Shown: in pieces, positions 1 through 64,000 of the stretch
Layout: every line of letters starts with the position of its first letter
Numbering within the stretch: the first letter of the stretch is position 1
Source: an uncultured Prevotella sp.
GTDB taxonomy: Bacteria > Bacteroidota > Bacteroidia > Bacteroidales > Bacteroidaceae
DNA length: 64,000 nt
Reading direction: 5' to 3'
Assembly (NCBI GenBank): GCA_900315545.1
Contig: OMZM01000009.1
Location: 28,549-92,548 of the forward strand
Position numbers and translations under genes: made by a program
The notes under the pieces: model-generated
What the model was told of the DNA's origin: nothing
Databases searched by the model: none
What the model saw: the letters and a program-made list of their open reading frames with translations, nothing else

Positions 1-1
1 C

Positions 2-388
2 TGCACACGCGAACTGCTGACTCCGAAAGGACTGCGCTCGCTGTCGCCTAAAAGTTACGGATACAAACCAATGTACTTGGGCAAACAGACAGAACGCGAC
101 CTGGCATACCATCAGGGCACGGCGTGGCCCTGGCTCGGAGGTTTCTATCTGGAAGCATGCATGAAACTGTACAGGAAAACAAGACTCAGTTTCATCGAGA
201 GGCAGATGGTTGGATACGACGACGAAATGTATTACCACTGTCTGGGAACTATTAGCGAGCTGTTCGACGGTAACCCACCGTTCAGAGGCAGAGGCGCGGC
301 ATCGTTCGCTATGAACGTTGCGGAGATACTAAGGACACACCATCTGCTGAAAGAATACGAGAAAGAAGAAAGGAGGAACAAGCAATGA
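2..388 (+). CDS. Glycogen debranching enzyme, C-terminal end (partial)
   Basis: The reading frame is open from base 2, so the gene begins upstream of the window and only its last 128 codons are present. The first residues read CTRELLTPKGLRSLSP, followed by YHQGTAWPWLGG. This is the usual C-terminal part of the (alpha/alpha)6 barrel of bacterial amylo-alpha-1,6-glucosidases (GDE_C family), which remove 1,6-linked branches from glycogen. The stop overlaps the next start as ATGA, so it is translationally coupled to the GT4 gene. Next come a glycogen-synthase-like GT4 and a GH57 amylase, which supports a role in storage polysaccharide turnover. The ATG at 71 is internal, not the start. Confidence 0.85.
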   Translation, partial: CTRELLTPKGLRSLSPKSYGYKPMYLGKQTERDLAYHQGTAWPWLGGFYLEACMKLYRKTRLSFIERQMVGYDDEMYYHCLGTISELFDGNPPFRGRGAASFAMNVAEILRTHHLLKEYEKEERRNKQ

Positions 389-1647
389 AAGTACTGATGT
401 TTGGCTGGGAATATCCTCCACACGTTTACGGCGGACTGGCAACTGCCAACTTCGGTATCGCCGAAGGTCTGCATGCACAGGGAGACATGGACATTATGCT
501 GTGCCTGCCACATCCTTTCGGCGACGAAGACAGGACTGCTGCTAAGCTGATAGCCATGAATGCCGTACCTATAGTGTGGCGAGACATAAAAAGAGAACAG
601 ATAGAGGAACGTGTAGGCAACATTATTTCTGCCGACGACTACTATCGTTACCGAGACCACATATATGCAGACCTGACTCACATAGGCACTAACGAACTTG
701 GCTGTGTGGAGTTTGCGGGAGGATATCCCGAGAACCTTATAGAAGAAATAAACAACTACTCAGCCATTGCAGGAGTTGTGGCGAGAACGGAAGACTTTGA
801 CATTATACATGCACACGACTGGCTGACATACCCTGCGGGAATACATGCTAAACAGATAAGCGGAAGGAAACTGTGCATACATGTACATGCAACTGACTTC
901 GACCGCTCGCGCGGCAACGTTAATCCTACGGTCTACGGAATAGAAAAAGACGGTATGGACCATGCCGACTGCATCATGTGTGTGAGCGAACTGACACGCC
1001 AGACCGTCATAAACCATTACCACCAAGACCCGAGAAAGGTGTTTACTGTACACAATGCAGTATATCCTCTGCAACAGGAGATACAGGACATTCCCCGCGT
1101 AAACCATAAAGGGAAGGAGAAAATCGTAACTTTCTTAGGGCGAATTACGATGCAGAAGGGTCCCGAATATTTTGTAGAAGCTGCGCATCTTGTACTGAAA
1201 CACACGCGAAACGTAAGGTTCTGCATGGCTGGTTCTGGCGATATGATGAACCAGATGATACAGTTGGTTGCAGAAAAAGGCATTGCCGACAGGTTCCATT
1301 TTCCTGGTTTCATGCGCGGAAAGGAAGTATATCAATGCCTGAAAGCATCCGACGTATATGTCATGCCATCTGTCAGCGAGCCTTTCGGCATATCGCCACT
1401 CGAAGCAATGCAATGCGGAACGCCGACGATTATATCTAAGCAAAGTGGTTGCGCAGAGATTCTGACAAACTGCTTCAAGATAGATTACTGGGACATTCAC
1501 GCTATGGCTGATGCTATTTACGCTATATGCAACAACGACTCGCTGTTCAACTATCTGCAAGTGGAGGGCAAACGAGAGGTCGACCAGATAACTTGGGAGA
1601 AGGTTGGACGCTGGATTCGCGAACTATACAACAGGACTTTAAGCTAA
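385..1647 (+). CDS. Glycosyltransferase family 4, glycogen synthase-like
   Basis: A 420-residue GT-B enzyme. The N-terminus MKVLMFGWEYPPHVYGGLA has the glycine-rich loop seen in starch/glycogen synthase-like GT4 proteins. The C-terminal half has the nucleotide-sugar binding E-x7-E motif, EPFGISPLE from about residue 332, preceded by VTFLGRITMQKGPEYF. Its place between a debranching enzyme and a GH57 amylase makes alpha-glucan synthesis or remodelling from NDP-glucose the best guess, but the acceptor cannot be read from sequence. It overlaps the upstream stop by 4 nt, and the GH57 gene follows after 21 nt, so the three form one operon. Confidence 0.85.
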   Translation: MKVLMFGWEYPPHVYGGLATANFGIAEGLHAQGDMDIMLCLPHPFGDEDRTAAKLIAMNAVPIVWRDIKREQIEERVGNIISADDYYRYRDHIYADLTHIGTNELGCVEFAGGYPENLIEEINNYSAIAGVVARTEDFDIIHAHDWLTYPAGIHAKQISGRKLCIHVHATDFDRSRGNVNPTVYGIEKDGMDHADCIMCVSELTRQTVINHYHQDPRKVFTVHNAVYPLQQEIQDIPRVNHKGKEKIVTFLGRITMQKGPEYFVEAAHLVLKHTRNVRFCMAGSGDMMNQMIQLVAEKGIADRFHFPGFMRGKEVYQCLKASDVYVMPSVSEPFGISPLEAMQCGTPTIISKQSGCAEILTNCFKIDYWDIHAMADAIYAICNNDSLFNYLQVEGKREVDQITWEKVGRWIRELYNRTLS

Positions 1648-1668
1648 AACAACATAACATCTACGATT

Positions 1669-2961
1669 ATGAAGAATATTTGTTTATATTTTGAGATACA
1701 CCAGATAACGCATCTGCGCCGTTACCGTTTCTTCGACATAGGCACCGACCACTATTACTATGACGACTTTGAGAACGAGCGTTCTGTCAGCGACATAGCC
1801 ATGCGCTCATATATGCCTGCGCTGAATGTGCTGCATGAGATGATAAAGAAGCACGGAAAATATTTCCGCGTGGCTTTCTCTATATCTGGTGTTGGCATGG
1901 AACAGTTGGAGATGTATGCTCCGGAAGTTCTCGAGAAGTTGCAAGCCATGAACGAGAGCGGCTGCGTTGAGTTTCTGGCAGAGCCTTATTCACACGGTTT
2001 GTCGTCGCTCGTCGACGGCAGTCTGTTTGAGCATGAGGTACATAAGCAGATGCAAAAGATATTTGAGTACTTTGGTCAGAAGCCGAAAGTGCTGCGCAAT
2101 TCATCGCTCATATACAGCGACGAGATAGGTCTGCAAGTTGCCAACATGGGTTTCAAGGGCATGCTGACTGAGGGTGCCAAGCATGTGCTCGGCTGGAAAT
2201 CGCCGCACTATCTCTATCACTGCTCTATGGCTCCGAGCCTGAAACTGCTGCTGAGGGATATTGTTCTGAGCGACGACATATCGCTGCGGTTCAGCAATCC
2301 GCAATGGGAGGGCTACCCGCTGTTTGCCGACAAGTATGTCGAGAGGATTGCAAACATACCGAAGGAGGAGAATGTTATTAACATATTCATGAATCTGTCG
2401 GCTCTGGGAATATCTCAGCCACTGTCTTCAAACATTCTGGACTTCATCATAGCACTGCCAGACTGTGCGAAGCAGAAAGATATTGCTTTTGCCACACCGT
2501 CTGAAATAGTAAAGCAGGAGAAGTCGGTCGGCGCACTTAATGTGCCCGACACTTTGTCGTGGCTGGACGAGGAGCGAGATGTCAGCAGCTGTCTGGGCAA
2601 CGACATGCAGCGAGAGGCATTCAACAAGCTGTACAGCGTGGCTGAACGTGTGCGCATTGCCGACGATTCAAGACTGAATCAGGACTGGGACTATCTGCAA
2701 GACTCCAACAATTTCAGGTTTATGACTACCAAGCCGTCGCATGTCGGACTGAACAGGGGCATATACGACTCGCCTTTCGATGCATTTACCAACTACATGA
2801 ACATTCTCGGCGACTTTATATGGCGTGTCAATTCCATCTATCCGTCGGACATAGACAACGAGGAACTGAACTCGCTGCTGACTACTATCAGGAACCAGGC
2901 TAAGGAGATTGCTAAGAAAGACAAGGAGATTGCAAAGCTGAAGAAGAAGGCTGCAAAATAA
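1669..2961 (+). CDS. GH57 family alpha-amylase/glucanotransferase-like protein
   Basis: A 430-residue protein beginning MKNICLYFEIHQITHLRRY, typical of Bacteroidales GH57 alpha-amylases found beside GT4 and debranching enzymes. There is no signal peptide, so it should act in the cytoplasm on glycogen or malto-oligosaccharides. The segment EFLAEPYSHGLSSL near residue 105 corresponds to a conserved GH57 block. The last 30 residues are a charged coiled-coil tail (repeats of KEIAKKDKEIAK) that is not part of the catalytic fold. It is the last gene of the glycan operon, with a strong hairpin just downstream. Family assignment is firm; exact activity is inferred. Confidence 0.85.
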   Translation: MKNICLYFEIHQITHLRRYRFFDIGTDHYYYDDFENERSVSDIAMRSYMPALNVLHEMIKKHGKYFRVAFSISGVGMEQLEMYAPEVLEKLQAMNESGCVEFLAEPYSHGLSSLVDGSLFEHEVHKQMQKIFEYFGQKPKVLRNSSLIYSDEIGLQVANMGFKGMLTEGAKHVLGWKSPHYLYHCSMAPSLKLLLRDIVLSDDISLRFSNPQWEGYPLFADKYVERIANIPKEENVINIFMNLSALGISQPLSSNILDFIIALPDCAKQKDIAFATPSEIVKQEKSVGALNVPDTLSWLDEERDVSSCLGNDMQREAFNKLYSVAERVRIADDSRLNQDWDYLQDSNNFRFMTTKPSHVGLNRGIYDSPFDAFTNYMNILGDFIWRVNSIYPSDIDNEELNSLLTTIRNQAKEIAKKDKEIAKLKKKAAK

Positions 2962-3030
2962 ATCGGACTGACAAACGCTTATGGTTTGGCTTGTTTGGTT
3001 TGTATTAATATAATAATGTATTTATAATAA

Positions 3031-3073
3031 AATAATAATTCCAAGTACGGTTGACGTACTTGGAATTATTATT
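3031..3073. terminator. Bidirectional hairpin terminator
   Basis: A perfect 19-bp inverted repeat (3031-3049 with 3055-3073) around a 5-nt loop. The arms begin and end in AATAATAATT/AATTATTATT, so a U-rich tail exists in both directions. It lies between the converging ends of the GH57 gene and the secreted protein gene. Confidence 0.85.
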
Positions 3074-3091
3074 GCTATTAGCAGATGATGT

Positions 3092-5113
3092 TTATTTCTT
3101 TATCATCTTCTTGCCGTTCATGATAACGATGCCCTTGTAAGAGTCGTTAACACGCTGACCAGAGATGTTGTACATCATTCCGTTTTCTTCGTTTTCAACA
3201 TTAACTTCTACGATGCCGTCTACGATACCGCTCTCTATTGGGCAGATTTCGAAGATGTCCTTGAATGCTTCTACGATACCAGTGATGTTAACTGGCATTT
3301 CTGTCAGCTGGCTGAGACCTTCTGCCTCGTATGCTTCGAGGTGGAACTTGTTGTAAACCTGAACGTCTGTGTCGCCTTCAGTGATATAGTACTTGTTATC
3401 CTTAGCAACGATAGTTACGTTAGATATTGTAACCAAGTTGTTTACATTGTCCTTAATCTGGCTGAATGTAACTGCTACCGGCTCTGCTTCAGCACCTGGA
3501 TTGCGGAGCACGCCGTCGATGTTTGTGTCGCTGTTGGCAATAGCCTGTGGGTTGTTGTTATATTCGCCGCGTACAACGATGATATTACCATTGAGCATTT
3601 CATTTGCCTCAACACCCTTCAAAGAGTTGTAGAATACAACTGATCCGCTGTTGTCGCGAACGTATGTTGAGTTGTTGCCGTTGTTTGTTGTGAAAGTATA
3701 TAATACCTGTGCTGCGTCGAGTGTAAGGTCAACAACAGTGTTTTTTGGTTGTGCGAGGAACTCAGCAATGTTCTTAGCCTTAACTACTTCGCCTGGCTGT
3801 GGGTCTTCGCCTTCGCCAACCTTTGTCAGCCACAACTGAGGTGTGTCGTTGTACTGTCCGCGAATACCTTCTACTGTGTATGTTCCGTCAGCAGAAATCA
3901 TGCCAGAAATCTTGAACTCGTCGTAGAGCTGGATAACCTGGTTGTTGCCCTCGAAGATGTAGTAGCGCTTGCTTGTCTCGCTTACCTGTACCTCCTTGAT
4001 GACTGCGTCCTTAATCTTGTAAACCTCTGTCATCAGTGGCTTGTTTGCCAACTGGTTGGCTGTTGTTTCAACAGGAGTTACTGTGCCTGCTGTTGCTGTT
4101 ACGTCTACTGTATAGCCTTTTTCAACCTTAGCTTCGTCTACACCGGCATAAACTACACGTTTAGCAGTGATTGTACCATTGAGCTTGTCGCCCTGCTTAA
4201 CGTCCTGTCCGAGATAGTAAACGAGTACAGAGCCTGTTGCGTCCTTGATAACAGTGTTGTTGTTGCCGTGTCCGAGTACGACTGCATCTTTCACTGTCAG
4301 CACTGCGTCTGTGTTTTCTTCGAGGTTGAGGAATGCAGCGATGTTATCTACTGTTGGTACGTCCTGCTTTACAAACTCTTTCTCTGCTACTGCCTGCGAA
4401 ATTTCATCCATTGCTCTTACGGTGCAGCTTTCTTTTATAGTAAAAGGACCTTCGTACAACAATGCCTTATCGCCTGATGGGTCAGAGCCGTCGAGTGTGT
4501 AGTAAATCTGTGCTGACTCGCGGTTGATTGAAATTTCAACTGTTGTTGAGCCTACGAAAGGAGAGTTACCCTTTATAGTGATTTCTGCAGGGATTTCCTG
4601 ACCAGCGCCAACTACAGTCATTGTCAGTGATGAAATCTGTGTGTTGCCTGCTACAGAAAGTACAACTTCGTGAGCCTGTCCTGTCCATGTAGCACTGCTT
4701 TTGTTTGCTTTGAGTGTACCTTTGTCTACAGTGTTTCCTTCGTTCCATTTTCCACCTGCAATGTTCATGGCTGTAATGTCCATGTTAGCAGGAGCAGTAA
4801 TGGTCAGCGTACCAGAGTAAAGGCGCAGACGTCCCTTGCCTGTTGCTGTCAGTTCCCAGAGGCGGTTATCGTTCTGAGCACTTTCTTCCTTTGGGGAAAC
4901 AGTTACTGTTGCACCGCTGATGGCAGCAGATGTTGTTGCTACAGTGAAGTCGCCGTCATGTACTGCATCCTCTCCACTGCCAGAAGACAATCCCATTCCC
5001 GGGAAAATTGTCTGATAATCTTTGTCGAAATCGAACGTAATGTCGTCGGCAAAAGATACATTGAACATTGCGCAAAGCAATGCTACGAGTGAATAACGTA
5101 AAAATTTGTTCAT
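3092..5113 (-). CDS. Secreted multidomain protein with chitobiase-like domain and type IX-like C-terminal domain
   Basis: 673 residues. A signal peptide (MNKFLRYSLVALLCAMFNVSFA) is followed by an unassigned beta-rich region to about residue 175. Next, at about 177-247, is a chitobiase/beta-hexosaminidase C-terminal-like fold (YYTLDGSDPSGDKALLYEGPF). Then come two copies of an OB-fold-like unit (about 250-440 and 445-640), each with an N-N-N-T/S-x-V-x-D-x-(T/S)-G-S-V pattern. The end, YNISGQRVNDSYKGIVI followed by NGKKMIKK, matches the sorting-type domain common in Prevotella secreted proteins. No catalytic domain is recognised, so a cell-surface binding role is only a guess. It has its own promoter and a terminator. 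Confidence 0.7.
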   Translation of the reverse strand: MNKFLRYSLVALLCAMFNVSFADDITFDFDKDYQTIFPGMGLSSGSGEDAVHDGDFTVATTSAAISGATVTVSPKEESAQNDNRLWELTATGKGRLRLYSGTLTITAPANMDITAMNIAGGKWNEGNTVDKGTLKANKSSATWTGQAHEVVLSVAGNTQISSLTMTVVGAGQEIPAEITIKGNSPFVGSTTVEISINRESAQIYYTLDGSDPSGDKALLYEGPFTIKESCTVRAMDEISQAVAEKEFVKQDVPTVDNIAAFLNLEENTDAVLTVKDAVVLGHGNNNTVIKDATGSVLVYYLGQDVKQGDKLNGTITAKRVVYAGVDEAKVEKGYTVDVTATAGTVTPVETTANQLANKPLMTEVYKIKDAVIKEVQVSETSKRYYIFEGNNQVIQLYDEFKISGMISADGTYTVEGIRGQYNDTPQLWLTKVGEGEDPQPGEVVKAKNIAEFLAQPKNTVVDLTLDAAQVLYTFTTNNGNNSTYVRDNSGSVVFYNSLKGVEANEMLNGNIIVVRGEYNNNPQAIANSDTNIDGVLRNPGAEAEPVAVTFSQIKDNVNNLVTISNVTIVAKDNKYYITEGDTDVQVYNKFHLEAYEAEGLSQLTEMPVNITGIVEAFKDIFEICPIESGIVDGIVEVNVENEENGMMYNISGQRVNDSYKGIVIMNGKKMIKK

Positions 5114-5174
5114 AAAATACTTGTTTTTTATTGTTTATAATTTAAAGATTTAGTCCTTATATATATAAAGTATG

Positions 5175-5205
5175 CAAAAGTAGTAATTCTTTCACAACCA
5201 CCAAA
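5175..5205 (-). promoter_or_regulatory. Promoter for the secreted protein gene
   Basis: On the minus strand TACTTTTG (-7 box, 5182-5175) lies 19 nt downstream of TTTG (5205-5202). This is the Bacteroidota TTTG/TAnnTTTG promoter form, about 60 nt upstream of the start at 5113. Confidence 0.7.
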
Positions 5206-5267
5206 GAGATTGCACAAAATTTATAATTATTTGACGTTTCGACATGAAATGACTTAGAAACGACTTC

Positions 5268-5718
5268 CCTACAAAAACCGTGCCAAACTCGTCTGAATTT
5301 TCCTTTGAGCCGAAAAATGATGAAATTTTTTGACAGGGAAAAACTCTCCAAATAGAATCGGAACAGCCTCTGAAAGTGCAAAAATTTGTTAAATTCAGAG
5401 TCGGCGATAATTGTTAAAAATGTCAAAGAGTATCTTTGAGGCACCTGTTTCGTCTATTTTGCCCTGCCTGACATAGCGTCTGACACCCTCAAACACTATG
5501 TCTGACATCCTCAAACAGTGTGTTTGACAATGTCAAACATGCTCTTTGACAATTTTAACATATATGTTTCTCGCATAAAAGGCTTATATTTAGGGCTAAC
5601 AAACTGACTGTCAAGCGATTGCAGAAGTGTGCGATTTTTGGGCATATTTTGCCCCTGCAATTTCAGAAACGACTTTCGAGGGCACTCACGCGACAGTAAA
5701 CGGGCGAATATTGATTAG
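5268..5718 (+). repeat. Dispersed 451-bp non-coding element, copy A
   Basis: One of three copies of a non-coding element; this copy defines the + orientation. It begins CCTACAAAAACCGTGCCAAA and ends in TGATTAG. The core at 5481-5568 is four imperfect 22-nt units starting TGAC (5481, 5503, 5525, 5547), three with CTCAAAC or GTCAAAC inside. The core is enclosed by inverted arms: TGTTAAAAATGTCAAAGAG near 5412 and CTCTTTGACAATTTTAACA near 5552. The right third holds TTTTGCCCCTGCAATTTC and GACTTTCGAGGGCACTC. No open frame is conserved between copies. It fills most of the gap between divergent genes at 3092-5113 (-) and 5844-6278 (+). Confidence 0.9.
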
Positions 5719-5772
5719 CATTTTTTGCATGCGAATGACTTTGCTGGAAGAAAAAAACGTCTTGCCTGATTG

Positions 5773-5802
5773 TTGATATTCGGGGAATTTGTCGTACCTT
5801 TG
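5773..5802 (+). promoter_or_regulatory. Promoter for the NUDIX gene
   Basis: TACCTTTG (5795-5802) is 19 nt downstream of TTG (5773-5775). The start codon is 41 nt further on. Confidence 0.65.
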
Positions 5803-5843
5803 CATAAGATATCACTGCAAAAACAAGAAAAAACGGAATTGAC

Positions 5844-6278
5844 ATGTACACATATCGCTACCCCCACACCGCCGTTACAGTAGACGCAGCAGTGTTTGCA
5901 CGCACCGCAACAGGCACAAAAATATTGCTCATAGAACGGAAAAACGAGCCCTGCAAGGGCATGTGGGCTTTTCCGGGAGGCTTCATGAACATCGACGAGA
6001 CTGCCGAGCAGGCTGTCGTGCGCGAGCTGCGCGAGGAAACAGGGCTGCAGCTGGCAGCGCTGACACAGGTGGGCGCATTCACGAAAGTAGACCGCGACCC
6101 GCGCGAGCGCGTCATAACCATTGCCTTCTATGCCATCCTGGACAGCGAGGAGACGGTCTGCGCCGACGACGATGCGGCACGCGCAAGATGGTTCAGCATA
6201 GCCAATCTGCCGCCTTTGGCATTCGACCACGCACACATACTCAGAGAAACAATGAAGAGAATAAGGTTTCTGTTGTAG
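5844..6278 (+). CDS. NUDIX hydrolase
   Basis: 144 residues. The Nudix box G-x5-E-x7-R-E-U-x-E-E-x-G-U is complete at residues 46-68 (GFMNIDE ... RELREETGL), so metal-dependent hydrolysis of a nucleoside diphosphate linked to another group is expected. The sequence resembles ADP-ribose pyrophosphatase/MutT-like members (GMWAFPGGF; DPRERVITIAFYA), but the substrate cannot be fixed. It is a single gene with its own promoter, just right of repeat copy A and followed by a separate promoter for the TonB receptor gene. Confidence 0.88.
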   Translation: MYTYRYPHTAVTVDAAVFARTATGTKILLIERKNEPCKGMWAFPGGFMNIDETAEQAVVRELREETGLQLAALTQVGAFTKVDRDPRERVITIAFYAILDSEETVCADDDAARARWFSIANLPPLAFDHAHILRETMKRIRFLL

Positions 6279-6344
6279 GCAAAACACAGAACAATCTATT
6301 ACGACAAGACCGTAAACGACGGAAAAAATCATTATTTTTTAGTA

Positions 6345-6375
6345 TTGTAAGCGTTGTTGGTAATGTGTACCTTTG
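6345..6375 (+). promoter_or_regulatory. Promoter for the TonB-dependent receptor
   Basis: TTG at 6345-6347, a 20-nt gap, then TACCTTTGCA with the -7 box at 6368-6375. The leader to the ATG at 6403 is only about 20 nt, which leaves no room for a riboswitch. Confidence 0.7.
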
Positions 6376-6402
6376 CAGCACATTTTTTAACAACGATTCA
6401 AT

Positions 6403-8808
6403 ATGAAGAAAACAACAACTATCTTATTATTTCTTATTATAGGCATATCGTATGCCTTTTCGCAAGATACATATTCCATTCTTTACGGCGACGTGAAAAG
6501 CAAAGCTGACGGAAAACACATCCCTCACGCCACGATAACCGTAAAAGGCACCAACCTTAGGACAAAGTGCGACGACAGAGGACATTTCATTCTGTCAGAC
6601 ATACCAGCCGGCACTCATACCGTTGTCGCATCGCACGACGGCTTCTCTGAGCAGGAAATGGAATTGCTGATGGAGCCAAACAAGAGGACCGGAGCTTTCT
6701 TCTTGCTCGAAGAAGATGCTCTGGAACTGAATCAGGTAGTGGTAACTGGTACAAGAACACAGCACTATCTGAAGAATGTGCCCATCAGGACAGAGGTACT
6801 GACCTCGCAGGCAATAACAAACAAGAATGCACAAAATCTCTTCGAGGCTCTTGAAGGCGTGGCAGGCGTCAGAGTTGAGCAACAATGTCAGGCTTGCAAC
6901 TTCTCTATGGTCAGGATGCAGGGACTTGGCGCCGAGCATACTCAGGTGCTTATCGACGGCGAACCGATATATTCAGGCTTGGCAGGTGTCTACGGATTGC
7001 AGCAGATAGGCACCAACGACATCGACCGCCTGGAAATAGTCAAGGGAGCAGGGTCTGCACTTTATGGAAGCAGTGCCGTTGCCGGAGCCATCAACATCAT
7101 AACGAAGGAACCCACGTTCAAGCCGTATGTCAACGCCGACGTGCAATTTGGAAACTGGGGACACAAGACCTACAATGCCTCAGCAGGCATGAGACGCAAC
7201 AAGATAGGCGTAAACATATTTGCCCAGCGTCTGGAGGCAGATGCCGTAGACAAGACACAAGACGGCATGACACGCAGTGAGGTAAAGCACAAGGATGGCA
7301 TATCAGACCGCGTAAAGAGTCAGCTCAACAACATCGGAATGGGGCTGTATTTCTTCAGTCCCTTAGCACAAAGCGACAAACTCACTCTCCGCGTGAAAGC
7401 AATGGACGAATTTCGTGCAGGAGGAATACTCGTAGACGACACATATCTCAACCCATATACCGAAGGCACAGAGAACATAAAGACAAACCGACTGTCGGCT
7501 GACATGAACTATACACTGCCCATTGGCAGCAAATCCACCTTCAACATTGCGGCAGCCTATGTATATCACAAACGCAATGCTACCAACGATACATTCCTGA
7601 GAAGCTATAAGGACTCACACGACGGAGAAAATCCAAGCGTGGATATAATGCGTCCCTATCTGGCAAAAGAAAAGACTTTCACACCATCAATGAGCTTCAC
7701 GACTACAATGGGCAGCCACACCCTGCTGCTCGGGGCACAGGGGTCGTTCACCCGACTGCGTGAAAGCGGACTATACTGCATCGACGATGAGGAGAACACT
7801 GAATACTACGGAACAGCATACACGTCGCTCAGCAAGAAGCATGCCAATGAGATTGGTTTCTTCGTGCAGGACGAATGGACCAACGTCTTGCCAGGACTGA
7901 CTGTCGTTCCAGGTATGCGACTTGACATACATAAATCGGGCGAAGAGTACGACTCTGATGAGAAAGTATTCAATGGGACATTCCCCAAGACCAATTTTGA
8001 AAAAACTGTAGTTGCTCCGAGACTTGCCATAAAATACGACATTGATCCGAAACTTGTGCTGAGAGCCAACTTTGGAACAGGTTTCCGTGCGCCATACGGC
8101 TTCTCGGAGGATTTGCATCTTTGCAGCGGCTCACCACGCGTATGGAAGTCTTCGACACTGAACGGAGAACGAGCAATAAGCCTCAACCTCTCGGCAGACT
8201 ACTATGGGAAAAACGTGCAGGTAAGCCTCAATCTCTTCAGGACAAACCTATACGACAAAATAGAGTTCAGCAGCGCAGACGAAAACATAAAGAAACTGGG
8301 ATATACCTATCAGTGGCAGAATATCGACGATGCTTATGTACAAGGCATTGAAATAGGAACGAAGATAAAAATAGCACGCAACATGAAAACAGGTATTAAC
8401 TGGACACTGAATCAAGGCAAATACAATCATGCAAGAAACGACTGGAAAGGTACTGAATATGAGAATGACAGCAGATTTATTTCGCGTTTCCCTATGATGA
8501 CAGGCGACATCAGCCTTGACTACACTCCAGGAAGCTGGACTTTCTCAATGACAGGCTCGCTGCAGGGAAAGATGTACATAGACTACTATGCTGAGGACGA
8601 AACAAACTCTAAAATAAAGAAAACTCCTACATTCATGCTGTTCAACTGCAGGATAGCCAAGCAGCTTGGCAACGCGTTCACGGTATATACTGGAGGAAAG
8701 AACATATTTGGATATATACAGGATGAAAAGCACACCGACGATGCAGCATTCATGTATGCACCCGTATTTGGAGCAACCTGTTATGTTGGAACAAGCATAA
8801 AAATATAA
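6403..8808 (+). CDS. TonB-dependent outer membrane receptor
   Basis: 801 residues. Signal peptide MKKTTTILLFLIIGISYAFS, then a carboxypeptidase-regulatory-like domain (about 25-105), then a plug domain starting LNQVVVTGTRTQHYLKNVP. The plug includes DRLEIVKGAGSALYGSSAVA, the standard receptor plug signature. The rest is a 22-strand-type barrel with aromatic strand ends, finishing in YVGTSIKI. It lacks SusC-specific features and has no SusD partner, so it resembles BtuB/FepA/HmuR-type receptors for a metal chelate, haem or cobalamin. A C-x-x-C (QQCQACNF, near residue 164) sits in the plug. No substrate gene is adjacent. A hairpin terminator follows. Confidence 0.85.
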   Translation: MKKTTTILLFLIIGISYAFSQDTYSILYGDVKSKADGKHIPHATITVKGTNLRTKCDDRGHFILSDIPAGTHTVVASHDGFSEQEMELLMEPNKRTGAFFLLEEDALELNQVVVTGTRTQHYLKNVPIRTEVLTSQAITNKNAQNLFEALEGVAGVRVEQQCQACNFSMVRMQGLGAEHTQVLIDGEPIYSGLAGVYGLQQIGTNDIDRLEIVKGAGSALYGSSAVAGAINIITKEPTFKPYVNADVQFGNWGHKTYNASAGMRRNKIGVNIFAQRLEADAVDKTQDGMTRSEVKHKDGISDRVKSQLNNIGMGLYFFSPLAQSDKLTLRVKAMDEFRAGGILVDDTYLNPYTEGTENIKTNRLSADMNYTLPIGSKSTFNIAAAYVYHKRNATNDTFLRSYKDSHDGENPSVDIMRPYLAKEKTFTPSMSFTTTMGSHTLLLGAQGSFTRLRESGLYCIDDEENTEYYGTAYTSLSKKHANEIGFFVQDEWTNVLPGLTVVPGMRLDIHKSGEEYDSDEKVFNGTFPKTNFEKTVVAPRLAIKYDIDPKLVLRANFGTGFRAPYGFSEDLHLCSGSPRVWKSSTLNGERAISLNLSADYYGKNVQVSLNLFRTNLYDKIEFSSADENIKKLGYTYQWQNIDDAYVQGIEIGTKIKIARNMKTGINWTLNQGKYNHARNDWKGTEYENDSRFISRFPMMTGDISLDYTPGSWTFSMTGSLQGKMYIDYYAEDETNSKIKKTPTFMLFNCRIAKQLGNAFTVYTGGKNIFGYIQDEKHTDDAAFMYAPVFGATCYVGTSIKI

Positions 8809-8901
8809 GAAATGTTATTGCCGGAGTGAAAAACTCCATGATACAGAAACATAACAACCTTTTACAGGGACTGACAGAACATACATTTTGCATAGCAACA
8901 A

Positions 8902-8938
8902 AATAATAAAGCCGCCACCCAGTGACGGCTTTATTATT
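8902..8938. terminator. Bidirectional hairpin terminator
   Basis: A 13-bp perfect stem, AATAATAAAGCCG paired with CGGCTTTATTATT, around an 11-nt loop. It lies between the converging receptor and lpxA-like genes. Confidence 0.85.
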
Positions 8939-8990
8939 GTATAAATCAACGAATGTATTTACAACGGATTGACTTTTTGGGCATCTCGAC

Positions 8991-9767
8991 TTATTTCTTG
9001 CCGACAATACCCTTAGTCGTCTCAGAGAGGAAACTGACAATTTTCTGTATCTCCTCACTGTCGGGAATCTGCTCGCGCACCTGGTTGACAGCGTCGAACA
9101 GGCTCGTTTGTCCGTGAAAGACAAGTCGATAGGCATTGCCAATATGCTTTATCACCTTATCGTCAATAGCATCAAACTGACACATCATCTTGTTTACACC
9201 GCCATACTGACCATTGTTGTTGACGATGACATAAGGCGGAATATCGCTTGAGAATGTGGCTCCTGCCTGTATCATGGCGCGATCGCCGACGCGTGTGCCG
9301 GCATTTTCGATAACACTCGACAAGAAAATTACGCCGTTTCCTATCTCGCAGTCGCCGGCAATCTTCGTACCGTAGCCTACGACACAGTTGTTGCCCATCT
9401 TTGTATCGTGGGAAATATGGGCGCCTTCCATAAGCACGTTGTCGTCGCCAATGACTGTCTTGCCACCACGATGAGTAGCACGATTGATGACAACATTCTC
9501 GCGGATGATATTGTTCTCACCTATAATACATTCCGACTTCTCGCCCCTGAAATTGAAATCCTGCGGCAATGCACCTATGACAGAGCCCTGATGCACCTTG
9601 TTGTGTCCGCCCATGCGCGTACCGTTGAGGATGCTGACAAACGGAAAGATGATACAGTTGTCGCCTATCTCTACATCGCCTTCTATGTAGACGAATGGGA
9701 AAATCTTGCAATTCTGACCTATTTTCGCTCTTGGGTCTATTTCTGCTTTTGGACTTATATCGTTCAT
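8991..9767 (-). CDS. lpxA: Acyl-ACP--UDP-N-acetylglucosamine O-acyltransferase (LpxA-like)
   Basis: 258 residues from the ATG at 9767; a TTG three codons upstream is less likely. The N-terminal two thirds are hexapeptide repeats forming a left-handed beta-helix. The segment LMEGAHISHD contains the histidine (about H120) that matches the LpxA catalytic base, and SSDIPPYVIVNNNG matches the conserved DVPPYVIAQGN block. A helical C-terminal domain follows. Known LpxA transfers a hydroxyacyl chain to UDP-GlcNAc, the first lipid A step. The other lpx genes are not beside it; it lies 93 nt after an efflux operon, so it could be a second, specialised copy. Confidence 0.82.
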   Translation of the reverse strand: MNDISPKAEIDPRAKIGQNCKIFPFVYIEGDVEIGDNCIIFPFVSILNGTRMGGHNKVHQGSVIGALPQDFNFRGEKSECIIGENNIIRENVVINRATHRGGKTVIGDDNVLMEGAHISHDTKMGNNCVVGYGTKIAGDCEIGNGVIFLSSVIENAGTRVGDRAMIQAGATFSSDIPPYVIVNNNGQYGGVNKMMCQFDAIDDKVIKHIGNAYRLVFHGQTSLFDAVNQVREQIPDSEEIQKIVSFLSETTKGIVGKK

Positions 9768-9860
9768 AAATATCAACGTTTTATACTTTTTGCATTAAAT
9801 TGACATGCACCAGTAATGGTGTTTGTACGTTCTCGGCACGAGGATAACAGCCTACAGCCG

Positions 9861-11249
9861 TTATTTTGCACCTCCGCCAAGTGCCTGATAGAGATTGACA
9901 ACAGCCTGCATCTTGGCAAAATCGTCGTAGACTTTCGACAACTGCGCGTTGAGCAGAGTCTGCTGTGCAGTTATGATTTCAAGATATGAACTGCCCGAAC
10001 TGCTGAACAACAGTTTCGTGTCGGCAACATTCTTCTCAAGAATTTCTATCTGACGTGTTTCCAACTTGCTCTTTTCATCGCTCGTGTTATACTGAACCAG
10101 TGCGTTAGACACTTCACTGCCAGCCTGAAGAACAGCATTCTGCCATGTGTTGTAAGCCTGCTCATACTGAATTTTTGCAACACGCAAACCGGCAGTTAGC
10201 TGTCCGTGCATGAAGATTGGCTGCACCAGACTGCCTACAGCAGAAAGAAGCCACTTGCCCGGATTTACAATTCCTGCGCCGGCACTGTTGGTAAACGTTC
10301 CTGTAGGACTGATAGTCAGACTCGGATAGAAGCGTGAGCGGGCTGTCTCTATGCCATAGAAGCACTGTGCCAGCTGCATCTCGGCAGCATGAACGTCGGC
10401 ACGGTTTGCCAGCAACTGTATGCCTACGCCGGTAGAAAACTCCGACGGCAGACTCTGGTCTTCGAGCTTGCCACGCGCAATATGCTGTGCCGGTTGACCG
10501 AGAAGAAGCGACATTGAGTTTTCTACTTCACGTATCTGACGCTTCATGTCTACGGCTTGTGTCTGCACAGAGAAATAGTTGGCTTCGGCACTCTGAACAC
10601 TTGTAGAACGCGCACGTCCCAACTGCATCTGCAACTGCATCAGTTCCCATGTATCTTTCGTCAGCGTTGTCATGTCGTCGAGCAACTCAAGCTGACGGTC
10701 GAGCATAAGAAGCGTGTAATACATATTGGCTATTGCCGAAATGACATTACACTTCACAAGAGTCTGATAGTCCTTAGTCTGCAAGAGCAGCATCTGTGCT
10801 GAACGCTTCTGCGACAGGAATGTTCCAAACAAATCGACATTCCACTGGGCTGCTATTGGCAACTGGTATGTTTTCGTCGGTTTATTACCGTCCCACGAAG
10901 CGATTGTTCCGCTGGGTGCGAAAGTGAACTGTGGAACGAAAGCCAGCTTTGCAACTTTCAGCTGTTCCTCTACCATTCTCACATTGAGGGCTGCATTGAG
11001 CAAATCAGGATTGTTTGCAAGCGCAGTTTCTATGTGCTGCTGCAACTGCGGATCGGTAAATACCGAGCGCCACTCAAGATTGCCAAAACTTGTGGTGTCG
11101 CTGACAACAAGGGTGTCGGTAGCCGATGCCACGTCGCGCATCAGTCCACTTGTGTTTATTTCCGGACGCTCATAGGTTCCGAATAGACTCTTGCATCCTG
11201 CAAGAGCAAACATACTTACACCTATTATTAATATATTACGTATTTTCAT
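9861..11249 (-). CDS. Efflux outer membrane lipoprotein (TolC/OprM/NodT family)
   Basis: 462 residues. The lipobox FALAGC puts the lipidated cysteine at residue 19. The body has the two repeated long-helix regions of outer membrane factors, with IAAQWNVDLFGTF in the first half and LLSAVGSLVQPIF in the second. It should form the outer membrane channel of the RND pump encoded just upstream; only 3 nt separate the two genes, so they are coupled. It is the third gene of the adaptor-pump-channel operon. Substrates cannot be predicted. Confidence 0.9.
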   Translation of the reverse strand: MKIRNILIIGVSMFALAGCKSLFGTYERPEINTSGLMRDVASATDTLVVSDTTSFGNLEWRSVFTDPQLQQHIETALANNPDLLNAALNVRMVEEQLKVAKLAFVPQFTFAPSGTIASWDGNKPTKTYQLPIAAQWNVDLFGTFLSQKRSAQMLLLQTKDYQTLVKCNVISAIANMYYTLLMLDRQLELLDDMTTLTKDTWELMQLQMQLGRARSTSVQSAEANYFSVQTQAVDMKRQIREVENSMSLLLGQPAQHIARGKLEDQSLPSEFSTGVGIQLLANRADVHAAEMQLAQCFYGIETARSRFYPSLTISPTGTFTNSAGAGIVNPGKWLLSAVGSLVQPIFMHGQLTAGLRVAKIQYEQAYNTWQNAVLQAGSEVSNALVQYNTSDEKSKLETRQIEILEKNVADTKLLFSSSGSSYLEIITAQQTLLNAQLSKVYDDFAKMQAVVNLYQALGGGAK

Positions 11250-11252
11250 AAC

Positions 11253-14200
11253 TTATTCCTCCACTTCATATTCTACGGGTTTGCCGTGTGCATACTGTTC
11301 CAGTTCTACTCTTACATCGGTGTCTTCTTCATCATCAAACCTTATTGGCTTTAACTTCTCTTGCAGCGACTGGAAGATAACGAACAGTGTTGGCACTACG
11401 AAAATCTGACACAGCGTACCAATTAACATACCTCCTACAGCTGCGGCACCAAGTGTCTGGTTACCATTCTTGCCTACGCCGGATGCAAACATCATAGGCA
11501 ACAGACCGATGATCATTGCCAAGGAAGTCATAAGAATAGGACGCAGACGTGCAGAAGCACCCAATACTGCCGACCACGTTATTGCCATACCGGTATGTCG
11601 CCGTTCAAGCGCGAACTGCACGATAAGTATGGCATTCTTTGCCAACAGACCGATAAGCATAATCAGAGATATCTGCATATATATGTCATTTGAGTGTCCG
11701 AACAGCATAGTGAACAGGAAACAGCCTGCCAAACCAAACGGAACAGACAACAATACTGCTAAAGGCAGAACGTAAGACTCATACTGTGCCGACAAAATAA
11801 GATAGATAAAGATGAGACACAGCAAGAAAATTATTGCCGTAGTGTTAGATGCCTTAGCTTCCTCACGTGTCAGTCCCTGATAGTCATAGCCGTAACCCTC
11901 AGGCAGAATATTGTCTGCCACTTCCTGAGCTGCTTTCAGTGCCTCACCTGTAGAATAGCCGTCAGCTACCGTAGCAGTAATACTGATAGATGTAAACAGG
12001 TTGAAACGGCTGATATTCGTAGGTCCGTAGACACGTTCTATGCGGCAGAACTCCTGCACAGGAGCCATGCCTCCAGGAGTGCGTACATATATACTGTTGA
12101 GCGACTCAGGTGTCATGCGGGTTTCAGGCGAACCCTGTATCATGACACGATACAGCTTACCATAACTGTTGAAGTTAGATGCATAAAGTCCGCCATAGTA
12201 ACCCTGAAGCGTGCTAAGTACGGTCGTAGGAGATATGCCAGACTGCTTACACTTGCCAACATCAACATGCACCATGTACTGAGGATAGTTAGGGTTGTAT
12301 GACGTCATAGCCATCTGGAACTCAGGACGCTTGTTCAGTTCAGCAATATAGTCCTGAACTACTCCGAAGAATCTATTAAGATCGCCACCAGTACGGTCCT
12401 GCATGACAAGCGAGATACCTGAGTTTGCTGAGAAACCGGCAATCATTGGCGGCGCAAAGGCTATAATCTTGGCATCCTTGATGTGTGCTGTCTTAATATA
12501 TATCTGTGCAAGCACACCGTTAGCATCATACGGATTGAGGAAGAAACGGTATATGCCGTCGCCATTCCACAGACCGCTGAGTTTCCACCAGAAGCCCTTT
12601 TGACGTTCCTTAAACGGTTTAAGTTTGATAATGAACGTAGCCTGGTCAGAGCCAGCACCTGCGATGAAGTTGTAACCCTGTATCTGTTCACGGCTCATGA
12701 TGGCTGGGTCAGCACCAAGAATAGAGTCTATCTGACCTACTACCTGCTTTGTACGTTCAACGGAAGTAGCAGGAGGCATTGATACAGTACAGAAGAGTGT
12801 ACCTGTATCTTCATCCGGAATAAGACCTGTCTTCGTAAAGAACATTGTGCCAACGAGTGCTACTATACCTATTACAACTATCAAAAGTGTCATTACAGGA
12901 CGGCGAACGATTTTCTCAACACGTCCTTTATATTTTCCGAGTACATTGTCGTAGGCTGTGTTGAACGCCGTATGGAAACGCTGAACACGAGACATCTTCA
13001 CCTCGTTGCCGTGCTCATCGTGTGGTTTAAGGAATATTGCACACAGGGCAGGCGACAGAGTCAACGCGTTAAGTGCTGAGATAAAGATACTCACAGCCAT
13101 CGTTACACCGAACTCGCGATAGAATGTTCCGGATGTACCACCTATAAACGACACAGGAATGAACACTGATGCCATGACAAGCGTGATTGAGATGATGGCT
13201 CCAGATATTTCGTTCATGGCGTCAATAGATGCCGTCAGTGCCGATTTGTATCCCTGATCGAGCTTGGCGTGAACAGCCTCTACAACGACTATGGCATCGT
13301 CGACTACGATAGCAATAGCCAAAAGCAAGGCGGAAAGGACAAGCAGGTTGATAGAGAATCCAAACACTGAGAGGAAGAAAAATGTTCCGATGAGTGACAC
13401 AGGAACGGCTATCAGCGGGATGAGCGTTGAACGCCAGTCTTGCAGGAAGACATATATAACGATAAACACGAGTATCAGCGTGAACAGAAGCGTGAACACT
13501 ACTTCTTCGATACTTGCGTATAGGAATTCTGTTACGTCGTAGTTTATCTTATATTTCATTCCCGGTGGGAAACTCTTTGCTTGCTCCTCAAGCTCTGCCT
13601 TTACCTGCTTGGCAATCTCGTTGGCGTTTGAGCCGGCAATCTGCTGCACCATACCCATGACCGACGGAATATTGTTGTTCTTCATCGATACAGAGTATTG
13701 CTGTCCGCCGAGCTCTATCTTTGCCACGTCTTTCAGTTTCAGAGTCTGTCCGCTGGCATCTGCCTTGACGATGATGTTGCCAAATTCTTCTGCCGTCTTG
13801 AAGCGTCCGGTATATCGCATGGCATATTCGTATGCCACGTTTGACTGTTCCCCGAACGTACCAGGCGCTGCCTCTATGTTCTGTTCTGCCAAAACTCCTG
13901 CTATGTCGGTAGGCACGAGTCCGTGCTGCTTCATCACGTCAGGGTTGAGCCATATTCGCATGGCATACGTTTTCAGACCTGGACTGTTCACGTCGCCGAC
14001 ACCCTGGATACGCTTTATAGCAGGAATGATGTTAATGTTTGCGTAGTTGGTAAGGAATTCGTCATCGTATCTGCCGTCAGACGTCAGCGTGTACATTATG
14101 ACCTGCGATGTCTGGCGCTTCATAACGGTAACACCAATCTGGTTTACTTCGGCAGGCAGGAGTGCAGAAGCCTGCGACACGCGGTTCTGTACGTTGACGG

Positions 14201-14510
14201 CACACATGTCGGCATTCATTCCCTGACGGAAAAGGATGCTTATCTGTGCACTTCCCGACGATGCTGTCGAAGAGATATAGTCCATGCCTTCCACACCGTT
14301 GATACTTTCCTCGAGCGGCGTGATGACCGAGTTCTTTACTGTTTCTGCATCTGCTCCCGGATAGCTTGTGTAGACGACTACCGTAGGAGGTGCTATATCG
14401 GGATACTGCTCTATTGGCAGAGATACCAATCCGATAAAACCCAGCAATACGATGACGATAGATATCACCGTAGAGAGTACCGGGCGCTTTATGAAGTTTG
14501 TAAATGTCAT
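11253..14510 (-). CDS. RND efflux pump inner membrane transporter (AcrB/HAE1 family)
   Basis: 1085 residues, the usual length for hydrophobe/amphiphile efflux RND pumps. It begins MTFTNFIKRPVLSTVISIVIV. It has the proton-relay pair in transmembrane segment 4 (AIVVDDAIVVVEAV) and the segment 10 lysine (LLAKNAILIVQFA). Twelve membrane segments and two large periplasmic loops are evident. It works as a trimer with the adaptor and channel encoded on either side in the same operon. The C-terminus is charged and acidic. The family assignment is firm; the exported compounds are unknown. Confidence 0.95.
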   Translation of the reverse strand: MTFTNFIKRPVLSTVISIVIVLLGFIGLVSLPIEQYPDIAPPTVVVYTSYPGADAETVKNSVITPLEESINGVEGMDYISSTASSGSAQISILFRQGMNADMCAVNVQNRVSQASALLPAEVNQIGVTVMKRQTSQVIMYTLTSDGRYDDEFLTNYANINIIPAIKRIQGVGDVNSPGLKTYAMRIWLNPDVMKQHGLVPTDIAGVLAEQNIEAAPGTFGEQSNVAYEYAMRYTGRFKTAEEFGNIIVKADASGQTLKLKDVAKIELGGQQYSVSMKNNNIPSVMGMVQQIAGSNANEIAKQVKAELEEQAKSFPPGMKYKINYDVTEFLYASIEEVVFTLLFTLILVFIVIYVFLQDWRSTLIPLIAVPVSLIGTFFFLSVFGFSINLLVLSALLLAIAIVVDDAIVVVEAVHAKLDQGYKSALTASIDAMNEISGAIISITLVMASVFIPVSFIGGTSGTFYREFGVTMAVSIFISALNALTLSPALCAIFLKPHDEHGNEVKMSRVQRFHTAFNTAYDNVLGKYKGRVEKIVRRPVMTLLIVVIGIVALVGTMFFTKTGLIPDEDTGTLFCTVSMPPATSVERTKQVVGQIDSILGADPAIMSREQIQGYNFIAGAGSDQATFIIKLKPFKERQKGFWWKLSGLWNGDGIYRFFLNPYDANGVLAQIYIKTAHIKDAKIIAFAPPMIAGFSANSGISLVMQDRTGGDLNRFFGVVQDYIAELNKRPEFQMAMTSYNPNYPQYMVHVDVGKCKQSGISPTTVLSTLQGYYGGLYASNFNSYGKLYRVMIQGSPETRMTPESLNSIYVRTPGGMAPVQEFCRIERVYGPTNISRFNLFTSISITATVADGYSTGEALKAAQEVADNILPEGYGYDYQGLTREEAKASNTTAIIFLLCLIFIYLILSAQYESYVLPLAVLLSVPFGLAGCFLFTMLFGHSNDIYMQISLIMLIGLLAKNAILIVQFALERRHTGMAITWSAVLGASARLRPILMTSLAMIIGLLPMMFASGVGKNGNQTLGAAAVGGMLIGTLCQIFVVPTLFVIFQSLQEKLKPIRFDDEEDTDVRVELEQYAHGKPVEYEVEE

Positions 14511-14597
14511 AGTCTATATTGTAGTAATTAATACCAGTGTTGTATAGTTGTCTATCGCTGTTGCTTCGGCAATACGACGCACAGACACTGTTTGTCT

Positions 14598-15779
14598 TTA
14601 TTTCTTCATTGCTCCCACGATATCTCCAGCCGACATTTCCTTTGCCTGCTCGTCTATCTTCTGCTGATAGCGTTCAGGTGTGATTGGGACAATCTCCATT
14701 CCGTCGGAAAGTTTGGTTATACCGTTTGTAACATATTTGTCGCCTGTCTTCAGTCCAGAAGTAACAACATAGTTCTTTCCGTCGTTCTGCGGTGCAACGG
14801 TTATTTCTGTATATTTCACCTTGTTGTCTTTGCCAACAACATAGATGAACAGTTTGTCCTGTACCTCGCTGACTACCGACTGCGGAACTATTATGGTATT
14901 GCTGCTGCGCGAAGGTATTATGACTGAGCCTGAGCCGCCGCTCTTGAGCAGGCGCTGTGGGTTAGGGAATCGTGCTATCATAGATACCGAGCCTGTTGCC
15001 GCGTCTATCATTCCGCTCATCTTTGTAACGTGTCCGGGCTGGTTGTACACTGTTCCGTCAGCCAGTTGCAGCCTTATTTCCGGCATTGATGCGATAGCCT
15101 GCTGAACACTGCCCGATGTCTTTGTCATTGCCAGAACGTCCTTTTCCGTCATTGAGAAATACACTTCCATCGACGAGATGTTAGACACTGTTGTCAGCGG
15201 CTGTGCGCTTGAGGCACTTGCCAGCGTTCCCACTTTGTACGGCAGACTGCCTACGACGCCCGACGTCGGACTCTTTACGTAGCAGAAGCTTAGTGTTTCC
15301 TTAGCCGACGCCAATGCTGCCTGTGCCTGTGCGAGCTGTGCGCGAGCACTCTCGTATGTGTTTCTTGCTGTCTGCAACTCATAGTCGCCTACGACCTTGT
15401 TCTCATGCAACTGCTTAGTGTTGTCGTATGTCAGCTTAGCCGTGTTTACCTGTGCCTGTGCAGTGTTGACGGCTGCCTGTGCCTGGCGTACAGCAGCCTG
15501 ATAGGTAACATTGTCTATCACGAACAGGAGCTGTCCGGCACCTACACTCTGACCTTCACGCACACAAACCTGCGTGATAAATCCGGATATTTTCGGACGT
15601 ATTTCCACATCCTGTACGCCCTTGATGACTGCCGGAAAGGTTGTCTGCATGTCTGAAGATGCTCTCTCTACTGTTGCCACAGGAAACTCATTGTCGCCGA
15701 ACTGCATATTTCCTTTTTTACCACAAGAAACAAGCATGGCTGTTGCTGCAGCAACAATTAATAGTCTGTTAAGTTTCAT
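14598..15779 (-). CDS. RND efflux periplasmic adaptor lipoprotein (AcrA/MFP family)
   Basis: 393 residues. Lipobox AMLVSCGKKG with the cysteine at residue 19. It has a biotinyl-lipoyl-like segment (IRPKISGFITQVCVREGQSV), a long alpha-hairpin rich in AQAQ repeats (about residues 95-165), a beta-barrel domain and a membrane-proximal end. It bridges the pump and channel of the two downstream genes and is the first gene of the operon, transcribed leftward. No repressor gene is adjacent, so control of the operon is not evident. Confidence 0.92.
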   Translation of the reverse strand: MKLNRLLIVAAATAMLVSCGKKGNMQFGDNEFPVATVERASSDMQTTFPAVIKGVQDVEIRPKISGFITQVCVREGQSVGAGQLLFVIDNVTYQAAVRQAQAAVNTAQAQVNTAKLTYDNTKQLHENKVVGDYELQTARNTYESARAQLAQAQAALASAKETLSFCYVKSPTSGVVGSLPYKVGTLASASSAQPLTTVSNISSMEVYFSMTEKDVLAMTKTSGSVQQAIASMPEIRLQLADGTVYNQPGHVTKMSGMIDAATGSVSMIARFPNPQRLLKSGGSGSVIIPSRSSNTIIVPQSVVSEVQDKLFIYVVGKDNKVKYTEITVAPQNDGKNYVVTSGLKTGDKYVTNGITKLSDGMEIVPITPERYQQKIDEQAKEMSAGDIVGAMKK

Positions 15780-15834
15780 ATTAGTTTCGTTTTATTATTT
15801 ACTTTAGTTACTGCCATATTAAAAATATGTCTTG

Positions 15835-15842
15835 CAAAAGTA
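15835..15842 (-). promoter_or_regulatory. -7 box for the efflux operon
   Basis: Minus-strand TACTTTTG followed by CA, about 55 nt upstream of the adaptor start. No clear TTTG is found 19-20 nt upstream. Confidence 0.5.
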
Positions 15843-15927
15843 CAAAAGATTGGAAAAAAGTTTTTATTGGCAGTTGGTTTTTTAATAATTATTTTCAAAA
15901 ACAAAATATATTTGCTATTTTTTAATA

Positions 15928-17430
15928 CTATAATTTGTTATTTCCGTTGCTGCACAGTCCCATCTGCCTTGCTTTCTCCATAAGCAGAGCCATGAGTGCC
16001 TCGCGCTCGTTGGGCACCCTGTTGTCGAGCACGGCATCCTTCAGTGCCTTCTTCAGCGTGCCTACTTCGCGCGACGGTTTCAGGCTGAACATCTGCATAA
16101 TTTCATTTCCGTCGATGACGGGTTGCAGTTCCCGCTTGTAGTCTTTCTCCTTCAGGTCAGCCAGTTTTTCCCTTACAATTCTGAAATTCTCCATAAACCG
16201 AGCCTTGCGCATGGAGTTCTTGCTTGTTATGTCTGCCTCGCACAGCATCATCAGCTCGTCTATGTCGTCGCCGGCATCGTTCATCAGTCGCCTTACGGCA
16301 CTGTCGGTTACCTGTTCGTCGGCAATGACTATCGGCCGCATGTGCATGTCGACCAGCTTCTGCACATATTTCATTTTGGCATCCATCGGCAGCTTCATTC
16401 GCCTGAACATCTGCGGCACCATCTTCGCGCCTATGAAGTTATGGTTGTGGAAAGTCCATCCCTGCGCGTTGTCCCACCGCTTGCTTTTCGGCTTGCCTAT
16501 GTCGTGCAGCAGTGCCGCCCACCGCAGCCACAGCCGTCCGTCGCTGAATTCGTCTTCGCCGTTGCTGATGCGCGTATTGATGCGGCGCACTACGTTGTCG
16601 AGTACTTCGAGCGTATGGTAAAAGTTGTTCTTGTGCGAGCGTCCGTTTTTCGTTTCCACTACGTCGAGGGCGCACAGTTCGGGCATGATGACTTGCAGCA
16701 TTCCCGTGCGGTGCAGCTCTACGAAGCCTGTGCTTGGCTTGTCGGTCATCATTATCTTGTTCAGCTCGTCGGCTATTCTCTCGCCACTGACTATTTTCAG
16801 CCGTTCGGTGTTTGTACACAGTGCCTCGAGTGTCCGTTCCTCTATTGTGAAATTCAGTTGCGTGGCAAATCTCACGCAGCGCATCATGCGCAGCGGGTCG
16901 TCTGAGAATGTTATGTCTGGGTCGAGTGGCGTCGCAATGACTCTGTCTTGCAGGTCGTAGAGTCCGTTGAACGGGTCGACGAGTTCTCCGAAACGCTTTT
17001 TGTTCAGGCATATTGCCATAGCATTGATAGTGAAGTCGCGTCGGTTCTGGTCGTCTTCCAGCGTTCCGTCTTCCACTATCGGCTTTCGCGAGTTGCGGTT
17101 GTAGCTCTCGCGCCGTGCACCTACGAACTCCACCTCCGTCATGTCGCCGTCAGAACCGTGTGCTATCTTCACCTGTGCCGTTCCGAAATTGCGGAACACC
17201 GACAGGTGCGCACGCCGTCCGAGTCGTTTTTTCAGTTCCGTAGCCACTTCTATGCCACTGCCGACCACCACCACATCGATGTCTTTCGAGGGTCTTTCGA
17301 GGAATATGTCGCGCACGTATCCGCCCACGACATAGCACTCCACTCCAATCGAGTCGGCTACATCGGAGATGCTGTGGAATATGTTTTTATCGAGTATCTT
17401 TGCCAGTTCGGCGTCGGAATAGAGTTTCAT
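15928..17430 (-). CDS. cca: tRNA CCA nucleotidyltransferase/poly(A) polymerase family protein with HD domain
   Basis: 500 residues from the ATG at 17430. The N-terminal nucleotidyltransferase head has YVVGGYVRDIFL and the metal-binding D50-x-D52 (SKDIDVV), then RRDFTINAMA. An HD domain (LLHDIGKPKS, later VDMHMRP) follows, as in bacterial class II enzymes with a phosphohydrolase tail. Expected role: adding or repairing the 3' CCA of tRNAs. This matters here because the tRNA-Lys in the window does not encode CCA. A longer frame opens at a TTG at 17490, but a -7 box at 17460-17467 lies inside that extension, so the downstream start is preferred. Confidence 0.88.
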   Translation of the reverse strand: MKLYSDAELAKILDKNIFHSISDVADSIGVECYVVGGYVRDIFLERPSKDIDVVVVGSGIEVATELKKRLGRRAHLSVFRNFGTAQVKIAHGSDGDMTEVEFVGARRESYNRNSRKPIVEDGTLEDDQNRRDFTINAMAICLNKKRFGELVDPFNGLYDLQDRVIATPLDPDITFSDDPLRMMRCVRFATQLNFTIEERTLEALCTNTERLKIVSGERIADELNKIMMTDKPSTGFVELHRTGMLQVIMPELCALDVVETKNGRSHKNNFYHTLEVLDNVVRRINTRISNGEDEFSDGRLWLRWAALLHDIGKPKSKRWDNAQGWTFHNHNFIGAKMVPQMFRRMKLPMDAKMKYVQKLVDMHMRPIVIADEQVTDSAVRRLMNDAGDDIDELMMLCEADITSKNSMRKARFMENFRIVREKLADLKEKDYKRELQPVIDGNEIMQMFSLKPSREVGTLKKALKDAVLDNRVPNEREALMALLMEKARQMGLCSNGNNKL

Positions 17431-17459
17431 CTTATGTCTTTTGCTCTGAAAAAGTTGTG

Positions 17460-17491
17460 CAAAGGTATGTTTTTTTTGCGTAACGTGCAAA
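17460..17491 (-). promoter_or_regulatory. Promoter for the tRNA nucleotidyltransferase gene
   Basis: Minus-strand TTTG (17491-17488), a 20-nt gap and TACCTTTGCA (-7 box 17467-17460), about 30 nt upstream of the chosen start. A second TACCTTTG at 17528-17521 has no upstream TTTG. Confidence 0.75.
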
Positions 17492-17596
17492 TATTTGACT
17501 GTTTAGGTTACTTTTTTTGGCAAAGGTACGGTCAAGAAATGATGGGTGAAAAGACAGTTTAACACAGGTCATGGATAAAAAGCGGTAGAAATTTCG

Positions 17597-17604
17597 TACC
17601 TTTG
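17597..17604 (+). promoter_or_regulatory. -7 box for the small membrane protein gene
   Basis: TACCTTTGCA with the ATG 37 nt downstream. It overlaps a TTG at 17602 that would otherwise extend the gene, which argues for the ATG at 17641. Confidence 0.6.
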
Positions 17605-17640
17605 CAGGCAGATAAATCGGAATTTAACAGTCACAAGAAT

Positions 17641-17835
17641 ATGAAAAAAAGAAATATAGTCTCTTTGTTGATGTTATTGGTGAGTGTTGTTTGTTTTTTT
17701 TTGTGTAAAGTTCTAAGTAGCATTTTCATCGAGGTTGTATGGCGTGATAAGTTTAACATAGCCATTCTTATGTTCTTCCTTTTTATTGGTGGTCTCATAT
17801 TACTGGCATTATCTATAATGCGTTTACTCAAATAG
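17641..17835 (+). CDS. Small two-helix membrane protein of unknown function
   Basis: 64 residues starting MKKRNIVSLLMLLVSVVCFF. Two hydrophobic helices are visible, about residues 6-23 and 38-58, joined by a short loop with W-R-D-K and ending in MRLLK. It has its own -7 box and no RNA-like folding, so it is probably a real gene. No family is recognised. It is AT-rich compared with its neighbours and is followed by the inverted copy of the 451-bp element. It could be a small regulator of a membrane enzyme, but nothing in the sequence shows that. Confidence 0.55.
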   Translation: MKKRNIVSLLMLLVSVVCFFLCKVLSSIFIEVVWRDKFNIAILMFFLFIGGLILLALSIMRLLK

Positions 17836-17925
17836 ATTTTCAAACACAAATTCCAATTTAACGAAATATATAAAAATAAGTTGGTATGTTTTGCAAAGCA
17901 GGACTATGTTTCGCAAGAAATAATA

Positions 17926-18378
17926 CTAATCATTTTTCGGCTCGTTTACTGCCGCGTGAGTGCCCTCGAAAGTCATTTTGAAAATCGCAGGGGCAAAATA
18001 TGCCCAAAATTCGCATGATACCATAATCCTTTGGCCATCAGATTATTAACCACAAATATAAGCGTTTTATGCAGGAAACATAAGTGTTAAAATTGTCAAA
18101 GAGCATGTTTGAGATTGTCAAACACACTGTTTGAGGCGGTCAGACATAGTGTTTGGGGGTATCAGGCATTGTGTTTTGCAGGGCAAAACAGGTGAAACAG
18201 GAGCCTCAAAGATACTCTTTGACATTTTTAACAGTTGTGTCTGGTCTTGAAATTAACGGTTTTTTGCACTTTCAGGGGCTGTAAATTTTCTATTTGGAGA
18301 GTTTTCCTCTGTCAAAAGTTTTCATAATTTTCGGGGTCGGCAGGGAAGGCGCGAACAGTTTGGCACGGTTTTTGTAGG
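17926..18378 (-). repeat. Dispersed 453-bp non-coding element, copy B (inverted)
   Basis: Reverse-complement copy of the element at 5268-5718. Read on the minus strand it starts CCTACAAAAACCGTGCCAAA (from 18378) and ends TGATTAG (at 17926). The four 22-nt units and both boxA-like arms are kept, with scattered substitutions and one CAATCTCAAAC where the other copies have CAATGTCAAAC. Length differs by only 2 bp. It lies between the small membrane protein and the DUF1599 gene. Confidence 0.9.
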
Positions 18379-18453
18379 ACAAACATTGACGCCACTCCCA
18401 ACCTTTACATTTATATAAAAAGGCAGGCTAAGAGACGATTAAACGACATATAT

Positions 18454-18484
18454 TTTGCCGTTTCGCGAAAAATACGTACTTTTG
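18454..18484 (+). promoter_or_regulatory. Promoter of the DUF1599-tpiA-folE gene run
   Basis: TTTG at 18454-18457, a 19-nt gap, then TACTTTTGCA with the -7 box at 18477-18484. The ATG follows only 9 nt later, so the transcript is nearly leaderless. Confidence 0.7.
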
Positions 18485-18492
18485 CAACAATT

Positions 18493-19038
18493 ATGGACAA
18501 AAGAAACGAAAATACAGAACAGCAGTTCCGGGAAGTGTTGAATGAATGTCGCTCTCTTTTCGAGAAGAAACTGCACGACTACAGTGCCTCGTGGCGCATA
18601 CTGCGACCCGAGTCGCTGACCGACCAGCTGTATATCAAGGCTAAGAGAATACGCTCGATAGAGATAAAGAAGTGCAGCAAGATTGACGAGGGCATACGCC
18701 CTGAGTTCATAGCACTGATAAACTACGGCATCGTGGGACTGATACAGCTCGACAAGGGCTTTGCCGACAACGTAGACATAAGCAACGACGAGGCGATGCA
18801 ACTCTACGACCGATATGCCGACGAGGCTCTGCAACTGATGCTGAAGAAAAACCACGACTACGACGAGGCGTGGCGACAGATGCGCGTGAGCAGCTATACA
18901 GACCTCATACTGACTAAGTTGCAGCGCGTGAAGGAACTGGAGGAAATAGACGGTCAGGCTCTCGTCAGCGAGGGCGTGGATGCCAACTACATGGACATCA
19001 TCAACTATGCCGTGTTTGGAGCAATAAAAACAAAATAG
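18493..19038 (+). CDS. DUF1599 domain protein (two copies)
   Basis: 181 residues built from two halves of the same domain: LFEKKLHDYSASWRILRPES (about 18-37) and LMLKKNHDYDEAWRQMRVSS (about 116-135). Each is followed by a helix with K-x-x-R-(I/V)-(R/K). This DUF1599 (nucleotide-modification-associated) architecture is common in Bacteroidales at the head of a DoxX-tpiA-folE cluster. Its biochemical role is unknown; the fold has been compared with MazG/dUTPase-type all-alpha proteins. No signal peptide, so it is cytoplasmic. First gene of a seven-gene rightward run, with a strong promoter directly upstream. Confidence 0.8.
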   Translation: MDKRNENTEQQFREVLNECRSLFEKKLHDYSASWRILRPESLTDQLYIKAKRIRSIEIKKCSKIDEGIRPEFIALINYGIVGLIQLDKGFADNVDISNDEAMQLYDRYADEALQLMLKKNHDYDEAWRQMRVSSYTDLILTKLQRVKELEEIDGQALVSEGVDANYMDIINYAVFGAIKTK

Positions 19039-19052
19039 ACAGACAACCGACA

Positions 19053-20405
19053 ATGCTGAGAAAAATCATTGTGAACATCTGCCGCATGCTGCTGGCTGTG
19101 GTCTTCATATTCTCTGGATTTGTGAAGGCTATAGACCCGCTGGGCACGGTCTACAAGATGCAGGACTATCTCGCAGCGGCTCACTCTGCCATTGCTGCGG
19201 CACCGGAATGGCTGCTGACAGCATGCGCCATAGCACTCTCCACGATGGAGTTTCTGCTCGGAATATTCCTGTTCTTCGGTTTCCACAGGCGAGTCGTAAC
19301 GAAGCTGACACTTGTCTTCATGGTCATAATGACAGCCATTACGACATGGATATGGATTGCCGACCCCGTGAAAGACTGCGGATGCTTCGGCGACGCACTG
19401 ATACTGACAAACACACAGACACTGCTGAAAAACATCATACTGCTGGCATGCGCCGTAACGGTTGCCCTGCGACACGACGACATAATAAGATACATATCGC
19501 TGGACACGCAGTGGATAGTAGTCAACTATACCATACTGTTCATTGCCGGCATAACGGCATGGAGCCTGTACGACCTGCCGCTGTTCGATTTCCGCCCATA
19601 CCACGTCGGCGCAGACTTCCGACAGGACACGGAAATACCGGAAGGGGCAGAGCAACCGCAGTTTGAAACAACATTCATCTTGCAGAAAAACGGCGAGCAG
19701 CGCGAGTTTACGATAGACAACTATCCCGACTCGACATGGACATTCGTCGACAGCCACACCACGCAGACAAGCGAGGGATACGTCCCGCCGATGCACGACT
19801 TCAGCATAGAGGATAAGGCTACGGGCACCAACCTGACCGACAGCATAGCCAAACGCGACGGCTACACGTTCCTGCTGATAGCACCAGACCTTGAAAAGGC
19901 TGCCGACAGCAACTTCGGATATATCGACCGAATATACGAATACTGCACGGCTAACGGCTATCCGTTCTGCTGTCTGACCGCATCGGGCGACAAGGCGCAG
20001 CAGGAATGGCGCGACAAGACAGGAGCGGAATATCCATTCTACTTCACCGACCACACTACGCTGAAGACAATGATACGCAGCAATCCAGGACTGATGCTCC
20101 TGAAAGACGGCAAGATAATAGGCAAATGGAGCCACAACAACCTGCCTGCAATAAACGAAGAGTCGCCGATGGCTGACAAGGCGGGCATTGCCGACAACGT
20201 AAAGAAAAGCAACTCGCGCAAAGCACTCAGCGTAATACTGTGGTTCATCATACCGCTCATACTGCTGACTCTTGCCGACAGGCTCTGGACTTGGAGCAAA
20301 TGGGTGAAAAGAATAGCACTGATAAAGGAAAGAAAACAACAAAATAAAAATAACAACGACAATGAGAAAAAAGATTGTAGCAGGCAACTGGAAAATGAAT
20401 CTTAA
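19053..20405 (+). CDS. DoxX/MauE-like membrane protein with thioredoxin-like C-terminal domain
   Basis: 450 residues. The N-terminal half has four to five membrane helices beginning [20 protein letters not shown] and the C-x-C-F-G-D motif ([10 protein letters not shown]) typical of DoxX/MauE-type redox membrane proteins. The C-terminal half reads like a thioredoxin fold ending [16 protein letters not shown] but lacks a C-x-x-C at the usual place (IAPDLEKA), so it may bind rather than reduce partners. A last membrane helix follows. Widely conserved before tpiA in Bacteroidales. The last 44 nt overlap tpiA in another frame, so translation is probably coupled. Confidence 0.75.
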
Positions 20406-21120
20406 CCTGCAAGAAGGCGTAGCTCTGGCTACAGAACTTAACGAGACACTGAAAAACGAAAAGGCTAACTGCGAAGTCATCATCTGCACACCGTTCATCC
20501 ATCTGGCAAAGGTGGCTGACTGCATCGACCAGAACGTGCTGAAACTCGGAGCAGAAAACTGTGCCGACAAGGAAAAAGGTGCCTACACGGGAGAAGTGTC
20601 GGCAGAAATGGTGAAGTCGACAGGCGCACAATACGTCATTCTCGGACACTCGGAACGACGCCAATACTACAACGAAACGGCTGAGATACTGCGCGAAAAG
20701 GTATTGCTCGCACTGAAAAACAACCTGAAAGTGATATTCTGCATAGGCGAAACACTGGAAGAACGCGAAGCAAACAAGCAAAACGAAGTAGTGAAAGCAG
20801 AACTGGAAGGAAGCGTTTTCAACCTGACAAAAGACGAATTTGCCAACATCGTCATAGCATACGAGCCTATCTGGGCTATCGGCACAGGAAAGACGGCAAC
20901 GGCAGAACAAGCAGAGGAAATACACGCATACATACGCTCACTCGTGGCTGAACACTACGACAGCGAGACAGCTGACAACACAAGCATTCTCTACGGAGGA
21001 AGCTGCAAGGCAAGCAACGCTCCAGAACTGTTCGGAAAGCCAGACATCGATGGCGGACTGATAGGTGGAGCATCGCTGAAGACTGCCGACTTCAAGGGCA
21101 TTATAGATGCATGGAAATAA
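20362..21120 (+). CDS. tpiA: Triosephosphate isomerase
   Basis: 252 residues, full length. The active-site residues are visible: Lys11 in AGNWKMN, His96 in LGHSERR and Glu168 in [14 protein letters not shown], plus the phosphate-binding [10 protein letters not shown] loop near the end. It interconverts dihydroxyacetone phosphate and glyceraldehyde 3-phosphate in the cytoplasm. It starts inside the 3' end of the DoxX-like gene and is followed by the SPOR-domain gene after 24 nt. Confidence 0.98.
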
Positions 21121-21144
21121 TTGTAATATAACAAAAACATAAAC

Positions 21145-21801
21145 ATGAAACAACTAATTGCAGTAATCGCCTTCTTGCTTGCAGGCATGACTTCGGTCAG
21201 CGCACAGTCGATAGTCGAACACCTGCAAAAAGACGAACAGGACAAGGGAAAGGTAAAAGTAAACCACAGCAAGGAGATTGACCAACTTGTAAACGGAGAA
21301 ACAAAGGTCATCACCCCTACCCCTGCACCAACGAAACAGGACGACAACAAGACACAGCAGAAACAAGAAAATGCTCCGCAGAAGCCGGACAGTACAGCCA
21401 GCAAGAATAACGAAAGCAAAGACAACGACAGCGAAAACGAGCCAAAGGCAGAAACAAGGCATCGCACCGTAGTTTCGCACAACGACCTCGACACCGAGTC
21501 GCATACTGTCGACACGAGAAAGAAGGTAATGAGAAATGCACAGAAGGTTACGGGCTACAGAGTGCAGGTCTATTCTGGAGGCAGTTCGCGCAACGACAGA
21601 CAGAAAGCACAGGCAGCGTCGAACAAAATCAAGGCAAAATATCCTAATCTGCCAGTCTACGTACACTTCTATTCGCCAAGCTGGAAATGCAGGGTAGGCA
21701 ACTTCAGAAGCTACGAAGAAGCCAACAAGGTGCTGAAACAGATGAAGGCACTGGGCTACAGCTCGGCTTGCATCGTGAAAGGAAAGATTACTGTACAATA
21801 A
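21145..21801 (+). CDS. SPOR-domain cell envelope protein
   Basis: 218 residues. Signal peptide MKQLIAVIAFLLAGMTSVSA, a low-complexity linker rich in Q, N, K, D and E (about 45-125), then a SPOR domain (about 135-218: GYRVQVYSGGSSRNDRQKAQ ... WKCRVGNFRSYEEANKVLKQ). SPOR domains bind denuded peptidoglycan glycan strands at the division site. It is in the periplasm and probably takes part in cell division or wall remodelling. Its position between tpiA and folE is a usual Bacteroidales arrangement. Confidence 0.85.
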   Translation: MKQLIAVIAFLLAGMTSVSAQSIVEHLQKDEQDKGKVKVNHSKEIDQLVNGETKVITPTPAPTKQDDNKTQQKQENAPQKPDSTASKNNESKDNDSENEPKAETRHRTVVSHNDLDTESHTVDTRKKVMRNAQKVTGYRVQVYSGGSSRNDRQKAQAASNKIKAKYPNLPVYVHFYSPSWKCRVGNFRSYEEANKVLKQMKALGYSSACIVKGKITVQ

Positions 21802-21846
21802 AACAACTGCAACAAACAAAACTGTTACATAAACACAAGAATAGAA

Positions 21847-22440
21847 ATGAATCCCGAAATAGAACTGCGTGAGGGCTTGGACGAACTGGCAAGCCATTAC
21901 GAGCAAGTCCTGACACTGCTGGGCGAAGACCCAAAGAGAGAGGGCTTGCAGAAAACGCCAATGCGCGTGGCAAAAGCCATGCAGATACTGACACGCGGAT
22001 ATACGCAAGATCCGCACAAGGTACTTACCGACGCACTGTTTGAAGAGAAATACAACCAGATGGTAATAGTGAAGGACATAGACTTCTTCTCTATGTGCGA
22101 ACACCACATGCTGCCGTTCTACGGAAAGGTACACGTGGCATATATTCCTAACGGATACATTACCGGACTGAGCAAGATTGCAAGAGTGGTTGACATCTTC
22201 AGCCATCGTCTGCAAGTGCAGGAACGCATGACACAGCAGATAAAGGACTGTATAGAAGACACACTGCACCCGATGGGCGTGATGGTTGTCGTGGAGGCTA
22301 AGCACATGTGCATGCAGATGAGAGGCGTGGAGAAGCAAAACTCAATAACGACGACAAGCGACTTCAGCGGTGCATTCAACCAGGCTAAGACGCGAGAGGA
22401 ATTCATGAACCTGCTACGCGGAGAGTCAAAGCGAATTTAA
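21847..22440 (+). CDS. folE: GTP cyclohydrolase I
   Basis: 197 residues. Zinc ligands are seen in [12 protein letters not shown] (Cys84, His87), with the third cysteine in HMCMQMRG near residue 155. The blocks KTPMRVAKA and [20 protein letters not shown] are typical of the family. It converts GTP to 7,8-dihydroneopterin triphosphate, the first step of folate synthesis. The start ATG is 45 nt after the SPOR gene. Confidence 0.97.
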
Positions 22441-22484
22441 TGCTTACTTATAAAAGTTTTAATGCTTACATATAACAGAACGAC

Positions 22485-23132
22485 ATGAACTTGACAAAGA
22501 AATATCTAAAGGCTGTCGCATCGCTCGCAGCAGGTGTTATGATGCTCGCATCGTGTGGACTTGGCGAAGACAACAACCAGTCGATGACGAAAACAGTGGA
22601 ACTGACAAAGCAGGAAATAGCTGTCAGAAACATGACGCTTAACGGTTCTTGGGAAGGAAAGCTGTACTATGTCAACAACGTAAAGCATGAAAATGATTCC
22701 ATAGACATCGTTTGGAAGACCGACACCGTAGCAAAGAAAGTTACGATAAGCGACTTCCCCGTGAAACTGTTGGCACAGTATGTTGACGACGAGAGCAAGG
22801 AGCTGATAGCGAATGCAGCCGACCAGAGCCTTGTTTTCGACTACTATTCCGTTACGAGCGACTATGTGGAGTATTACAACATGTATTATTTCAGATACCA
22901 GTTCACACCGGTTGGCAACAAAGCCGTATTCAGTGCGAACGGCGAAGACATTACGGTTACATTCATGGAGTCGCTGACCGACTACAGCAACGTGTTCTCG
23001 CCTATGGCTGTCTACTACAAACGTGTCATGTCGGGCAACATACTTATTGGCAACATTTCGTTCAAAGACAAAACATATACGGCAAACGTGCTGATGTCGA
23101 TAGGCGGAACGGAAATAGGAAAGGCTAATTAA
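22485..23132 (+). CDS. Lipoprotein, DUF4840-like
   Basis: 215 residues. The N-terminus SLAAGVMMLASCGLGED has a lipobox with the cysteine near residue 24. The rest is predicted beta-rich, with alternating YYNMYYFRYQF and VYYKRVMSGNIL strands, resembling the DUF4840 lipoproteins of Bacteroidales; that family name comes from memory of the pattern and is tentative. It lies between folE and exonuclease III with short gaps (44 and 23 nt), so it is probably cotranscribed, but no functional link is evident. Confidence 0.65.
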   Translation: MNLTKKYLKAVASLAAGVMMLASCGLGEDNNQSMTKTVELTKQEIAVRNMTLNGSWEGKLYYVNNVKHENDSIDIVWKTDTVAKKVTISDFPVKLLAQYVDDESKELIANAADQSLVFDYYSVTSDYVEYYNMYYFRYQFTPVGNKAVFSANGEDITVTFMESLTDYSNVFSPMAVYYKRVMSGNILIGNISFKDKTYTANVLMSIGGTEIGKAN

Positions 23133-23155
23133 ACATTTATACAAAACATATTATT

Positions 23156-23905
23156 ATGAAACTGATTTCTTGGAATGTCAACGGACTGAGGGCATGCGTG
23201 GGCAAAGGATTTGAGGAGATTTTCAGGCAGCTTGATGCCGACTTCTTCTGTCTGCAAGAAACGAAGATGCAGGAAGGACAACTTGACCTGGCTTTCGAGG
23301 GTTATGAGTCCTACTGGAACTATGCCGATAAGAAAGGCTATTCCGGTACGGCTATCTTTACGAAACACCATCCTGTCAGCGTAACATACGGCATGGGCAT
23401 TGACGAACACGACCACGAGGGACGTGTCATTACGCTGGAAATGGATGATTTCTATCTTGTTACGGTATATACGCCGAATGCTCAAGACGGTCTGAGAAGG
23501 CTCGCCTACCGCATGACTTGGGACGATGATTTCAGGAAATACGTTGATGCTCTCGACAAGAAGAAGCCCGTGATTGTCTGCGGGGACATGAACGTGGCAC
23601 ACCAGGAGATAGACCTGAAGAATCCGAAGACAAACCACAAGAATGCAGGATTTACCGACGAGGAGCGAGAGAAATTCACACTGCTACTCGGCGACGGCTT
23701 CATTGACACCTTCAGGGAGCTGCATCCAGAGGACATTGTCTACTCATGGTGGTCGTACAGGTTTAAGGCACGCGAAAAGAACGCAGGCTGGCGCATCGAC
23801 TACTTCCTTGCATCGGAGAGAATGAGGCAGAACATCGAGGGTGCCGGCATTCACACTGAGATTTATGGATCGGACCATTGCCCGGTTGAACTGACGATAA
23901 AATGA
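23156..23905 (+). CDS. xth: Exodeoxyribonuclease III (AP endonuclease family)
   Basis: 249 residues of the endonuclease/exonuclease/phosphatase fold. Motifs in order: ISWNVNGLRA, CLQETKMQ (metal-binding Glu), VYTPNAQ, VCGDMNVAHQEIDL, WWSYRFKAREKNAGWRIDYF and the catalytic GSDHCPV near the C-terminus. It cuts DNA at abasic sites and removes 3' blocking groups in base excision repair. Last gene of the run that starts at 18493. Confidence 0.95.
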   Translation: MKLISWNVNGLRACVGKGFEEIFRQLDADFFCLQETKMQEGQLDLAFEGYESYWNYADKKGYSGTAIFTKHHPVSVTYGMGIDEHDHEGRVITLEMDDFYLVTVYTPNAQDGLRRLAYRMTWDDDFRKYVDALDKKKPVIVCGDMNVAHQEIDLKNPKTNHKNAGFTDEEREKFTLLLGDGFIDTFRELHPEDIVYSWWSYRFKAREKNAGWRIDYFLASERMRQNIEGAGIHTEIYGSDHCPVELTIK

Positions 23906-23963
23906 CATGTTGTTTACAAAATAAAACATTACACCTTATTATATTTAAAATATCATAATAATT

Positions 23964-23994
23964 TTTGTCGTTTAATGAGAAAACAATAATTTTG
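23964..23994 (+). promoter_or_regulatory. Promoter for the M6 protease gene
   Basis: TTTG (23964-23967), a 19-nt gap and TAATTTTGCA (-7 box 23987-23994). It overlaps an upstream extension of the protease frame, so translation must start at the downstream ATG (24046). Confidence 0.75.
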
Positions 23995-24045
23995 CAACGA
24001 TTTTTAGAAAATAACAAACAAACAAATAACATTTATAATTTGAAA

Positions 24046-25818
24046 ATGAAAAAATTTATTCTTTCAGCACTCATGATGGCGATCTCACTGACTATGAGTG
24101 CTATCCCTGCTAAAAGGGAGTGGAAATCATTTAAACAAAGTGACGGAACAATGGTTACACTGATGCTTGTCGGCGACGAAAACTTCCATTGCTTCCAGAC
24201 AACAGACGGACTGCCTGTTGTTGAATCTGACGGAAACTATTATTACGCCAACTCAAAGGGCGACTACATGCAGGCAACAAGCATGTTGGCTCACAATGTA
24301 GAAATGCGTACGGCTGAGGAAAGCAGTGCCATTGCAAGCTTGAGCAACAGCAATGACATAGACAGAATGTGGAAGGCTGCGCCTAACATGCAGAACCTGC
24401 GCCACAAGACCATCGGTGTGCCTTCCGGCGACTTCACAGGAAGCAAAAAGGGTATCATCATCCTTGTTTCATTCAACAATCTCGACTTCACTATCGAAAA
24501 CCCACAGCAGGCTTTCAGCGACCTCGCCAACAAGGAAGGATATACCAACAGCTATGGTGCCATCGGCAGCGTACACGACTATTTCAAGAGCATGAGCCGT
24601 GGCGTGTTCGACCTTACGTTCGACGTTGTAGGTCCATACAAGGCTCCACAGAATGTTGAATACTATGGCAAGAACGGCACATACGGCACTGACACTAACG
24701 TCAGACAGCTCATCACATGGGCAATGAGAGAGGCTGACAAGGACGTAAACTATAAGGATTACGACTGGGACGGCGACGGCGAAGTTGACCAGGTGTTCGT
24801 TCTTTATGCAGGATATGCTGAAGCACAGTATGCACCATCATGGACTATTTGGCCTCATGAGTCGCAGCTCGGAATGCAGTCGTTCCGTCTCGACGGCGTA
24901 ACACTTAATACATACGCTTGCGGACAGGAACTTGACGGAAACTCTGGCTCACGCATGGCTGGTCTGGGAACTATATGCCACGAGTTCACACACTGTCTCG
25001 GATTGCCTGACTTCTATGATACAAACAAAAACGAAGGCTCAACTACAAGCAACTACGGCATGGGAGACTGGGACCTGATGTGCTCTGGAAGCTACAACGG
25101 AAACAGCTGGAAACCGGCAGCATACACTGCTTACGAGCGTAACTTCTGTGGATGGCTGGATTTGGCTGAACTGAAAGAGGATGACTCATATATCATCTCA
25201 GACATGAGACCACTGGAGGACTACGGTAGCGCTTTCGTTGTTTACAATCCTGCAAACAAGAATGAGTACTATATATTTGAAAACCGTAGTCGCAAATATG
25301 GATGGGACGCAGCTCTCGCTGGACAAGGATTGCTCATCTATCACGTAAACTACATTTCTTCACGCTGGAGGAACAACACTGTAAACACAACAGGCAAGGG
25401 AGACCCATGCATGCAGGTTGTACCTGCCGACAACAATTTCGGAAGCTATAACATAGGTAAAGACTTGTGGCCTGCTACTGTTGGACTGAATGTAATAAAC
25501 ACATTCTCTGAAACGTCTACACCTGCTTCTACACTGTTCAACAACAACACAGACGGTACGAAGAAGCTGCACATAAAACTTAGCAACATCAAAGTACAGT
25601 CGAGCACAGGTATTGTTTCTTTCGTCTACAACGACGGAACAGAAGACTACTCTGCTACTGGCATTAAGAGCGTAAACGCAACAAGCAATGCAAAGTCTGG
25701 CGTCTACAGCATCAATGGTACGTTCGTTGCTGACAAGGAAAATCTGCAAGGTTTGCAGCGTGGTATCTACATCATACGCGAGGCTGACGGAACAACAAAG
25801 AAAGTGATAGTTGAATAA
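24046..25818 (+). CDS. Secreted M6-family metalloprotease with type IX-like C-terminal domain
   Basis: 590 residues from the ATG at 24046. Signal peptide MKKFILSALMMAISLTMSA. The zinc site HEFTH is at residues 312-316, followed by CLGLPDFYD, the extended signature of M6 (immune inhibitor A-like) peptidases. Before it is a DWDGDGEVDQVFVLYAGY segment that looks like a calcium-binding loop. The last 70 residues (SGVYSINGTFVADKEN ... TKKVIVE) form a sorting-type domain. Expected to be exported to the surface or medium and to degrade proteins. Single-gene transcript with its own promoter and a strong terminator. Confidence 0.87.
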   Translation: MKKFILSALMMAISLTMSAIPAKREWKSFKQSDGTMVTLMLVGDENFHCFQTTDGLPVVESDGNYYYANSKGDYMQATSMLAHNVEMRTAEESSAIASLSNSNDIDRMWKAAPNMQNLRHKTIGVPSGDFTGSKKGIIILVSFNNLDFTIENPQQAFSDLANKEGYTNSYGAIGSVHDYFKSMSRGVFDLTFDVVGPYKAPQNVEYYGKNGTYGTDTNVRQLITWAMREADKDVNYKDYDWDGDGEVDQVFVLYAGYAEAQYAPSWTIWPHESQLGMQSFRLDGVTLNTYACGQELDGNSGSRMAGLGTICHEFTHCLGLPDFYDTNKNEGSTTSNYGMGDWDLMCSGSYNGNSWKPAAYTAYERNFCGWLDLAELKEDDSYIISDMRPLEDYGSAFVVYNPANKNEYYIFENRSRKYGWDAALAGQGLLIYHVNYISSRWRNNTVNTTGKGDPCMQVVPADNNFGSYNIGKDLWPATVGLNVINTFSETSTPASTLFNNNTDGTKKLHIKLSNIKVQSSTGIVSFVYNDGTEDYSATGIKSVNATSNAKSGVYSINGTFVADKENLQGLQRGIYIIREADGTTKKVIVE

Positions 25819-25843
25819 TCTCAACAACTTAAAAATAACATTT

Positions 25844-25879
25844 ATAAGAGGATATGTCTATTTTGACATATCCTCTTAT
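25844..25879 (+). terminator. Rho-independent terminator after the M6 protease gene
   Basis: Perfect 15-bp stem, ATAAGAGGATATGTC with GACATATCCTCTTAT, 6-nt loop TATTTT, followed by TTTTTAT. Confidence 0.88.
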
Positions 25880-25890
25880 TTTTATATAGC

Positions 25891-26067
25891 TGTCCGCTAA
25901 AAAAATAGGTACTGTATTTGACGTTGAAGCGATGAAACTTGGTATTATTTGTGCTTTTTTAGCCTTTTCCAGAGTTTTTAACCCAGAAATAGTCAATCTA
26001 TACGTCCTACATGTCGGCTGTCCGACAAAAAAGACATTTCAAAACGGGCTTGATTTTTTAGCGGACA
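25891..26067. mobile_element. 177-bp MITE-like element
   Basis: Bounded by perfect 14-bp terminal inverted repeats: TGTCCGCTAAAAAA at the left and its reverse complement at the right. It has no coding capacity. Near the right end GTCGGCTGTCCGAC (26013-26026) makes a small palindrome followed by AAAAAA, which echoes the terminal repeat. No clear target duplication is seen at the flanks. It lies between the M6 protease terminator and the convergent beta-helix gene. Probably a non-autonomous relic of an insertion sequence. Confidence 0.65.
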
Positions 26068-26161
26068 CCAATAATTAAATATAAACTAAAATCGGCACAA
26101 GAAACTATTTGCATAAGTAAGTTCCTGCACCGATTGTCTATTTATGTTCCTGAAGAAAAGA

Positions 26162-29100
26162 TTACTTAACCATTACCTTGCGATTAGTCTTTTTGCCATA
26201 GATGTCGACAGACTGCATAATGTAGAGTCCCTGCTTTGTAGGACGCTCAGTATATACTTTTCCGTCAATTCCGAAGTATCTAACAGCAGCGTTGCATTCT
26301 GAGTGTACACCGTCAATATCCAGAGGAAACTCTGCTGTTACAAACCAGCCCTTTGCTTCGGCTTCTGAAATGTTGGCATCAGCTGTTCCTGGCATGAAAC
26401 TAATGTTGAACTGACGCCCCCAAGCACGATTGTAGTCGGTTATTTCAATATTGTTTACATCCTGTAACTGGTCTATTACAGTATTGATAGCGTCAACCGA
26501 CATATTGTTACCTTGCAGAGTAAGACCTTGTAGACCTGTGTTTACACTTACATCAAGTGTTGTCAGCAGGTTGTTTTCTGCTGCCAGCCACTGCAAGTAG
26601 GTGTTGTTGTGGAGGTCGAGTTCAGGAATCTTATTGTCGCCGCACTCAAGCCAGTAGAGGTAGTTGTTTTTAGTAACGTCGAGCGCACCAATGTTGTTTC
26701 CGTCAATCTTCAACCAACTGAGGTAAGGCTGATTGCTGACGTCAATCGCAGAAAGGTTGTTGTTAGCCAACTTAATCTGTGAAAGCGAAGGATTCTGAGC
26801 AAAGTCTACGCTGCTGATTTGGTTATTATTGGCAATGACGAGCGACAACTGAGCGAATTTGCTTGTAGGCAACTCGCCGAGACTGTTGTTCTCTACATTG
26901 AGCCAACGCACTGATGCGATGTCGCCGAAGTTGATGCTCTGCAACTGGTTGTCGTAGAGATAAACACCTTCGAGCTGTGTGCAGTTGCTGAGGTCAATCT
27001 CCGTCAGGTTGTTGTTTGCTGCATTGATGTTCTTCAGCAGTGTGCAGTCAGTAACGTCTAACGAAGCAATCTGGTTGTCGTAGCACATCAGTTCATCGAG
27101 ATTTACGAGTCCTGCAAGATTGAGTTCGGCAATGCTGTTGTTAGCACAGTCTATATCAATCAGTGTAGGTGTTGAAGGAAGTTCGAGCGAAGTGATGTTG
27201 TTGTCGGCTACGTCAACTCTTGAAAGTTCTGTCATGGCAGAGAGGTTGATGTCGCCAGCAATGTTGTTTACATGAACGTCGAGAACCTTCAGCGTTGAGC
27301 AGTTGGCGAGGTCAAGACCTGTGATGTTCTGCTCTGGAGCATAAAGACCTGTGATGTTACCCCAAACCTTAACTGTTCCGCCAGTGATGTCGCCAGTATA
27401 GTAGCTCAACTGAGTGTATTCCTTCAGTTCGCCATCGCCCCAGTCAATAAAGAACTTGTCGCCTGCACGACCGCCTACACCGATAGTTGCCTGAGTGGTG
27501 CTTTCATCGAAAGTAATTGTCAGCATGTTGCCGTTGAGCGGTTCACCAGAAAATTCGTATGCGCCAACGTCAATACTGTTGCCTGCAACACGTGGATTGC
27601 CTGCTATGTCGGTTTCTTCTTCTATGCCTTCGGTCAGTGTACCAGCATCAATGAACTGAGAAACGGCAGAGAGTTGCCATGAAGCCTCAAGCAGGACAGC
27701 ACGCTCAGCGTCGGTTGTAGGAACACCCTTGAATGTTGTTGGATTAACAAAGTCGGAAGCACTTGTAGCCTGATTGCCGATGGTGTTAAGAATCTGAGCC
27801 ATCATCTGGTCGTGGTTCTTAATGCCTACGTTAGCTGTGTCGCTTTCCATACGGAGCATGTTGTTCTGCAATGTTGAGTTGATGATGCGTCCGTCAATGC
27901 AGTACGCACCACCTCCCCAGAATGCCTGATTGTTGTATACAACAGAACCAATGAGACTACCTTCCGCAACAAGCGCACCACCTCCACGTCCACCCATGTT
28001 CTCACCAAATTCAGGTGCATCGGCATAACAGCCGCTTATATCAAAATAACGTGCATCGCCAAGATTGTAGAGACCACCGCCTAAAAGTCCACGACTGTCG
28101 CGAATAGTAATGTTCTGTGCTGTTCCATCGTTATAGATGGCACCACCCGAACCTGCATAGCAACGCAGAAATGTTGAGTTTACCACATTACCTTTATCAT
28201 TATAGAGACCTCCACCTGCATCGTCGGCTACGCAGTCTTCAAATAGACAGTCGCTGATGACAGCATTGCGAGCATAGACTGCCCCACCAATACCGTTGCC
28301 ATAACTTGAATGACAATAGTTCTCAGCAAAGCGGCAGCCTTCGATTGCGGCATCTCCTGTACCGTTGATGAATACTGCTCCACCATAAGAATTGTTGTCG
28401 CCTGCCCCCTCTGCCTTGAAGTAAGAAGCGCAGTTAGTAACCTGAGAATTCTTCAACTGAACGTTTCCGAGAGCATATAGACCGCCACCATGTGCCTTAG
28501 CCTGCCAAACGTTAGCATTACCTGCTGTGAGAGTAAGACCCTCTATCACTGTCAGATTGCTGATTACGTCTGCACAGTAAAGAACGTGAGATGCATTGCC
28601 TGAAGTGCCAGGAACTTCGTTTCCGTCGAGTTCCCAAGTCCAGCGATAAGAAGTTGTAGGGTCTATCTGTCGGTTCCATGTGTCGGGTTCGTCGTCGTCA
28701 CCGCTAAGAATTGTAGCATTTGCGTATGCCCAAGCCTCGTCGCTACTCTTTACTCGCTCGTCGCGAGAGTTCTCTGTACCAGCAAAACCGCCATAGAGAG
28801 ACACTCCGTCTTTCAGGATAAATGCTCTGGAAGTAGGTTTGTTGTTACGAATCAGATTAACTGGCTTATATGTTCCTGCAGCTATCCAAACTTCATCGCC
28901 AGCATTTGCTGCATCAATAGCAGCCTGCAAATCGCCCATGGCATTGCCCCATGAAGAACCGTTACCAGTTCCGTCTGTCTTAACACGAATCACTTTAGGA
29001 CCTTGTGGGTCTGTCTCTTCAGAATAAGGAAGGTCGAAATCGGTAGTTACATTTACTTGATAATACTCGCTGCCGCTAATGTCATTGTCATCGCTTACAA

Positions 29101-29965
29101 TAGCGAAGTTATAGACCTCCAAATTGTTCTTGCCTGTCAGTTTTCCTGAAACCGGCTCAGTTAAGAAGTCATAGTATTCCTCTGTCATTTCTGCTGGAAT
29201 AGACTTTGCCTTGTAGGTTCTTGCGTTCTGTCGCTGACGAGTATAAGATACAAAATCAGTTTTTGCAGATAGGTCGTTGCTGTTTATGTTGAATTGCAAA
29301 GAGCCTTGTAACTCATCAAAATTGTATATAGTCAACACTTCATTATTTAGTTCTGCATATGCGTTCTTTGTTATATCACCCATATCATGCTTTATCCATC
29401 CGTTAAACGCCCATGTGTCCCAATTATAGAGACTCTCCCATATGCCAAGAGAAACAGAAGCGTTTGTTGTGGCAATGATTGAAGTAACATCGTTAGGATA
29501 GAGATTTCCCAGATTATCACTGAATGAGCTTGAGGTCTTAATGGCGTTCCACGCATTAAGCGTAATACGACCATTCTCGTACTTTCCCGTCACTCTTGAC
29601 GTGTAGACCTCCATTGGAGACTTATCTTTGTCTTCAGCTGGCACTATGAGATAGTATACAGTCTCATAAGTGTCTTCGTCGAAAGCAACGAGAGTCTGAG
29701 GAGACATTGTAACATCTCCTGTCTCAGGATCAATAATAAGGCTTACCGTAGCATACTCTGATACTTTGCAGAAACCTGTCGTACTGAGAGTTATTTTCCC
29801 GCTGGCAGTTGACGTTGTGCAAGTCAACTTGCCACCACTATTTGTAGAAGATCCATTGATAAGATCAATCTTACAGTTGAGCGAAGAAAGTTCTTCCTCC
29901 GTAATCGTAGCATTAACTGACATTATGCCAAATAAAGCAACAATCAATAGAAATAAATTTCTCAT
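26162..29965 (-). CDS. Secreted beta-helix and leucine-rich-repeat protein with type IX-like C-terminal domain
   Basis: 1267 residues. Signal peptide MRNLFLLIVALFGIMSVNA, an unassigned region to about 320, then a right-handed beta-helix/polymorphic-outer-membrane-protein-like part (about 325-790). That part starts WGNAMGDLQAAIDAANAGDE and has repeated GGGLY, GGAVF and GGAIYN turns. A long leucine-rich part (about 830-1180) follows with units such as LDVTDCTLLKNINAANNNL. The end (FGIDGKVYTERPTKQGLYIM) is a sorting domain. It is probably a large surface adhesin or carbohydrate/protein-binding factor; no enzyme motif is seen. Its own promoter lies about 150 nt upstream. Confidence 0.8.
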   Translation of the reverse strand: MRNLFLLIVALFGIMSVNATITEEELSSLNCKIDLINGSSTNSGGKLTCTTSTASGKITLSTTGFCKVSEYATVSLIIDPETGDVTMSPQTLVAFDEDTYETVYYLIVPAEDKDKSPMEVYTSRVTGKYENGRITLNAWNAIKTSSSFSDNLGNLYPNDVTSIIATTNASVSLGIWESLYNWDTWAFNGWIKHDMGDITKNAYAELNNEVLTIYNFDELQGSLQFNINSNDLSAKTDFVSYTRQRQNARTYKAKSIPAEMTEEYYDFLTEPVSGKLTGKNNLEVYNFAIVSDDNDISGSEYYQVNVTTDFDLPYSEETDPQGPKVIRVKTDGTGNGSSWGNAMGDLQAAIDAANAGDEVWIAAGTYKPVNLIRNNKPTSRAFILKDGVSLYGGFAGTENSRDERVKSSDEAWAYANATILSGDDDEPDTWNRQIDPTTSYRWTWELDGNEVPGTSGNASHVLYCADVISNLTVIEGLTLTAGNANVWQAKAHGGGLYALGNVQLKNSQVTNCASYFKAEGAGDNNSYGGAVFINGTGDAAIEGCRFAENYCHSSYGNGIGGAVYARNAVISDCLFEDCVADDAGGGLYNDKGNVVNSTFLRCYAGSGGAIYNDGTAQNITIRDSRGLLGGGLYNLGDARYFDISGCYADAPEFGENMGGRGGGALVAEGSLIGSVVYNNQAFWGGGAYCIDGRIINSTLQNNMLRMESDTANVGIKNHDQMMAQILNTIGNQATSASDFVNPTTFKGVPTTDAERAVLLEASWQLSAVSQFIDAGTLTEGIEEETDIAGNPRVAGNSIDVGAYEFSGEPLNGNMLTITFDESTTQATIGVGGRAGDKFFIDWGDGELKEYTQLSYYTGDITGGTVKVWGNITGLYAPEQNITGLDLANCSTLKVLDVHVNNIAGDINLSAMTELSRVDVADNNITSLELPSTPTLIDIDCANNSIAELNLAGLVNLDELMCYDNQIASLDVTDCTLLKNINAANNNLTEIDLSNCTQLEGVYLYDNQLQSINFGDIASVRWLNVENNSLGELPTSKFAQLSLVIANNNQISSVDFAQNPSLSQIKLANNNLSAIDVSNQPYLSWLKIDGNNIGALDVTKNNYLYWLECGDNKIPELDLHNNTYLQWLAAENNLLTTLDVSVNTGLQGLTLQGNNMSVDAINTVIDQLQDVNNIEITDYNRAWGRQFNISFMPGTADANISEAEAKGWFVTAEFPLDIDGVHSECNAAVRYFGIDGKVYTERPTKQGLYIMQSVDIYGKKTNRKVMVK

Positions 29966-30116
29966 AGACTTTTAATAATTACATAAATACCGCAGCACTT
30001 TAATTTAATACTGTTTACACATATAGCAACAAAAAGTTGCTCAAGATATTATCGTGCCAGATTATTCACTTACCTTACTGCTGCAATTATAGACAAGCAA
30101 AATAATAATGACATGG

Positions 30117-30149
30117 CAAAGGTAAACATAAAATCTGAGAAAATGACAA
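30117..30149 (-). promoter_or_regulatory. Promoter for the beta-helix/LRR gene
   Basis: Minus-strand TTG (30149-30147), a 22-nt gap, then TACCTTTGCC (-7 box 30124-30117). It implies a leader of about 145 nt, longer than elsewhere in the window. Confidence 0.55.
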
Positions 30150-30462
30150 CTCATATATGGATATTTTATGTGAGTGAACTATTTTCTGGTTAAGTGAGCC
30201 ACATTATTGACAAAGTGCTGGGTTTATACTGCAATTCACTGCATTATTCGTACTGTGAGATTGTCAGGGTTCTTTAGACCGTTTACTTCTGCCGTGTTAT
30301 CTGTACAGAAAGTAAGGCAATTCATCTGATGCCAAGCTATCAATACATTTGCATATAATGTGTACATATTGCGAACATAACTTATTTTTCATACAACCTT
30401 AACACTACTACAATACTTATCATATTAAATTCAACCCTAAAGAGTGATAGATAGATAAATAA

Positions 30463-30501
30463 ATAAAAGTGATTGCACGAAAATCATGCAATCACTTTTA
30501 T
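30463..30501 (-). terminator. Terminator after the SusC/SusD operon
   Basis: Stem ATAAAAGTGATTGCA with TGCAATCACTTTTAT (15 bp) around the loop CGAAAATCA, in an AT-rich context. It lies 37 nt past the stop at 30538. Confidence 0.8.
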
Positions 30502-30537
30502 TTATCGAATAGTTATTATATAACCTTAAATCTCAGA

Positions 30538-32250
30538 TTATTTAACAAGCATTTTCTTACCGTCCTTTACAACAATGCCCTTGAAGTTCTTGCCAACTTT
30601 CTGACCTGCAACGTTGTAAATGCTGTTAGACTTGTTGACATTAACTGTAACTACGTTTTCGATAGCATCTTCCATTGTTGCATCACCCTGGAGAACAATG
30701 ATAGGATATGCAGACTTGTAACCCTTACCTTCAAGATAGATTGTTGCTGCACGACCTGTTTCGCCTGCTGGCAGAGCTTCGCACTCTATAGAAATATTTG
30801 TTGTACCTGTGTAGAACTGGCTACCATCGCTGAAATTACCATACTCTGATTCACCACTCAGTGTAATCCACTCTGGAAGATCTTCACAAATATAGTTCTC
30901 ATCGTTTGTTGATGCATCAAGCCATGGGAATGCTGAATTCAAGACAACACGACCCTGAAGACCTTCGAAACCTTCGTTTTCAATAGTACTGCCATCTTCT
31001 GAAACGCGGAGTGTGTTAATATTTTCTACAGTTTCACCAGTCGGATTGCCTGCTTGGTCAACAAGCTCTGAAGAAGCAAGTACTTCGCAGTAGTCATAAC
31101 CACCATAGAAAGACATCTCTATAACTGATTCTTCACCGTACCATGCTGAATAATTTTCATCACTACCTTCCTCATATGCAAGAGCGTATGTACCTTGAAC
31201 AATTGCGTCTTCTGCTGGCTGCTGGTTGATACGATAGCCAAAGTTGATGCCTTCCTGCTCATGCCCTGTTACAACGATGAAGCATGGTTCATTAATAACA
31301 ACAGGCTCATTAACTACATTTCCGATTGCATCAGTTGTCTTGTTAGCGAATGTCAATGTGTAAATAAATACTTTACCAGTTGTTGTGTACTCAGTATTAT
31401 CCTCCGACAACTGTTCAGAAAGGTCTGACTTTGTTGCTACAAGCTCTGCTATGATTTTTGCACCAGGCACAGTGATAATACTACCATCCTCACGTTCACG
31501 TTCCTCAACATTACGGATTTGCATTTTTAACTGCTTATCGTCAGCTATAGGATTGTTATTGTCTGCATAAATCAAGAAATTAAAATACTCTATGTACAAT
31601 GGAGAAATAGGCGCAGGTACACTCATTACAAATCCATGAGACTTAAACGTACGTCCAGCCACATCACCCTTTGTTGGCTTAAAGTTACCAGTACCGAAAA
31701 GGTAACCACTATCCATAGAGCCGAAACCGAATGTTTTACTTGTAACCTGGTCTACAAAAGAGTGATATGTTATAGTATCAGTCTGAAGAATACCTTTGTC
31801 TGGGTTTTTTGTCTTTTCACCAATCTTGTAAGTATTTGAACCTACAGTGATTGCAGGCATATAGTAACCTTGGTCTGCTGTCATAGGAACAATTAGGTCG
31901 TTGTTTGCGTCAGCAAGGTCAGAGCCATCAGCCTGACCGAATGACCATTTGGCAGCAGCACTCTGATTACACATATTTTTGAACTTCAAGTCAGTGAAAC
32001 AAGGTGAGCAAAGGCGAGCAACATCATAATAACGTCCCTGCTCGTCCATGCCCCAATAAAGAGTACCCTCCGGACGTGTGTAATATACACCAGAAGCCAA
32101 GTCCTTGCGTGGACCCTGTTTCATTTCTGCTTTCATTAATGTTGCTTCTTTCTTCTGAAAGTTAACACTAACCTGGCTTGTTTTCTGCATCTGAGCCGAA
32201 GCTGTGATGGCAAAGAAAGCACCAGCCATGAGTAAAATTGATTTTTTCAT
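30538..32250 (-). CDS. Secreted protein of unknown function with type IX-like C-terminal domain
   Basis: 570 residues. Signal peptide MKKSILLMAGAFFAITASA. The middle is beta-rich with no recognised catalytic motif. The C-terminus (IYNVAGQKVGKNFKGIVV ... GKKMLVK) is nearly the same as that of the secreted protein at 3092-5113, so both should use the same export and anchoring route. It is the last gene of the SusC-SusD-metallohydrolase-DUF4302 operon (47-nt gap), which suggests a surface partner of that uptake system. What it binds is unknown. Confidence 0.7.
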   Translation of the reverse strand: MKKSILLMAGAFFAITASAQMQKTSQVSVNFQKKEATLMKAEMKQGPRKDLASGVYYTRPEGTLYWGMDEQGRYYDVARLCSPCFTDLKFKNMCNQSAAAKWSFGQADGSDLADANNDLIVPMTADQGYYMPAITVGSNTYKIGEKTKNPDKGILQTDTITYHSFVDQVTSKTFGFGSMDSGYLFGTGNFKPTKGDVAGRTFKSHGFVMSVPAPISPLYIEYFNFLIYADNNNPIADDKQLKMQIRNVEEREREDGSIITVPGAKIIAELVATKSDLSEQLSEDNTEYTTTGKVFIYTLTFANKTTDAIGNVVNEPVVINEPCFIVVTGHEQEGINFGYRINQQPAEDAIVQGTYALAYEEGSDENYSAWYGEESVIEMSFYGGYDYCEVLASSELVDQAGNPTGETVENINTLRVSEDGSTIENEGFEGLQGRVVLNSAFPWLDASTNDENYICEDLPEWITLSGESEYGNFSDGSQFYTGTTNISIECEALPAGETGRAATIYLEGKGYKSAYPIIVLQGDATMEDAIENVVTVNVNKSNSIYNVAGQKVGKNFKGIVVKDGKKMLVK

Positions 32251-32297
32251 AATTTATAAAATTAATTGTTAGTAATTATTGATATTTCAAAACATCA

Positions 32298-33686
32298 TTA
32301 GATTTTATCTGAAGATATATCCTCAACCTTTGAGAACTTAACTACAAACCACGTATCCGGTTCTGTTACAGATGTGAAACGCAGTGTGTTCTGATTGAAC
32401 TTTGTTTCAGACGCAGTTACTTTATATTCTCTACAGATAAAGTCGATGAAATTCTTTGTTGTAGGAATATTATTCAAAACGTTTTCACCGCTCTTCAGTG
32501 CACCATCATAGTTGAATGTAATAACATCTCCATCTACAACTGGGTTCAACTTGTAAATAGCATGAGACGTTGTTTTACCCATTCTATATTTCAAGTCAAG
32601 ACCATATACATATTCTGTATCATCCTTGTCCTTTGTCCAGCAAATTGATACCGTCTGCAATGTAGCACCGATTTTTTTGAAATCTGAAACCAAAGAATTA
32701 TATGCTTGAGTATATGCATCCGAATTCTGTTTTACAAATTCCCAAGAACCAGACCTCTCATCGATTGTTTCCTTGTAGAAACGCAGTGGAGAATCACCAT
32801 CCATGTAATACTCTGGATTATCAACACTTACAAAGATATCCCTTTCCTTGTCGTATCTGAAGTCCTGTACAGTCTCGTCCTCATTAACTCTGAACTCATC
32901 GCGGAAACGAAGATAGTAGTCATCTCCACGCTTTGTTATAAGGAATGGATTGAAACTTTCATCAAGAATAGCATCTCCATCGTATGGATAAATGTTAGGG
33001 ATACCGTCATTTGCATCTTCAAGTTTATACTTGTTGTCTCCAAAGTAGATTATATCGAACGTAGGAGAGTCTGTAGCAAACATGAGGTTATGGAAATCAC
33101 GAATGTCTGTCAGATATTCTTCATAGTCTACACCCTCCTCCATTGGTGTAAGAAGACTGTATGTTCCACGTTTCTTACCTTTAAGCATCATGTAACTTGC
33201 ATCTTCCGGTGCATCAACAATAACAAACTCATAGTCGCCTTCATATCCGCGTCCTGTTTCTGTTTCTTCACTTGTTGAAGGAATATCCTCTGGGTCAGAA
33301 AATTCGTGTAGAACAGAGTTGAAAGAATTAAAAGAGAGGACTGGACCGTTGTCTGTAATGATTTCCCATACTGAAACGTCTTCCTTATACACATTTTTCT
33401 TCTCCAATGAATTGTACATAGAAATTGCTACACGTACAGAGTAATCCTCATTGAAGTCGCACAGCATAAGGTATCCTGTTCCGTAAGGAGCTTCATTCTG
33501 GTATGTAGGGTAATACTGCATTGCCCATCCGTTAGGAGAAGCCCAGAGACGCTGTGAATAAACACTCTTAATCTGATTTAGGCGTTCTGCTGCCGATTCG
33601 TTGAACAACAGATCATCATCATCCTTGCAAGATGTAAAAGACAATGTTATGCCTAACAAAAGTGAGAAATATAATATCTTTTTCAT
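32298..33686 (-). CDS. DUF4302 domain lipoprotein
   Basis: 462 residues. Lipobox SFTSCKDDDDLL (cysteine near residue 20), the negatively charged +2 region being typical of surface-exposed Bacteroidota lipoproteins. The segment LNQIKSVYSQRLWASPNGWA opens the DUF4302 family, which occurs with SusC/SusD pairs and zinc metallohydrolase lipoproteins. Function unknown; a substrate-binding surface role in the uptake complex is the inference. It is 19 nt after the metallohydrolase gene. Confidence 0.78.
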   Translation of the reverse strand: MKKILYFSLLLGITLSFTSCKDDDDLLFNESAAERLNQIKSVYSQRLWASPNGWAMQYYPTYQNEAPYGTGYLMLCDFNEDYSVRVAISMYNSLEKKNVYKEDVSVWEIITDNGPVLSFNSFNSVLHEFSDPEDIPSTSEETETGRGYEGDYEFVIVDAPEDASYMMLKGKKRGTYSLLTPMEEGVDYEEYLTDIRDFHNLMFATDSPTFDIIYFGDNKYKLEDANDGIPNIYPYDGDAILDESFNPFLITKRGDDYYLRFRDEFRVNEDETVQDFRYDKERDIFVSVDNPEYYMDGDSPLRFYKETIDERSGSWEFVKQNSDAYTQAYNSLVSDFKKIGATLQTVSICWTKDKDDTEYVYGLDLKYRMGKTTSHAIYKLNPVVDGDVITFNYDGALKSGENVLNNIPTTKNFIDFICREYKVTASETKFNQNTLRFTSVTEPDTWFVVKFSKVEDISSDKI

Positions 33687-33705
33687 ATTATTTCAGTCTT
33701 TATAA

Positions 33706-34920
33706 TTATTGTAATGCCTTATATTTGTTAATACCATCAAGTAATACTTCTATAAGAGTACGTCCTTCTGGATCCTCTTCTAAAGGCAGTGTCAACTTAT
33801 TGACAGGACGGTCTAACGCATCCAAAACAAACTTGCCATCTGCATCTTTCTGGTAAGAACGGCTCTGAACAACATAACGTATTTTGTCAAGTTCAATACC
33901 AAAGTATGTCTTCAACCATTCACGAACTAAGTCGAGTTTCTGAAGAATAACTTCATTACCCTTGATGCCAGAGTTGTTCAACCACTGTACGTTTCCTTCT
34001 TCATCGAGATCAACTGTACCGTCGCCATTACGCTGACATACACGACGATAAATCTTTTTCTCGTCATTGTCCTTTACGTTCAGATATCCGATAGTGTCTC
34101 TACTATAATCACCTTTCATCTTATCCTCATAGAGAGCCTTGTCATAGTCAATTTCTTCCCACTCGTATGATGCTGAGTTCAGCATACCCAACCAACGAAC
34201 AGAGTCCATTGTGATGTAGTTAGCCAGAGTCTCTACCCAGTCCTCAGATGCAGAACTTGAAGCATAGCTTGAAACGAAACCGTTACCGATAGAAACCGAG
34301 TCCGGTGTTTCCTGCCATGTTGTAGCATTGTAGTGTCCGGAAGAAATTGTATTGAATAAAGTAGGACGAAGATGTGTCTGGTCAAGAATGTGTCCAAATT
34401 CATGGTGCATAGTCTTGAAGAAATATTCGTTCATCATGTCCATATCGTTTACATTCAGGTTGTTCACATTGTAAAGTGTAATCTTCAAACCACCCTCAGC
34501 AACACCAAGCACTTCGGTACCCTGTGTTGGGTTATAGTTCTTAGAACCTACAACGTGGATAATACGAGGACTGTTCTCCTGCAAGAATGTTTCTGGAGAG
34601 TTCTCTTTATATACGTCATACCACAAGTACTTAGAAAGAACTGCAAGTTCGCAACTCTTGTCGTAAGCAGCAGGCACAAGGTTCTTCCGCATGTCAGAGC
34701 CAATGTCTTCCATACGATAGATAAAGCGTAGATTGTAAGGCTCCAAGAAATTAACTTTAACAAATGTGTCGAGCGGGAACGTAAATGCTGTTTTGTCTAA
34801 TGGATGGTTGACTGTATCGAATATCGAGCTGTCGAAATCATCGTCATCAGAGCAAGAAACAAATCCCAAAGACAATGTAGCAACTGCAATAAGCAGCAAA
34901 TAATTAAACTTTCTTTTCAT
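33706..34920 (-). CDS. Substrate import-associated zinc metallohydrolase lipoprotein
   Basis: 404 residues. Lipobox LGFVSCSDDDD (cysteine near 23). The zinc motif is HHEFGHILDQ, with H173-E174-x-x-H177 and a preceding His172. This matches the family of HExxH lipoproteins encoded beside SusC/SusD pairs. It would sit on the cell surface and hydrolyse a peptide or other bond before import through the SusC channel; the substrate is unknown. It is third in the operon, 20 nt after susD-like, followed by DUF4302. Confidence 0.85.
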   Translation of the reverse strand: MKRKFNYLLLIAVATLSLGFVSCSDDDDFDSSIFDTVNHPLDKTAFTFPLDTFVKVNFLEPYNLRFIYRMEDIGSDMRKNLVPAAYDKSCELAVLSKYLWYDVYKENSPETFLQENSPRIIHVVGSKNYNPTQGTEVLGVAEGGLKITLYNVNNLNVNDMDMMNEYFFKTMHHEFGHILDQTHLRPTLFNTISSGHYNATTWQETPDSVSIGNGFVSSYASSSASEDWVETLANYITMDSVRWLGMLNSASYEWEEIDYDKALYEDKMKGDYSRDTIGYLNVKDNDEKKIYRRVCQRNGDGTVDLDEEGNVQWLNNSGIKGNEVILQKLDLVREWLKTYFGIELDKIRYVVQSRSYQKDADGKFVLDALDRPVNKLTLPLEEDPEGRTLIEVLLDGINKYKALQ

Positions 34921-34940
34921 CTGTTTGTTCCTCCTTTTTA

Positions 34941-36698
34941 TTATTTACTTACTAAAGCATTATCATTCTTAAGTATGTCCTGCTTGTTTGCAGAAACAGT
35001 AGGACGAGAACTTTCCATACCAGCTGACATAGCTTCCCAAGGCACTTCAATCGCGCGGCGTGGGTCATCACCCTGCAATGTGATAGAATGAACCTGGTTA
35101 CCTTCAGAATATTCATGTGTATATTCCATACCCCAACGCTTCAGGTCAAAGAAACGCATACCCTGAAGTACTGTTTCATAACGGCGGAAGTCATTGATAC
35201 AGTTCATGTAAGGAATAGCATCAGCAGATACTACGAAGCTTGGACTGATGTACTGCTGTGTGAAGCTCCAATCCATAATAACGTTGGCGTTCTGTGGATT
35301 TTCCTTTCCATAGATAGACATGAAGTGATCTGGTTCCATTAAGCGCAGATAACGAGTGTCTACATAAGATTTCTTCTGATCTTCATTGAAGCTGTTAATC
35401 TGGTTGTTCCAATAAGCCATCAAGTCTTCACCTGCACCTGTATAGTCTCCTGTCATTGCCTTAGCCTCAGCACGCTCAAGCAAAAGGATGTTTGCAGTGA
35501 ACGGAATTAAGATAACATGAGGATAACCAATACCAGAAATCTTGTCAGAATATTCAAATTCCTCACCAATCTTTGTAGTTGTGAAACCATAGTCCTGTGC
35601 ACTTGACGCAGCAGCTGTAAAGCCTGCAACACCAAATGCAGGAATAATATAACCTGACCACAGTGGGCTTGAGTGAATCATGAATGCAGCACGAGCAGCA
35701 GGACCTGCGCAAGAATAACGATAACCGAATACTCTACGTTGGTGTATTGAATATGTCGCCATCAGCATAAGGTTATTGTTCAAATCAGGAGACTGCCATA
35801 CTTTGGAATAGTCGTTGAACGAAGACAAGTCTGAAGTGAAACGAGAGTAGTCCATAGTCCACTGTGCAGACTGCTCTACAGTTGTACCAAGAACAGCATT
35901 AGCGTGCTCGATAACCTTGTCGTACTCACGGATTGTCAGATAGAAACGTGCAGCAAAAGCGTGAGCAGCATTTACGTTGAAGTGCCACTTTGGCTTACTA
36001 TAGTTACGGTCTGAAATATTAGGAAGAGCAGCCTCAAGGTCTTTCTTAATATTCATATAAGTATCGTACACATTACCACGTTCGTAGTTCTTGCTAACAA
36101 CGTTTTCCACTTCTGTAACATAAGGCACACCAATCTGGTCAGGCTGCTTGCTCTTGTTTTCATCCATATAAGCAGGGCTGAACAACTGTGCAAGCATGAA
36201 GTGGCAGTAAGCACGAATAAGCAAAGCTTCTGAGCGTGCAGCCTTCATCGTTTCAGACTCTGTTCCACCATTTTCAGCAACAATCTTATCCATTGCCTCG
36301 AGTGCATGGTTTACAGTTGCTATTGAAGAATAGTATTCATCCCACAACATACCCGGAGAGTCCCAGTCTTTGTATGTAGCCATTGTTGCAGGCTCGAAAC
36401 GGAACATCTGGTCGTCCCAGCGAGCATAAGAGCCGTAGTTATACTTTGTTGTTATCTGCTTTGCAGAAGAACTTGAAGGAAGATGAGGAACATGATTGTC
36501 AATTATATTATCACTCATCAATTCGCTCAACCACATATAGCTACCTGTTGGGTAAGCAGAAGTAAGAAGCTGAACAACCTTCTTTTCTGTATTTATTTCT
36601 GTACGCTCATCCGGAGTCTTGTCCAGGAAGCTGTCCGTGCAGGCTGTCAAGCCAAAGGCAGCAACGAGCGCAATTCCCATATATTTAATTGACTTCAT
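34941..36698 (-). CDS. SusD/RagB family nutrient-binding lipoprotein
   Basis: 585 residues. Lipobox FGLTACTDSFLDKTPDE, the classic SusD start. The N-terminal TPR-like helices include LWDEYYSSIATVNHALEAMD and EALLIRAYCHFMLAQLF. The C-terminal part has FRRYETVLQGMRFFDLKRWG, the standard SusD_RagB ending. It should cap the SusC-type channel encoded just upstream and capture substrate at the surface. The partner SusC gene is frameshifted, so this protein may have no working channel unless a paralogue substitutes or the break is a sequencing error. Confidence 0.92.
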   Translation of the reverse strand: MKSIKYMGIALVAAFGLTACTDSFLDKTPDERTEINTEKKVVQLLTSAYPTGSYMWLSELMSDNIIDNHVPHLPSSSSAKQITTKYNYGSYARWDDQMFRFEPATMATYKDWDSPGMLWDEYYSSIATVNHALEAMDKIVAENGGTESETMKAARSEALLIRAYCHFMLAQLFSPAYMDENKSKQPDQIGVPYVTEVENVVSKNYERGNVYDTYMNIKKDLEAALPNISDRNYSKPKWHFNVNAAHAFAARFYLTIREYDKVIEHANAVLGTTVEQSAQWTMDYSRFTSDLSSFNDYSKVWQSPDLNNNLMLMATYSIHQRRVFGYRYSCAGPAARAAFMIHSSPLWSGYIIPAFGVAGFTAAASSAQDYGFTTTKIGEEFEYSDKISGIGYPHVILIPFTANILLLERAEAKAMTGDYTGAGEDLMAYWNNQINSFNEDQKKSYVDTRYLRLMEPDHFMSIYGKENPQNANVIMDWSFTQQYISPSFVVSADAIPYMNCINDFRRYETVLQGMRFFDLKRWGMEYTHEYSEGNQVHSITLQGDDPRRAIEVPWEAMSAGMESSRPTVSANKQDILKNDNALVSK

Positions 36699-36733
36699 AA
36701 TTTTCTGTAATTAAATAGTTATAAAATTACTTT

Positions 36734-39160
36734 TTAGATACCCAAACGAACTGTGAGTGTGAACTGCTTAGACAGAGGTGAAGCTACACCACCTGCGTTA
36801 ACGAATTCAGGATCCTGTCCGTTAAGTTTGCTGTCAGAGTATATCAAGAAAAGGTTAGTTGCATCGAGCTTCACAGAAGCAGTGCTGAGACCAATCTTGC
36901 GAATGAGTGATGGGTTAAAGTCGTATGTCAGCGAAATGTCCTTCATACGGATGAAACCACCGTCAGCTATACGAGCTGTAGAGTAGTTGTATGCATTATA
37001 AGCATAACCCAGAGTATAGTCATTATAATATTGACGTGTAGATGCGATAGCTGGTATCGTTGTAATCTTTTCATCACCTGGAGTTACCCAACGGTTCTTG
37101 AATTCCTTAGGCATAGCTGTCTGATCTGAGTATCCAGAAGAGAATACTGGGTCAAGACGGAGCTTGTTGCCGAAAGAGTAAGTGATAAAGATGTTCAAAC
37201 GCCAGTTCTTATACTGGAGCATATTGTTGAAACCACCAGTAACTGTAGGTTCTGTTGGACCTTCATACTTCAAGAAGTCAAGCTTATCAAACTCCTGGAA
37301 GTTGATGTTTGTTGTTGTCACATCACCATTTTCGTTGATAATCTGTGGTATACCTTCGTCGTTAAGACCTACGAATGGGATTGAGAACAATGCACGGTGT
37401 GCATATCCTACGCGAGCGAAACCACTACCAGAAACGAGGTCGATGACACGAGACTGAGAGAGCAGCTCTGTAATAGTAGTCTTACTGTAAGCAAATGTGA
37501 AGTCAGATGTCCAGTTAAAGTCCGTAGACATGATATTGTGGCTTGACAATGTTGCTTCAATACCGTGTGAGCGCATAGATGCAACGTTAGCAAACTTACG
37601 GATCTGACCACCAGCACCCTGTGTATTCAGGTAACCCATAAGGTCGAAGTTGTCGCGCCAGTAGAAGTCTGCAACAAGGTTCAAGCGGTTCTTGATGAAA
37701 CCGAGATCGAAACCAACGTTGAACTCATGCTTCTTTTCGTATGTCAACTCAGAGTTTGCAAGTGAAGACAGATACAATTCTGTTTCATGCTGGTCAGCCT
37801 GTGGACGCCATACTTCACTTGGATAGAAGATAGCCATAGCGTTTGATGCTGTTGTCTGCTCACCTACGAGAGAGTAAGAGAGACGGAGAGTAGCATGAGA
37901 GATATTGTAGTCAGTATTCTGCATCAGCTTCTTGAAGAAGTCTTCTTCGTGTGCATTCCAAGATGCAGATACGTTCCATGTAGGCAACCAACGTGCGCTA
38001 CGAGCCTTACCAAGCTGGTTAGAACCATCGTAACGTCCTGTGAGGTTCAGCACGTAACGTCCTTTGTAAGAGTAGTTCAAGTTAGCGAAGTATGCCAGAC
38101 GACGGTTCCAAGACTTAGCAAAAGAAACGAGTGTTGCACCCTCTTCCTTAGCCTGCTTGAAGAACTGCCATGTGTTGATGACATTACGGCTATTTTCGTA
38201 GTCTACACCGTAGTCGTTGTGCTCAGAAGCGTCATAGTCTGCACGGTTAGCCTCCATACCTGCCAATGCACTGAAGATGTGAGTATCAATGTCATTAACC
38301 TTCCATACGTGGTTGTAGTTAACAGTTCCACGGAAGTCGAGCTGCTTCACTGAGTTGCGGTTGATAGTGTAGATACCACCATCTTCCATTACTGACATAG
38401 GCAGTGAGTTTGGCACGTCAGGGTCTGTGTACAGATAAGAGTTGCTGTACATGATGTTAGGATTGTCAACACCTGCACGGTAAGCAAGAGCCTGGTTGGC
38501 ATTGCTCAGAACAAAGTGTTCACGTGTAGACTGGTTGATACGATAGCTTCCCAAAGCATTGAATTCGAGACCACGAATAGGTTTCCAAGAAAGTTCGCCC
38601 TGGAACTTCATATCCATAACGTCTACGTCGATATAGTTGTTGTTCAACTCTTCGAAGATGTTGAAGCGTGCATAGTTACGTGTATAGACCTGATCTGGGT
38701 CGAGCGTACGTGCAGTGTTCAACGCGAAGCTGAACGGGTTGATATCGAAGTTACGGTTTACGGCACCAGAAACAACGTCTACGCTCTGGTTGAGTGTACC
38801 TGGAGCTTTCTGATCACGGTAAGAACCGTTTGTACGCAATGTAAGAGTCAAGTTCTTAGAAAGGTTGTAAGACGCGTTGATGTTTGCCGTGTAACGCTGT
38901 ACCTTACTGTCCTTATACCATCCTGGGTCCATCATTGCAGACAGAGAAGCATACATGCTTGACTTGTCCGTACCAGAAGAAATACTGATAGAGTGTGTCT
39001 GCATAATGTTGTTGTTGAACAACAGGTCGAACCAGTCTGTGTTGCGGAACTCAGCCTGCTGCAGATACTGGTTCATGGCTGCATCTGTATATGCCAAACC
39101 GTAGCCACCGTACTGTGTGCCATACTTCTGAGGATTGTATTCATCCATCAGAGAGTACAT
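36734..39160 (-). pseudogene. SusC/RagA family TonB-linked receptor, C-terminal fragment
   Basis: An 808-codon frame carrying most of the plug-to-barrel region and the complete beta-barrel, ending LSKQFTLTVRLGI. The segment RNTDWFDLLFNNNIMQTHSISIS and TDKSSMYASLSAMMDPGWY are standard SusC blocks. It is in a different frame from the N-terminal fragment at 39148-39972. Reading upstream of its first ATG gives SGLYGRMYSL, which in intact homologues follows a conserved stretch of roughly 30-40 residues (containing an N-I-M-N-S-like block) that is absent here. A small out-of-frame deletion near 39180 is the simplest explanation. Gene order SusC-SusD is normal. Confidence 0.85.
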
Positions 39161-39972
39161 ACGTCCATAGAGACCCGATATGTGAACTCACCTGTATAAT
39201 TGAGTGAGCTGTGTCCTGCGCGTCCTTTCTTTGTTGTGATGACAACCACACCAGACATGGCGCGTGCACCGTAGATAGATGTAGCAGAACCGTCCTTCAA
39301 TACCTGGAAGCTCTCGATGTCGTCGGCGTTCAGACCTGCAATGGCGTTAGAGATAAGTGTCTCAGCGTCACCAGAAGAAAGGTCGTCTGCACTTACGTTA
39401 ACAGCGTCTTCCATGATCACACCGTCAACAACCCAGAGTGGTGAAGAGCTACCATAGATAGATGTAGCACCACGAACGCGGATTTTCGGTGCGGTACCGA
39501 AGGTACTTGACACGTTTTGCACTGACACACCGGCTGCACGTCCTTCGAGTGCGCGCGATACGTCTGCAACTCCGTCCAATCGAGCTTTGTCGGCGTCAAC
39601 CTTTGTTGTAGCACCAGTGAAGAGTCGCTTATCCATCTTCTGGATACCAGTTACGACAACTTCTTCAAGCTCACGTGTGTTTTTCTCCGGCTGCATTACA
39701 ATCTTCATGTTCTGTCCACCCTTTACTGTAACGGTTTCCATTCCCATGAAAGAGATTTCAAGTACCGGATTACTTTGGTTAGTACTGATTTCGAAATGAC
39801 CATCTAAATCAGTAGCGGCACCAGTTTGGGTTCCTTTTACCTTTACAGATGCACCGATAATCGGCTCATTGTCTTCTGCAGAGATGACTGTTCCCGAAAC
39901 TGTTGTCTGGGCAAGCGCAAATCCTATTGAAAGGAAGAAACCTGCCAAAATCAAGCATAGTCTTTTTCTCAT
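39148..39972 (-). pseudogene. SusC/RagA family TonB-linked receptor, N-terminal fragment
   Basis: 274 codons. Signal peptide MRKRLCLILAGFFLSIGFALA, a carboxypeptidase-like regulatory domain (ISAEDNEPIIGASVKVKGTQ), then the SusC plug start LEEVVVTGIQKMDKRLFTGA and DIESFQVLKDGSATSIYGAR. After SLNYTGEFTYR the frame runs into about nine unrelated codons and a stop at 39148, while the barrel continues in the next frame. If the break is real, the product is a truncated plug without a barrel. A good promoter lies about 65-95 nt upstream, so the locus is still set up for transcription. Confidence 0.85.
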
Positions 39973-40319
39973 ATAAACCTCTCGCTTACTTTAATTATTA
40001 TTATTATTGATATTATTTTCACATTTTACAGTCCGCAAATTTACTTCTTTTCGTCAAATATTGCAAACATTAAACTAAAAATTTTAAGTTTTAACGTCAA
40101 AAAACAAGATATATGATAGTTTCCGGATTATTTTTTAACATTTCGATAGTTTAATTGTGTTTCTCGTTTTGCTTTATATTTCCAGTATGCGGACATGTTC
40201 GAGAACAGTATGGCATTGTGCTCATACTGCTCTCTTTCATGCTTTTCCTCACTACATACAATATCTTTACACTATATATAATATATAATATGTATAAAAT
40301 ATAAATATGTGTGTTTGTC
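39973..40319. other. Intergenic region, 347 bp
   Basis: It holds the SusC promoter in its left part. The rest (40068-40319) is AT-rich, with a run of TATATAATATATAATATG near 40272. No gene or clear hairpin terminator is seen. Confidence 0.6.
40036..40067 (-). promoter_or_regulatory. Promoter of the SusC/SusD operon
   Basis: Minus-strand TTTG (40067-40064), a 20-nt gap, and TAAATTTGCG with its -7 box at 40043-40036. It is about 64 nt upstream of the SusC start. Confidence 0.7.
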
Positions 40320-41168
40320 TTATTTCACCAGAACCACAAGATATTTGCTTGAGTGCCAGAACTGCTGCGGATTGGTTATTCTGAGAATATACTGTCCGTT
40401 GGCATCCTTAGCAAGCGTGTAGCTTCCTGTCTGATGCGACGTCAGCAGCTTTGCCGACTTGGAGTAGAGCTTTATCTCCTTGTCTACGCGGATGTCGACT
40501 TTTGTGAAGTAGTTTTTGTTGAAGTTGCTTTTCAGCACATCCCCCTTCACGAGTATGTTCTGTTCTTTCAGTTCCGACTTTGTTCCGAAGGCATACCATG
40601 CTGTGTTCAGCTGCTTGTCCTGCTCGTTTATGGTTTGTGTCTTCTGCGAGCTTTGGTCTTTCAGGTTAGCCACGTCTGTATTCAGGCTGCTGATAGTCTC
40701 GTCGAGTTCCGAGATGTGGATATCCTTTGCGCTGAGTTCAGCCCTGAGCTGTTTCAGTTCCTGGTCTTTCTCGTCGAGTTGCTTCACGAGTCCGTCGAGT
40801 GTGCGTTTCAGCTCGTCGCTCTTGAAAGTGCTTTCGCGCAGTTGCTTGCGCAGTTTCTCTATGAGTTCGCGGTTTTCCTTCATACGGTTCTGTATGAACT
40901 GTATGTTTTCCTTTATCTGCGCTGCCTTGTTTGTTCCTTCTCCGTCTTTCACGACGGTTACTCGGTCTTCAGCCTCCGTTATCAACCTGAAACCTTCCTG
41001 TATCTGGTTTAAGGTTGCCATCATGTCGTTGATTTCATTATCGCGCTGGTCGATAATTTTCTGCAACGAGTCGTTCTGCATCTGGTTTAATGCCAACGGC
41101 ACTGTTTTCTCATCTTTGCATCCTGCTATTGCAAGCGCACAGATAACTACAAATAATAGTTTCTTCAT
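40320..41168 (-). CDS. Coiled-coil lipoprotein of unknown function
   Basis: 282 residues. Lipobox ALAIAGCKDEK with the cysteine at residue 17. Residues about 25-190 are almost all heptad-like helix (RMKENRELIEKLRKQLRES; LVKQLDEKDQELKQLRAEL), a long coiled coil. The last 90 residues form a compact domain starting WYAFGTKSELKEQNILVKGD and ending FWHSSKYLVVLVK. This layout is widespread in Bacteroidales and lacks an assigned function; anchoring or scaffolding in the periplasm is the usual guess. It starts 4 nt after the rsmI stop, so the two are cotranscribed. Confidence 0.7.
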   Translation of the reverse strand: MKKLLFVVICALAIAGCKDEKTVPLALNQMQNDSLQKIIDQRDNEINDMMATLNQIQEGFRLITEAEDRVTVVKDGEGTNKAAQIKENIQFIQNRMKENRELIEKLRKQLRESTFKSDELKRTLDGLVKQLDEKDQELKQLRAELSAKDIHISELDETISSLNTDVANLKDQSSQKTQTINEQDKQLNTAWYAFGTKSELKEQNILVKGDVLKSNFNKNYFTKVDIRVDKEIKLYSKSAKLLTSHQTGSYTLAKDANGQYILRITNPQQFWHSSKYLVVLVK

Positions 41169-41172
41169 GTCT

Positions 41173-41877
41173 TTATTGTTTTGGGTTATTACTATGTTTC
41201 TTTTCCTGTGCCTTTCCAGCCAGCACTATGACTATTTCGCCGCGAGGCTCATTGTCTTGGAAATGCTGTACTACTTCGGCAAGTGTGCCTCTGACGCTTT
41301 CCTCGTGTATCTTTGATATTTCGCGTGCCACGCTGACCTGTCGCCCGTCGCCGAATATTTCGGCAAACTGCTGCAGTGTTTTCACGAGTCTGTATGGCGA
41401 CTCATAGAATATCATCGTCCGACTTTCTTCTTTCAGCTGTTCGAGTCTTGTCGTCCTGCCTTTCTTCTGTGGCAGAAATCCCTCGAAGCAGAAACGGTCG
41501 TCGGGCAGTCCCGACGATACCAGTGCCGGCACGAAGGCTGTTGCCCCCGGCAGGGTCTGCACTTCTATGCCTGCGGCTACGGCTTCCCTGACGAGCAGAA
41601 ATCCCGGGTCGGATATGCCCGGAGTGCCTGCATCGCTGACGAGGGCTATCGTCTGTCCGGCTTTCAGCCGTTCGACAATGCCGTGAGCAGAAGCATGTTC
41701 ATTGAATTTATGGTGCGACATCAGCTGGTTCTTGATGTCATAATGTTTCATAAGGACACGCGTCGTGCGAGTGTCTTCCGCCAGAATGAGGTCTGCTTCT
41801 TTCAATATCCTGATGGCGCGAAGGGTGATGTCCTCAAGGTTGCCAACAGGAGTCGGAACGATATATAGTAAACTCAT
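41173..41877 (-). CDS. rsmI: 16S rRNA (cytidine1402-2'-O)-methyltransferase
   Basis: 234 residues. The N-terminal block LYIVPTPVGNLEDITLRAI, then LAEDTRTTRVLMKHY, and the SAM-binding VSDAGTPGISDPG are the RsmI signatures; FYESPYRLVKTLQ follows. It methylates C1402 of 16S rRNA at the ribose, in the decoding centre. Length is slightly below the E. coli protein (about 286), as is usual in Bacteroidota, which lack the C-terminal extension. A -7 box ends only 8 nt before the start. Confidence 0.95.
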   Translation of the reverse strand: MSLLYIVPTPVGNLEDITLRAIRILKEADLILAEDTRTTRVLMKHYDIKNQLMSHHKFNEHASAHGIVERLKAGQTIALVSDAGTPGISDPGFLLVREAVAAGIEVQTLPGATAFVPALVSSGLPDDRFCFEGFLPQKKGRTTRLEQLKEESRTMIFYESPYRLVKTLQQFAEIFGDGRQVSVAREISKIHEESVRGTLAEVVQHFQDNEPRGEIVIVLAGKAQEKKHSNNPKQ

Positions 41878-41885
41878 TTCGCTGA

Positions 41886-41915
41886 CAAAAATAATGAATT
41901 GTATTGAATTACAAA
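41886..41915 (-). promoter_or_regulatory. Possible promoter for rsmI
   Basis: Minus-strand TTTG (41915-41912), an 18-nt gap and TATTTTTG (41893-41886). The transcript would be almost leaderless. Confidence 0.4.
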
Positions 41916-42066
41916 AGAAAATTATTGTTTTTTATGTTTTACGATGTGGCTACGGTTTTTTCCTGCCGTCGCATCGCCTGCTTAAACGCCTGTATCTCTG
42001 CATTTTACGTTTCGCCAAGTGTTTTTTGGCTTTTTCCTACATTTATGTTAAAATATGCTACGCAGC

Positions 42067-42143
42067 TGTAATCCGATTACAAGCGGCTTGTAAAGACATT
42101 ACAAACTATTCGTAACAGCGTTACAGACTATCTGTAACAGCAT
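42067..42143. repeat. Array of TTACAA/TTGTAA palindromes with a period of about 22 nt
   Basis: Successive small palindromes: TGTAATCCGATTACA (42067-42081), TTACAAGCGGCTTGTAA (42077-42093), TTACAAACTATTCGTAA (42099-42115) and TTACAGACTATCTGTAA (42121-42137), then CATTAC. Starts of the last three are about 22 nt apart. They lie in the gap between the divergent rsmI and tdk genes. The spacing (two helix turns) suggests multiple protein-binding sites or a degenerate tandem repeat. Confidence 0.7.
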
Positions 42144-42397
42144 TACTGCTTAGGTGTAAAAACTCCATAGAATAACTGCTTTATTTTCAATGGTTTACAG
42201 TCGTTTTCGCGCTACTGCCTGCCGTCGGTTCCGAAGAAGACGTCTCTGCTTGTCGTCTGTGCGGCTATACCTATTATTAATATATACATACGGTTTTCAT
42301 TTGCACATAAAAACATTTCCGGCAGGCTTTCCGACCGCAGCCGACAATGTTTTTTAATATTTTTCGGATAATAGTCGTGATATTCAAGAAAAAAACC

Positions 42398-42405
42398 TAA
42401 ATTTG
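42398..42405 (+). promoter_or_regulatory. -7 box for tdk
   Basis: TAAATTTGCA, 25 nt upstream of the ATG at 42431. No clear upstream TTTG at the usual distance. Confidence 0.5.
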
Positions 42406-42430
42406 CAGTTGAAAACTTAAAACAACAACG

Positions 42431-43021
42431 ATGACAAGCCTACACTTAGCCGACACCCACCGTCCGGGCAGGATAGAAGTAATCTGCGGCTCAATGTTCT
42501 CTGGCAAGACCGAAGAGCTGATACGCCGCATGAAGCGTGCAAAGTTTGCACGTCAGCACGTCGAGATATTCAAACCGTCGATAGACACGCGCTACAGCGA
42601 CGAGGAGGTGGTCAGCCACGACCGCCATTCAATAGTGAGCACACCGATAGCCACATCGTCGTCAATACTGCTGCTGTCGTCCGACATCGACGTTGTGGGC
42701 ATCGACGAGGCACAGTTTTTCGACGACGGACTGGTAGACGTGTGCAACGAACTGGCTAACAAGGGCATCAGAGTCATCGTCGCCGGTCTCGACATGGACT
42801 ACAAGGGCGAGCCCTTCGGACCAATACCAGCCCTCTGCGCCATAGCCGACGAGGTAACGAAAGTGCATGCCATCTGCGTGAAGTGCGGAGCATTAGCCTA
42901 CGTCAGCCACCGACTGGTAGACAACGAGCGGCGCGTATTGCTCGGCGAGGTAGACAAGTACGAGCCACTGTGCAGGGAATGCTACAAGAAAGCCCTTTCG
43001 GAACAGGAAACAGAACAATAA
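42431..43021 (+). CDS. tdk: Thymidine kinase (type II)
   Basis: 196 residues. P-loop [11 protein letters not shown] at residues 20-30, the DEAQFFDD Walker B-like segment, and a zinc ribbon with [13 protein letters not shown] and CRECYKK. This is the small tetrameric TK1-like enzyme that phosphorylates thymidine with ATP in the salvage pathway. It is followed 30 nt later by the AI-2E-family gene, probably in the same transcript. Confidence 0.95.
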
Positions 43022-43051
43022 AAACAGACACCGAAAAACGACAATACGACC

Positions 43052-44170
43052 ATGATAGAACAGAAAATTACATTCGACAGATTTATACGCTGGACCATCA
43101 CGGCACTCATCATAGGCGCCGTGCTGTTCTTCATCAACTATCTCAGCAGCGTCCTGCTGCCGTTCGTCATAGGCTGGCTGCTCGCCTACCTGCTCTACCC
43201 CATCGTCAGCTTCGTGCAATACAGACTGCACGTGCCGACGAGAGTGCTCTCGATAGCAGTCACGATGATATTCGTCGTAGCAGTGATTTCGGGCGTAGTC
43301 TATCTCATCATACCGCCAATGCTCGAACAGTTCAACAAACTCGGCATAGTGATAAACAACTACGTCAACGAGACAACACACATGGGCGACATACCGACAG
43401 CCATACAAGGCTGGATACAGAACAACCAGCAGGAAATAGAACAGTTCTTCAAGAGCAAAGACTTCACCGACGCCCTGAAGACAGCAATGCCAAAAGTATT
43501 CTCCGTGATAGGACAGACGGCAAGCATCGTGATAAGCATCATAGCATCAGCCATCACACTGCTTTACATGTTCTTCATACTCATGGACTACGAATACCTG
43601 ACCGAAAACTGGATAAAGATATTCCCAAAGAAAAGCCGCCCCTTCTGGCAGGAACTGTCGGTAGACGTAAGGCGCGAACTCAACAACTACATACGCGGAC
43701 AAGGACTCGTCGCACTGACAATGGGAATACTGTTCTGCATCGGATTTACCATCATCGGCTTCCCAATGGCAATAGCACTCGGAATACTCATAGGCATAAT
43801 GGACCTCGTGCCATACCTGCATACGCTGGCACTCATACCGACAGCCTTCCTCGCACTGCTGAAAGCTGCCGACACGGGACAGAACTTCTGGGTGATATTC
43901 GGAATGGCAGTGGCAGTATTCTGCATAGTACAGATAATAATCGACATGATAGTAACACCAAAAATCATGGGCAAGGCAATGAACCTCAACCCCGCAATAC
44001 TGCTGCTCTCACTGTCTGTATGGGGAGCACTGCTCGGATTCATCGGACTCATAATAGCCCTGCCGCTGACAACAATACTCATGGCATACTATCAGCGATA
44101 CATTACCAAAGAAAACATCGAGCAGAAGGAGCTGCCCGACATAGAAATGGAAGAACAAGACAGGGAATAA
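43052..44170 (+). CDS. AI-2E family transporter (PerM-like membrane protein)
   Basis: 372 residues with about eight membrane helices. The order is a first cluster (IIGAVLFFINYLSSVLLPFV; VLSIAVTMIFVVAVISGVVY), a long soluble region (about 95-150), then the second cluster with GIMDLVPYLHTLALIPTAF and TPKIMGKAMNLNPAILLLSL. The motif P-x-(I/L)-x-G-K/x and the glycine-rich helix endings match the AI-2E/PerM permease family. Members export autoinducer-2 or act as Na+/H+ antiporters; which applies here is unknown. Cytoplasmic C-terminus is acidic. Confidence 0.88.
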   Translation: MIEQKITFDRFIRWTITALIIGAVLFFINYLSSVLLPFVIGWLLAYLLYPIVSFVQYRLHVPTRVLSIAVTMIFVVAVISGVVYLIIPPMLEQFNKLGIVINNYVNETTHMGDIPTAIQGWIQNNQQEIEQFFKSKDFTDALKTAMPKVFSVIGQTASIVISIIASAITLLYMFFILMDYEYLTENWIKIFPKKSRPFWQELSVDVRRELNNYIRGQGLVALTMGILFCIGFTIIGFPMAIALGILIGIMDLVPYLHTLALIPTAFLALLKAADTGQNFWVIFGMAVAVFCIVQIIIDMIVTPKIMGKAMNLNPAILLLSLSVWGALLGFIGLIIALPLTTILMAYYQRYITKENIEQKELPDIEMEEQDRE

Positions 44171-44233
44171 GCCACCGACAAATACAAGAAAACCGGCAAA
44201 AAGTCGAAAAGACAAAAGAAAAATAACAAAAAA

Positions 44234-44265
44234 TTTGGTAGTAAGGAAAAATAGCATTACCTTTG
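44234..44265 (+). promoter_or_regulatory. Promoter for tRNA-Lys
   Basis: TTTG (44234-44237), a 20-nt gap and TACCTTTGCA (-7 box 44258-44265), 22 nt upstream of the tRNA 5' end. Confidence 0.75.
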
Positions 44266-44287
44266 CAACCGCTTTTAACGTAATGGA

Positions 44288-44360
44288 GATCCGTTAGCTC
44301 AGCTGGTAGAGCACAACACTTTTAATGTTGGGGTCTTGGGTTCGAGCCCCAAACGGATCA
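44288..44360 (+). tRNA. tRNA-Lys (anticodon TTT)
   Basis: 73 nt. Acceptor stem GATCCGT pairs with ACGGATC, discriminator A. D arm GCTCAGCTGGTAGAGC, anticodon stem CAACA/TGTTG with loop CTTTTAA (anticodon TTT at 44321-44323), T arm with GGTTCGAGCC. The 3' CCA is not encoded and must be added by the nucleotidyltransferase. Followed directly by a terminator hairpin. Confidence 0.97.
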
Positions 44361-44362
44361 CA

Positions 44363-44390
44363 AAGAGAGGACAAAACCTCTCTTTTTTAT
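44363..44390 (+). terminator. Terminator after tRNA-Lys
   Basis: AAGAGAGG/CCTCTCTT 8-bp stem with a 6-nt loop (ACAAAA), followed by a run of T. Confidence 0.85.
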
Positions 44391-44529
44391 TTTATAATAA
44401 AACAAAATCATATAACTAATAACAGCATTTCTATTTTGAAATACTATATTTTTAATTCCTCGCATTGTTTAGCAGGCACATTAGCAACATAAAATCGGCA
44501 ATAGAAGTGCTCTATTGCCGATTTTAATG

Positions 44530-44926
44530 TGGAGCTGGAGGGAGTCGAACCCTCGTCCAAACAGGGAAACCATACGCTTTCTACACGCTTATTCTGGACT
44601 TCATTTTCGTGCAGCGACAAGACCCAGACCACCAATCGCAACCTTATCCTCTAAAATTTCATCATGACACTGAGGCTTGCCAAGACTATTTCCGATTTAA
44701 CCTGCGCCGCTTGTTCTTCAGATTCGGAACAACATCTTCGGAGCGACGTCTCGTTCTCCTACCTTGTAAGAGAATTAAGCTCGTAATCTACTGTGCTTCG
44801 ATTAAGCAGCGAGAGCATACTCATTGTTGCCAACTAAATTTTCGACCGAAGGGATTATGGAGTCTTCAGTCGCGACTCCGCGTGCTTACATACCATCTCA
44901 TCCTGCTGTCAAATCCAGTCAACCCC
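44530..44926 (-). ncRNA. ssrA: Transfer-messenger RNA (tmRNA)
   Basis: 397 nt. The 5' end GGGGTTGACTGGATTTGACA (from 44926) and the 3' end GGGTTCGACTCCCTCCAGCT pair through the 7-bp tRNA-like acceptor stem GGGGTTG/CAGCTCC, leaving a discriminator A at 44530. The T arm GGAGGG-type stem is visible. The tag frame on the minus strand (44831-44802) reads GGC AAC AAT GAG TAT GCT CTC GCT GCT TAA, giving GNNEYALAA, a degradation tag with the usual ALAA end. It rescues stalled ribosomes with SmpB. Confidence 0.95.
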
Positions 44927-45065
44927 AGACTGAGCAAATATGATTTGCGTCGGCAAAAGTACGAATTTATTTTCATTTGGCAAAGAAATTATAAGTTTTG
45001 TGTCAGATTATTGCAGTAAAAGACACTTTTTGCAGAAAACTTATCTTTTTTAGACTAAAATATTA

Positions 45066-45073
45066 TACCTTTG
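45066..45073 (+). promoter_or_regulatory. -7 box of the exopolysaccharide operon
   Basis: TACCTTTGCA about 66 nt upstream of the ATG at 45139. Upstream TTTG is not clear, so recognition may differ from the housekeeping promoters here. Confidence 0.55.
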
Positions 45074-45138
45074 CAATAAATTTCGTAATTATCAGTTATA
45101 TTATTGAATAGGTATATAAAAGAAACAACATTCTGAAA

Positions 45139-47727
45139 ATGAAAAAATATATTTTTCTATTCGTAGCATTCTTTGCTACAATGAACATATATGCACAGTC
45201 GTCTATGACCGACGAGCAGGTGATGCAACAGATTATAAAGGAGCACGAGCGTGGGTCTTCGCAACAGCAGATTGTTACGAAACTGATGCAGAACGGTGTA
45301 GACATCAACCAGATACGCCGTGTTCGCGCGAAGTATGAACGCATGCAGAAGAACGAGGGTCTCGGCGCCGTGCGGGACAAGTCGCAGACAAAAACTGACG
45401 ACCGCACCCGCACATACAATGCAAAGGAACGCCGAGACATGGAGAAATATAAAGACGAAAACAAATTCTCTGATTTCCGCCGCGAGGATGGAACACGCGT
45501 CGTAACACGCCATACATACGACAAAGACGACGAGGAATATCTTGACATGGAAGACGAGATGAACGACTGGATGCCAATCGACACCATTGCCATGTATGAA
45601 AAACTGGTGCGCGAAATGGAGCGTGAATCAAAAAAGCGCAAGGTTTACGGTCGCGACATTTTCAACAACAAGGAACTGACTTTCGAGCCGAACATGAACA
45701 TTGCCACACCAGCCGACTATCGTCTTGGTCCTGGCGATGCTGTATTTATAGAAATCTACGGTGCCTCACAGAAAACCATAGAGAGTACGGTATCTCCCGA
45801 CGGAACAGTTACGATAGAAGGCTTCGGACCTGTAAGCGTTTCCGGACTTACCGTTTCGCAGGCAAATGCACAGCTTCGCCAGAAATTAGGAGCAAGATAC
45901 AGCAGTTCAAAAGTTCGCCTTACAGTAGGTCAGACACGCACCATTATCGTCAACGTAGCCGGCGAAGTGAAATTTCCAGGCACCTATACCCTATCGGCTT
46001 TCTCAACAGTGTTCAACGCACTGTATATGGCTGGCGGTATAACCGATATTGGTACACTGCGTAACATAAAAGTGTACAGAGGCGGCAAGCTCATCAGCGT
46101 TGTCGACATCTACGACTTCATACAGAACGGCAAGCTTGCAGGCAATGTGCGCCTGACCGACAACGACATGATTGTTGTTGATGCGTACGACTGTCTTGTT
46201 AACATTACCGGTAAGGTGAAACGCCCAATGTACTATGAGATGAAGAAAAACGAGAGCGTAGCCTCACTGCTGAAATATGCAGGAGGTTTCACTGGCGATG
46301 CCTACAAGAATTCTGTCAGACTGATTCGTAAAAACGGAAAGGAATATTCCGTGTTCAACATCGGCGAGTTTGACATGGCTTCCTTCCATGTTACCGACGA
46401 AGACTCCGTTTACGTTGACTCAATCATACCGCGTTACGACAACATGGTAGAACTCAAGGGTGCAGTCTATCGTCCTGGCATGTATCAGGTTGGAGGCGAC
46501 GTAACGAGTGTACGCACATTGCTTGAAATGGCAGACGGCATCAAGGAAGAAGCATTTACGGCACATGCCGTTATGCACCGCATGCGCGAAGACCGCACAC
46601 TGGAAGTAATTTCAGTAGACATAGACGGAATATTGAACGGTCGCGTGGCAGACATTCCTCTAAAAGCAAACGACGTACTGTTCATTCCAACGAAGCAGAA
46701 CATGATGGAAGAACAAACCGTAACCATACACGGCGAAGTCTACTTCCCTGGAAAATACAAGTACGCAGCAAACCAAAGCATAGAGTCTTTCATACTGCAA
46801 GCCGGTGGTATAAAAGAAACTGCCTCAACGATGAAAGTAGATGTCTCGAGGCGAGTCAACAATCCCAATGCTACTGCAACAGACTCTATTATTGCCCACA
46901 ACTATACATTTACACTGAAAGAAGGATTTATTATCGACGGTGAACCGTCGTTCACGCTCCAGCCATTCGACCAAGTGTACGTACGCAAGAGTCCTGGCTC
47001 ATACGAGCAGCAAAACGTGGAAGTAGAAGGAGAAGTCCTTTTTGAAGGTTCTTATGCATTGTCAACACGTACTCCACGCCTGTCCGACCTTATCAGAGCC
47101 TGTGGTGGAGTAACAGACCGCGCATACATCAAAGGTGCAAAAATAATGAGAAAATATAACGATGCCGAAATTGAGCGTCTGAAAGAAATTCAGGACAAGG
47201 CACGCGAGCAGGCAGAACTAAACCTGCAAGAACTTGTAGCAAAAAGCGGTAATGCAAACATGGCAAACATAAAAAGCAGCAACCAGCTTGAAAAATATAA
47301 GATTTCAAATTCTTATGCAGTCGGTATAGAATTGGAGAAAGCCCTTGCAAAGCCAGGCAGCGACTTCGACATCGTGCTGCGCGAAGGAGATAAACTTATC
47401 GTTCCAGAATATAACGGAACTGTGAAGATTAACGGCGAAGTTATGAACGCCAACACTGTTGCATATCGTGAAGGCAAAAGCGTAAGCTACTATATAGACC
47501 AAGCCGGTGGCTTCTCAAGCAATGCAAAGAAAAGCCAAACATATATCATATATATGAACGGCAACATGGCTAAGGTAGGCCACAATGCTAAAGTCATGCC
47601 GGGATGTGAAATCGTAGTTCCAGCCAAATCAGCAAGTCGCAGAACCATGGCTGAGACAATGAGCATCGCAACAAGCGCAGGTTCTTTGGCTGCCGTCATA
47701 GCTACAATAGCAAACTTACTGAAATAG
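45139..47727 (+). CDS. Polysaccharide export outer membrane protein (Wza-like, SLBB domains)
   Basis: 862 residues. Signal peptide MKKYIFLFVAFFATMNIYA, a helical N-terminal extension (MTDEQVMQQIIKEHERGSSQ), a Poly_export domain (PADYRLGPGDAVFIEIYGAS; VSPDGTVTIEGFGPVSVSGL at about 195-260), then repeated SLBB-type domains marked by the G-x-V-x-x-P-G-x-Y pattern (GEVKFPGTYTLS, GAVYRPGMYQVG, GEVYFPGKYKYA), and a C-terminal hydrophobic segment. It should form the outer membrane pore for export of exopolysaccharide. First gene of a five-gene run with the chain-length, flippase, polymerase-like and GT4 genes. Confidence 0.9.
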   Translation: MKKYIFLFVAFFATMNIYAQSSMTDEQVMQQIIKEHERGSSQQQIVTKLMQNGVDINQIRRVRAKYERMQKNEGLGAVRDKSQTKTDDRTRTYNAKERRDMEKYKDENKFSDFRREDGTRVVTRHTYDKDDEEYLDMEDEMNDWMPIDTIAMYEKLVREMERESKKRKVYGRDIFNNKELTFEPNMNIATPADYRLGPGDAVFIEIYGASQKTIESTVSPDGTVTIEGFGPVSVSGLTVSQANAQLRQKLGARYSSSKVRLTVGQTRTIIVNVAGEVKFPGTYTLSAFSTVFNALYMAGGITDIGTLRNIKVYRGGKLISVVDIYDFIQNGKLAGNVRLTDNDMIVVDAYDCLVNITGKVKRPMYYEMKKNESVASLLKYAGGFTGDAYKNSVRLIRKNGKEYSVFNIGEFDMASFHVTDEDSVYVDSIIPRYDNMVELKGAVYRPGMYQVGGDVTSVRTLLEMADGIKEEAFTAHAVMHRMREDRTLEVISVDIDGILNGRVADIPLKANDVLFIPTKQNMMEEQTVTIHGEVYFPGKYKYAANQSIESFILQAGGIKETASTMKVDVSRRVNNPNATATDSIIAHNYTFTLKEGFIIDGEPSFTLQPFDQVYVRKSPGSYEQQNVEVEGEVLFEGSYALSTRTPRLSDLIRACGGVTDRAYIKGAKIMRKYNDAEIERLKEIQDKAREQAELNLQELVAKSGNANMANIKSSNQLEKYKISNSYAVGIELEKALAKPGSDFDIVLREGDKLIVPEYNGTVKINGEVMNANTVAYREGKSVSYYIDQAGGFSSNAKKSQTYIIYMNGNMAKVGHNAKVMPGCEIVVPAKSASRRTMAETMSIATSAGSLAAVIATIANLLK

Positions 47728-47750
47728 TAAAATTAGAAGCAACAGATACA

Positions 47751-48794
47751 ATGGAAGAAAACAAGCAACAAGATGTAATCAACGTAAAAGCCTTACTGAA
47801 AAAACTCTTTCAACGCAAGAAAGTTTTCTTTATCGTATGGCCTATAGTGTTCATTCTATCATCATTATATATAATATGTATTCCTCGCCAATATGATACT
47901 AACATTAAGTTGGCACCTGAGATGGGGAATAGCCTGTCTGGGGGGACATTAGGGTCAATTGCGTCAAACTTTGGTTTCGACATGTCATCAATGGAATCGA
48001 CAGATGCCATTTATCCCACACTTTACCCCGATTTGATGGATGACAATGGTTTCGTCTCAAAATTCTTTACATTTAAGGTAGAAACTGCAGACGGAGAACT
48101 AAAAACCAACTATCATGATTACATAAAGGACCACCAGAAAGAGCCTTGGTGGAGCGGTATGACAAACTGGATTCGAAACCTATTGCCAAAATCTAAGGAA
48201 GATGATGTTAATGGTGCAGGCAATAAGTTCAACCCATATATACTGACAAAAGAAGAGGAAGATGTTATCACAAAAATGCAGAATAACATAAATTTCAGCG
48301 TTGACAAGAAAACGGGGGTGATAACCATCAGTGTCATTGACCAAGACAAACTGATCTGCAAGACCATTGCTGATTCTGTATGCAATCTCCTGCAAGAGTT
48401 CATAACAGAATATCGTACAAGCAAGGCACGCACAGACCTTGAATACTACAAGAAACTCACTGCTGACGCCAAGCGCGACTATGAGCGTGCACGTCAGATT
48501 TACGGCAGCTATTCTGATGCAAATACAGATGTCGTTCTTGAAAGTTACCGAACGAAACAAAACGACCTTGAGAACGACATGCAACTGAAGTTTAATGCCT
48601 ATACTGCACTGTCAAACCAGTTACAGCAGGCAAAAGCAAAGGTACAGGAACGCACACCTGCATTTAGTATTCTCAAAGGCGCATCAGTACCTATAAAAGC
48701 ATCAAAGCCCAAACGTATGATATTTGTTCTTGCAATGCTCATTTTTGCAACATTGGCGACATCTGCATATTTATTGAAAGACGAAATAAAATAA
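47751..48794 (+). CDS. Polysaccharide chain-length determinant protein (Wzz family)
   Basis: 347 residues. Two membrane helices, one near residue 28 (VFFIVWPIVFILSSLYIICI) and one near the C-terminus (MIFVLAMLIFATLATSAYLL), enclose a large periplasmic region with a coiled coil (AKRDYERARQIYGSYSDANT). No tyrosine kinase domain follows, unlike Wzc-type proteins. Expected to set the length of the polymerised chain and to contact the Wza-like pore. It starts 24 nt after that gene. Confidence 0.83.
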   Translation: MEENKQQDVINVKALLKKLFQRKKVFFIVWPIVFILSSLYIICIPRQYDTNIKLAPEMGNSLSGGTLGSIASNFGFDMSSMESTDAIYPTLYPDLMDDNGFVSKFFTFKVETADGELKTNYHDYIKDHQKEPWWSGMTNWIRNLLPKSKEDDVNGAGNKFNPYILTKEEEDVITKMQNNINFSVDKKTGVITISVIDQDKLICKTIADSVCNLLQEFITEYRTSKARTDLEYYKKLTADAKRDYERARQIYGSYSDANTDVVLESYRTKQNDLENDMQLKFNAYTALSNQLQQAKAKVQERTPAFSILKGASVPIKASKPKRMIFVLAMLIFATLATSAYLLKDEIK

Positions 48795-48836
48795 ATCTGA
48801 CTTCCTTGCAAAAGGATACAAGTACACGGGAATACT

Positions 48837-50366
48837 ATGGAAGCAGGAAAAAGAATAGTTGTAAATATGATTGCACAATACTCAAGGGCAATCATAAACA
48901 CTTGTCTTTCGCTCTATTCCGTACGACTATTTCTAGATATACTCGGAGCCTCAGACTATGGAATTTATTCCGTTATTGGCGGAATTATAGCCATGATGGG
49001 ATTTATTACCAATGCACTCGTCATTACTACACAGCGTTACATATCGTTTTATCATGGCAGAGGCGAACAGAAATATGTCAAACAGTTGTTTAAAAACAGT
49101 CTGTTTCTTCATTTTGTAATAGCAATATCGCTGTTTATCGTGTTCATTGTTTTGAGAGATTGTGTAGTATATCATCTGCTGAACATACCTGATGGTCGCC
49201 ATGAGGTAGCCTCGAAAATTTATATTATGAGTGGCTTGATGCTCGTAATAACAATCCTTACGGCTCCATTCAAAGCCCTTTTCATCGCAAGAGAAAACAT
49301 TGTATTCATTTCAATTGTTGAAGTAACTGACGGAATACTTAAAGTACTGTTGGCATATTCGTTGACATTAATAACCCTCGACAAACTATTTGTTTTTTCC
49401 ATGATGATGACAAGTGTACTCTCGTTAAATCTGGCAGCCTACATGATTTATGCCTTAACACGTTTTGAAGAGTGCAGCATCTTCATTCGGAAAAGAGACA
49501 TAAGCAAGCAAATACAGAAACAACTAGCAGGATTTGCAGGATGGACAACCTATGGAATGGGAGCTATTGCTTGCCGTACACAAGGTGCAGCAGTCCTACT
49601 AAACATTTTTTTCGGTACAATCATCAATGCAGCTTATGGCATAGCAAATCAAGTTTACGGGTCTATCGTATTTGTTTCATCGTCGGTTCTTAACGCGATG
49701 AATCCACAGATAATGAAAGCCGAAGGAGCACACGACCGTAAACGAATGCTCAGACTGGCAGGGCAACAGAGTAAATTCTCTGCAGCACTAATGATGATTG
49801 TTGCCATTCCTGTAATGGTGGAAATGGGAACGCTGCTACCTATATGGCTAAAAAATGTTCCCCCCTACACTGTAATGTTCTGTCGTTTTATTCTTATTGC
49901 TTTCATATGCGACCAGTTGACAATCGGACTAAATGCTGCAAATCAGGCAACAGGACAAATTCGTACATACACATTACTTATGTTTACACCGAAACTTCTG
50001 TTTCTTCCTATTGCATGGCTACTGCTAAAAAATGGTGGTTCTCCAACATCAATCATGTGGTTATTCCTCATTATAGAACTCGGTGTATCACTTATGCGAC
50101 TACCATTTTTACACCGCACGGCAGGGCTTGATATCAAACAGTATATTGCAGACGTAGTCATTCCACTTCTACCGCTATGTTTAGCAAGTACTGTGAGTGC
50201 TGTGGCAATAGCGACATGGATAGATATTCCACTGCGTTTCATCTTGAATATTATCATATCGATAGCCATTGGTGGTTTCATAGCATTGACTGTAACATTG
50301 AACAGGGAAGAACGATATTTCCTAAAACACTTTATTCATAAGAAAAGACATGCCGACAACAATTGA
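48837..50366 (+). CDS. Polysaccharide flippase (Wzx/MATE-like)
   Basis: 509 residues with about 12-14 membrane helices. The beginning LSLYSVRLFLDILGASDYGI matches polysaccharide biosynthesis (Wzx-type) flippases, and the later MNPQIMKAEGAHDRKRMLRL segment is also typical of the family. It should move lipid-linked oligosaccharide units across the inner membrane. Its last 17 nt overlap the start of the next gene, so the two are translationally coupled. Confidence 0.85.
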   Translation: MEAGKRIVVNMIAQYSRAIINTCLSLYSVRLFLDILGASDYGIYSVIGGIIAMMGFITNALVITTQRYISFYHGRGEQKYVKQLFKNSLFLHFVIAISLFIVFIVLRDCVVYHLLNIPDGRHEVASKIYIMSGLMLVITILTAPFKALFIARENIVFISIVEVTDGILKVLLAYSLTLITLDKLFVFSMMMTSVLSLNLAAYMIYALTRFEECSIFIRKRDISKQIQKQLAGFAGWTTYGMGAIACRTQGAAVLLNIFFGTIINAAYGIANQVYGSIVFVSSSVLNAMNPQIMKAEGAHDRKRMLRLAGQQSKFSAALMMIVAIPVMVEMGTLLPIWLKNVPPYTVMFCRFILIAFICDQLTIGLNAANQATGQIRTYTLLMFTPKLLFLPIAWLLLKNGGSPTSIMWLFLIIELGVSLMRLPFLHRTAGLDIKQYIADVVIPLLPLCLASTVSAVAIATWIDIPLRFILNIIISIAIGGFIALTVTLNREERYFLKHFIHKKRHADNN

Positions 50367-51606
50367 CAATAAATTTCTAATAAAAAAGGAAACAGTGTTT
50401 GTCGGCATATTGTTCTTCGGAATGCTGATAGCATACTACAGTTCTCTATATCCATGGCCACTATGGCCCTTAAAGGGGAAAGTTTCTATTCTGGCTGCAA
50501 TTATACTTTTGGCAGCTTTCTGGATTAAGCCAGATAGTTCAAAAAATGTATTTACTCGCACCGATTTTATTGCCGCAACATTATTATACTTTACGCTCGA
50601 GCTATATCAAAGGCTTGTCGGCGACAGCAATATCATAGGCTTTGCATCTGTCGTATTCCATGTATTTATCTTCATGACACTGTTCCAACTGGACAAAGAC
50701 ATTCTTCCGAAACTGATGATGTTTCTTACAAAGTTTATGGCTGTCATACAAGTAATCGCCCTAATAGGTTTCTTTCTCTTTCTGTTAGGTTTTCCTCTAC
50801 CTTCACGTGATGCGACTTTCGACAATGAATTTTACTTTTATACAAACTATTATTTCTTCCTTCTTGATGACCGTCAGATGCTTGTGCTCTTTCCAAGGTT
50901 TCAGTCCTATTTTGTTGAGCCGAACTATCATGGAACGGCATGCGTACTCCTGCTTTTTTATCAGTGTGGAAGATGGAAAAAATGGTATAACATTGTGTTG
51001 CTTATAACATCTCTGTTATCATTCTCTCTCTCTGCATACGTATTGCTTGTAGTAGTTCTTTTCCTTAATTCCTGGCGCAGAGGCAAGCACATTTTCCGCC
51101 AGGTTTTGCTTTCAATCATCATCATAGGCAGCGTAGTCGGGGCGAGTTTCGTCTATAATGACGGTGAAAACCTTGTTCACGACCTTATTCTTCTTCGTTT
51201 GGAGGTTGAAGACGGCGAACTGGCAGGTAATGACCGAATTACTGACAACTTCAAGCATGACTACGAAAAGTTTTGGAAATCCGACGATATCCTATTCGGT
51301 CGTGAACGTGATAAGAGCGAGTTTGGAAATCAAGGCTATCAAGTTTATATTTATGAGAACGGTCTTATCGGATTATTCCTGCTAATTATATTCTATATCT
51401 CTGCCACATATAAAGCACCAAACAAGCGGTCTCTCATCAGTGCATGGATTATGGTAATACTTATATTTGGTGTTAACGGAGAGATAACTTGGAATCAAAT
51501 ATTCATTCCAATATTCTGCACGGCTTTTTCAGAGCCTGACAGTGCAGAACGGGCTGAGATGGATTCAAAACGCAAAAAAAAGAAACTTCAAGCTGCAACT
51601 ACATGA
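50350..51606 (+). CDS. O-antigen/exopolysaccharide polymerase-like membrane protein (Wzy-like)
   Basis: 418 residues, about 10-11 membrane helices with a large periplasmic loop (VEDGELAGNDRITDNFKHDY ... GRERDKSEFGNQGYQVYIYE). FQSYFVEPNYHGTACVLLLF and the GNDRITDN loop fit O-antigen ligase/polymerase proteins; sequence identity in this family is always low, so the assignment rests on topology and gene context (next to Wzx and Wzz). It overlaps the flippase by 17 nt and the GT4 start by 4 nt. Confidence 0.68.
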   Translation: MPTTIDNKFLIKKETVFVGILFFGMLIAYYSSLYPWPLWPLKGKVSILAAIILLAAFWIKPDSSKNVFTRTDFIAATLLYFTLELYQRLVGDSNIIGFASVVFHVFIFMTLFQLDKDILPKLMMFLTKFMAVIQVIALIGFFLFLLGFPLPSRDATFDNEFYFYTNYYFFLLDDRQMLVLFPRFQSYFVEPNYHGTACVLLLFYQCGRWKKWYNIVLLITSLLSFSLSAYVLLVVVLFLNSWRRGKHIFRQVLLSIIIIGSVVGASFVYNDGENLVHDLILLRLEVEDGELAGNDRITDNFKHDYEKFWKSDDILFGRERDKSEFGNQGYQVYIYENGLIGLFLLIIFYISATYKAPNKRSLISAWIMVILIFGVNGEITWNQIFIPIFCTAFSEPDSAERAEMDSKRKKKKLQAATT

Positions 51607-52793
51607 ACGAAAACAACAATATGCGAATAGCATACGTTCTCCACTCTACCGATCCACTTGCTGGAGCAACGAAGGCTTTTCTCTTTTTGCTGAAAGGTTT
51701 GATGGCAAAAGGTATTATTCCTTTTGTTATTGTGCCCGACAAGAGAGGCATTTACTCTACTCTCGAAGACATGGGTGTGGTTGTTCTTGTTTTGAATTAT
51801 CGTCCAGAAGCGTGGACTTACCGGCAAACAGCAAAAGATTTTCTGTTGTTTCTGCCTCGAATGGTTGCACGACTATATGTCAATTGGCTTTCAAGTATAC
51901 GACTTACAGCCTGGCTAAAAGATAAAAATATCAGCCTTGTCCACACCAACGTTGGTGTTATAAGCATTGGCTTTCGTGCTGCACGACGTCTCAACATACC
52001 ACATATATATCATATTCGCGAGTATGGGGACAAGGATTTCAATATAAGGTATTTCCCTAACAAGCATGCTTTTTGGTATCAGTTCAAAGCTCCTAAATCT
52101 TATTCCATCTGCATTACACGCGATATTCAAGCATATCACAAGCAGGATGGCAACCAGCACTCACAGGTTATTTACGATGGAGTAATGCCTGCTGTGGCTG
52201 TCTGTCCCCACATTGATAAGGAAAACTATCTCCTTTATGCTGGGCGAATAGAACAGGCAAAAGGTTTGGACATTCTGCTTGAAGCATATTCTGACTATGT
52301 GGAGAAATCATCGACAATAATTCCACTGTGGATAGCAGGCTCAATGAATAACAGTCAGTATCTTGACAAGATAAAATCTATTGTCAGCAATCGGAAGTTG
52401 TCGCAACATATTACGTTCCTCGGCGAACGTAACGATCTGCAATCGCTAATGCAACGGGCCAAAGCAATCATCATTCCGTCCCGTTTCGAGGGTTTTGGTT
52501 TCTGCATGGCAGAAGCAATGTTCAACGGTTGCTTGGCTATAGGTAATAATACGGCTGGCACACGAGAACAGTTTGACAACGGACTTCAGCTTGAGAAAAA
52601 GGAAATAGGCATCAGATACAATACGAAAGAAGAACTGACACAAAGACTGATTGATATAACCAACTCTCCCGCAGTTCATTACAAAGATATGGTTGCACGT
52701 GCTTTTCATACCGTAAACAGTATGTACAGCAGGGAAAAACACACAGAAAATGTATATGTATTTTACAAAAGAATTATAAAAGATAGTATATAG
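51603..52793 (+). CDS. Glycosyltransferase family 4
   Basis: 396 residues of a GT-B fold. N-terminal domain has MRIAYVLHSTDPLAGATKAF, the C-terminal domain LLYAGRIEQAKGLDILLEAY and the E-x7-E motif in PSRFEGFGFCMAEAMFNG. It should add a sugar to the lipid-linked repeat unit on the cytoplasmic face. Its ATG overlaps the upstream stop (ATGA). The sugar added is unknown. Last gene of the rightward run; the stop sits in a 13-bp hairpin. Confidence 0.85.
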   Translation: MNENNNMRIAYVLHSTDPLAGATKAFLFLLKGLMAKGIIPFVIVPDKRGIYSTLEDMGVVVLVLNYRPEAWTYRQTAKDFLLFLPRMVARLYVNWLSSIRLTAWLKDKNISLVHTNVGVISIGFRAARRLNIPHIYHIREYGDKDFNIRYFPNKHAFWYQFKAPKSYSICITRDIQAYHKQDGNQHSQVIYDGVMPAVAVCPHIDKENYLLYAGRIEQAKGLDILLEAYSDYVEKSSTIIPLWIAGSMNNSQYLDKIKSIVSNRKLSQHITFLGERNDLQSLMQRAKAIIIPSRFEGFGFCMAEAMFNGCLAIGNNTAGTREQFDNGLQLEKKEIGIRYNTKEELTQRLIDITNSPAVHYKDMVARAFHTVNSMYSREKHTENVYVFYKRIIKDSI

Positions 52794-52818
52794 CAGATCT
52801 GACATATCTGCTATATAC
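52786..52818. terminator. Hairpin between convergent GT4 and GH16 genes
   Basis: Perfect 13-bp inverted repeat GTATATAGCAGAT/ATCTGCTATATAC with a 7-nt loop, starting inside the last codons of the GT4 gene. No T-run follows on either side. Confidence 0.6.
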
Positions 52819-52836
52819 CGGCATTTGCATATACTG

Positions 52837-53637
52837 TCATTTAAGCTGATATACCCTAACCCAGTCGAATTGGGTTTCATATGTCTTTTTATAGTTTGGT
52901 TTCGACGACCATGAATAGTCTCCAACGCTTTGGTTCAGAATAATATCCATAGGATAGTCGTAGGGCCATTGACCGTCTTTTAGTAAACTCTGATCGGAAG
53001 ACTTTCTATAAACACCTGTAACTTTGCCGTCAATAGTCCATACAAGTTCCGTCGGCGACCATTCCAATCCATAAACGTGCCACTGCTCTACATCAAGACT
53101 TTCCTTGAAATGATGCTTAGGTCCATCCTTACGTTTTGCCACCACCGTAAGATGAGCAAATGCCGTATTATGTGCATGTTGTGTCCCCATTACCTCCACT
53201 ATGTCTATTTCCCGATACCAGTCGGGGTTCTCTTTGGTTACTCCCATCATCCATGCGGCAGGGAAACTTCCTTCTCTCGGCTTGACCTTCATTCGTACCT
53301 CGACTTTCCCGTATGTAAAATGGAACTTACCTTTCGTACTGACGGCGCCTGTCAGCATCCTTGCCGTATCTGTCTTTTCATATTTGTTGGGTATCGCACG
53401 GCATACAAGGCAACCATTCTTTATGTACACGACACGCTCGGAATGACTTATCCACCTGTTCCACATGGCTACGCCGCGCCTTCCCCTACCCCATTTCTCA
53501 GGGTCGGGCTGACTGCCGTTAGGCTGATTGAATTCATCACTGAAAACGAGTTTCCACTCTTTCTTTTGTGCCAACAGGTGTCCACTGTCGCCTACGATAC
53601 AGCACAGGAACAACAAACATGTCAATATTCTCATCAT
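52837..53637 (-). CDS. Secreted GH16 family glycoside hydrolase
   Basis: 266 residues from the ATG at 53637 (53634 is also possible). Signal peptide MMRILTCLLFLCCIVGDSGHL. The catalytic E-x-D-x-x-E motif is EIDIVE at residues 143-148, flanked by DWYR and VMG, as in beta-1,3/1,4-glucanase type GH16 enzymes; WFDEFNQP-like FSDEFNQPNG opens the fold. It would cut beta-glucans or similar polysaccharides in the periplasm or outside. Being inside the exopolysaccharide locus on the opposite strand with its own promoter, it may trim or degrade the product made here; that is an inference. Confidence 0.85.
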   Translation of the reverse strand: MMRILTCLLFLCCIVGDSGHLLAQKKEWKLVFSDEFNQPNGSQPDPEKWGRGRRGVAMWNRWISHSERVVYIKNGCLVCRAIPNKYEKTDTARMLTGAVSTKGKFHFTYGKVEVRMKVKPREGSFPAAWMMGVTKENPDWYREIDIVEVMGTQHAHNTAFAHLTVVAKRKDGPKHHFKESLDVEQWHVYGLEWSPTELVWTIDGKVTGVYRKSSDQSLLKDGQWPYDYPMDIILNQSVGDYSWSSKPNYKKTYETQFDWVRVYQLK

Positions 53638-53651
53638 TACTAATTTTGCTA

Positions 53652-53659
53652 CAAAAGTA
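53652..53659 (-). promoter_or_regulatory. -7 box for the GH16 gene
   Basis: Minus-strand TACTTTTG, only about 15 nt from the start at 53637. It excludes a start at 53691. Confidence 0.5.
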
Positions 53660-53691
53660 AGTATTTTTTTTATAATATAAAGAAAAAGCAC

Positions 53692-53699
53692 TATCTTTG
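53692..53699 (+). promoter_or_regulatory. -7 box for the WbsX-like gene
   Basis: TATCTTTGTC, 34 nt upstream of the ATG at 53734, back-to-back with the GH16 promoter. Confidence 0.5.
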
Positions 53700-53733
53700 T
53701 CGACGAATTATTGCCTTAAAGCATATTCCTAAT

Positions 53734-54879
53734 ATGAAAGCAAGAGTAATTGCATATTATCTACCACAGTTTCATCCCATACCTGAAAATGACGAGGTAT
53801 GGGGCAAGGGTTTTACCGAATGGACTAATGTAGCCAAAGCTAAGCCATTGTTTCGCGGGCACTATCAGCCTCGCATACCGGCAGATTTGGGTTTCTACGA
53901 CTTGCGTTTGCCGGAGATACGCGAGCAGCAGGCACAAATGGCTCGCGAAGCAGGAATAGAAGGCTTCTGCTATTACCACTACTGGATGGGCAACGGCAAA
54001 CAGTTGCTGCAACGGCCTTTTGAGGAGGTTCTTGCCAGCGGCAAGCCCGATTTCCCATTCTGTCTGTGCTGGGCTAACCATGAATGGACTACAAGGACGT
54101 GGCAGAACGGCGGAAAGACCAAAATGATTGCTCCGATGGTTTATTCCGGCGACGAAGACTATACCGCACATTTCAACTATGTACTGCCAGCACTGCGCGA
54201 CAAGCGCTATATTACGGTCGACGGAAAGCCTTTGTTCAGTATCTACGATCCGTATCACTTTACCGGTGTACGACGCTTCATGGAGTTGTGGCGCCAGTTG
54301 GCAAAGGAAAATGGATTGCCAGGCATTCACTTCACGGCATGGATGAGCAGCACTTCGACCATAAAGAGAAAGGACGACGGAAGTATTGAGCGAGTGCTTC
54401 CGAACCTGAAAAGCAGTGCTGACGTCTACAACCAGATTCTTAGTCTTGGCTTCGACAGCATAACGTCTTACGGAAAATCGCGCGCGGAAATGCTGTACAT
54501 GGGCAAATACAAGCGTATAATTACCAAATACGTGCACAAACATATTCCTTTCCTGCCTTCATTGCGATATAATTATGCTAAGGTCATGCCCCACTTTTTT
54601 GCACCGGAGGACTCTTGGGAAAATGTTTTCCCTACTATCTTCCCACAATGGGACAGGACGCCGCGTGCAGGAAGCAGTGAAGGAATCTATGTAAACGCTA
54701 CGCCTGAGAACTTCAAACGCCACATTGAAGATGCACTGAATGTCATAAAGGACAAGCAGCAGGAGCACCAGATACTGTTCCTGAAGTCATGGAACGAATG
54801 GGGAGAGGGCAACTATGTTGAGCCAGACCTGCGCTACGGGCATGGCTTTCTTGATGCAATTCGCGAAACTGTTTTATAG
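53734..54879 (+). CDS. WbsX-like/GH99-like domain protein
   Basis: 381 residues. It begins MKARVIAYYLPQFHPIPEND, then WGKGFTEWTNVAKAKPLFRG, GIEGFCYYHYWMGNGKQLLQ and FCLCWANHEWTTRTW, the conserved blocks of the WbsX family found in O-antigen and capsule loci and related to GH99 mannosidase/glycosidase folds. No signal peptide. A role in glycan assembly or modification is likely, but whether it is a transferase or a hydrolase is not settled. It is the first gene of a short transcript with the following GT2 (2-nt gap). Confidence 0.82.
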   Translation: MKARVIAYYLPQFHPIPENDEVWGKGFTEWTNVAKAKPLFRGHYQPRIPADLGFYDLRLPEIREQQAQMAREAGIEGFCYYHYWMGNGKQLLQRPFEEVLASGKPDFPFCLCWANHEWTTRTWQNGGKTKMIAPMVYSGDEDYTAHFNYVLPALRDKRYITVDGKPLFSIYDPYHFTGVRRFMELWRQLAKENGLPGIHFTAWMSSTSTIKRKDDGSIERVLPNLKSSADVYNQILSLGFDSITSYGKSRAEMLYMGKYKRIITKYVHKHIPFLPSLRYNYAKVMPHFFAPEDSWENVFPTIFPQWDRTPRAGSSEGIYVNATPENFKRHIEDALNVIKDKQQEHQILFLKSWNEWGEGNYVEPDLRYGHGFLDAIRETVL

Positions 54880-54881
54880 TA

Positions 54882-55682
54882 ATGAAAATATCTGTCATCC
54901 TTCCGTCATATAAGCCGCAGGAATATATCTGGAAATGCCTGGACTCGCTGACTAGCCAGACTATGGACGTCAACGAATATGAGATTGTCATCGTGCTGAA
55001 CGGATGCAACGAGCCCTACCATAGCCAGATAAGCGAATATATCTCAAAGACGAAACATAACATTCGCCTGTTGCAGACAGACAGGGGCGGAGTGTCAAAC
55101 GCTCGCAACATCGGCATGTCAGAGGCTAAAGGCGAGTATATTTGTTTCGTAGACGACGACGACTGGGTTTCGGAAACATATCTTGAAAAGTTGCTGCTTG
55201 CCGTCGGTGGCGGAGAGGACTGTGCCATTGCCAATGTCATAAACTACGACGAGGTGGCTGGCACTATGAAGAAGGACTGGCTCACGGCATGTTACGAAAG
55301 AAACGAAGGACGGAAGCCGACGCTGCTGTCGTGCCGCAGCTACATGTCTGTTGCCTGCTGCAAGATAACCAGGAACACTGCCATTGGCGATGTGCGTTTC
55401 GACACTAACTACAAGCAGGGCGAGGATGCTCTTTTCTTTGCTGAAATCAGCAAAAACACCAGGAATATTGGCATTGCAGAAAGCGACGCCATATACTATC
55501 GACGACTGAGGAAAACATCTGCGGCGCGCGCAAGAAGCAAGATGCAGAAGACAAGAGACAACTTCAGGCTGCTGGCTGCTTTCGCAAGGATGTATTCACG
55601 CGACATAAAGAACTATGACGCGCGGTTTTTCATGACACGCTTTCTTGCCTGTTTCAAGGCGATGATGCGCTCAGTTCTTTAA
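54882..55682 (+). CDS. Glycosyltransferase family 2
   Basis: 266 residues of a GT-A fold. N-terminal SVILPSYKPQEYIWKCLDSL, RNIGMSEAKGEYICFVDDDD with the metal-binding D-D-D-D around residue 90, and a C-terminal helical part. It should transfer a single sugar from an NDP-sugar to the growing glycan. Two nt downstream of the WbsX-like gene, so coupled. The acceptor and donor are unknown. Copy C of the 451-bp element starts 152 nt after its stop. Confidence 0.85.
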   Translation: MKISVILPSYKPQEYIWKCLDSLTSQTMDVNEYEIVIVLNGCNEPYHSQISEYISKTKHNIRLLQTDRGGVSNARNIGMSEAKGEYICFVDDDDWVSETYLEKLLLAVGGGEDCAIANVINYDEVAGTMKKDWLTACYERNEGRKPTLLSCRSYMSVACCKITRNTAIGDVRFDTNYKQGEDALFFAEISKNTRNIGIAESDAIYYRRLRKTSAARARSKMQKTRDNFRLLAAFARMYSRDIKNYDARFFMTRFLACFKAMMRSVL

Positions 55683-55834
55683 TTCTGTTGCTGCTGTAGG
55701 CTCTCGCCCGAATGGGCACAAAACCTTGACACTGACCATAAACTTAACGACACGACATGCATGAAATTGCCGACGCTTAGGTTTCGTCAATATAAGACTT
55801 GAAGTTAGGCTCTATTCCTGCCGTCGACGGACGC

Positions 55835-56285
55835 CCTGCAAAAACCGTGCCAAAATGAACGAAATATTTTTTCGGAGCGAAAAACGATGAAAAATTTTGA
55901 CATGGGAAAAGTCTCCAAATAGATTTTCCACAGCCCCTAAAACTGCAAAAATCTGTTAAATACCATGCCGGATATAATTGTTAAAAATGTCAAAGAGTAC
56001 CTTTGAGGTGCCTATTTCATCTATTTTGCCCTGCCAGGCACTATGCCCGACAACCCAAAACATAGTGTTTGACATCCTCAAACAGTGTGTTTGACAATGT
56101 CAAACATGCTCTTTGACAATTTTAACATATACAATTTATGCACACAAGGCATATATTTACAACTAACAAGCTGACTGTCAGATGATTACAGACACTCGCA
56201 AAATACGGGCGTATTTTGCCCCTTTGATTTCAGAAACGACTTTTGCGGGCATTCTCGCGGCAGTAAACGGGCAAAAATTGATTAG
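55835..56285 (+). repeat. Dispersed 451-bp non-coding element, copy C
   Basis: Same orientation as copy A. It starts CCTGCAAAAACCGTGCC and ends TGATTAG, the same length to the base as copy A. Three of the four 22-nt units are clear and the first is degenerate (CCCGACAACCCAAAACATAG); the central TGTTTGACAATGTCAAACAT and arm CTCTTTGACAATTTTAACA are identical to copy A. It fills the gap between converging genes (GT2 and ATP-grasp) in the exopolysaccharide locus, so it does not serve as a promoter for either. Confidence 0.9.
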
Positions 56286-56339
56286 TCTTTTTAATGTAGG
56301 AAGAGTATCTGTTTTTTATTGTTCCACGCAGAACCAGCA

Positions 56340-57182
56340 TTACTTTATCTGGAACATGCTTCCTAGCTGATAATCGAAACTGTCGGGATGGAAATTGCGG
56401 TAGCCGCTTGACGGATAGAACGTCAGCTCGCCGAAATAAATCTTGCCGCCAATATTGTAAAGGTCTACGCGTACGAACGGGAAGTCCTCAGACAGCAGCG
56501 ATGCCACCCTTACCATTTCATCGAAATTCTGCGGTTTCTGCTGCTGGTGCATGCCTTCGGGAAAAGTGCAGTGTACGCCGAGCGAATGCCAGTCTATGTC
56601 GTAATAGTTCTGGCGATGTCCGTCAAAACGGTCGGAGTCCACCTGTACGCAATAAGGCTTGCCATTGAAACAGAAGAACTTGTAGTCGAGCAGTGCATCA
56701 TTATCCAGACTGCTGTCCTCCATGTATTTCTCGACGATAACCTGCGACCTCTGAGCGCCCTTGTATGCCCATTCGCGAGAAACTATGTAGTATTTCTTGT
56801 TGCGCCAGCCGTTTACGAGCCTCACGGTTTCCTGCTTGTCGAGCGACGATTTGTCCTTGACGATAAGCACATTCTCCCCATTGCCACCGTCGGTAGTCTT
56901 GATGACAAACCTGTCGGGCAGCGAGTCGAAATCAATGCTGTCTGCCGTAGCATGCACCTGATAGAGCTCATTGAGATATTCTTCTCCACCAAGTTTCTCC
57001 CTGACATAGTCCCTGACAAGATACTTGTCAGTGCATTGCAGCATCAATGGGTTCCTGTATTTACACTTATACCATTGTATTTTCTCAGTAAAACGCTTGG
57101 GATTGTCAAGATTTAGCCATCTGCCCGTCCTGATTCTATACTGTATGCGCAACATACACGGGTCGGGTACAAAAGCCAACAT
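56340..57182 (-). CDS. ATP-grasp family glycan synthesis protein (TupA-like)
   Basis: 280 residues from the ATG at 57182. The block LRIQYRIRTGRWLNLDNPKR followed by FTEKIQWYKC and RFVIKTTDGGNGENVLIV are typical of TupA-like ATP-grasp proteins of capsule and teichuronopeptide loci; later PFVRVDLYNIGGKIYFGELT has the metal-binding end of the ATP-grasp fold. It may ligate an amino acid or similar group to a glycan, but its substrate is unknown. A frame opens further upstream, but a -7 box at 57241-57248 excludes those starts; a TTG at 57215 is an alternative. Confidence 0.75.
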   Translation of the reverse strand: MLAFVPDPCMLRIQYRIRTGRWLNLDNPKRFTEKIQWYKCKYRNPLMLQCTDKYLVRDYVREKLGGEEYLNELYQVHATADSIDFDSLPDRFVIKTTDGGNGENVLIVKDKSSLDKQETVRLVNGWRNKKYYIVSREWAYKGAQRSQVIVEKYMEDSSLDNDALLDYKFFCFNGKPYCVQVDSDRFDGHRQNYYDIDWHSLGVHCTFPEGMHQQQKPQNFDEMVRVASLLSEDFPFVRVDLYNIGGKIYFGELTFYPSSGYRNFHPDSFDYQLGSMFQIK

Positions 57183-57240
57183 CTTCGATATTCTATGTAG
57201 TATCTTATGTTTCAACGCAATTTTGTTTATATAAACTGCG

Positions 57241-57248
57241 CAAAGGTA
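57241..57248 (-). promoter_or_regulatory. -7 box for the ATP-grasp gene
   Basis: Minus-strand TACCTTTGCG about 58 nt from the ATG at 57182. No upstream TTTG at the usual distance. Confidence 0.5.
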
Positions 57249-57320
57249 TAAAAAAAATTGTTTGTGAGAAAAAATTATATAAAAAAACAACATATAATTA
57301 TTTTTTATGAATTTATTTTG

Positions 57321-57328
57321 TACCTTTG
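57321..57328 (+). promoter_or_regulatory. -7 box for the second GT2 gene
   Basis: TACCTTTGCG, 23 nt upstream of the ATG at 57352. Together with the box at 57241 it makes a divergent promoter pair. Confidence 0.6.
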
Positions 57329-57351
57329 CGACCTAATTTGCTCATAACATT

Positions 57352-58158
57352 ATGGAACAGGATTTAGTGTCAGTTATAATGCCCACTTTCAATGCGGGGA
57401 AATATCTCTCCGCAAGCATAGAGAGTGTATTGGCACAGACATACCATAATTTTGAGCTTCTTATCACTGACGACGCTTCAACCGACGACACAACCGTCAA
57501 CATCCTAAAGAAATACAGCCAGCAGGACAGCCGCGTAAAAGTGCTGTTTCTAGACACCAATCATGGTCCGGGATATGCCCGCAACCAGTCGATAGAAAAG
57601 GCACAGGGACGCTACATCGCCTTCTGCGACAGCGACGACAGGTGGATGCCGGAGAAGCTGGAACGGCAGATTGCATTCATGCAGGAAAAGCACAGCCGAC
57701 TGGTGTTCTCATCATACATCATCTGCGATGAGAACAACGAAGAGAAAGGCATATTCATTGCGCCAGACAAGATAACATTCTACGGAATCCTGCGCGACAA
57801 CAAGATAGGATGCCTGACAGCCATCTACGACTCACAGGCAATAGGCGAGAAATTCTACATGCCAACCCTGCGCAAGCGACAGGACTGGGCACTCTTCATA
57901 AACATACTGAAGCGCTGCCGGGTAGCACACGGAGTGAAAGAGCCGCTGGCTTACTACAGGATTCGCTCACATTCGGTTTCAAGAAACAAGTTTGCACTTA
58001 TTAAATACAATACTAAGGTTTACCGTGAGACTCTTGGATTCTCAAAACTGAAATCATGGTTATATTTCCTGTTCCTGTTCATGCCGTCGCACACAATGAA
58101 AGTAATAAAAAGGAAAATCGACAGTAAACGTTATTTAAGACAGAAGAATAATTTTTAA
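57352..58158 (+). CDS. Glycosyltransferase family 2
   Basis: 268 residues of a GT-A fold. VSVIMPTFNAGKYLSASIES at the start, then LLITDDASTDDTTVNI, and the metal-binding FCDSDDRWMPEKL near residue 92. This arrangement matches glycosyltransferases of O-antigen and capsule loci. The C-terminus is basic and ends with a stretch (FLFLFMPSHTMKVIKRKIDS) that may associate with the membrane. The donor sugar is not predictable. It is the first gene of a rightward pair with the sugar transferase, 77 nt apart. Confidence 0.85.
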   Translation: MEQDLVSVIMPTFNAGKYLSASIESVLAQTYHNFELLITDDASTDDTTVNILKKYSQQDSRVKVLFLDTNHGPGYARNQSIEKAQGRYIAFCDSDDRWMPEKLERQIAFMQEKHSRLVFSSYIICDENNEEKGIFIAPDKITFYGILRDNKIGCLTAIYDSQAIGEKFYMPTLRKRQDWALFINILKRCRVAHGVKEPLAYYRIRSHSVSRNKFALIKYNTKVYRETLGFSKLKSWLYFLFLFMPSHTMKVIKRKIDSKRYLRQKNNF

Positions 58159-58235
58159 ATATTTTATTGAATTTATACAATAACTCTGCTTTATTTGCGT
58201 TTATAGTATATAACTATGATAATACTTGCAACACT

Positions 58236-58865
58236 ATGACAATACTTCAAGACGGATATGTTCTCGACGGAATGAATGAGTTTGAGAGAAATCTTAAACG
58301 CATAATCGACTTTTTTATAGCATCGATATGTCTTGTCGTATTTTCCCCACTCTTCCTTATCTGCTACTTTGCAGTACGACGTGAAGACGGCGGACCCGCC
58401 ATTTTCAAGCAGGAACGCATAGGAAGATTTGGACGGCCATTCATGATATACAAGTTCCGCAGCATGCGAACAGATGCAGAGAAAGACGGACCTGCACTAT
58501 ATCAGCACGAAAACGAGACACGCATGACAAAGGTCGGCAAGTTCCTGCGCGTACACCACCTTGACGAACTGCCGCAGTTGTGGAACGTTATGAAGGGAGA
58601 CATGGCTTTCATCGGTCCGCGACCGGAAAGACAATTCTATATCGACCAGATAATGGAACGCGACCCAAGATACAGATATCTCTATCAGGTACGTCCGGGA
58701 GTAACATCGTACGCAACGCTGTACAATGGCTATACCGACACTATGGAAAAGATGCTCCGACGACTTGAGCTCGACCTTTACTATCTTGAACACCGCTCTT
58801 TCTGGCTGGACTTCAAGATACTGGCAAACACATTCCTGCACATTGCTTTCGGCAAGAAATTCTAA
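58236..58865 (+). CDS. Initiating sugar transferase (bacterial sugar transferase family)
   Basis: 209 residues from the ATG at 58236; a TTG at 58167 is less likely. One membrane helix (IIDFFIASICLVVFSPLFLI), then GPAIFKQERIGRFGRPFMIY followed by KFRSMR, and VHHLDELPQLWNVMKGDMAF and FIGPRPER, the standard blocks of WcaJ/PglC-type phosphoglycosyl transferases. It would start the repeat unit by moving a sugar-1-phosphate to undecaprenyl phosphate at the inner membrane. It has the short PglC-like form without the N-terminal helices of WbaP/WcaJ. It ends the exopolysaccharide region. Confidence 0.88.
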   Translation: MTILQDGYVLDGMNEFERNLKRIIDFFIASICLVVFSPLFLICYFAVRREDGGPAIFKQERIGRFGRPFMIYKFRSMRTDAEKDGPALYQHENETRMTKVGKFLRVHHLDELPQLWNVMKGDMAFIGPRPERQFYIDQIMERDPRYRYLYQVRPGVTSYATLYNGYTDTMEKMLRRLELDLYYLEHRSFWLDFKILANTFLHIAFGKKF

Positions 58866-58906
58866 CCGGAAAGTTTACTAAAGGGATACGGAAATGCTGT
58901 CTGCAA

Positions 58907-59674
58907 CTATTCCACAGGCAGCAACGGATAGCAAGGATAATACCCGTAACGCGAATAATTAGGATTATCCTGAACCTCAACATTTATTTCAAGGCTGAAC
59001 GATTCGTTAGGCGTATAACGCACACCGGCACCTATTCTGTCGCCAGCGGTGCGCCAGTCATACATGCCACTGCCCCATCTGCCGAAGCCATTGTAGCCCC
59101 ATGCGTATGAATATCTTGGCATATACCTGTTGTTAGTCAGCGATTTCTGTGCATAGACATAAGCTTCCCATTTCTCGTTGAAGCGATACGAGAGCATGCC
59201 CGTCAGCCCACCCTCAACGTAAGAGTCGCTGCCCCACGACACACGGTTGATGTATCCACCTATTGCCACCGACAGTTTGTTAGACAACGGCATGGCATAG
59301 AGTGCTGCAACCGACTGACTGAAACCTGCGCCGCTGCGTCTGTGCCTGCCCGTTTCTGCAAAAACCGACGCACTAAGGTTGACATTCAGACCACTGTGAA
59401 TATTCCATGTGTTCCAGCCAAGCCACGAATATGGCATCGAAACCGCCGGCACGACTTGTCCGCTCATATTGACAATGGGCAGATGCAGCGAGTCTTCCGC
59501 CGCCGTCAGGCTCATGTCAAGCACGAGAGCAGGCTGCTGCTCCATCGTATAAGCAGTTGTCGAGGGTTTCTCGTCAAACATCGGGTCGAGAAAACTGCGT
59601 TCCTCCTGAGCATTAGCAGATAGTGTCAGAAGTGTGAACGATACCAACAATAAAAAATGTTGTTTCTTAGCCAT
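58907..59674 (-). CDS. Putative outer membrane beta-barrel protein of unknown family
   Basis: 255 residues from the ATG at 59674. Signal peptide MAKKQHFLLLVSFTLLTLSANA. The mature part alternates polar and aromatic residues with many turns rich in G, N, S and Y (GLNVNLSASVFAETGRHRR; KWEAYVYAQKSLTNNRYMPR), consistent with a small outer membrane barrel. The end is Y-rich (NYSRYGYYPCYPLLPVE). I recognise no family. It has its own promoter and converges with the sugar transferase gene, 41 nt apart. Confidence 0.6.
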   Translation of the reverse strand: MAKKQHFLLLVSFTLLTLSANAQEERSFLDPMFDEKPSTTAYTMEQQPALVLDMSLTAAEDSLHLPIVNMSGQVVPAVSMPYSWLGWNTWNIHSGLNVNLSASVFAETGRHRRSGAGFSQSVAALYAMPLSNKLSVAIGGYINRVSWGSDSYVEGGLTGMLSYRFNEKWEAYVYAQKSLTNNRYMPRYSYAWGYNGFGRWGSGMYDWRTAGDRIGAGVRYTPNESFSLEINVEVQDNPNYSRYGYYPCYPLLPVE

Positions 59675-59704
59675 AACGTCAGTTTTGTTTACATTTATCA
59701 TCGG

Positions 59705-59736
59705 CAAAAATAATTTGTTTTGTCGGAAATGACAAA
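59705..59736 (-). promoter_or_regulatory. Promoter for the putative outer membrane barrel gene
   Basis: Minus-strand TTTG (59736-59733), a 20-nt gap and TATTTTTG (59712-59705), 30 nt from the ATG at 59674. Confidence 0.65.
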
Positions 59737-59788
59737 TGTTTTTGCTAAAAAACAACATTTTTAAGAATATTAAGCGTTCTGCACAGCC

Positions 59789-60241
59789 TTACATGTCGAT
59801 ATCGACAACCTGCATACGCTTATTGAACTCTATTTCCATTCTGTTTGAGAGCTTAATATCATAACCGTTCCTGTCGCGGTCAATCTTTATTATGCTCACG
59901 CCAGGATAGTTCTGCTTTACATAGTTGGCAATCGCAACCGGCACAACAGCACCCGGAACACTTCCGTTGACGCATTCTATGTCAGTCCAGTTACCCTTTT
60001 TGTCGAATTCAATCTTGCCTCCATTGTCAAAATACAGTTCATAATCGCGATAAACAATCTCGTTGTCCATCTTCACAAGTGCCACTTTCTTGCCTGCGAA
60101 ATGCTTATTTACAAACTGCTGTGCAGCAGCAGGCAGCTGATCAAACCTGATAATCTTGTCGTTGTCGGCACATGCCATGAGTTGCACATTGACAAACATG
60201 ATGACAAGAATTAAGCGAATTAAATTAAATTTCTGTTTCAT
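59789..60241 (-). CDS. PepSY-like (DUF2874) domain protein
   Basis: 150 residues. N-terminal export signal MKQKFNLIRLILVIMFVNVQ, possibly a lipoprotein (LMAC, Cys24). The mature part is two PepSY-like halves: LPAAAQQFVNKHFAGKKVAL ... YELYFDNGGKIEFDKKGNW, and VAIANYVKQNYPGVSIIKID ... YDIKLSNRMEIEFNKRMQV. This is the usual BLIP-like PepSY pair of Bacteroidales periplasmic proteins. Function is unknown; related domains bind or inhibit peptidases. It has its own promoter. Confidence 0.8.
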   Translation of the reverse strand: MKQKFNLIRLILVIMFVNVQLMACADNDKIIRFDQLPAAAQQFVNKHFAGKKVALVKMDNEIVYRDYELYFDNGGKIEFDKKGNWTDIECVNGSVPGAVVPVAIANYVKQNYPGVSIIKIDRDRNGYDIKLSNRMEIEFNKRMQVVDIDM

Positions 60242-60267
60242 TTTGGAATAATTTTAATGTTACAATG

Positions 60268-60299
60268 CAAATGTACTGGTATTGTTTCAGTCACCCAAA
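60268..60299 (-). promoter_or_regulatory. Promoter for the PepSY-like gene
   Basis: Minus-strand TTTG (60299-60296), a 20-nt gap and TACATTTGCA (-7 box 60275-60268), 27 nt from the start. Confidence 0.7.
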
Positions 60300-60444
60300 T
60301 ATTGCCTATGACAATGTTGTTACATTTATTTGTGTGTACTGTGGCTTTCTGAAAACAATCCTGCCCGCAACAGTCGGCAGTTCATTTACCGTTGCAGGCT
60401 GGATTCTGGAATAATTATTTATAAGTAAGAGGTTTATTGTCTTA

Positions 60445-61395
60445 TCATTCTTTAAGTGCTTCTATTGCAGCATCGAATAGCATTCTCTGATACTTGTCGT
60501 CGGTCATTTTCTTCATATCGTTAAGTTGTGTCGCCACGATATTTTTCTCTGAATCGCTCAGCACCTTTGCATTCTTGCATAGACCGTATATCTCCGAGAC
60601 ATAGAACGAAGCCGAGCTTCCTGCCGGATTGTTAGTAAACTTCTCATAATAGATGCCGAACGAGCCGAGCCAGTCGGCTGAGCTGCTTGATGCATTCGTC
60701 TTTATCGAGCCTGAAATCGACTGCGACAATTTGCTCATAGCTTTCTCCAGTTCGTCGTATTGGTTATCCGTGAGCATGTCGCCCAAACTTTCTTTCAGCA
60801 TATCAGGCAAGTCGCTGAGATTTGCAGCTACTATTTCCACCGACTTGTCGTCAGCCTTCTTCATGCTGTTTTTTGCTGCCTGGCGTACTTCGCTTGTAGT
60901 TCCGTAGGTCTTGACTATCTTTCCTTTAATCTTTTTTCCATCCGTCCTATACTCTAAGGCGTATGCATATCGGTGAGTCTTTGTTTCGTCTTTCGGGTCG
61001 AGGAAGCACGAGTAGACGTATGTGGTATTAGGTGCAGCCCCTATATTCTCGCCTACATTGTCGTTTTCTCCTACTACCAGAAGCGCAACCGCACGCTTTC
61101 TGGTCTTCGAAGTTATGCCTGCGTCCATAGTGTAGGCATTGTCTTTGTCTTTCTCGAATGCCTGTTCTATCTTGCTGATAATCTGTTTTTTGCCTTTGGA
61201 AACAGTAAAGTACGCAACATCTTTCATCCCCCTTGTTGCGTTGGTTACAGGGTCTCTGTCCACCATACTGTTCTTACTTGTTATGCAGTTGAGTGAGTGC
61301 AGCACCTTAAACGCCTGTTCTATGTTCTGCTGTGCCATTGTACTGGCTGTCAGGGACAATAATAGCCCTATCAATGTTAGTGTTTTTGTCTTCAT
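60445..61395 (-). CDS. Secreted protein of unknown function in a sigma factor operon
   Basis: 316 residues. Signal peptide MKTKTLTLIGLLLSLTASTMA. The mature part has no recognised domain; it has a stretch VAYFTVSKGKKQIISKIEQA, a TYVYSCFLDPKDETKTHRYA beta hairpin region and a Lys-rich C-terminal helix part (DMKKMTDDKYQRMLFDAAIE). Its ATG overlaps the stop of the anti-sigma gene by 4 nt, so it is the third gene of the sigma operon and is probably either a target or a sensor of that system. That link rests on gene order only. Confidence 0.65.
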   Translation of the reverse strand: MKTKTLTLIGLLLSLTASTMAQQNIEQAFKVLHSLNCITSKNSMVDRDPVTNATRGMKDVAYFTVSKGKKQIISKIEQAFEKDKDNAYTMDAGITSKTRKRAVALLVVGENDNVGENIGAAPNTTYVYSCFLDPKDETKTHRYAYALEYRTDGKKIKGKIVKTYGTTSEVRQAAKNSMKKADDKSVEIVAANLSDLPDMLKESLGDMLTDNQYDELEKAMSKLSQSISGSIKTNASSSSADWLGSFGIYYEKFTNNPAGSSASFYVSEIYGLCKNAKVLSDSEKNIVATQLNDMKKMTDDKYQRMLFDAAIEALKE

Positions 61396-62207
61396 ACTGC
61401 TACAGTTTTTGAGTTATTATCTACTATTACCACGTTTCCGTCATCGTTACGCGTGGTTATAAATCCGTTTTTTTCAAGTTCAGCCTGCATCTTTATCATG
61501 CTGTTGGCATTGGCGGTCCGCCTTACGGCATACATGTTTTCCATCTCTCTTCGACACTCGTTTCTCGCCGCCTCGCTGTTCTTTTCTATTCTCCGCAAAT
61601 ATCTTTCAAGTTCAGCGTTGTCGGCATCTTTCGCATGAGCCTCAACATTTGCTGCTGTCAACTGGGCTTTTTCCTGTGTTGCAGGCTTGCTTTCCGCTGC
61701 CGCAACTGCTGCCACCTGCGTTCCCGTCGACCGCCTCTCTGCAGTTCTGCTACTGCCCTTTTCCTCCGTCATGGCAACCACCTGTCTTGTCGGCGCGTAG
61801 ACGTTGTTGACTGCATCGCCGGCTTTCTCCGTCTCAGCCATGTCGATGTCAGTTGTGCCGCATAGTGTTTCCTCATGTGGCTTGCCCTGTTCGGCAGTTG
61901 CAGTCAGATGCACCGTGTCGGCTGTATGCATACGGTTGAAATATATCACAGTAGCAACCAGCATCAGTACGGCTACTGCTGCGGCAGCCATCATCATGCG
62001 GCTCATGCCCAGAGTCCTTGTCTTTGGCTTGCTGAGCGGCATGCCGTTGTCGAAATATGTAAACATTTCCTTATAGCCTGCATACTCGTCCGGCACGTCG
62101 TTCTGCGTGAAAAACTCCGTCAGCTGCCGTTCCTCGTCAAGAGTGGTCTCGCCTTTGAGAAATCGGCTGAGCAACAATTCTATGTCTTTTCCTATTGTTT
62201 TCTTCAT
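61392..62207 (-). CDS. Putative anti-sigma factor (single membrane helix)
   Basis: 271 residues from the ATG at 62207. N-terminal cytoplasmic segment ELLLSRFLKGETTLDEERQL resembles the start of Bacteroidota anti-sigma proteins, with TEFFTQNDVPDEYAGYKEMF after it. One membrane helix (about 71-90, MMMAAAAVAVLMLVATVIYF). The outside part is low complexity, then a helical region (YLRRIEKNSEAARNECRREM). It overlaps the sigma gene by 4 nt (ATGA) and has no FecR domain, so it differs from the SusC-linked anti-sigma type. A frame opens at 62393 but lies inside the sigma gene. Confidence 0.72.
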   Translation of the reverse strand: MKKTIGKDIELLLSRFLKGETTLDEERQLTEFFTQNDVPDEYAGYKEMFTYFDNGMPLSKPKTRTLGMSRMMMAAAAVAVLMLVATVIYFNRMHTADTVHLTATAEQGKPHEETLCGTTDIDMAETEKAGDAVNNVYAPTRQVVAMTEEKGSSRTAERRSTGTQVAAVAAAESKPATQEKAQLTAANVEAHAKDADNAELERYLRRIEKNSEAARNECRREMENMYAVRRTANANSMIKMQAELEKNGFITTRNDDGNVVIVDNNSKTVAV

Positions 62208-62701
62208 TGTCTGTTCCTCCTTCTTATCTCCTCGAGCAGTGTGTGTCGCGCCTTTGACAGCAACGACACCACCGAACTGCACTTCATTCCCAATATCTGT
62301 GCTATTTCTTCGGTTTCGCGTTGTTCCACCTGTCTCATTTTCAGTATAGTGTATTGCGTTGTCGGCAGGTTCTTCATTCGTTTTTCGAGCCATTTCTCGT
62401 CATCGCTTTCCACCAGTTTGCTGTGTGGATTTCCGTCGACCGTTGCCGTCGTCAGCACTTTTTCTATCGGCGCATTGTGCTTTCTGCGCATGCTGTCGAC
62501 GGTCAGGTTGCGTGCTATGATTGCCGTCAGCGACAGCAAACGCCTTCCTTCGGTCAGCTCGTCGTGCATCTGCCAGAGTTTTATCATGGTTTCCTGTGCC
62601 ACGTCTTCAGCCTCGCTGTCGTCGGCACCGCAGTACCGGCTCGCTGTCAGAGCATGTTGCCGTAGCCTACATGCCTGCTGGGCAAAGGTGTTGCTATCCA
62701 T
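62204..62701 (-). CDS. ECF-type RNA polymerase sigma factor
   Basis: 165 residues. Region 2 has DSEAEDVAQETMIKLWQMHD and the region 2.4-like IARNLTVDSMRRKHN; region 4 has LPTTQYTILKMRQVEQRETE and then ILGMKCSSVVSLLSKARHTL, the helix-turn-helix. The layout matches extracytoplasmic-function sigma factors. It is cotranscribed with the putative anti-sigma gene and a secreted protein (ATGA overlaps at both joints). Which signal it answers is unknown; no SusC/SusD pair is adjacent. No TAnnTTTG box was found directly upstream. Confidence 0.9.
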   Translation of the reverse strand: MDSNTFAQQACRLRQHALTASRYCGADDSEAEDVAQETMIKLWQMHDELTEGRRLLSLTAIIARNLTVDSMRRKHNAPIEKVLTTATVDGNPHSKLVESDDEKWLEKRMKNLPTTQYTILKMRQVEQRETEEIAQILGMKCSSVVSLLSKARHTLLEEIRRRNRQ

Positions 62702-62812
62702 CTGTTACTTCTGGTTTTGCGTTAACGGTTTATTGTACTGTCGTCATATATATAACGAACGAGGTGCCTGTTTTCAAACAAGCATTAACATCTTTTAAGT
62801 TTATTGTCGCTT

Positions 62813-63760
62813 TCAGAGGCTTACAATCTTATGCTTTCCGAAGAAGAAAGGCGAAAGGTGAAGCCTGTCGAAAACCCATCCGATGGCGATGGAGCCTGCT
62901 ATTGTGATTGTGGTCGACAGTACGAGGAATATCATGCGGCTGCTGTCGAAAGCCAGAAACGGTATCATCTGCTTGCACAGCACTGTGAATATCGGCGAGA
63001 AAAGCACCACGAGCAGCGTGTTTCTGCCTATTGCGAGAATCAGTTTTCTTGCCTTTCCGACTATGAGGGGGAACACTGCGAGCAGCAGGCTCATGCTGAG
63101 ATATACTATGAATATGCCTCCTATTGTCGCGCGGTCGAGGCACTGGGGCGTGGCGCACAGCACTGCGAGTGCCACTGCTGCCCACCACGACGGTCTGACA
63201 GCCTGCAGGAAGCGCAGTCCGCTGAGCTGAAGGGCAACGCCAGACATGAAGTATAGCGCGTTGGATGTCGACAATACTCCGGCATATTCTGCAAGGATGT
63301 ATAGCGGAAGCGATGCCACCATGACCGTCGAGAGCACGTTTCTGCCTGCAACGTGTCTCACCGCGTAGGCTACGGTTCCGCAGATTAGCATGGTGTGCAG
63401 ATACCAGTATGGTCCTATTGGGTGCAGCAACAGTTTGTCGGCAAACACTGCCGGAGTCAGCACGTCTATGTGTTCGCGTATCGGGAGTACCGATGCCATA
63501 GCGACATAGGCTGATTCCATGACAAGATAAGGCACGGCTATCCAGAGCATGGTGCGCAGGAACGCCGGCACCGGCTTGCTCATGTTCATCAGATAGCCGC
63601 TGATGACGAGAAAGACGGGCATGTGGAAAGTGTAGACCACCTGCTTGGCATAGACGTAATGGTCGCCTATATAGACAAGGTGGAAGACTACCATCAGGAT
63701 TATCATCACGGCTTTCAGGTAGTCGAGTTCCTCTATTCTGCGTGCTGAATATCGTTTCAT
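62813..63760 (-). CDS. Acyltransferase family membrane protein
   Basis: 315 residues from the ATG at 63760. About ten membrane helices. The opening RRIEELDYLKAVMIILMVVF with HLVYIGDHYVYAK, then TFHMPVFLVISGYLMNMSKP and PYWYLHTMLICGT, matches the acyltransferase-3 family (OafA/NodX-like), with the conserved H-M-P and SGY of the membrane active site. Such proteins O-acetylate surface or secreted glycans. It is a separate gene left of the putative IS end and right of the sigma operon; a link to the exopolysaccharide locus 4 kb away is possible. A longer frame from 63841 starts above the promoter. Confidence 0.83.
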   Translation of the reverse strand: MKRYSARRIEELDYLKAVMIILMVVFHLVYIGDHYVYAKQVVYTFHMPVFLVISGYLMNMSKPVPAFLRTMLWIAVPYLVMESAYVAMASVLPIREHIDVLTPAVFADKLLLHPIGPYWYLHTMLICGTVAYAVRHVAGRNVLSTVMVASLPLYILAEYAGVLSTSNALYFMSGVALQLSGLRFLQAVRPSWWAAVALAVLCATPQCLDRATIGGIFIVYLSMSLLLAVFPLIVGKARKLILAIGRNTLLVVLFSPIFTVLCKQMIPFLAFDSSRMIFLVLSTTITIAGSIAIGWVFDRLHLSPFFFGKHKIVSL

Positions 63761-63811
63761 GTGCTTGTGGTTGCGTGCGTTTTCATGGTATGACGCACGT
63801 GTTTGCGTCGA

Positions 63812-63843
63812 CAAAGATAAGGGATTGTCGGCAAAAAGCAAAA
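63812..63843 (-). promoter_or_regulatory. Promoter for the acyltransferase gene
   Basis: Minus-strand TTTTG (63843-63839), a 19-nt gap, then TATCTTTG (63819-63812). The ATG at 63760 follows about 50 nt later. Confidence 0.65.
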
Positions 63844-63910
63844 ACTTACGATGATTTTTTACAGTTTCGTAACCAATGACTATACATTATTATATATATT
63901 TAATCATTAG

Positions 63911-64000
63911 TGTCCCGTTAAAATCGGGATCAGTTAAATATTAATCAAATAACCCCGGAAAGAGGGGACAATCGAGTTCTTTGACATTATTGAAATCAGT
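63911..64000 (+). other. Unresolved sequence at the right edge (possible IS end or rRNA leader)
   Basis: No gene is visible. AGTGTCCCGTTAAAATCGGG begins at 63910, followed by a CCCC/GGGG hairpin (CCCCGGAAAGAGGGG) and GAGTTCTTTGACATTATTGA. The first part resembles an insertion sequence end (compare TGTCCGCTAAAAAA at 25891). The last part resembles a boxA-like leader. The window stops before either can be tested. Confidence 0.35.

What the first reader, a model, noticed from the sequence alone, without database searches (positions are those of the whole stretch)
5268..5718. Three copies of a near-constant-length non-coding element of about 451 bp
Copies at 5268-5718, 17926-18378 (inverted) and 55835-56285 are 451, 453 and 451 bp long. 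Both ends are conserved (CCTRCAAAAACCGTGCC at one end, TGATTAG at the other). They hold blocks such as ATTTTGCCCTGC and GACTTTCGAGGGCACTC. No shared open frame exists. The contexts differ (divergent, tandem and convergent gene pairs), so it is not a promoter of a fixed gene class. It has no clear terminal inverted repeats and I see no consistent target duplication. This looks like a discrete, dispersed, possibly mobile or chromosome-organising repeat in a Prevotella-like genome.
Basis: partly seen in the sequence, partly recalled or inferred. Interest (0 to 1): 0.78.

Follow-up and report, generated by a model that had tools for sequence, protein, structure and literature searches.

The report
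Evenly spaced palindrome arrays in Prevotella
The three repeats belong to a large set of non-coding DNA elements placed about every 12,000 bases along the chromosome; each carries a row of short palindromes repeated every 22 bases, and related bacteria carry rows of different sequence but the same 22-base design, which suggests an unrecognised way of marking or folding bacterial chromosomes.

Summary
The three window copies belong to a family with about 138 core pairs in the 2.29 Mb genome and 101 copies or fragments in the 1.42 Mb I read: mostly 448 bp long, intergenic, no ORF, no terminal inverted repeats, no target duplication.

The working unit appears to be a core of palindromes repeated every 22 bp. 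Copies are more evenly spaced than random intergenic placement (0 of 2000 simulations). A second, unrelated 22-bp array (TTACA-N7-TGTAA; one at window 42077-42159) fills long gaps: 11 of 13 gaps over 18 kb hold one, 2 of 70 shorter gaps do; joint CV 0.37 (0 of 3000).

A motif-blind 22-bp scan finds different arrays in four other genus members, all intergenic, over-evenly spaced in three; a fifth shows little. Related arrays occur in another family of the order.

Between two near-identical strains one element differs by 8.9% without indels, coding DNA by 0.4%.

Best reading: cooperative protein-binding arrays that punctuate the chromosome; the protein is unknown. Target-immune mobile elements are the main rival. 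Closest described repeat: PINSR of Prevotella intermedia.

The parts
5268..5718 (+). Type I element, copy 1 (448-bp family model)
5412..5430 (+). left core arm TGTTAAAAATGTCAAAGAG
5480..5560 (+). 22-bp-period palindrome array (sites start at 5480, 5502, 5524; a fourth, inside the right arm, at 5546)
   Evidence: lag 22 is the top lag over 71 full copies pooled; the fourth site is read from the sequence
5542..5560 (+). right core arm CTCTTTGACAATTTTAACA
17926..18378 (-). Type I element, copy 2; arms 18215-18233 and 18085-18103
42077..42159 (+). Type IV array: four sites on the TTACA-N7-TGTAA pattern (two of them imperfect) at 22-bp period, intergenic, of an unrelated motif class, in the long gap between copies 2 and 3
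55835..56285 (+). Type I element, copy 3; arms 55979-55997 and 56109-56127

Best explanation
The elements are distributed protein-binding arrays. Each core is a row of palindromic sites 22 bp apart (two helical turns), so that dimers of a DNA-binding protein would sit side by side on one face of the helix. SHOWN: the 22-bp period; reverse-complement symmetry; intergenic position in all gene orientations; near-constant length of full copies; even spacing of about 12 kb when unrelated motif classes are counted together; the same design with other sequences in other species of the genus. INFERRED: that one or more cooperative DNA-binding proteins occupy the arrays; that array-bound protein marks or anchors chromosomal segments (insulator, loop anchor or nucleoid tether); that selection on this function keeps the spacing while sequence and specificity turn over fast.
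For: Lag 22 is the strongest self-match lag (of lags 4-45) in 6 of 6 families examined, z 6.7 to 65. The motif-blind scan gives 117 lag-22 windows in G000 against 0-18 for each of 20 other lags, and 33, 30, 32 and 8 in G384, G351, G084 and G061 against 0-10; 0 in 50 kb of E. coli. Windows chosen only for direct lag-22 repetition are reverse-complement symmetric (z>3) in 95 of 103 from those four genomes, against 2 of 240 random 88-mers. 0 of 90 testable family-I copies, 0 of 16 type IV arrays and 0 of 107 array centres in the four other genomes lie in predicted genes. Spacing: 0 of 2000 simulations as even for family I; joint CV 0.372, 0 of 3000; 11 of 13 gaps over 18 kb hold a type IV array against 2 of 70 shorter gaps. 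G351 repeats this: its 8 other-class windows lie at least 5.2 kb from the main class (3 of 3000 draws), median distance 6 of 3000. Array-only copies without the longer flanks exist in G000, G351 and G384, which points to the array as the working part.
Against: No binding protein, ChIP, Hi-C or phenotype. G061 has only 8 lag-22 windows in 200 kb and no even spacing (1821 of 3000 simulations at or below its CV). G250 shows 3 lag-22 windows in 100 kb, no more than lags 29 and 30 do there. With HMM copies added, the spacing test weakens to 22 of 3000 in G384 and 7 of 3000 in G084 (G351 stays at 0), and the count of gaps under 3 kb is not significant in G351 (197-312 of 3000). In G384 the separation of main and other classes is weak (median 421 of 3000; one other-class window 452 bp from a main copy); in G084 the median gives 49 of 3000 but the minimum 2117 of 3000. 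The sequence changes fast between strains (8.9% against 0.4%), unusual for a binding site, though position and length are kept. Even spacing can also arise from target immunity. TTTGACANTGTCAAA with at most 1 mismatch occurs only in or beside elements (0 of 89 outside; 4 of 119 at a looser setting), as a copied element would also give.
Confidence: 0.5

Rival explanations
1. Non-autonomous mobile elements whose transposase has target immunity (as Tn7 and Mu do, recalled): the 22-bp sites bind the transposase, which then blocks insertion within several kb of an existing copy, giving even spacing without any host function.
For: 22-bp repeated sites and an exclusion zone of about 6 kb. Both gaps under 5.8 kb in family I (147 and 3552 bp) border a truncated copy, as if a broken copy no longer protected its surroundings. 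Absence from nearly all sampled relatives fits a burst.
Against: No terminal inverted repeats and no target duplication that stands out. Type IV arrays share neither ends nor motif with type I yet lie at least 5.66 kb from any family-I copy (0 of 5000 random draws), so one transposase's immunity would not do. Four of the genomes read (G000, G384, G351, G084) show more than one motif class. A length within 447-450 bp in 70 of 71 full copies whose mean identity is 76% (39 copies) is unlike a decaying MITE. The Mu-transpos_C search gave nothing, but its controls also gave nothing, so it is uninformative.
Confidence: 0.22
2. Transcriptional insulators, terminators or promoters placed between transcription units, regulated by DNA-binding repressors.
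For: Intergenic; medians about 146 and 158 bp to the neighbouring genes. Convergent regions are somewhat over-represented: 22 of 89 for family I and 7 of 16 for type IV, against 32 of 207 intergenic regions of 150 bp or more without an array. BrickBuilt of P. gingivalis has promoter activity (PMC4596501, abstract).
Against: Occurs in divergent (30), convergent (22) and tandem (37) regions; neither a terminator nor a promoter alone fits all three. Local gene regulation does not explain even spacing across unrelated classes.
Confidence: 0.13
3. A family of structured non-coding RNAs.
For: The majority sequence folds strongly in either strand, as palindromes do.
Against: No Rfam match at gathering score in the window or in four other loci searched other than tRNA and tmRNA away from the elements. 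Of the 90 strongest covarying column pairs listed, all but 8 are within 6 bp and they form no helices (71 copies). All gene contexts; array-only versions of unrelated sequence exist.
Confidence: 0.05
4. Old neutral repeat family spread by an extinct process, kept alike by gene conversion between neighbours.
For: Neighbours within 16 kb are more alike, 0.792 against 0.755 for pairs on other contigs (0 of 5000 permutations); best relative on the same contig for 24 of 71, 5.1 expected. Strain differences tend to toggle between states found elsewhere in the family.
Against: Does not explain the 22-bp period shared by unrelated families, the kept length or the joint spacing.
Confidence: 0.1

Closest known systems
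[quoted passage not shown] abstract, passages, and section 3.4 read in full)
   Different: 188 bp; its sequence is in a figure that is not held, so homology and a 22-bp period are untested. Section 3.4 reports no spacing or periodicity analysis and describes it as limited to one species group.
BrickBuilt MITE of Porphyromonas gingivalis (PMC4596501, abstract and passages)
   Same: Bacteroidales, intergenic, tandem short repeat inside a longer element.
   Different: 23-nt direct repeat whose number varies between strains, small inverted-repeat ends, 19 copies.
REPIN/BIME with RAYT transposase (recalled; one REPIN paper seen in a search listing with the start of its abstract)
   Same: Many dispersed intergenic palindromes.
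   Different: No Y1_Tnp (RAYT-type) match in G000 nor in 5 of the 6 other genomes searched.
parS, matS and Noc sites (recalled)
   Same: Dispersed palindromes bound by chromosome-organising proteins.
   Different: Those are single short sites; here arrays at 22-bp period. No parS-like match in the 1.42 Mb read; one ParB_N match per genome in 7 of 7.

Membership tests
PINSR | about 188-bp PINSR consensus | not testable with these tools
   Consensus is in a figure; sequence not held
PINSR | intergenic, non-coding, high copy, no terminal inverted repeats | tested here: met
MITE | terminal inverted repeats | tested here: not met
   by inspection the two ends differ in the 39 oriented full copies
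MITE | target site duplication | tested here: not met
   39 copies, words of 2-10 bp: the largest excess is a 2-mer 8-9 bp outside the ends, 10 seen against 4.1 expected
REPIN/RAYT | RAYT (Y1_Tnp) gene in the genome | tested here: not met
   none in G000 (92% complete); 1 of 7 genomes has one; 5 of 14 controls rang
ParB/parS | canonical parS consensus (recalled) | tested here: not met
   none in 1.42 Mb; the other 38% of the genome not read
Mu/Tn7-type element with target immunity | Mu-transpos_C transposase in the genome | tested here: inconclusive
   nothing in 7 genomes, but nothing in the 14 controls either
Structured ncRNA family | Rfam match or long-range covarying helices | tested here: not met
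CRISPR array | repeat-spacer array with unique spacers | not tested
   no CRISPR test was run

The most novel reading that the evidence does not exclude
Prevotella, and perhaps Bacteroidales more widely, punctuate their chromosomes about every 6-13 kb with intergenic arrays of 22-bp-phased palindromes. The array code comes in many interchangeable sequence classes, several per genome, read by a family of fast-evolving cooperative DNA-binding proteins; together they define chromosomal segments or mark self DNA.
Probability: 0.35. Interest if true: 0.95.

Novelty: categorically new. Interest (0 to 1): 0.85.

Why it matters
No bacterial repeat family that I can name combines even spacing, sharing of that spacing between sequence-unrelated classes, and one fixed helical period across species. 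If the arrays are bound, they would be a distributed chromosome-punctuation system in a dominant gut and rumen genus, and they make the question of what sets domain spacing in bacteria testable by deletion. The motif-blind 22-bp scan can be run on any genome. Eight searches of a PMC library (some listings capped) returned, in what I saw, only PINSR and BrickBuilt as near matches; preprints and most subscription papers are not in it. 'Categorically new' refers to the shared, spaced 22-bp architecture; PINSR may be an earlier sighting of one member.

Tried and rejected
Terminal inverted repeats: my first alignment seemed to show them because matches on the minus strand had not been turned; once oriented, the ends differ. 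Coding: no frame. Structured RNA: only local covariation, no Rfam match at the elements. Single-donor gene conversion for the strain difference: the best other copy shares the near strain's state at 21 of 41 differences in one pair and 35 of 44 in the other (24 of 41 and 26 of 44 for the G000 state), so no clean donor. RAYT/REPIN: no RAYT in G000. ParB paralogue: none found. Phage and plasmid collections: no match. The full-element searches of relatives scored only the 2 best first-look candidates per genome, so divergent copies could be missed. A palindrome measure on contiguous 16-mers was uninformative and was replaced by whole-window reverse-complement matching (its mean z for random G384 windows came out undefined). 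The lag-22 threshold was set on G000 after the period had been seen, and its margin was loosened from 8 to 6; the other genomes were then scanned without further tuning. Six lag-22 windows in G000 belong to no known class, one of them in a predicted gene. G384, G351, G061, G084 and G250 were taken because they offered a long contig (G061 and G084 also on a guess, not borne out, that one might be P. intermedia); a notebook line calls G384 single-contig, but it has about 40 contigs. Only 400, 400, 200, 200 and 100 kb of them were read. Gene calls come from a simple codon-usage script, not a standard annotator. A P. gingivalis repeat paper (PMC5771137, passages) added nothing. Searches ended in script errors after printing part of their output; one search repeats 77 with the error removed.

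Full report
WHAT WAS CHECKED. The three stated copies align end to end. In the genome that holds the window (G000, 2,288,422 bases, 56 contigs, 92% complete) the core 19-mer with up to 2 mismatches occurs 137 times forward and 139 reverse, against 0 and 0 for the reversed control. I read 1.42 Mb of it as stretches; an HMM made from the copies finds 101 copies or fragments of 60 bits or more: 71 full type I, 11 short type II (matched stretch 319-387 bp, same core, mostly other ends), 7 with type I ends but another core (type III), 7 cut by contig ends and 5 others. One search counts 70 and 8 because one full copy lies at the end of a fetched stretch. In the 71 full copies the length is 447-450 bp but for one of 462; mean pairwise identity in 39 of them is 76%.

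ANATOMY. Left end CnnCAAAAACCGTGCCAAACT, right end CGCGACAGTAAACGGGCGAAAATTGATTA, different from each other; no target duplication stands out; no open frame. A 19-bp inverted pair, 130 bp from start to start, brackets a row of sites such as GTTTGACAATGTCAAAC. Lag 22 is the strongest self-match lag (z 65), lag 44 the second. The type III core instead carries TTACA-type sites, also with top lag 22 (7 copies).

PLACE. 0 of 90 testable copies overlap predicted genes, and all gene orientations occur. Neighbouring copies lie 13.8 kb apart on average with CV 0.55; 2000 random intergenic placements gave a median of 0.86 and none as low; gaps under 6.5 kb number 3 by midpoints (4 by edges) against a simulated median of 32. 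The two smallest gaps (147 and 3552 bp) each border a truncated copy.

A SECOND CLASS FILLS THE GAPS. An intergenic self-comparison, made before the gaps were examined, had shown a group of 18 similar regions; 16 of these carry 84-bp arrays of the type III kind of site with no type I ends, 0 of 16 in genes. 11 of 13 family-I gaps over 18 kb hold one, 2 of 70 shorter gaps do; the least distance to a family-I copy is 5.66 kb (0 of 5000 random draws as large); joint CV 0.372 against a simulated median of 0.600 (0 of 3000). One lies in the window at 42077-42159. Two of the 13 long gaps stay empty.

OTHER SPECIES. A full-element search finds one 170-bp part (G005) in 398 other genomes of the genus and nothing in 398 others drawn from the family; the two samples overlap, and only the 2 best candidates per genome were scored. 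Yet self-comparison of 400 kb from G384 and from G351, both of the same genus, shows in each its own dispersed repeat, and 200 kb from G084 and G061 likewise, the last with only 7 copies. All four have top lag 22. A motif-blind scan counts lag-22 windows of 117, 33, 30, 32, 8 and 3 in G000, G384, G351, G084, G061 and G250; other lags give 0-18 in G000 and 0-10 in the rest, so G250 with 3 is not enriched; E. coli, 50 kb, gives 0. These windows were chosen for direct repetition only, yet 95 of 103 from G384, G351, G084 and G061 are reverse-complement symmetric, against 2 of 240 random 88-mers. 0 of 107 array centres lie in predicted genes. Spacing is over-even on lag-22 windows alone in G351 (0 of 3000), G084 (1) and G384 (5), and with HMM copies added 0, 7 and 22 of 3000; not in G061 (1821). 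The count of gaps under 3 kb is low in G384 and G084 but not significant in G351 (312 and 197 of 3000). Several motif classes share a genome in G384, G351 and G084, and a TTACTTAC/GTAAGTAA-like class occurs in both G384 and G084. Other-class windows keep away from the main class clearly in G351, moderately in G084 and weakly in G384. In 197 other genomes of the order, the type IV pattern with up to 2 mismatches hits 5; four of these are single hits, as the reversed control also gives, but G858, of another family, has 6 sites on four contigs, in arrays of TTACAAC/GTTGTAA-like units at 22 bp.

FAST CHANGE WITHOUT INDELS. A contig filed under MAG RUG13423 is about 99.6% identical to G000 contig 33 over 44701-57450 outside the element (identity falls beyond) and has elements at the same places. 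Coding positions differ at 45 of 11,395, other intergenic at 2 of 608, the rest of the element's own intergenic region at 9 of 285, and the element at 40 of 450 with no gap. A second, partly covered pair differs at 44 aligned sites, with one single-base gap in the element. Changes come in small blocks and tend to switch between states present elsewhere in the family; strong covariation reaches only a few bases. Neighbouring copies are more alike than distant ones (0 of 5000 permutations). Exchange between copies or template switching in palindromes could both act; I could not separate them, and only two orthologous pairs were seen.

READING. The shared, sequence-independent properties are a 22-bp period, symmetry, intergenic position and joint spacing. 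Two helical turns put dimers on one face, which fits cooperative protein binding. Spacing shared by unrelated classes argues for a function exercised at intervals rather than for the history of one mobile element. The protein is unknown: no RAYT match in G000, one ParB_N match and no parS-like site in the part read, and an uninformative Mu-type transposase search. I therefore hold chromosome punctuation by bound arrays as most likely, at even odds, and target-immune mobile elements as the main rival.

KNOWN RELATIVES. BrickBuilt (PMC4596501, abstract and passages) is a 23-nt minisatellite in a MITE. Neither text, as far as read, reports even spacing shared between several sequence classes.

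Noticed in passing
L070 / L082-L084 (G779:C30), 1-51814: The only RUG13423 contig with core matches at up to 3 mismatches; it matches G000 contig 33 at about 99.6% over 12.7 kb outside the element, so it may be a misfiled contig of a near strain.
   Followed up: partly
L082 (G779:C30) 466-9296 against G000:C33 44356-44387: About 8.8 kb present in the near strain and absent from G000, bounded by a roughly 32-bp repeated stretch beside an element: a likely integrated element.
   Followed up: no
L070 about 452-653; G000:C17 16599-16786; G000:C29 112201-112369: A further dispersed repeat of about 170-190 bp, 87-94% identical.
   Followed up: no
G000:C33 flanks of copies at 965, 52275, 60478, 82290, 108990, 118742: Runs of GTTAAC/GTTCCC-like hexamers next to several copies.
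   Followed up: no
G000:C17 83408-83495: A tandem 22-bp repeat with CATATATG-like palindromes that belongs to no class found here; perhaps a further class.
   Followed up: no
L031/L068 (RUG624) about 9850-10023: A lone 170-bp left part of the element, without the rest, in another rumen MAG of the genus.
   Followed up: partly
window 44527-44926 and 44288-44360: tmRNA (minus strand) and a tRNA gene.
   Followed up: no
7 of 101 copies in the G000 stretches read: Copies lie at contig ends: the repeats seem to break the assembly, so whole-genome counts are probably low.
   Followed up: no
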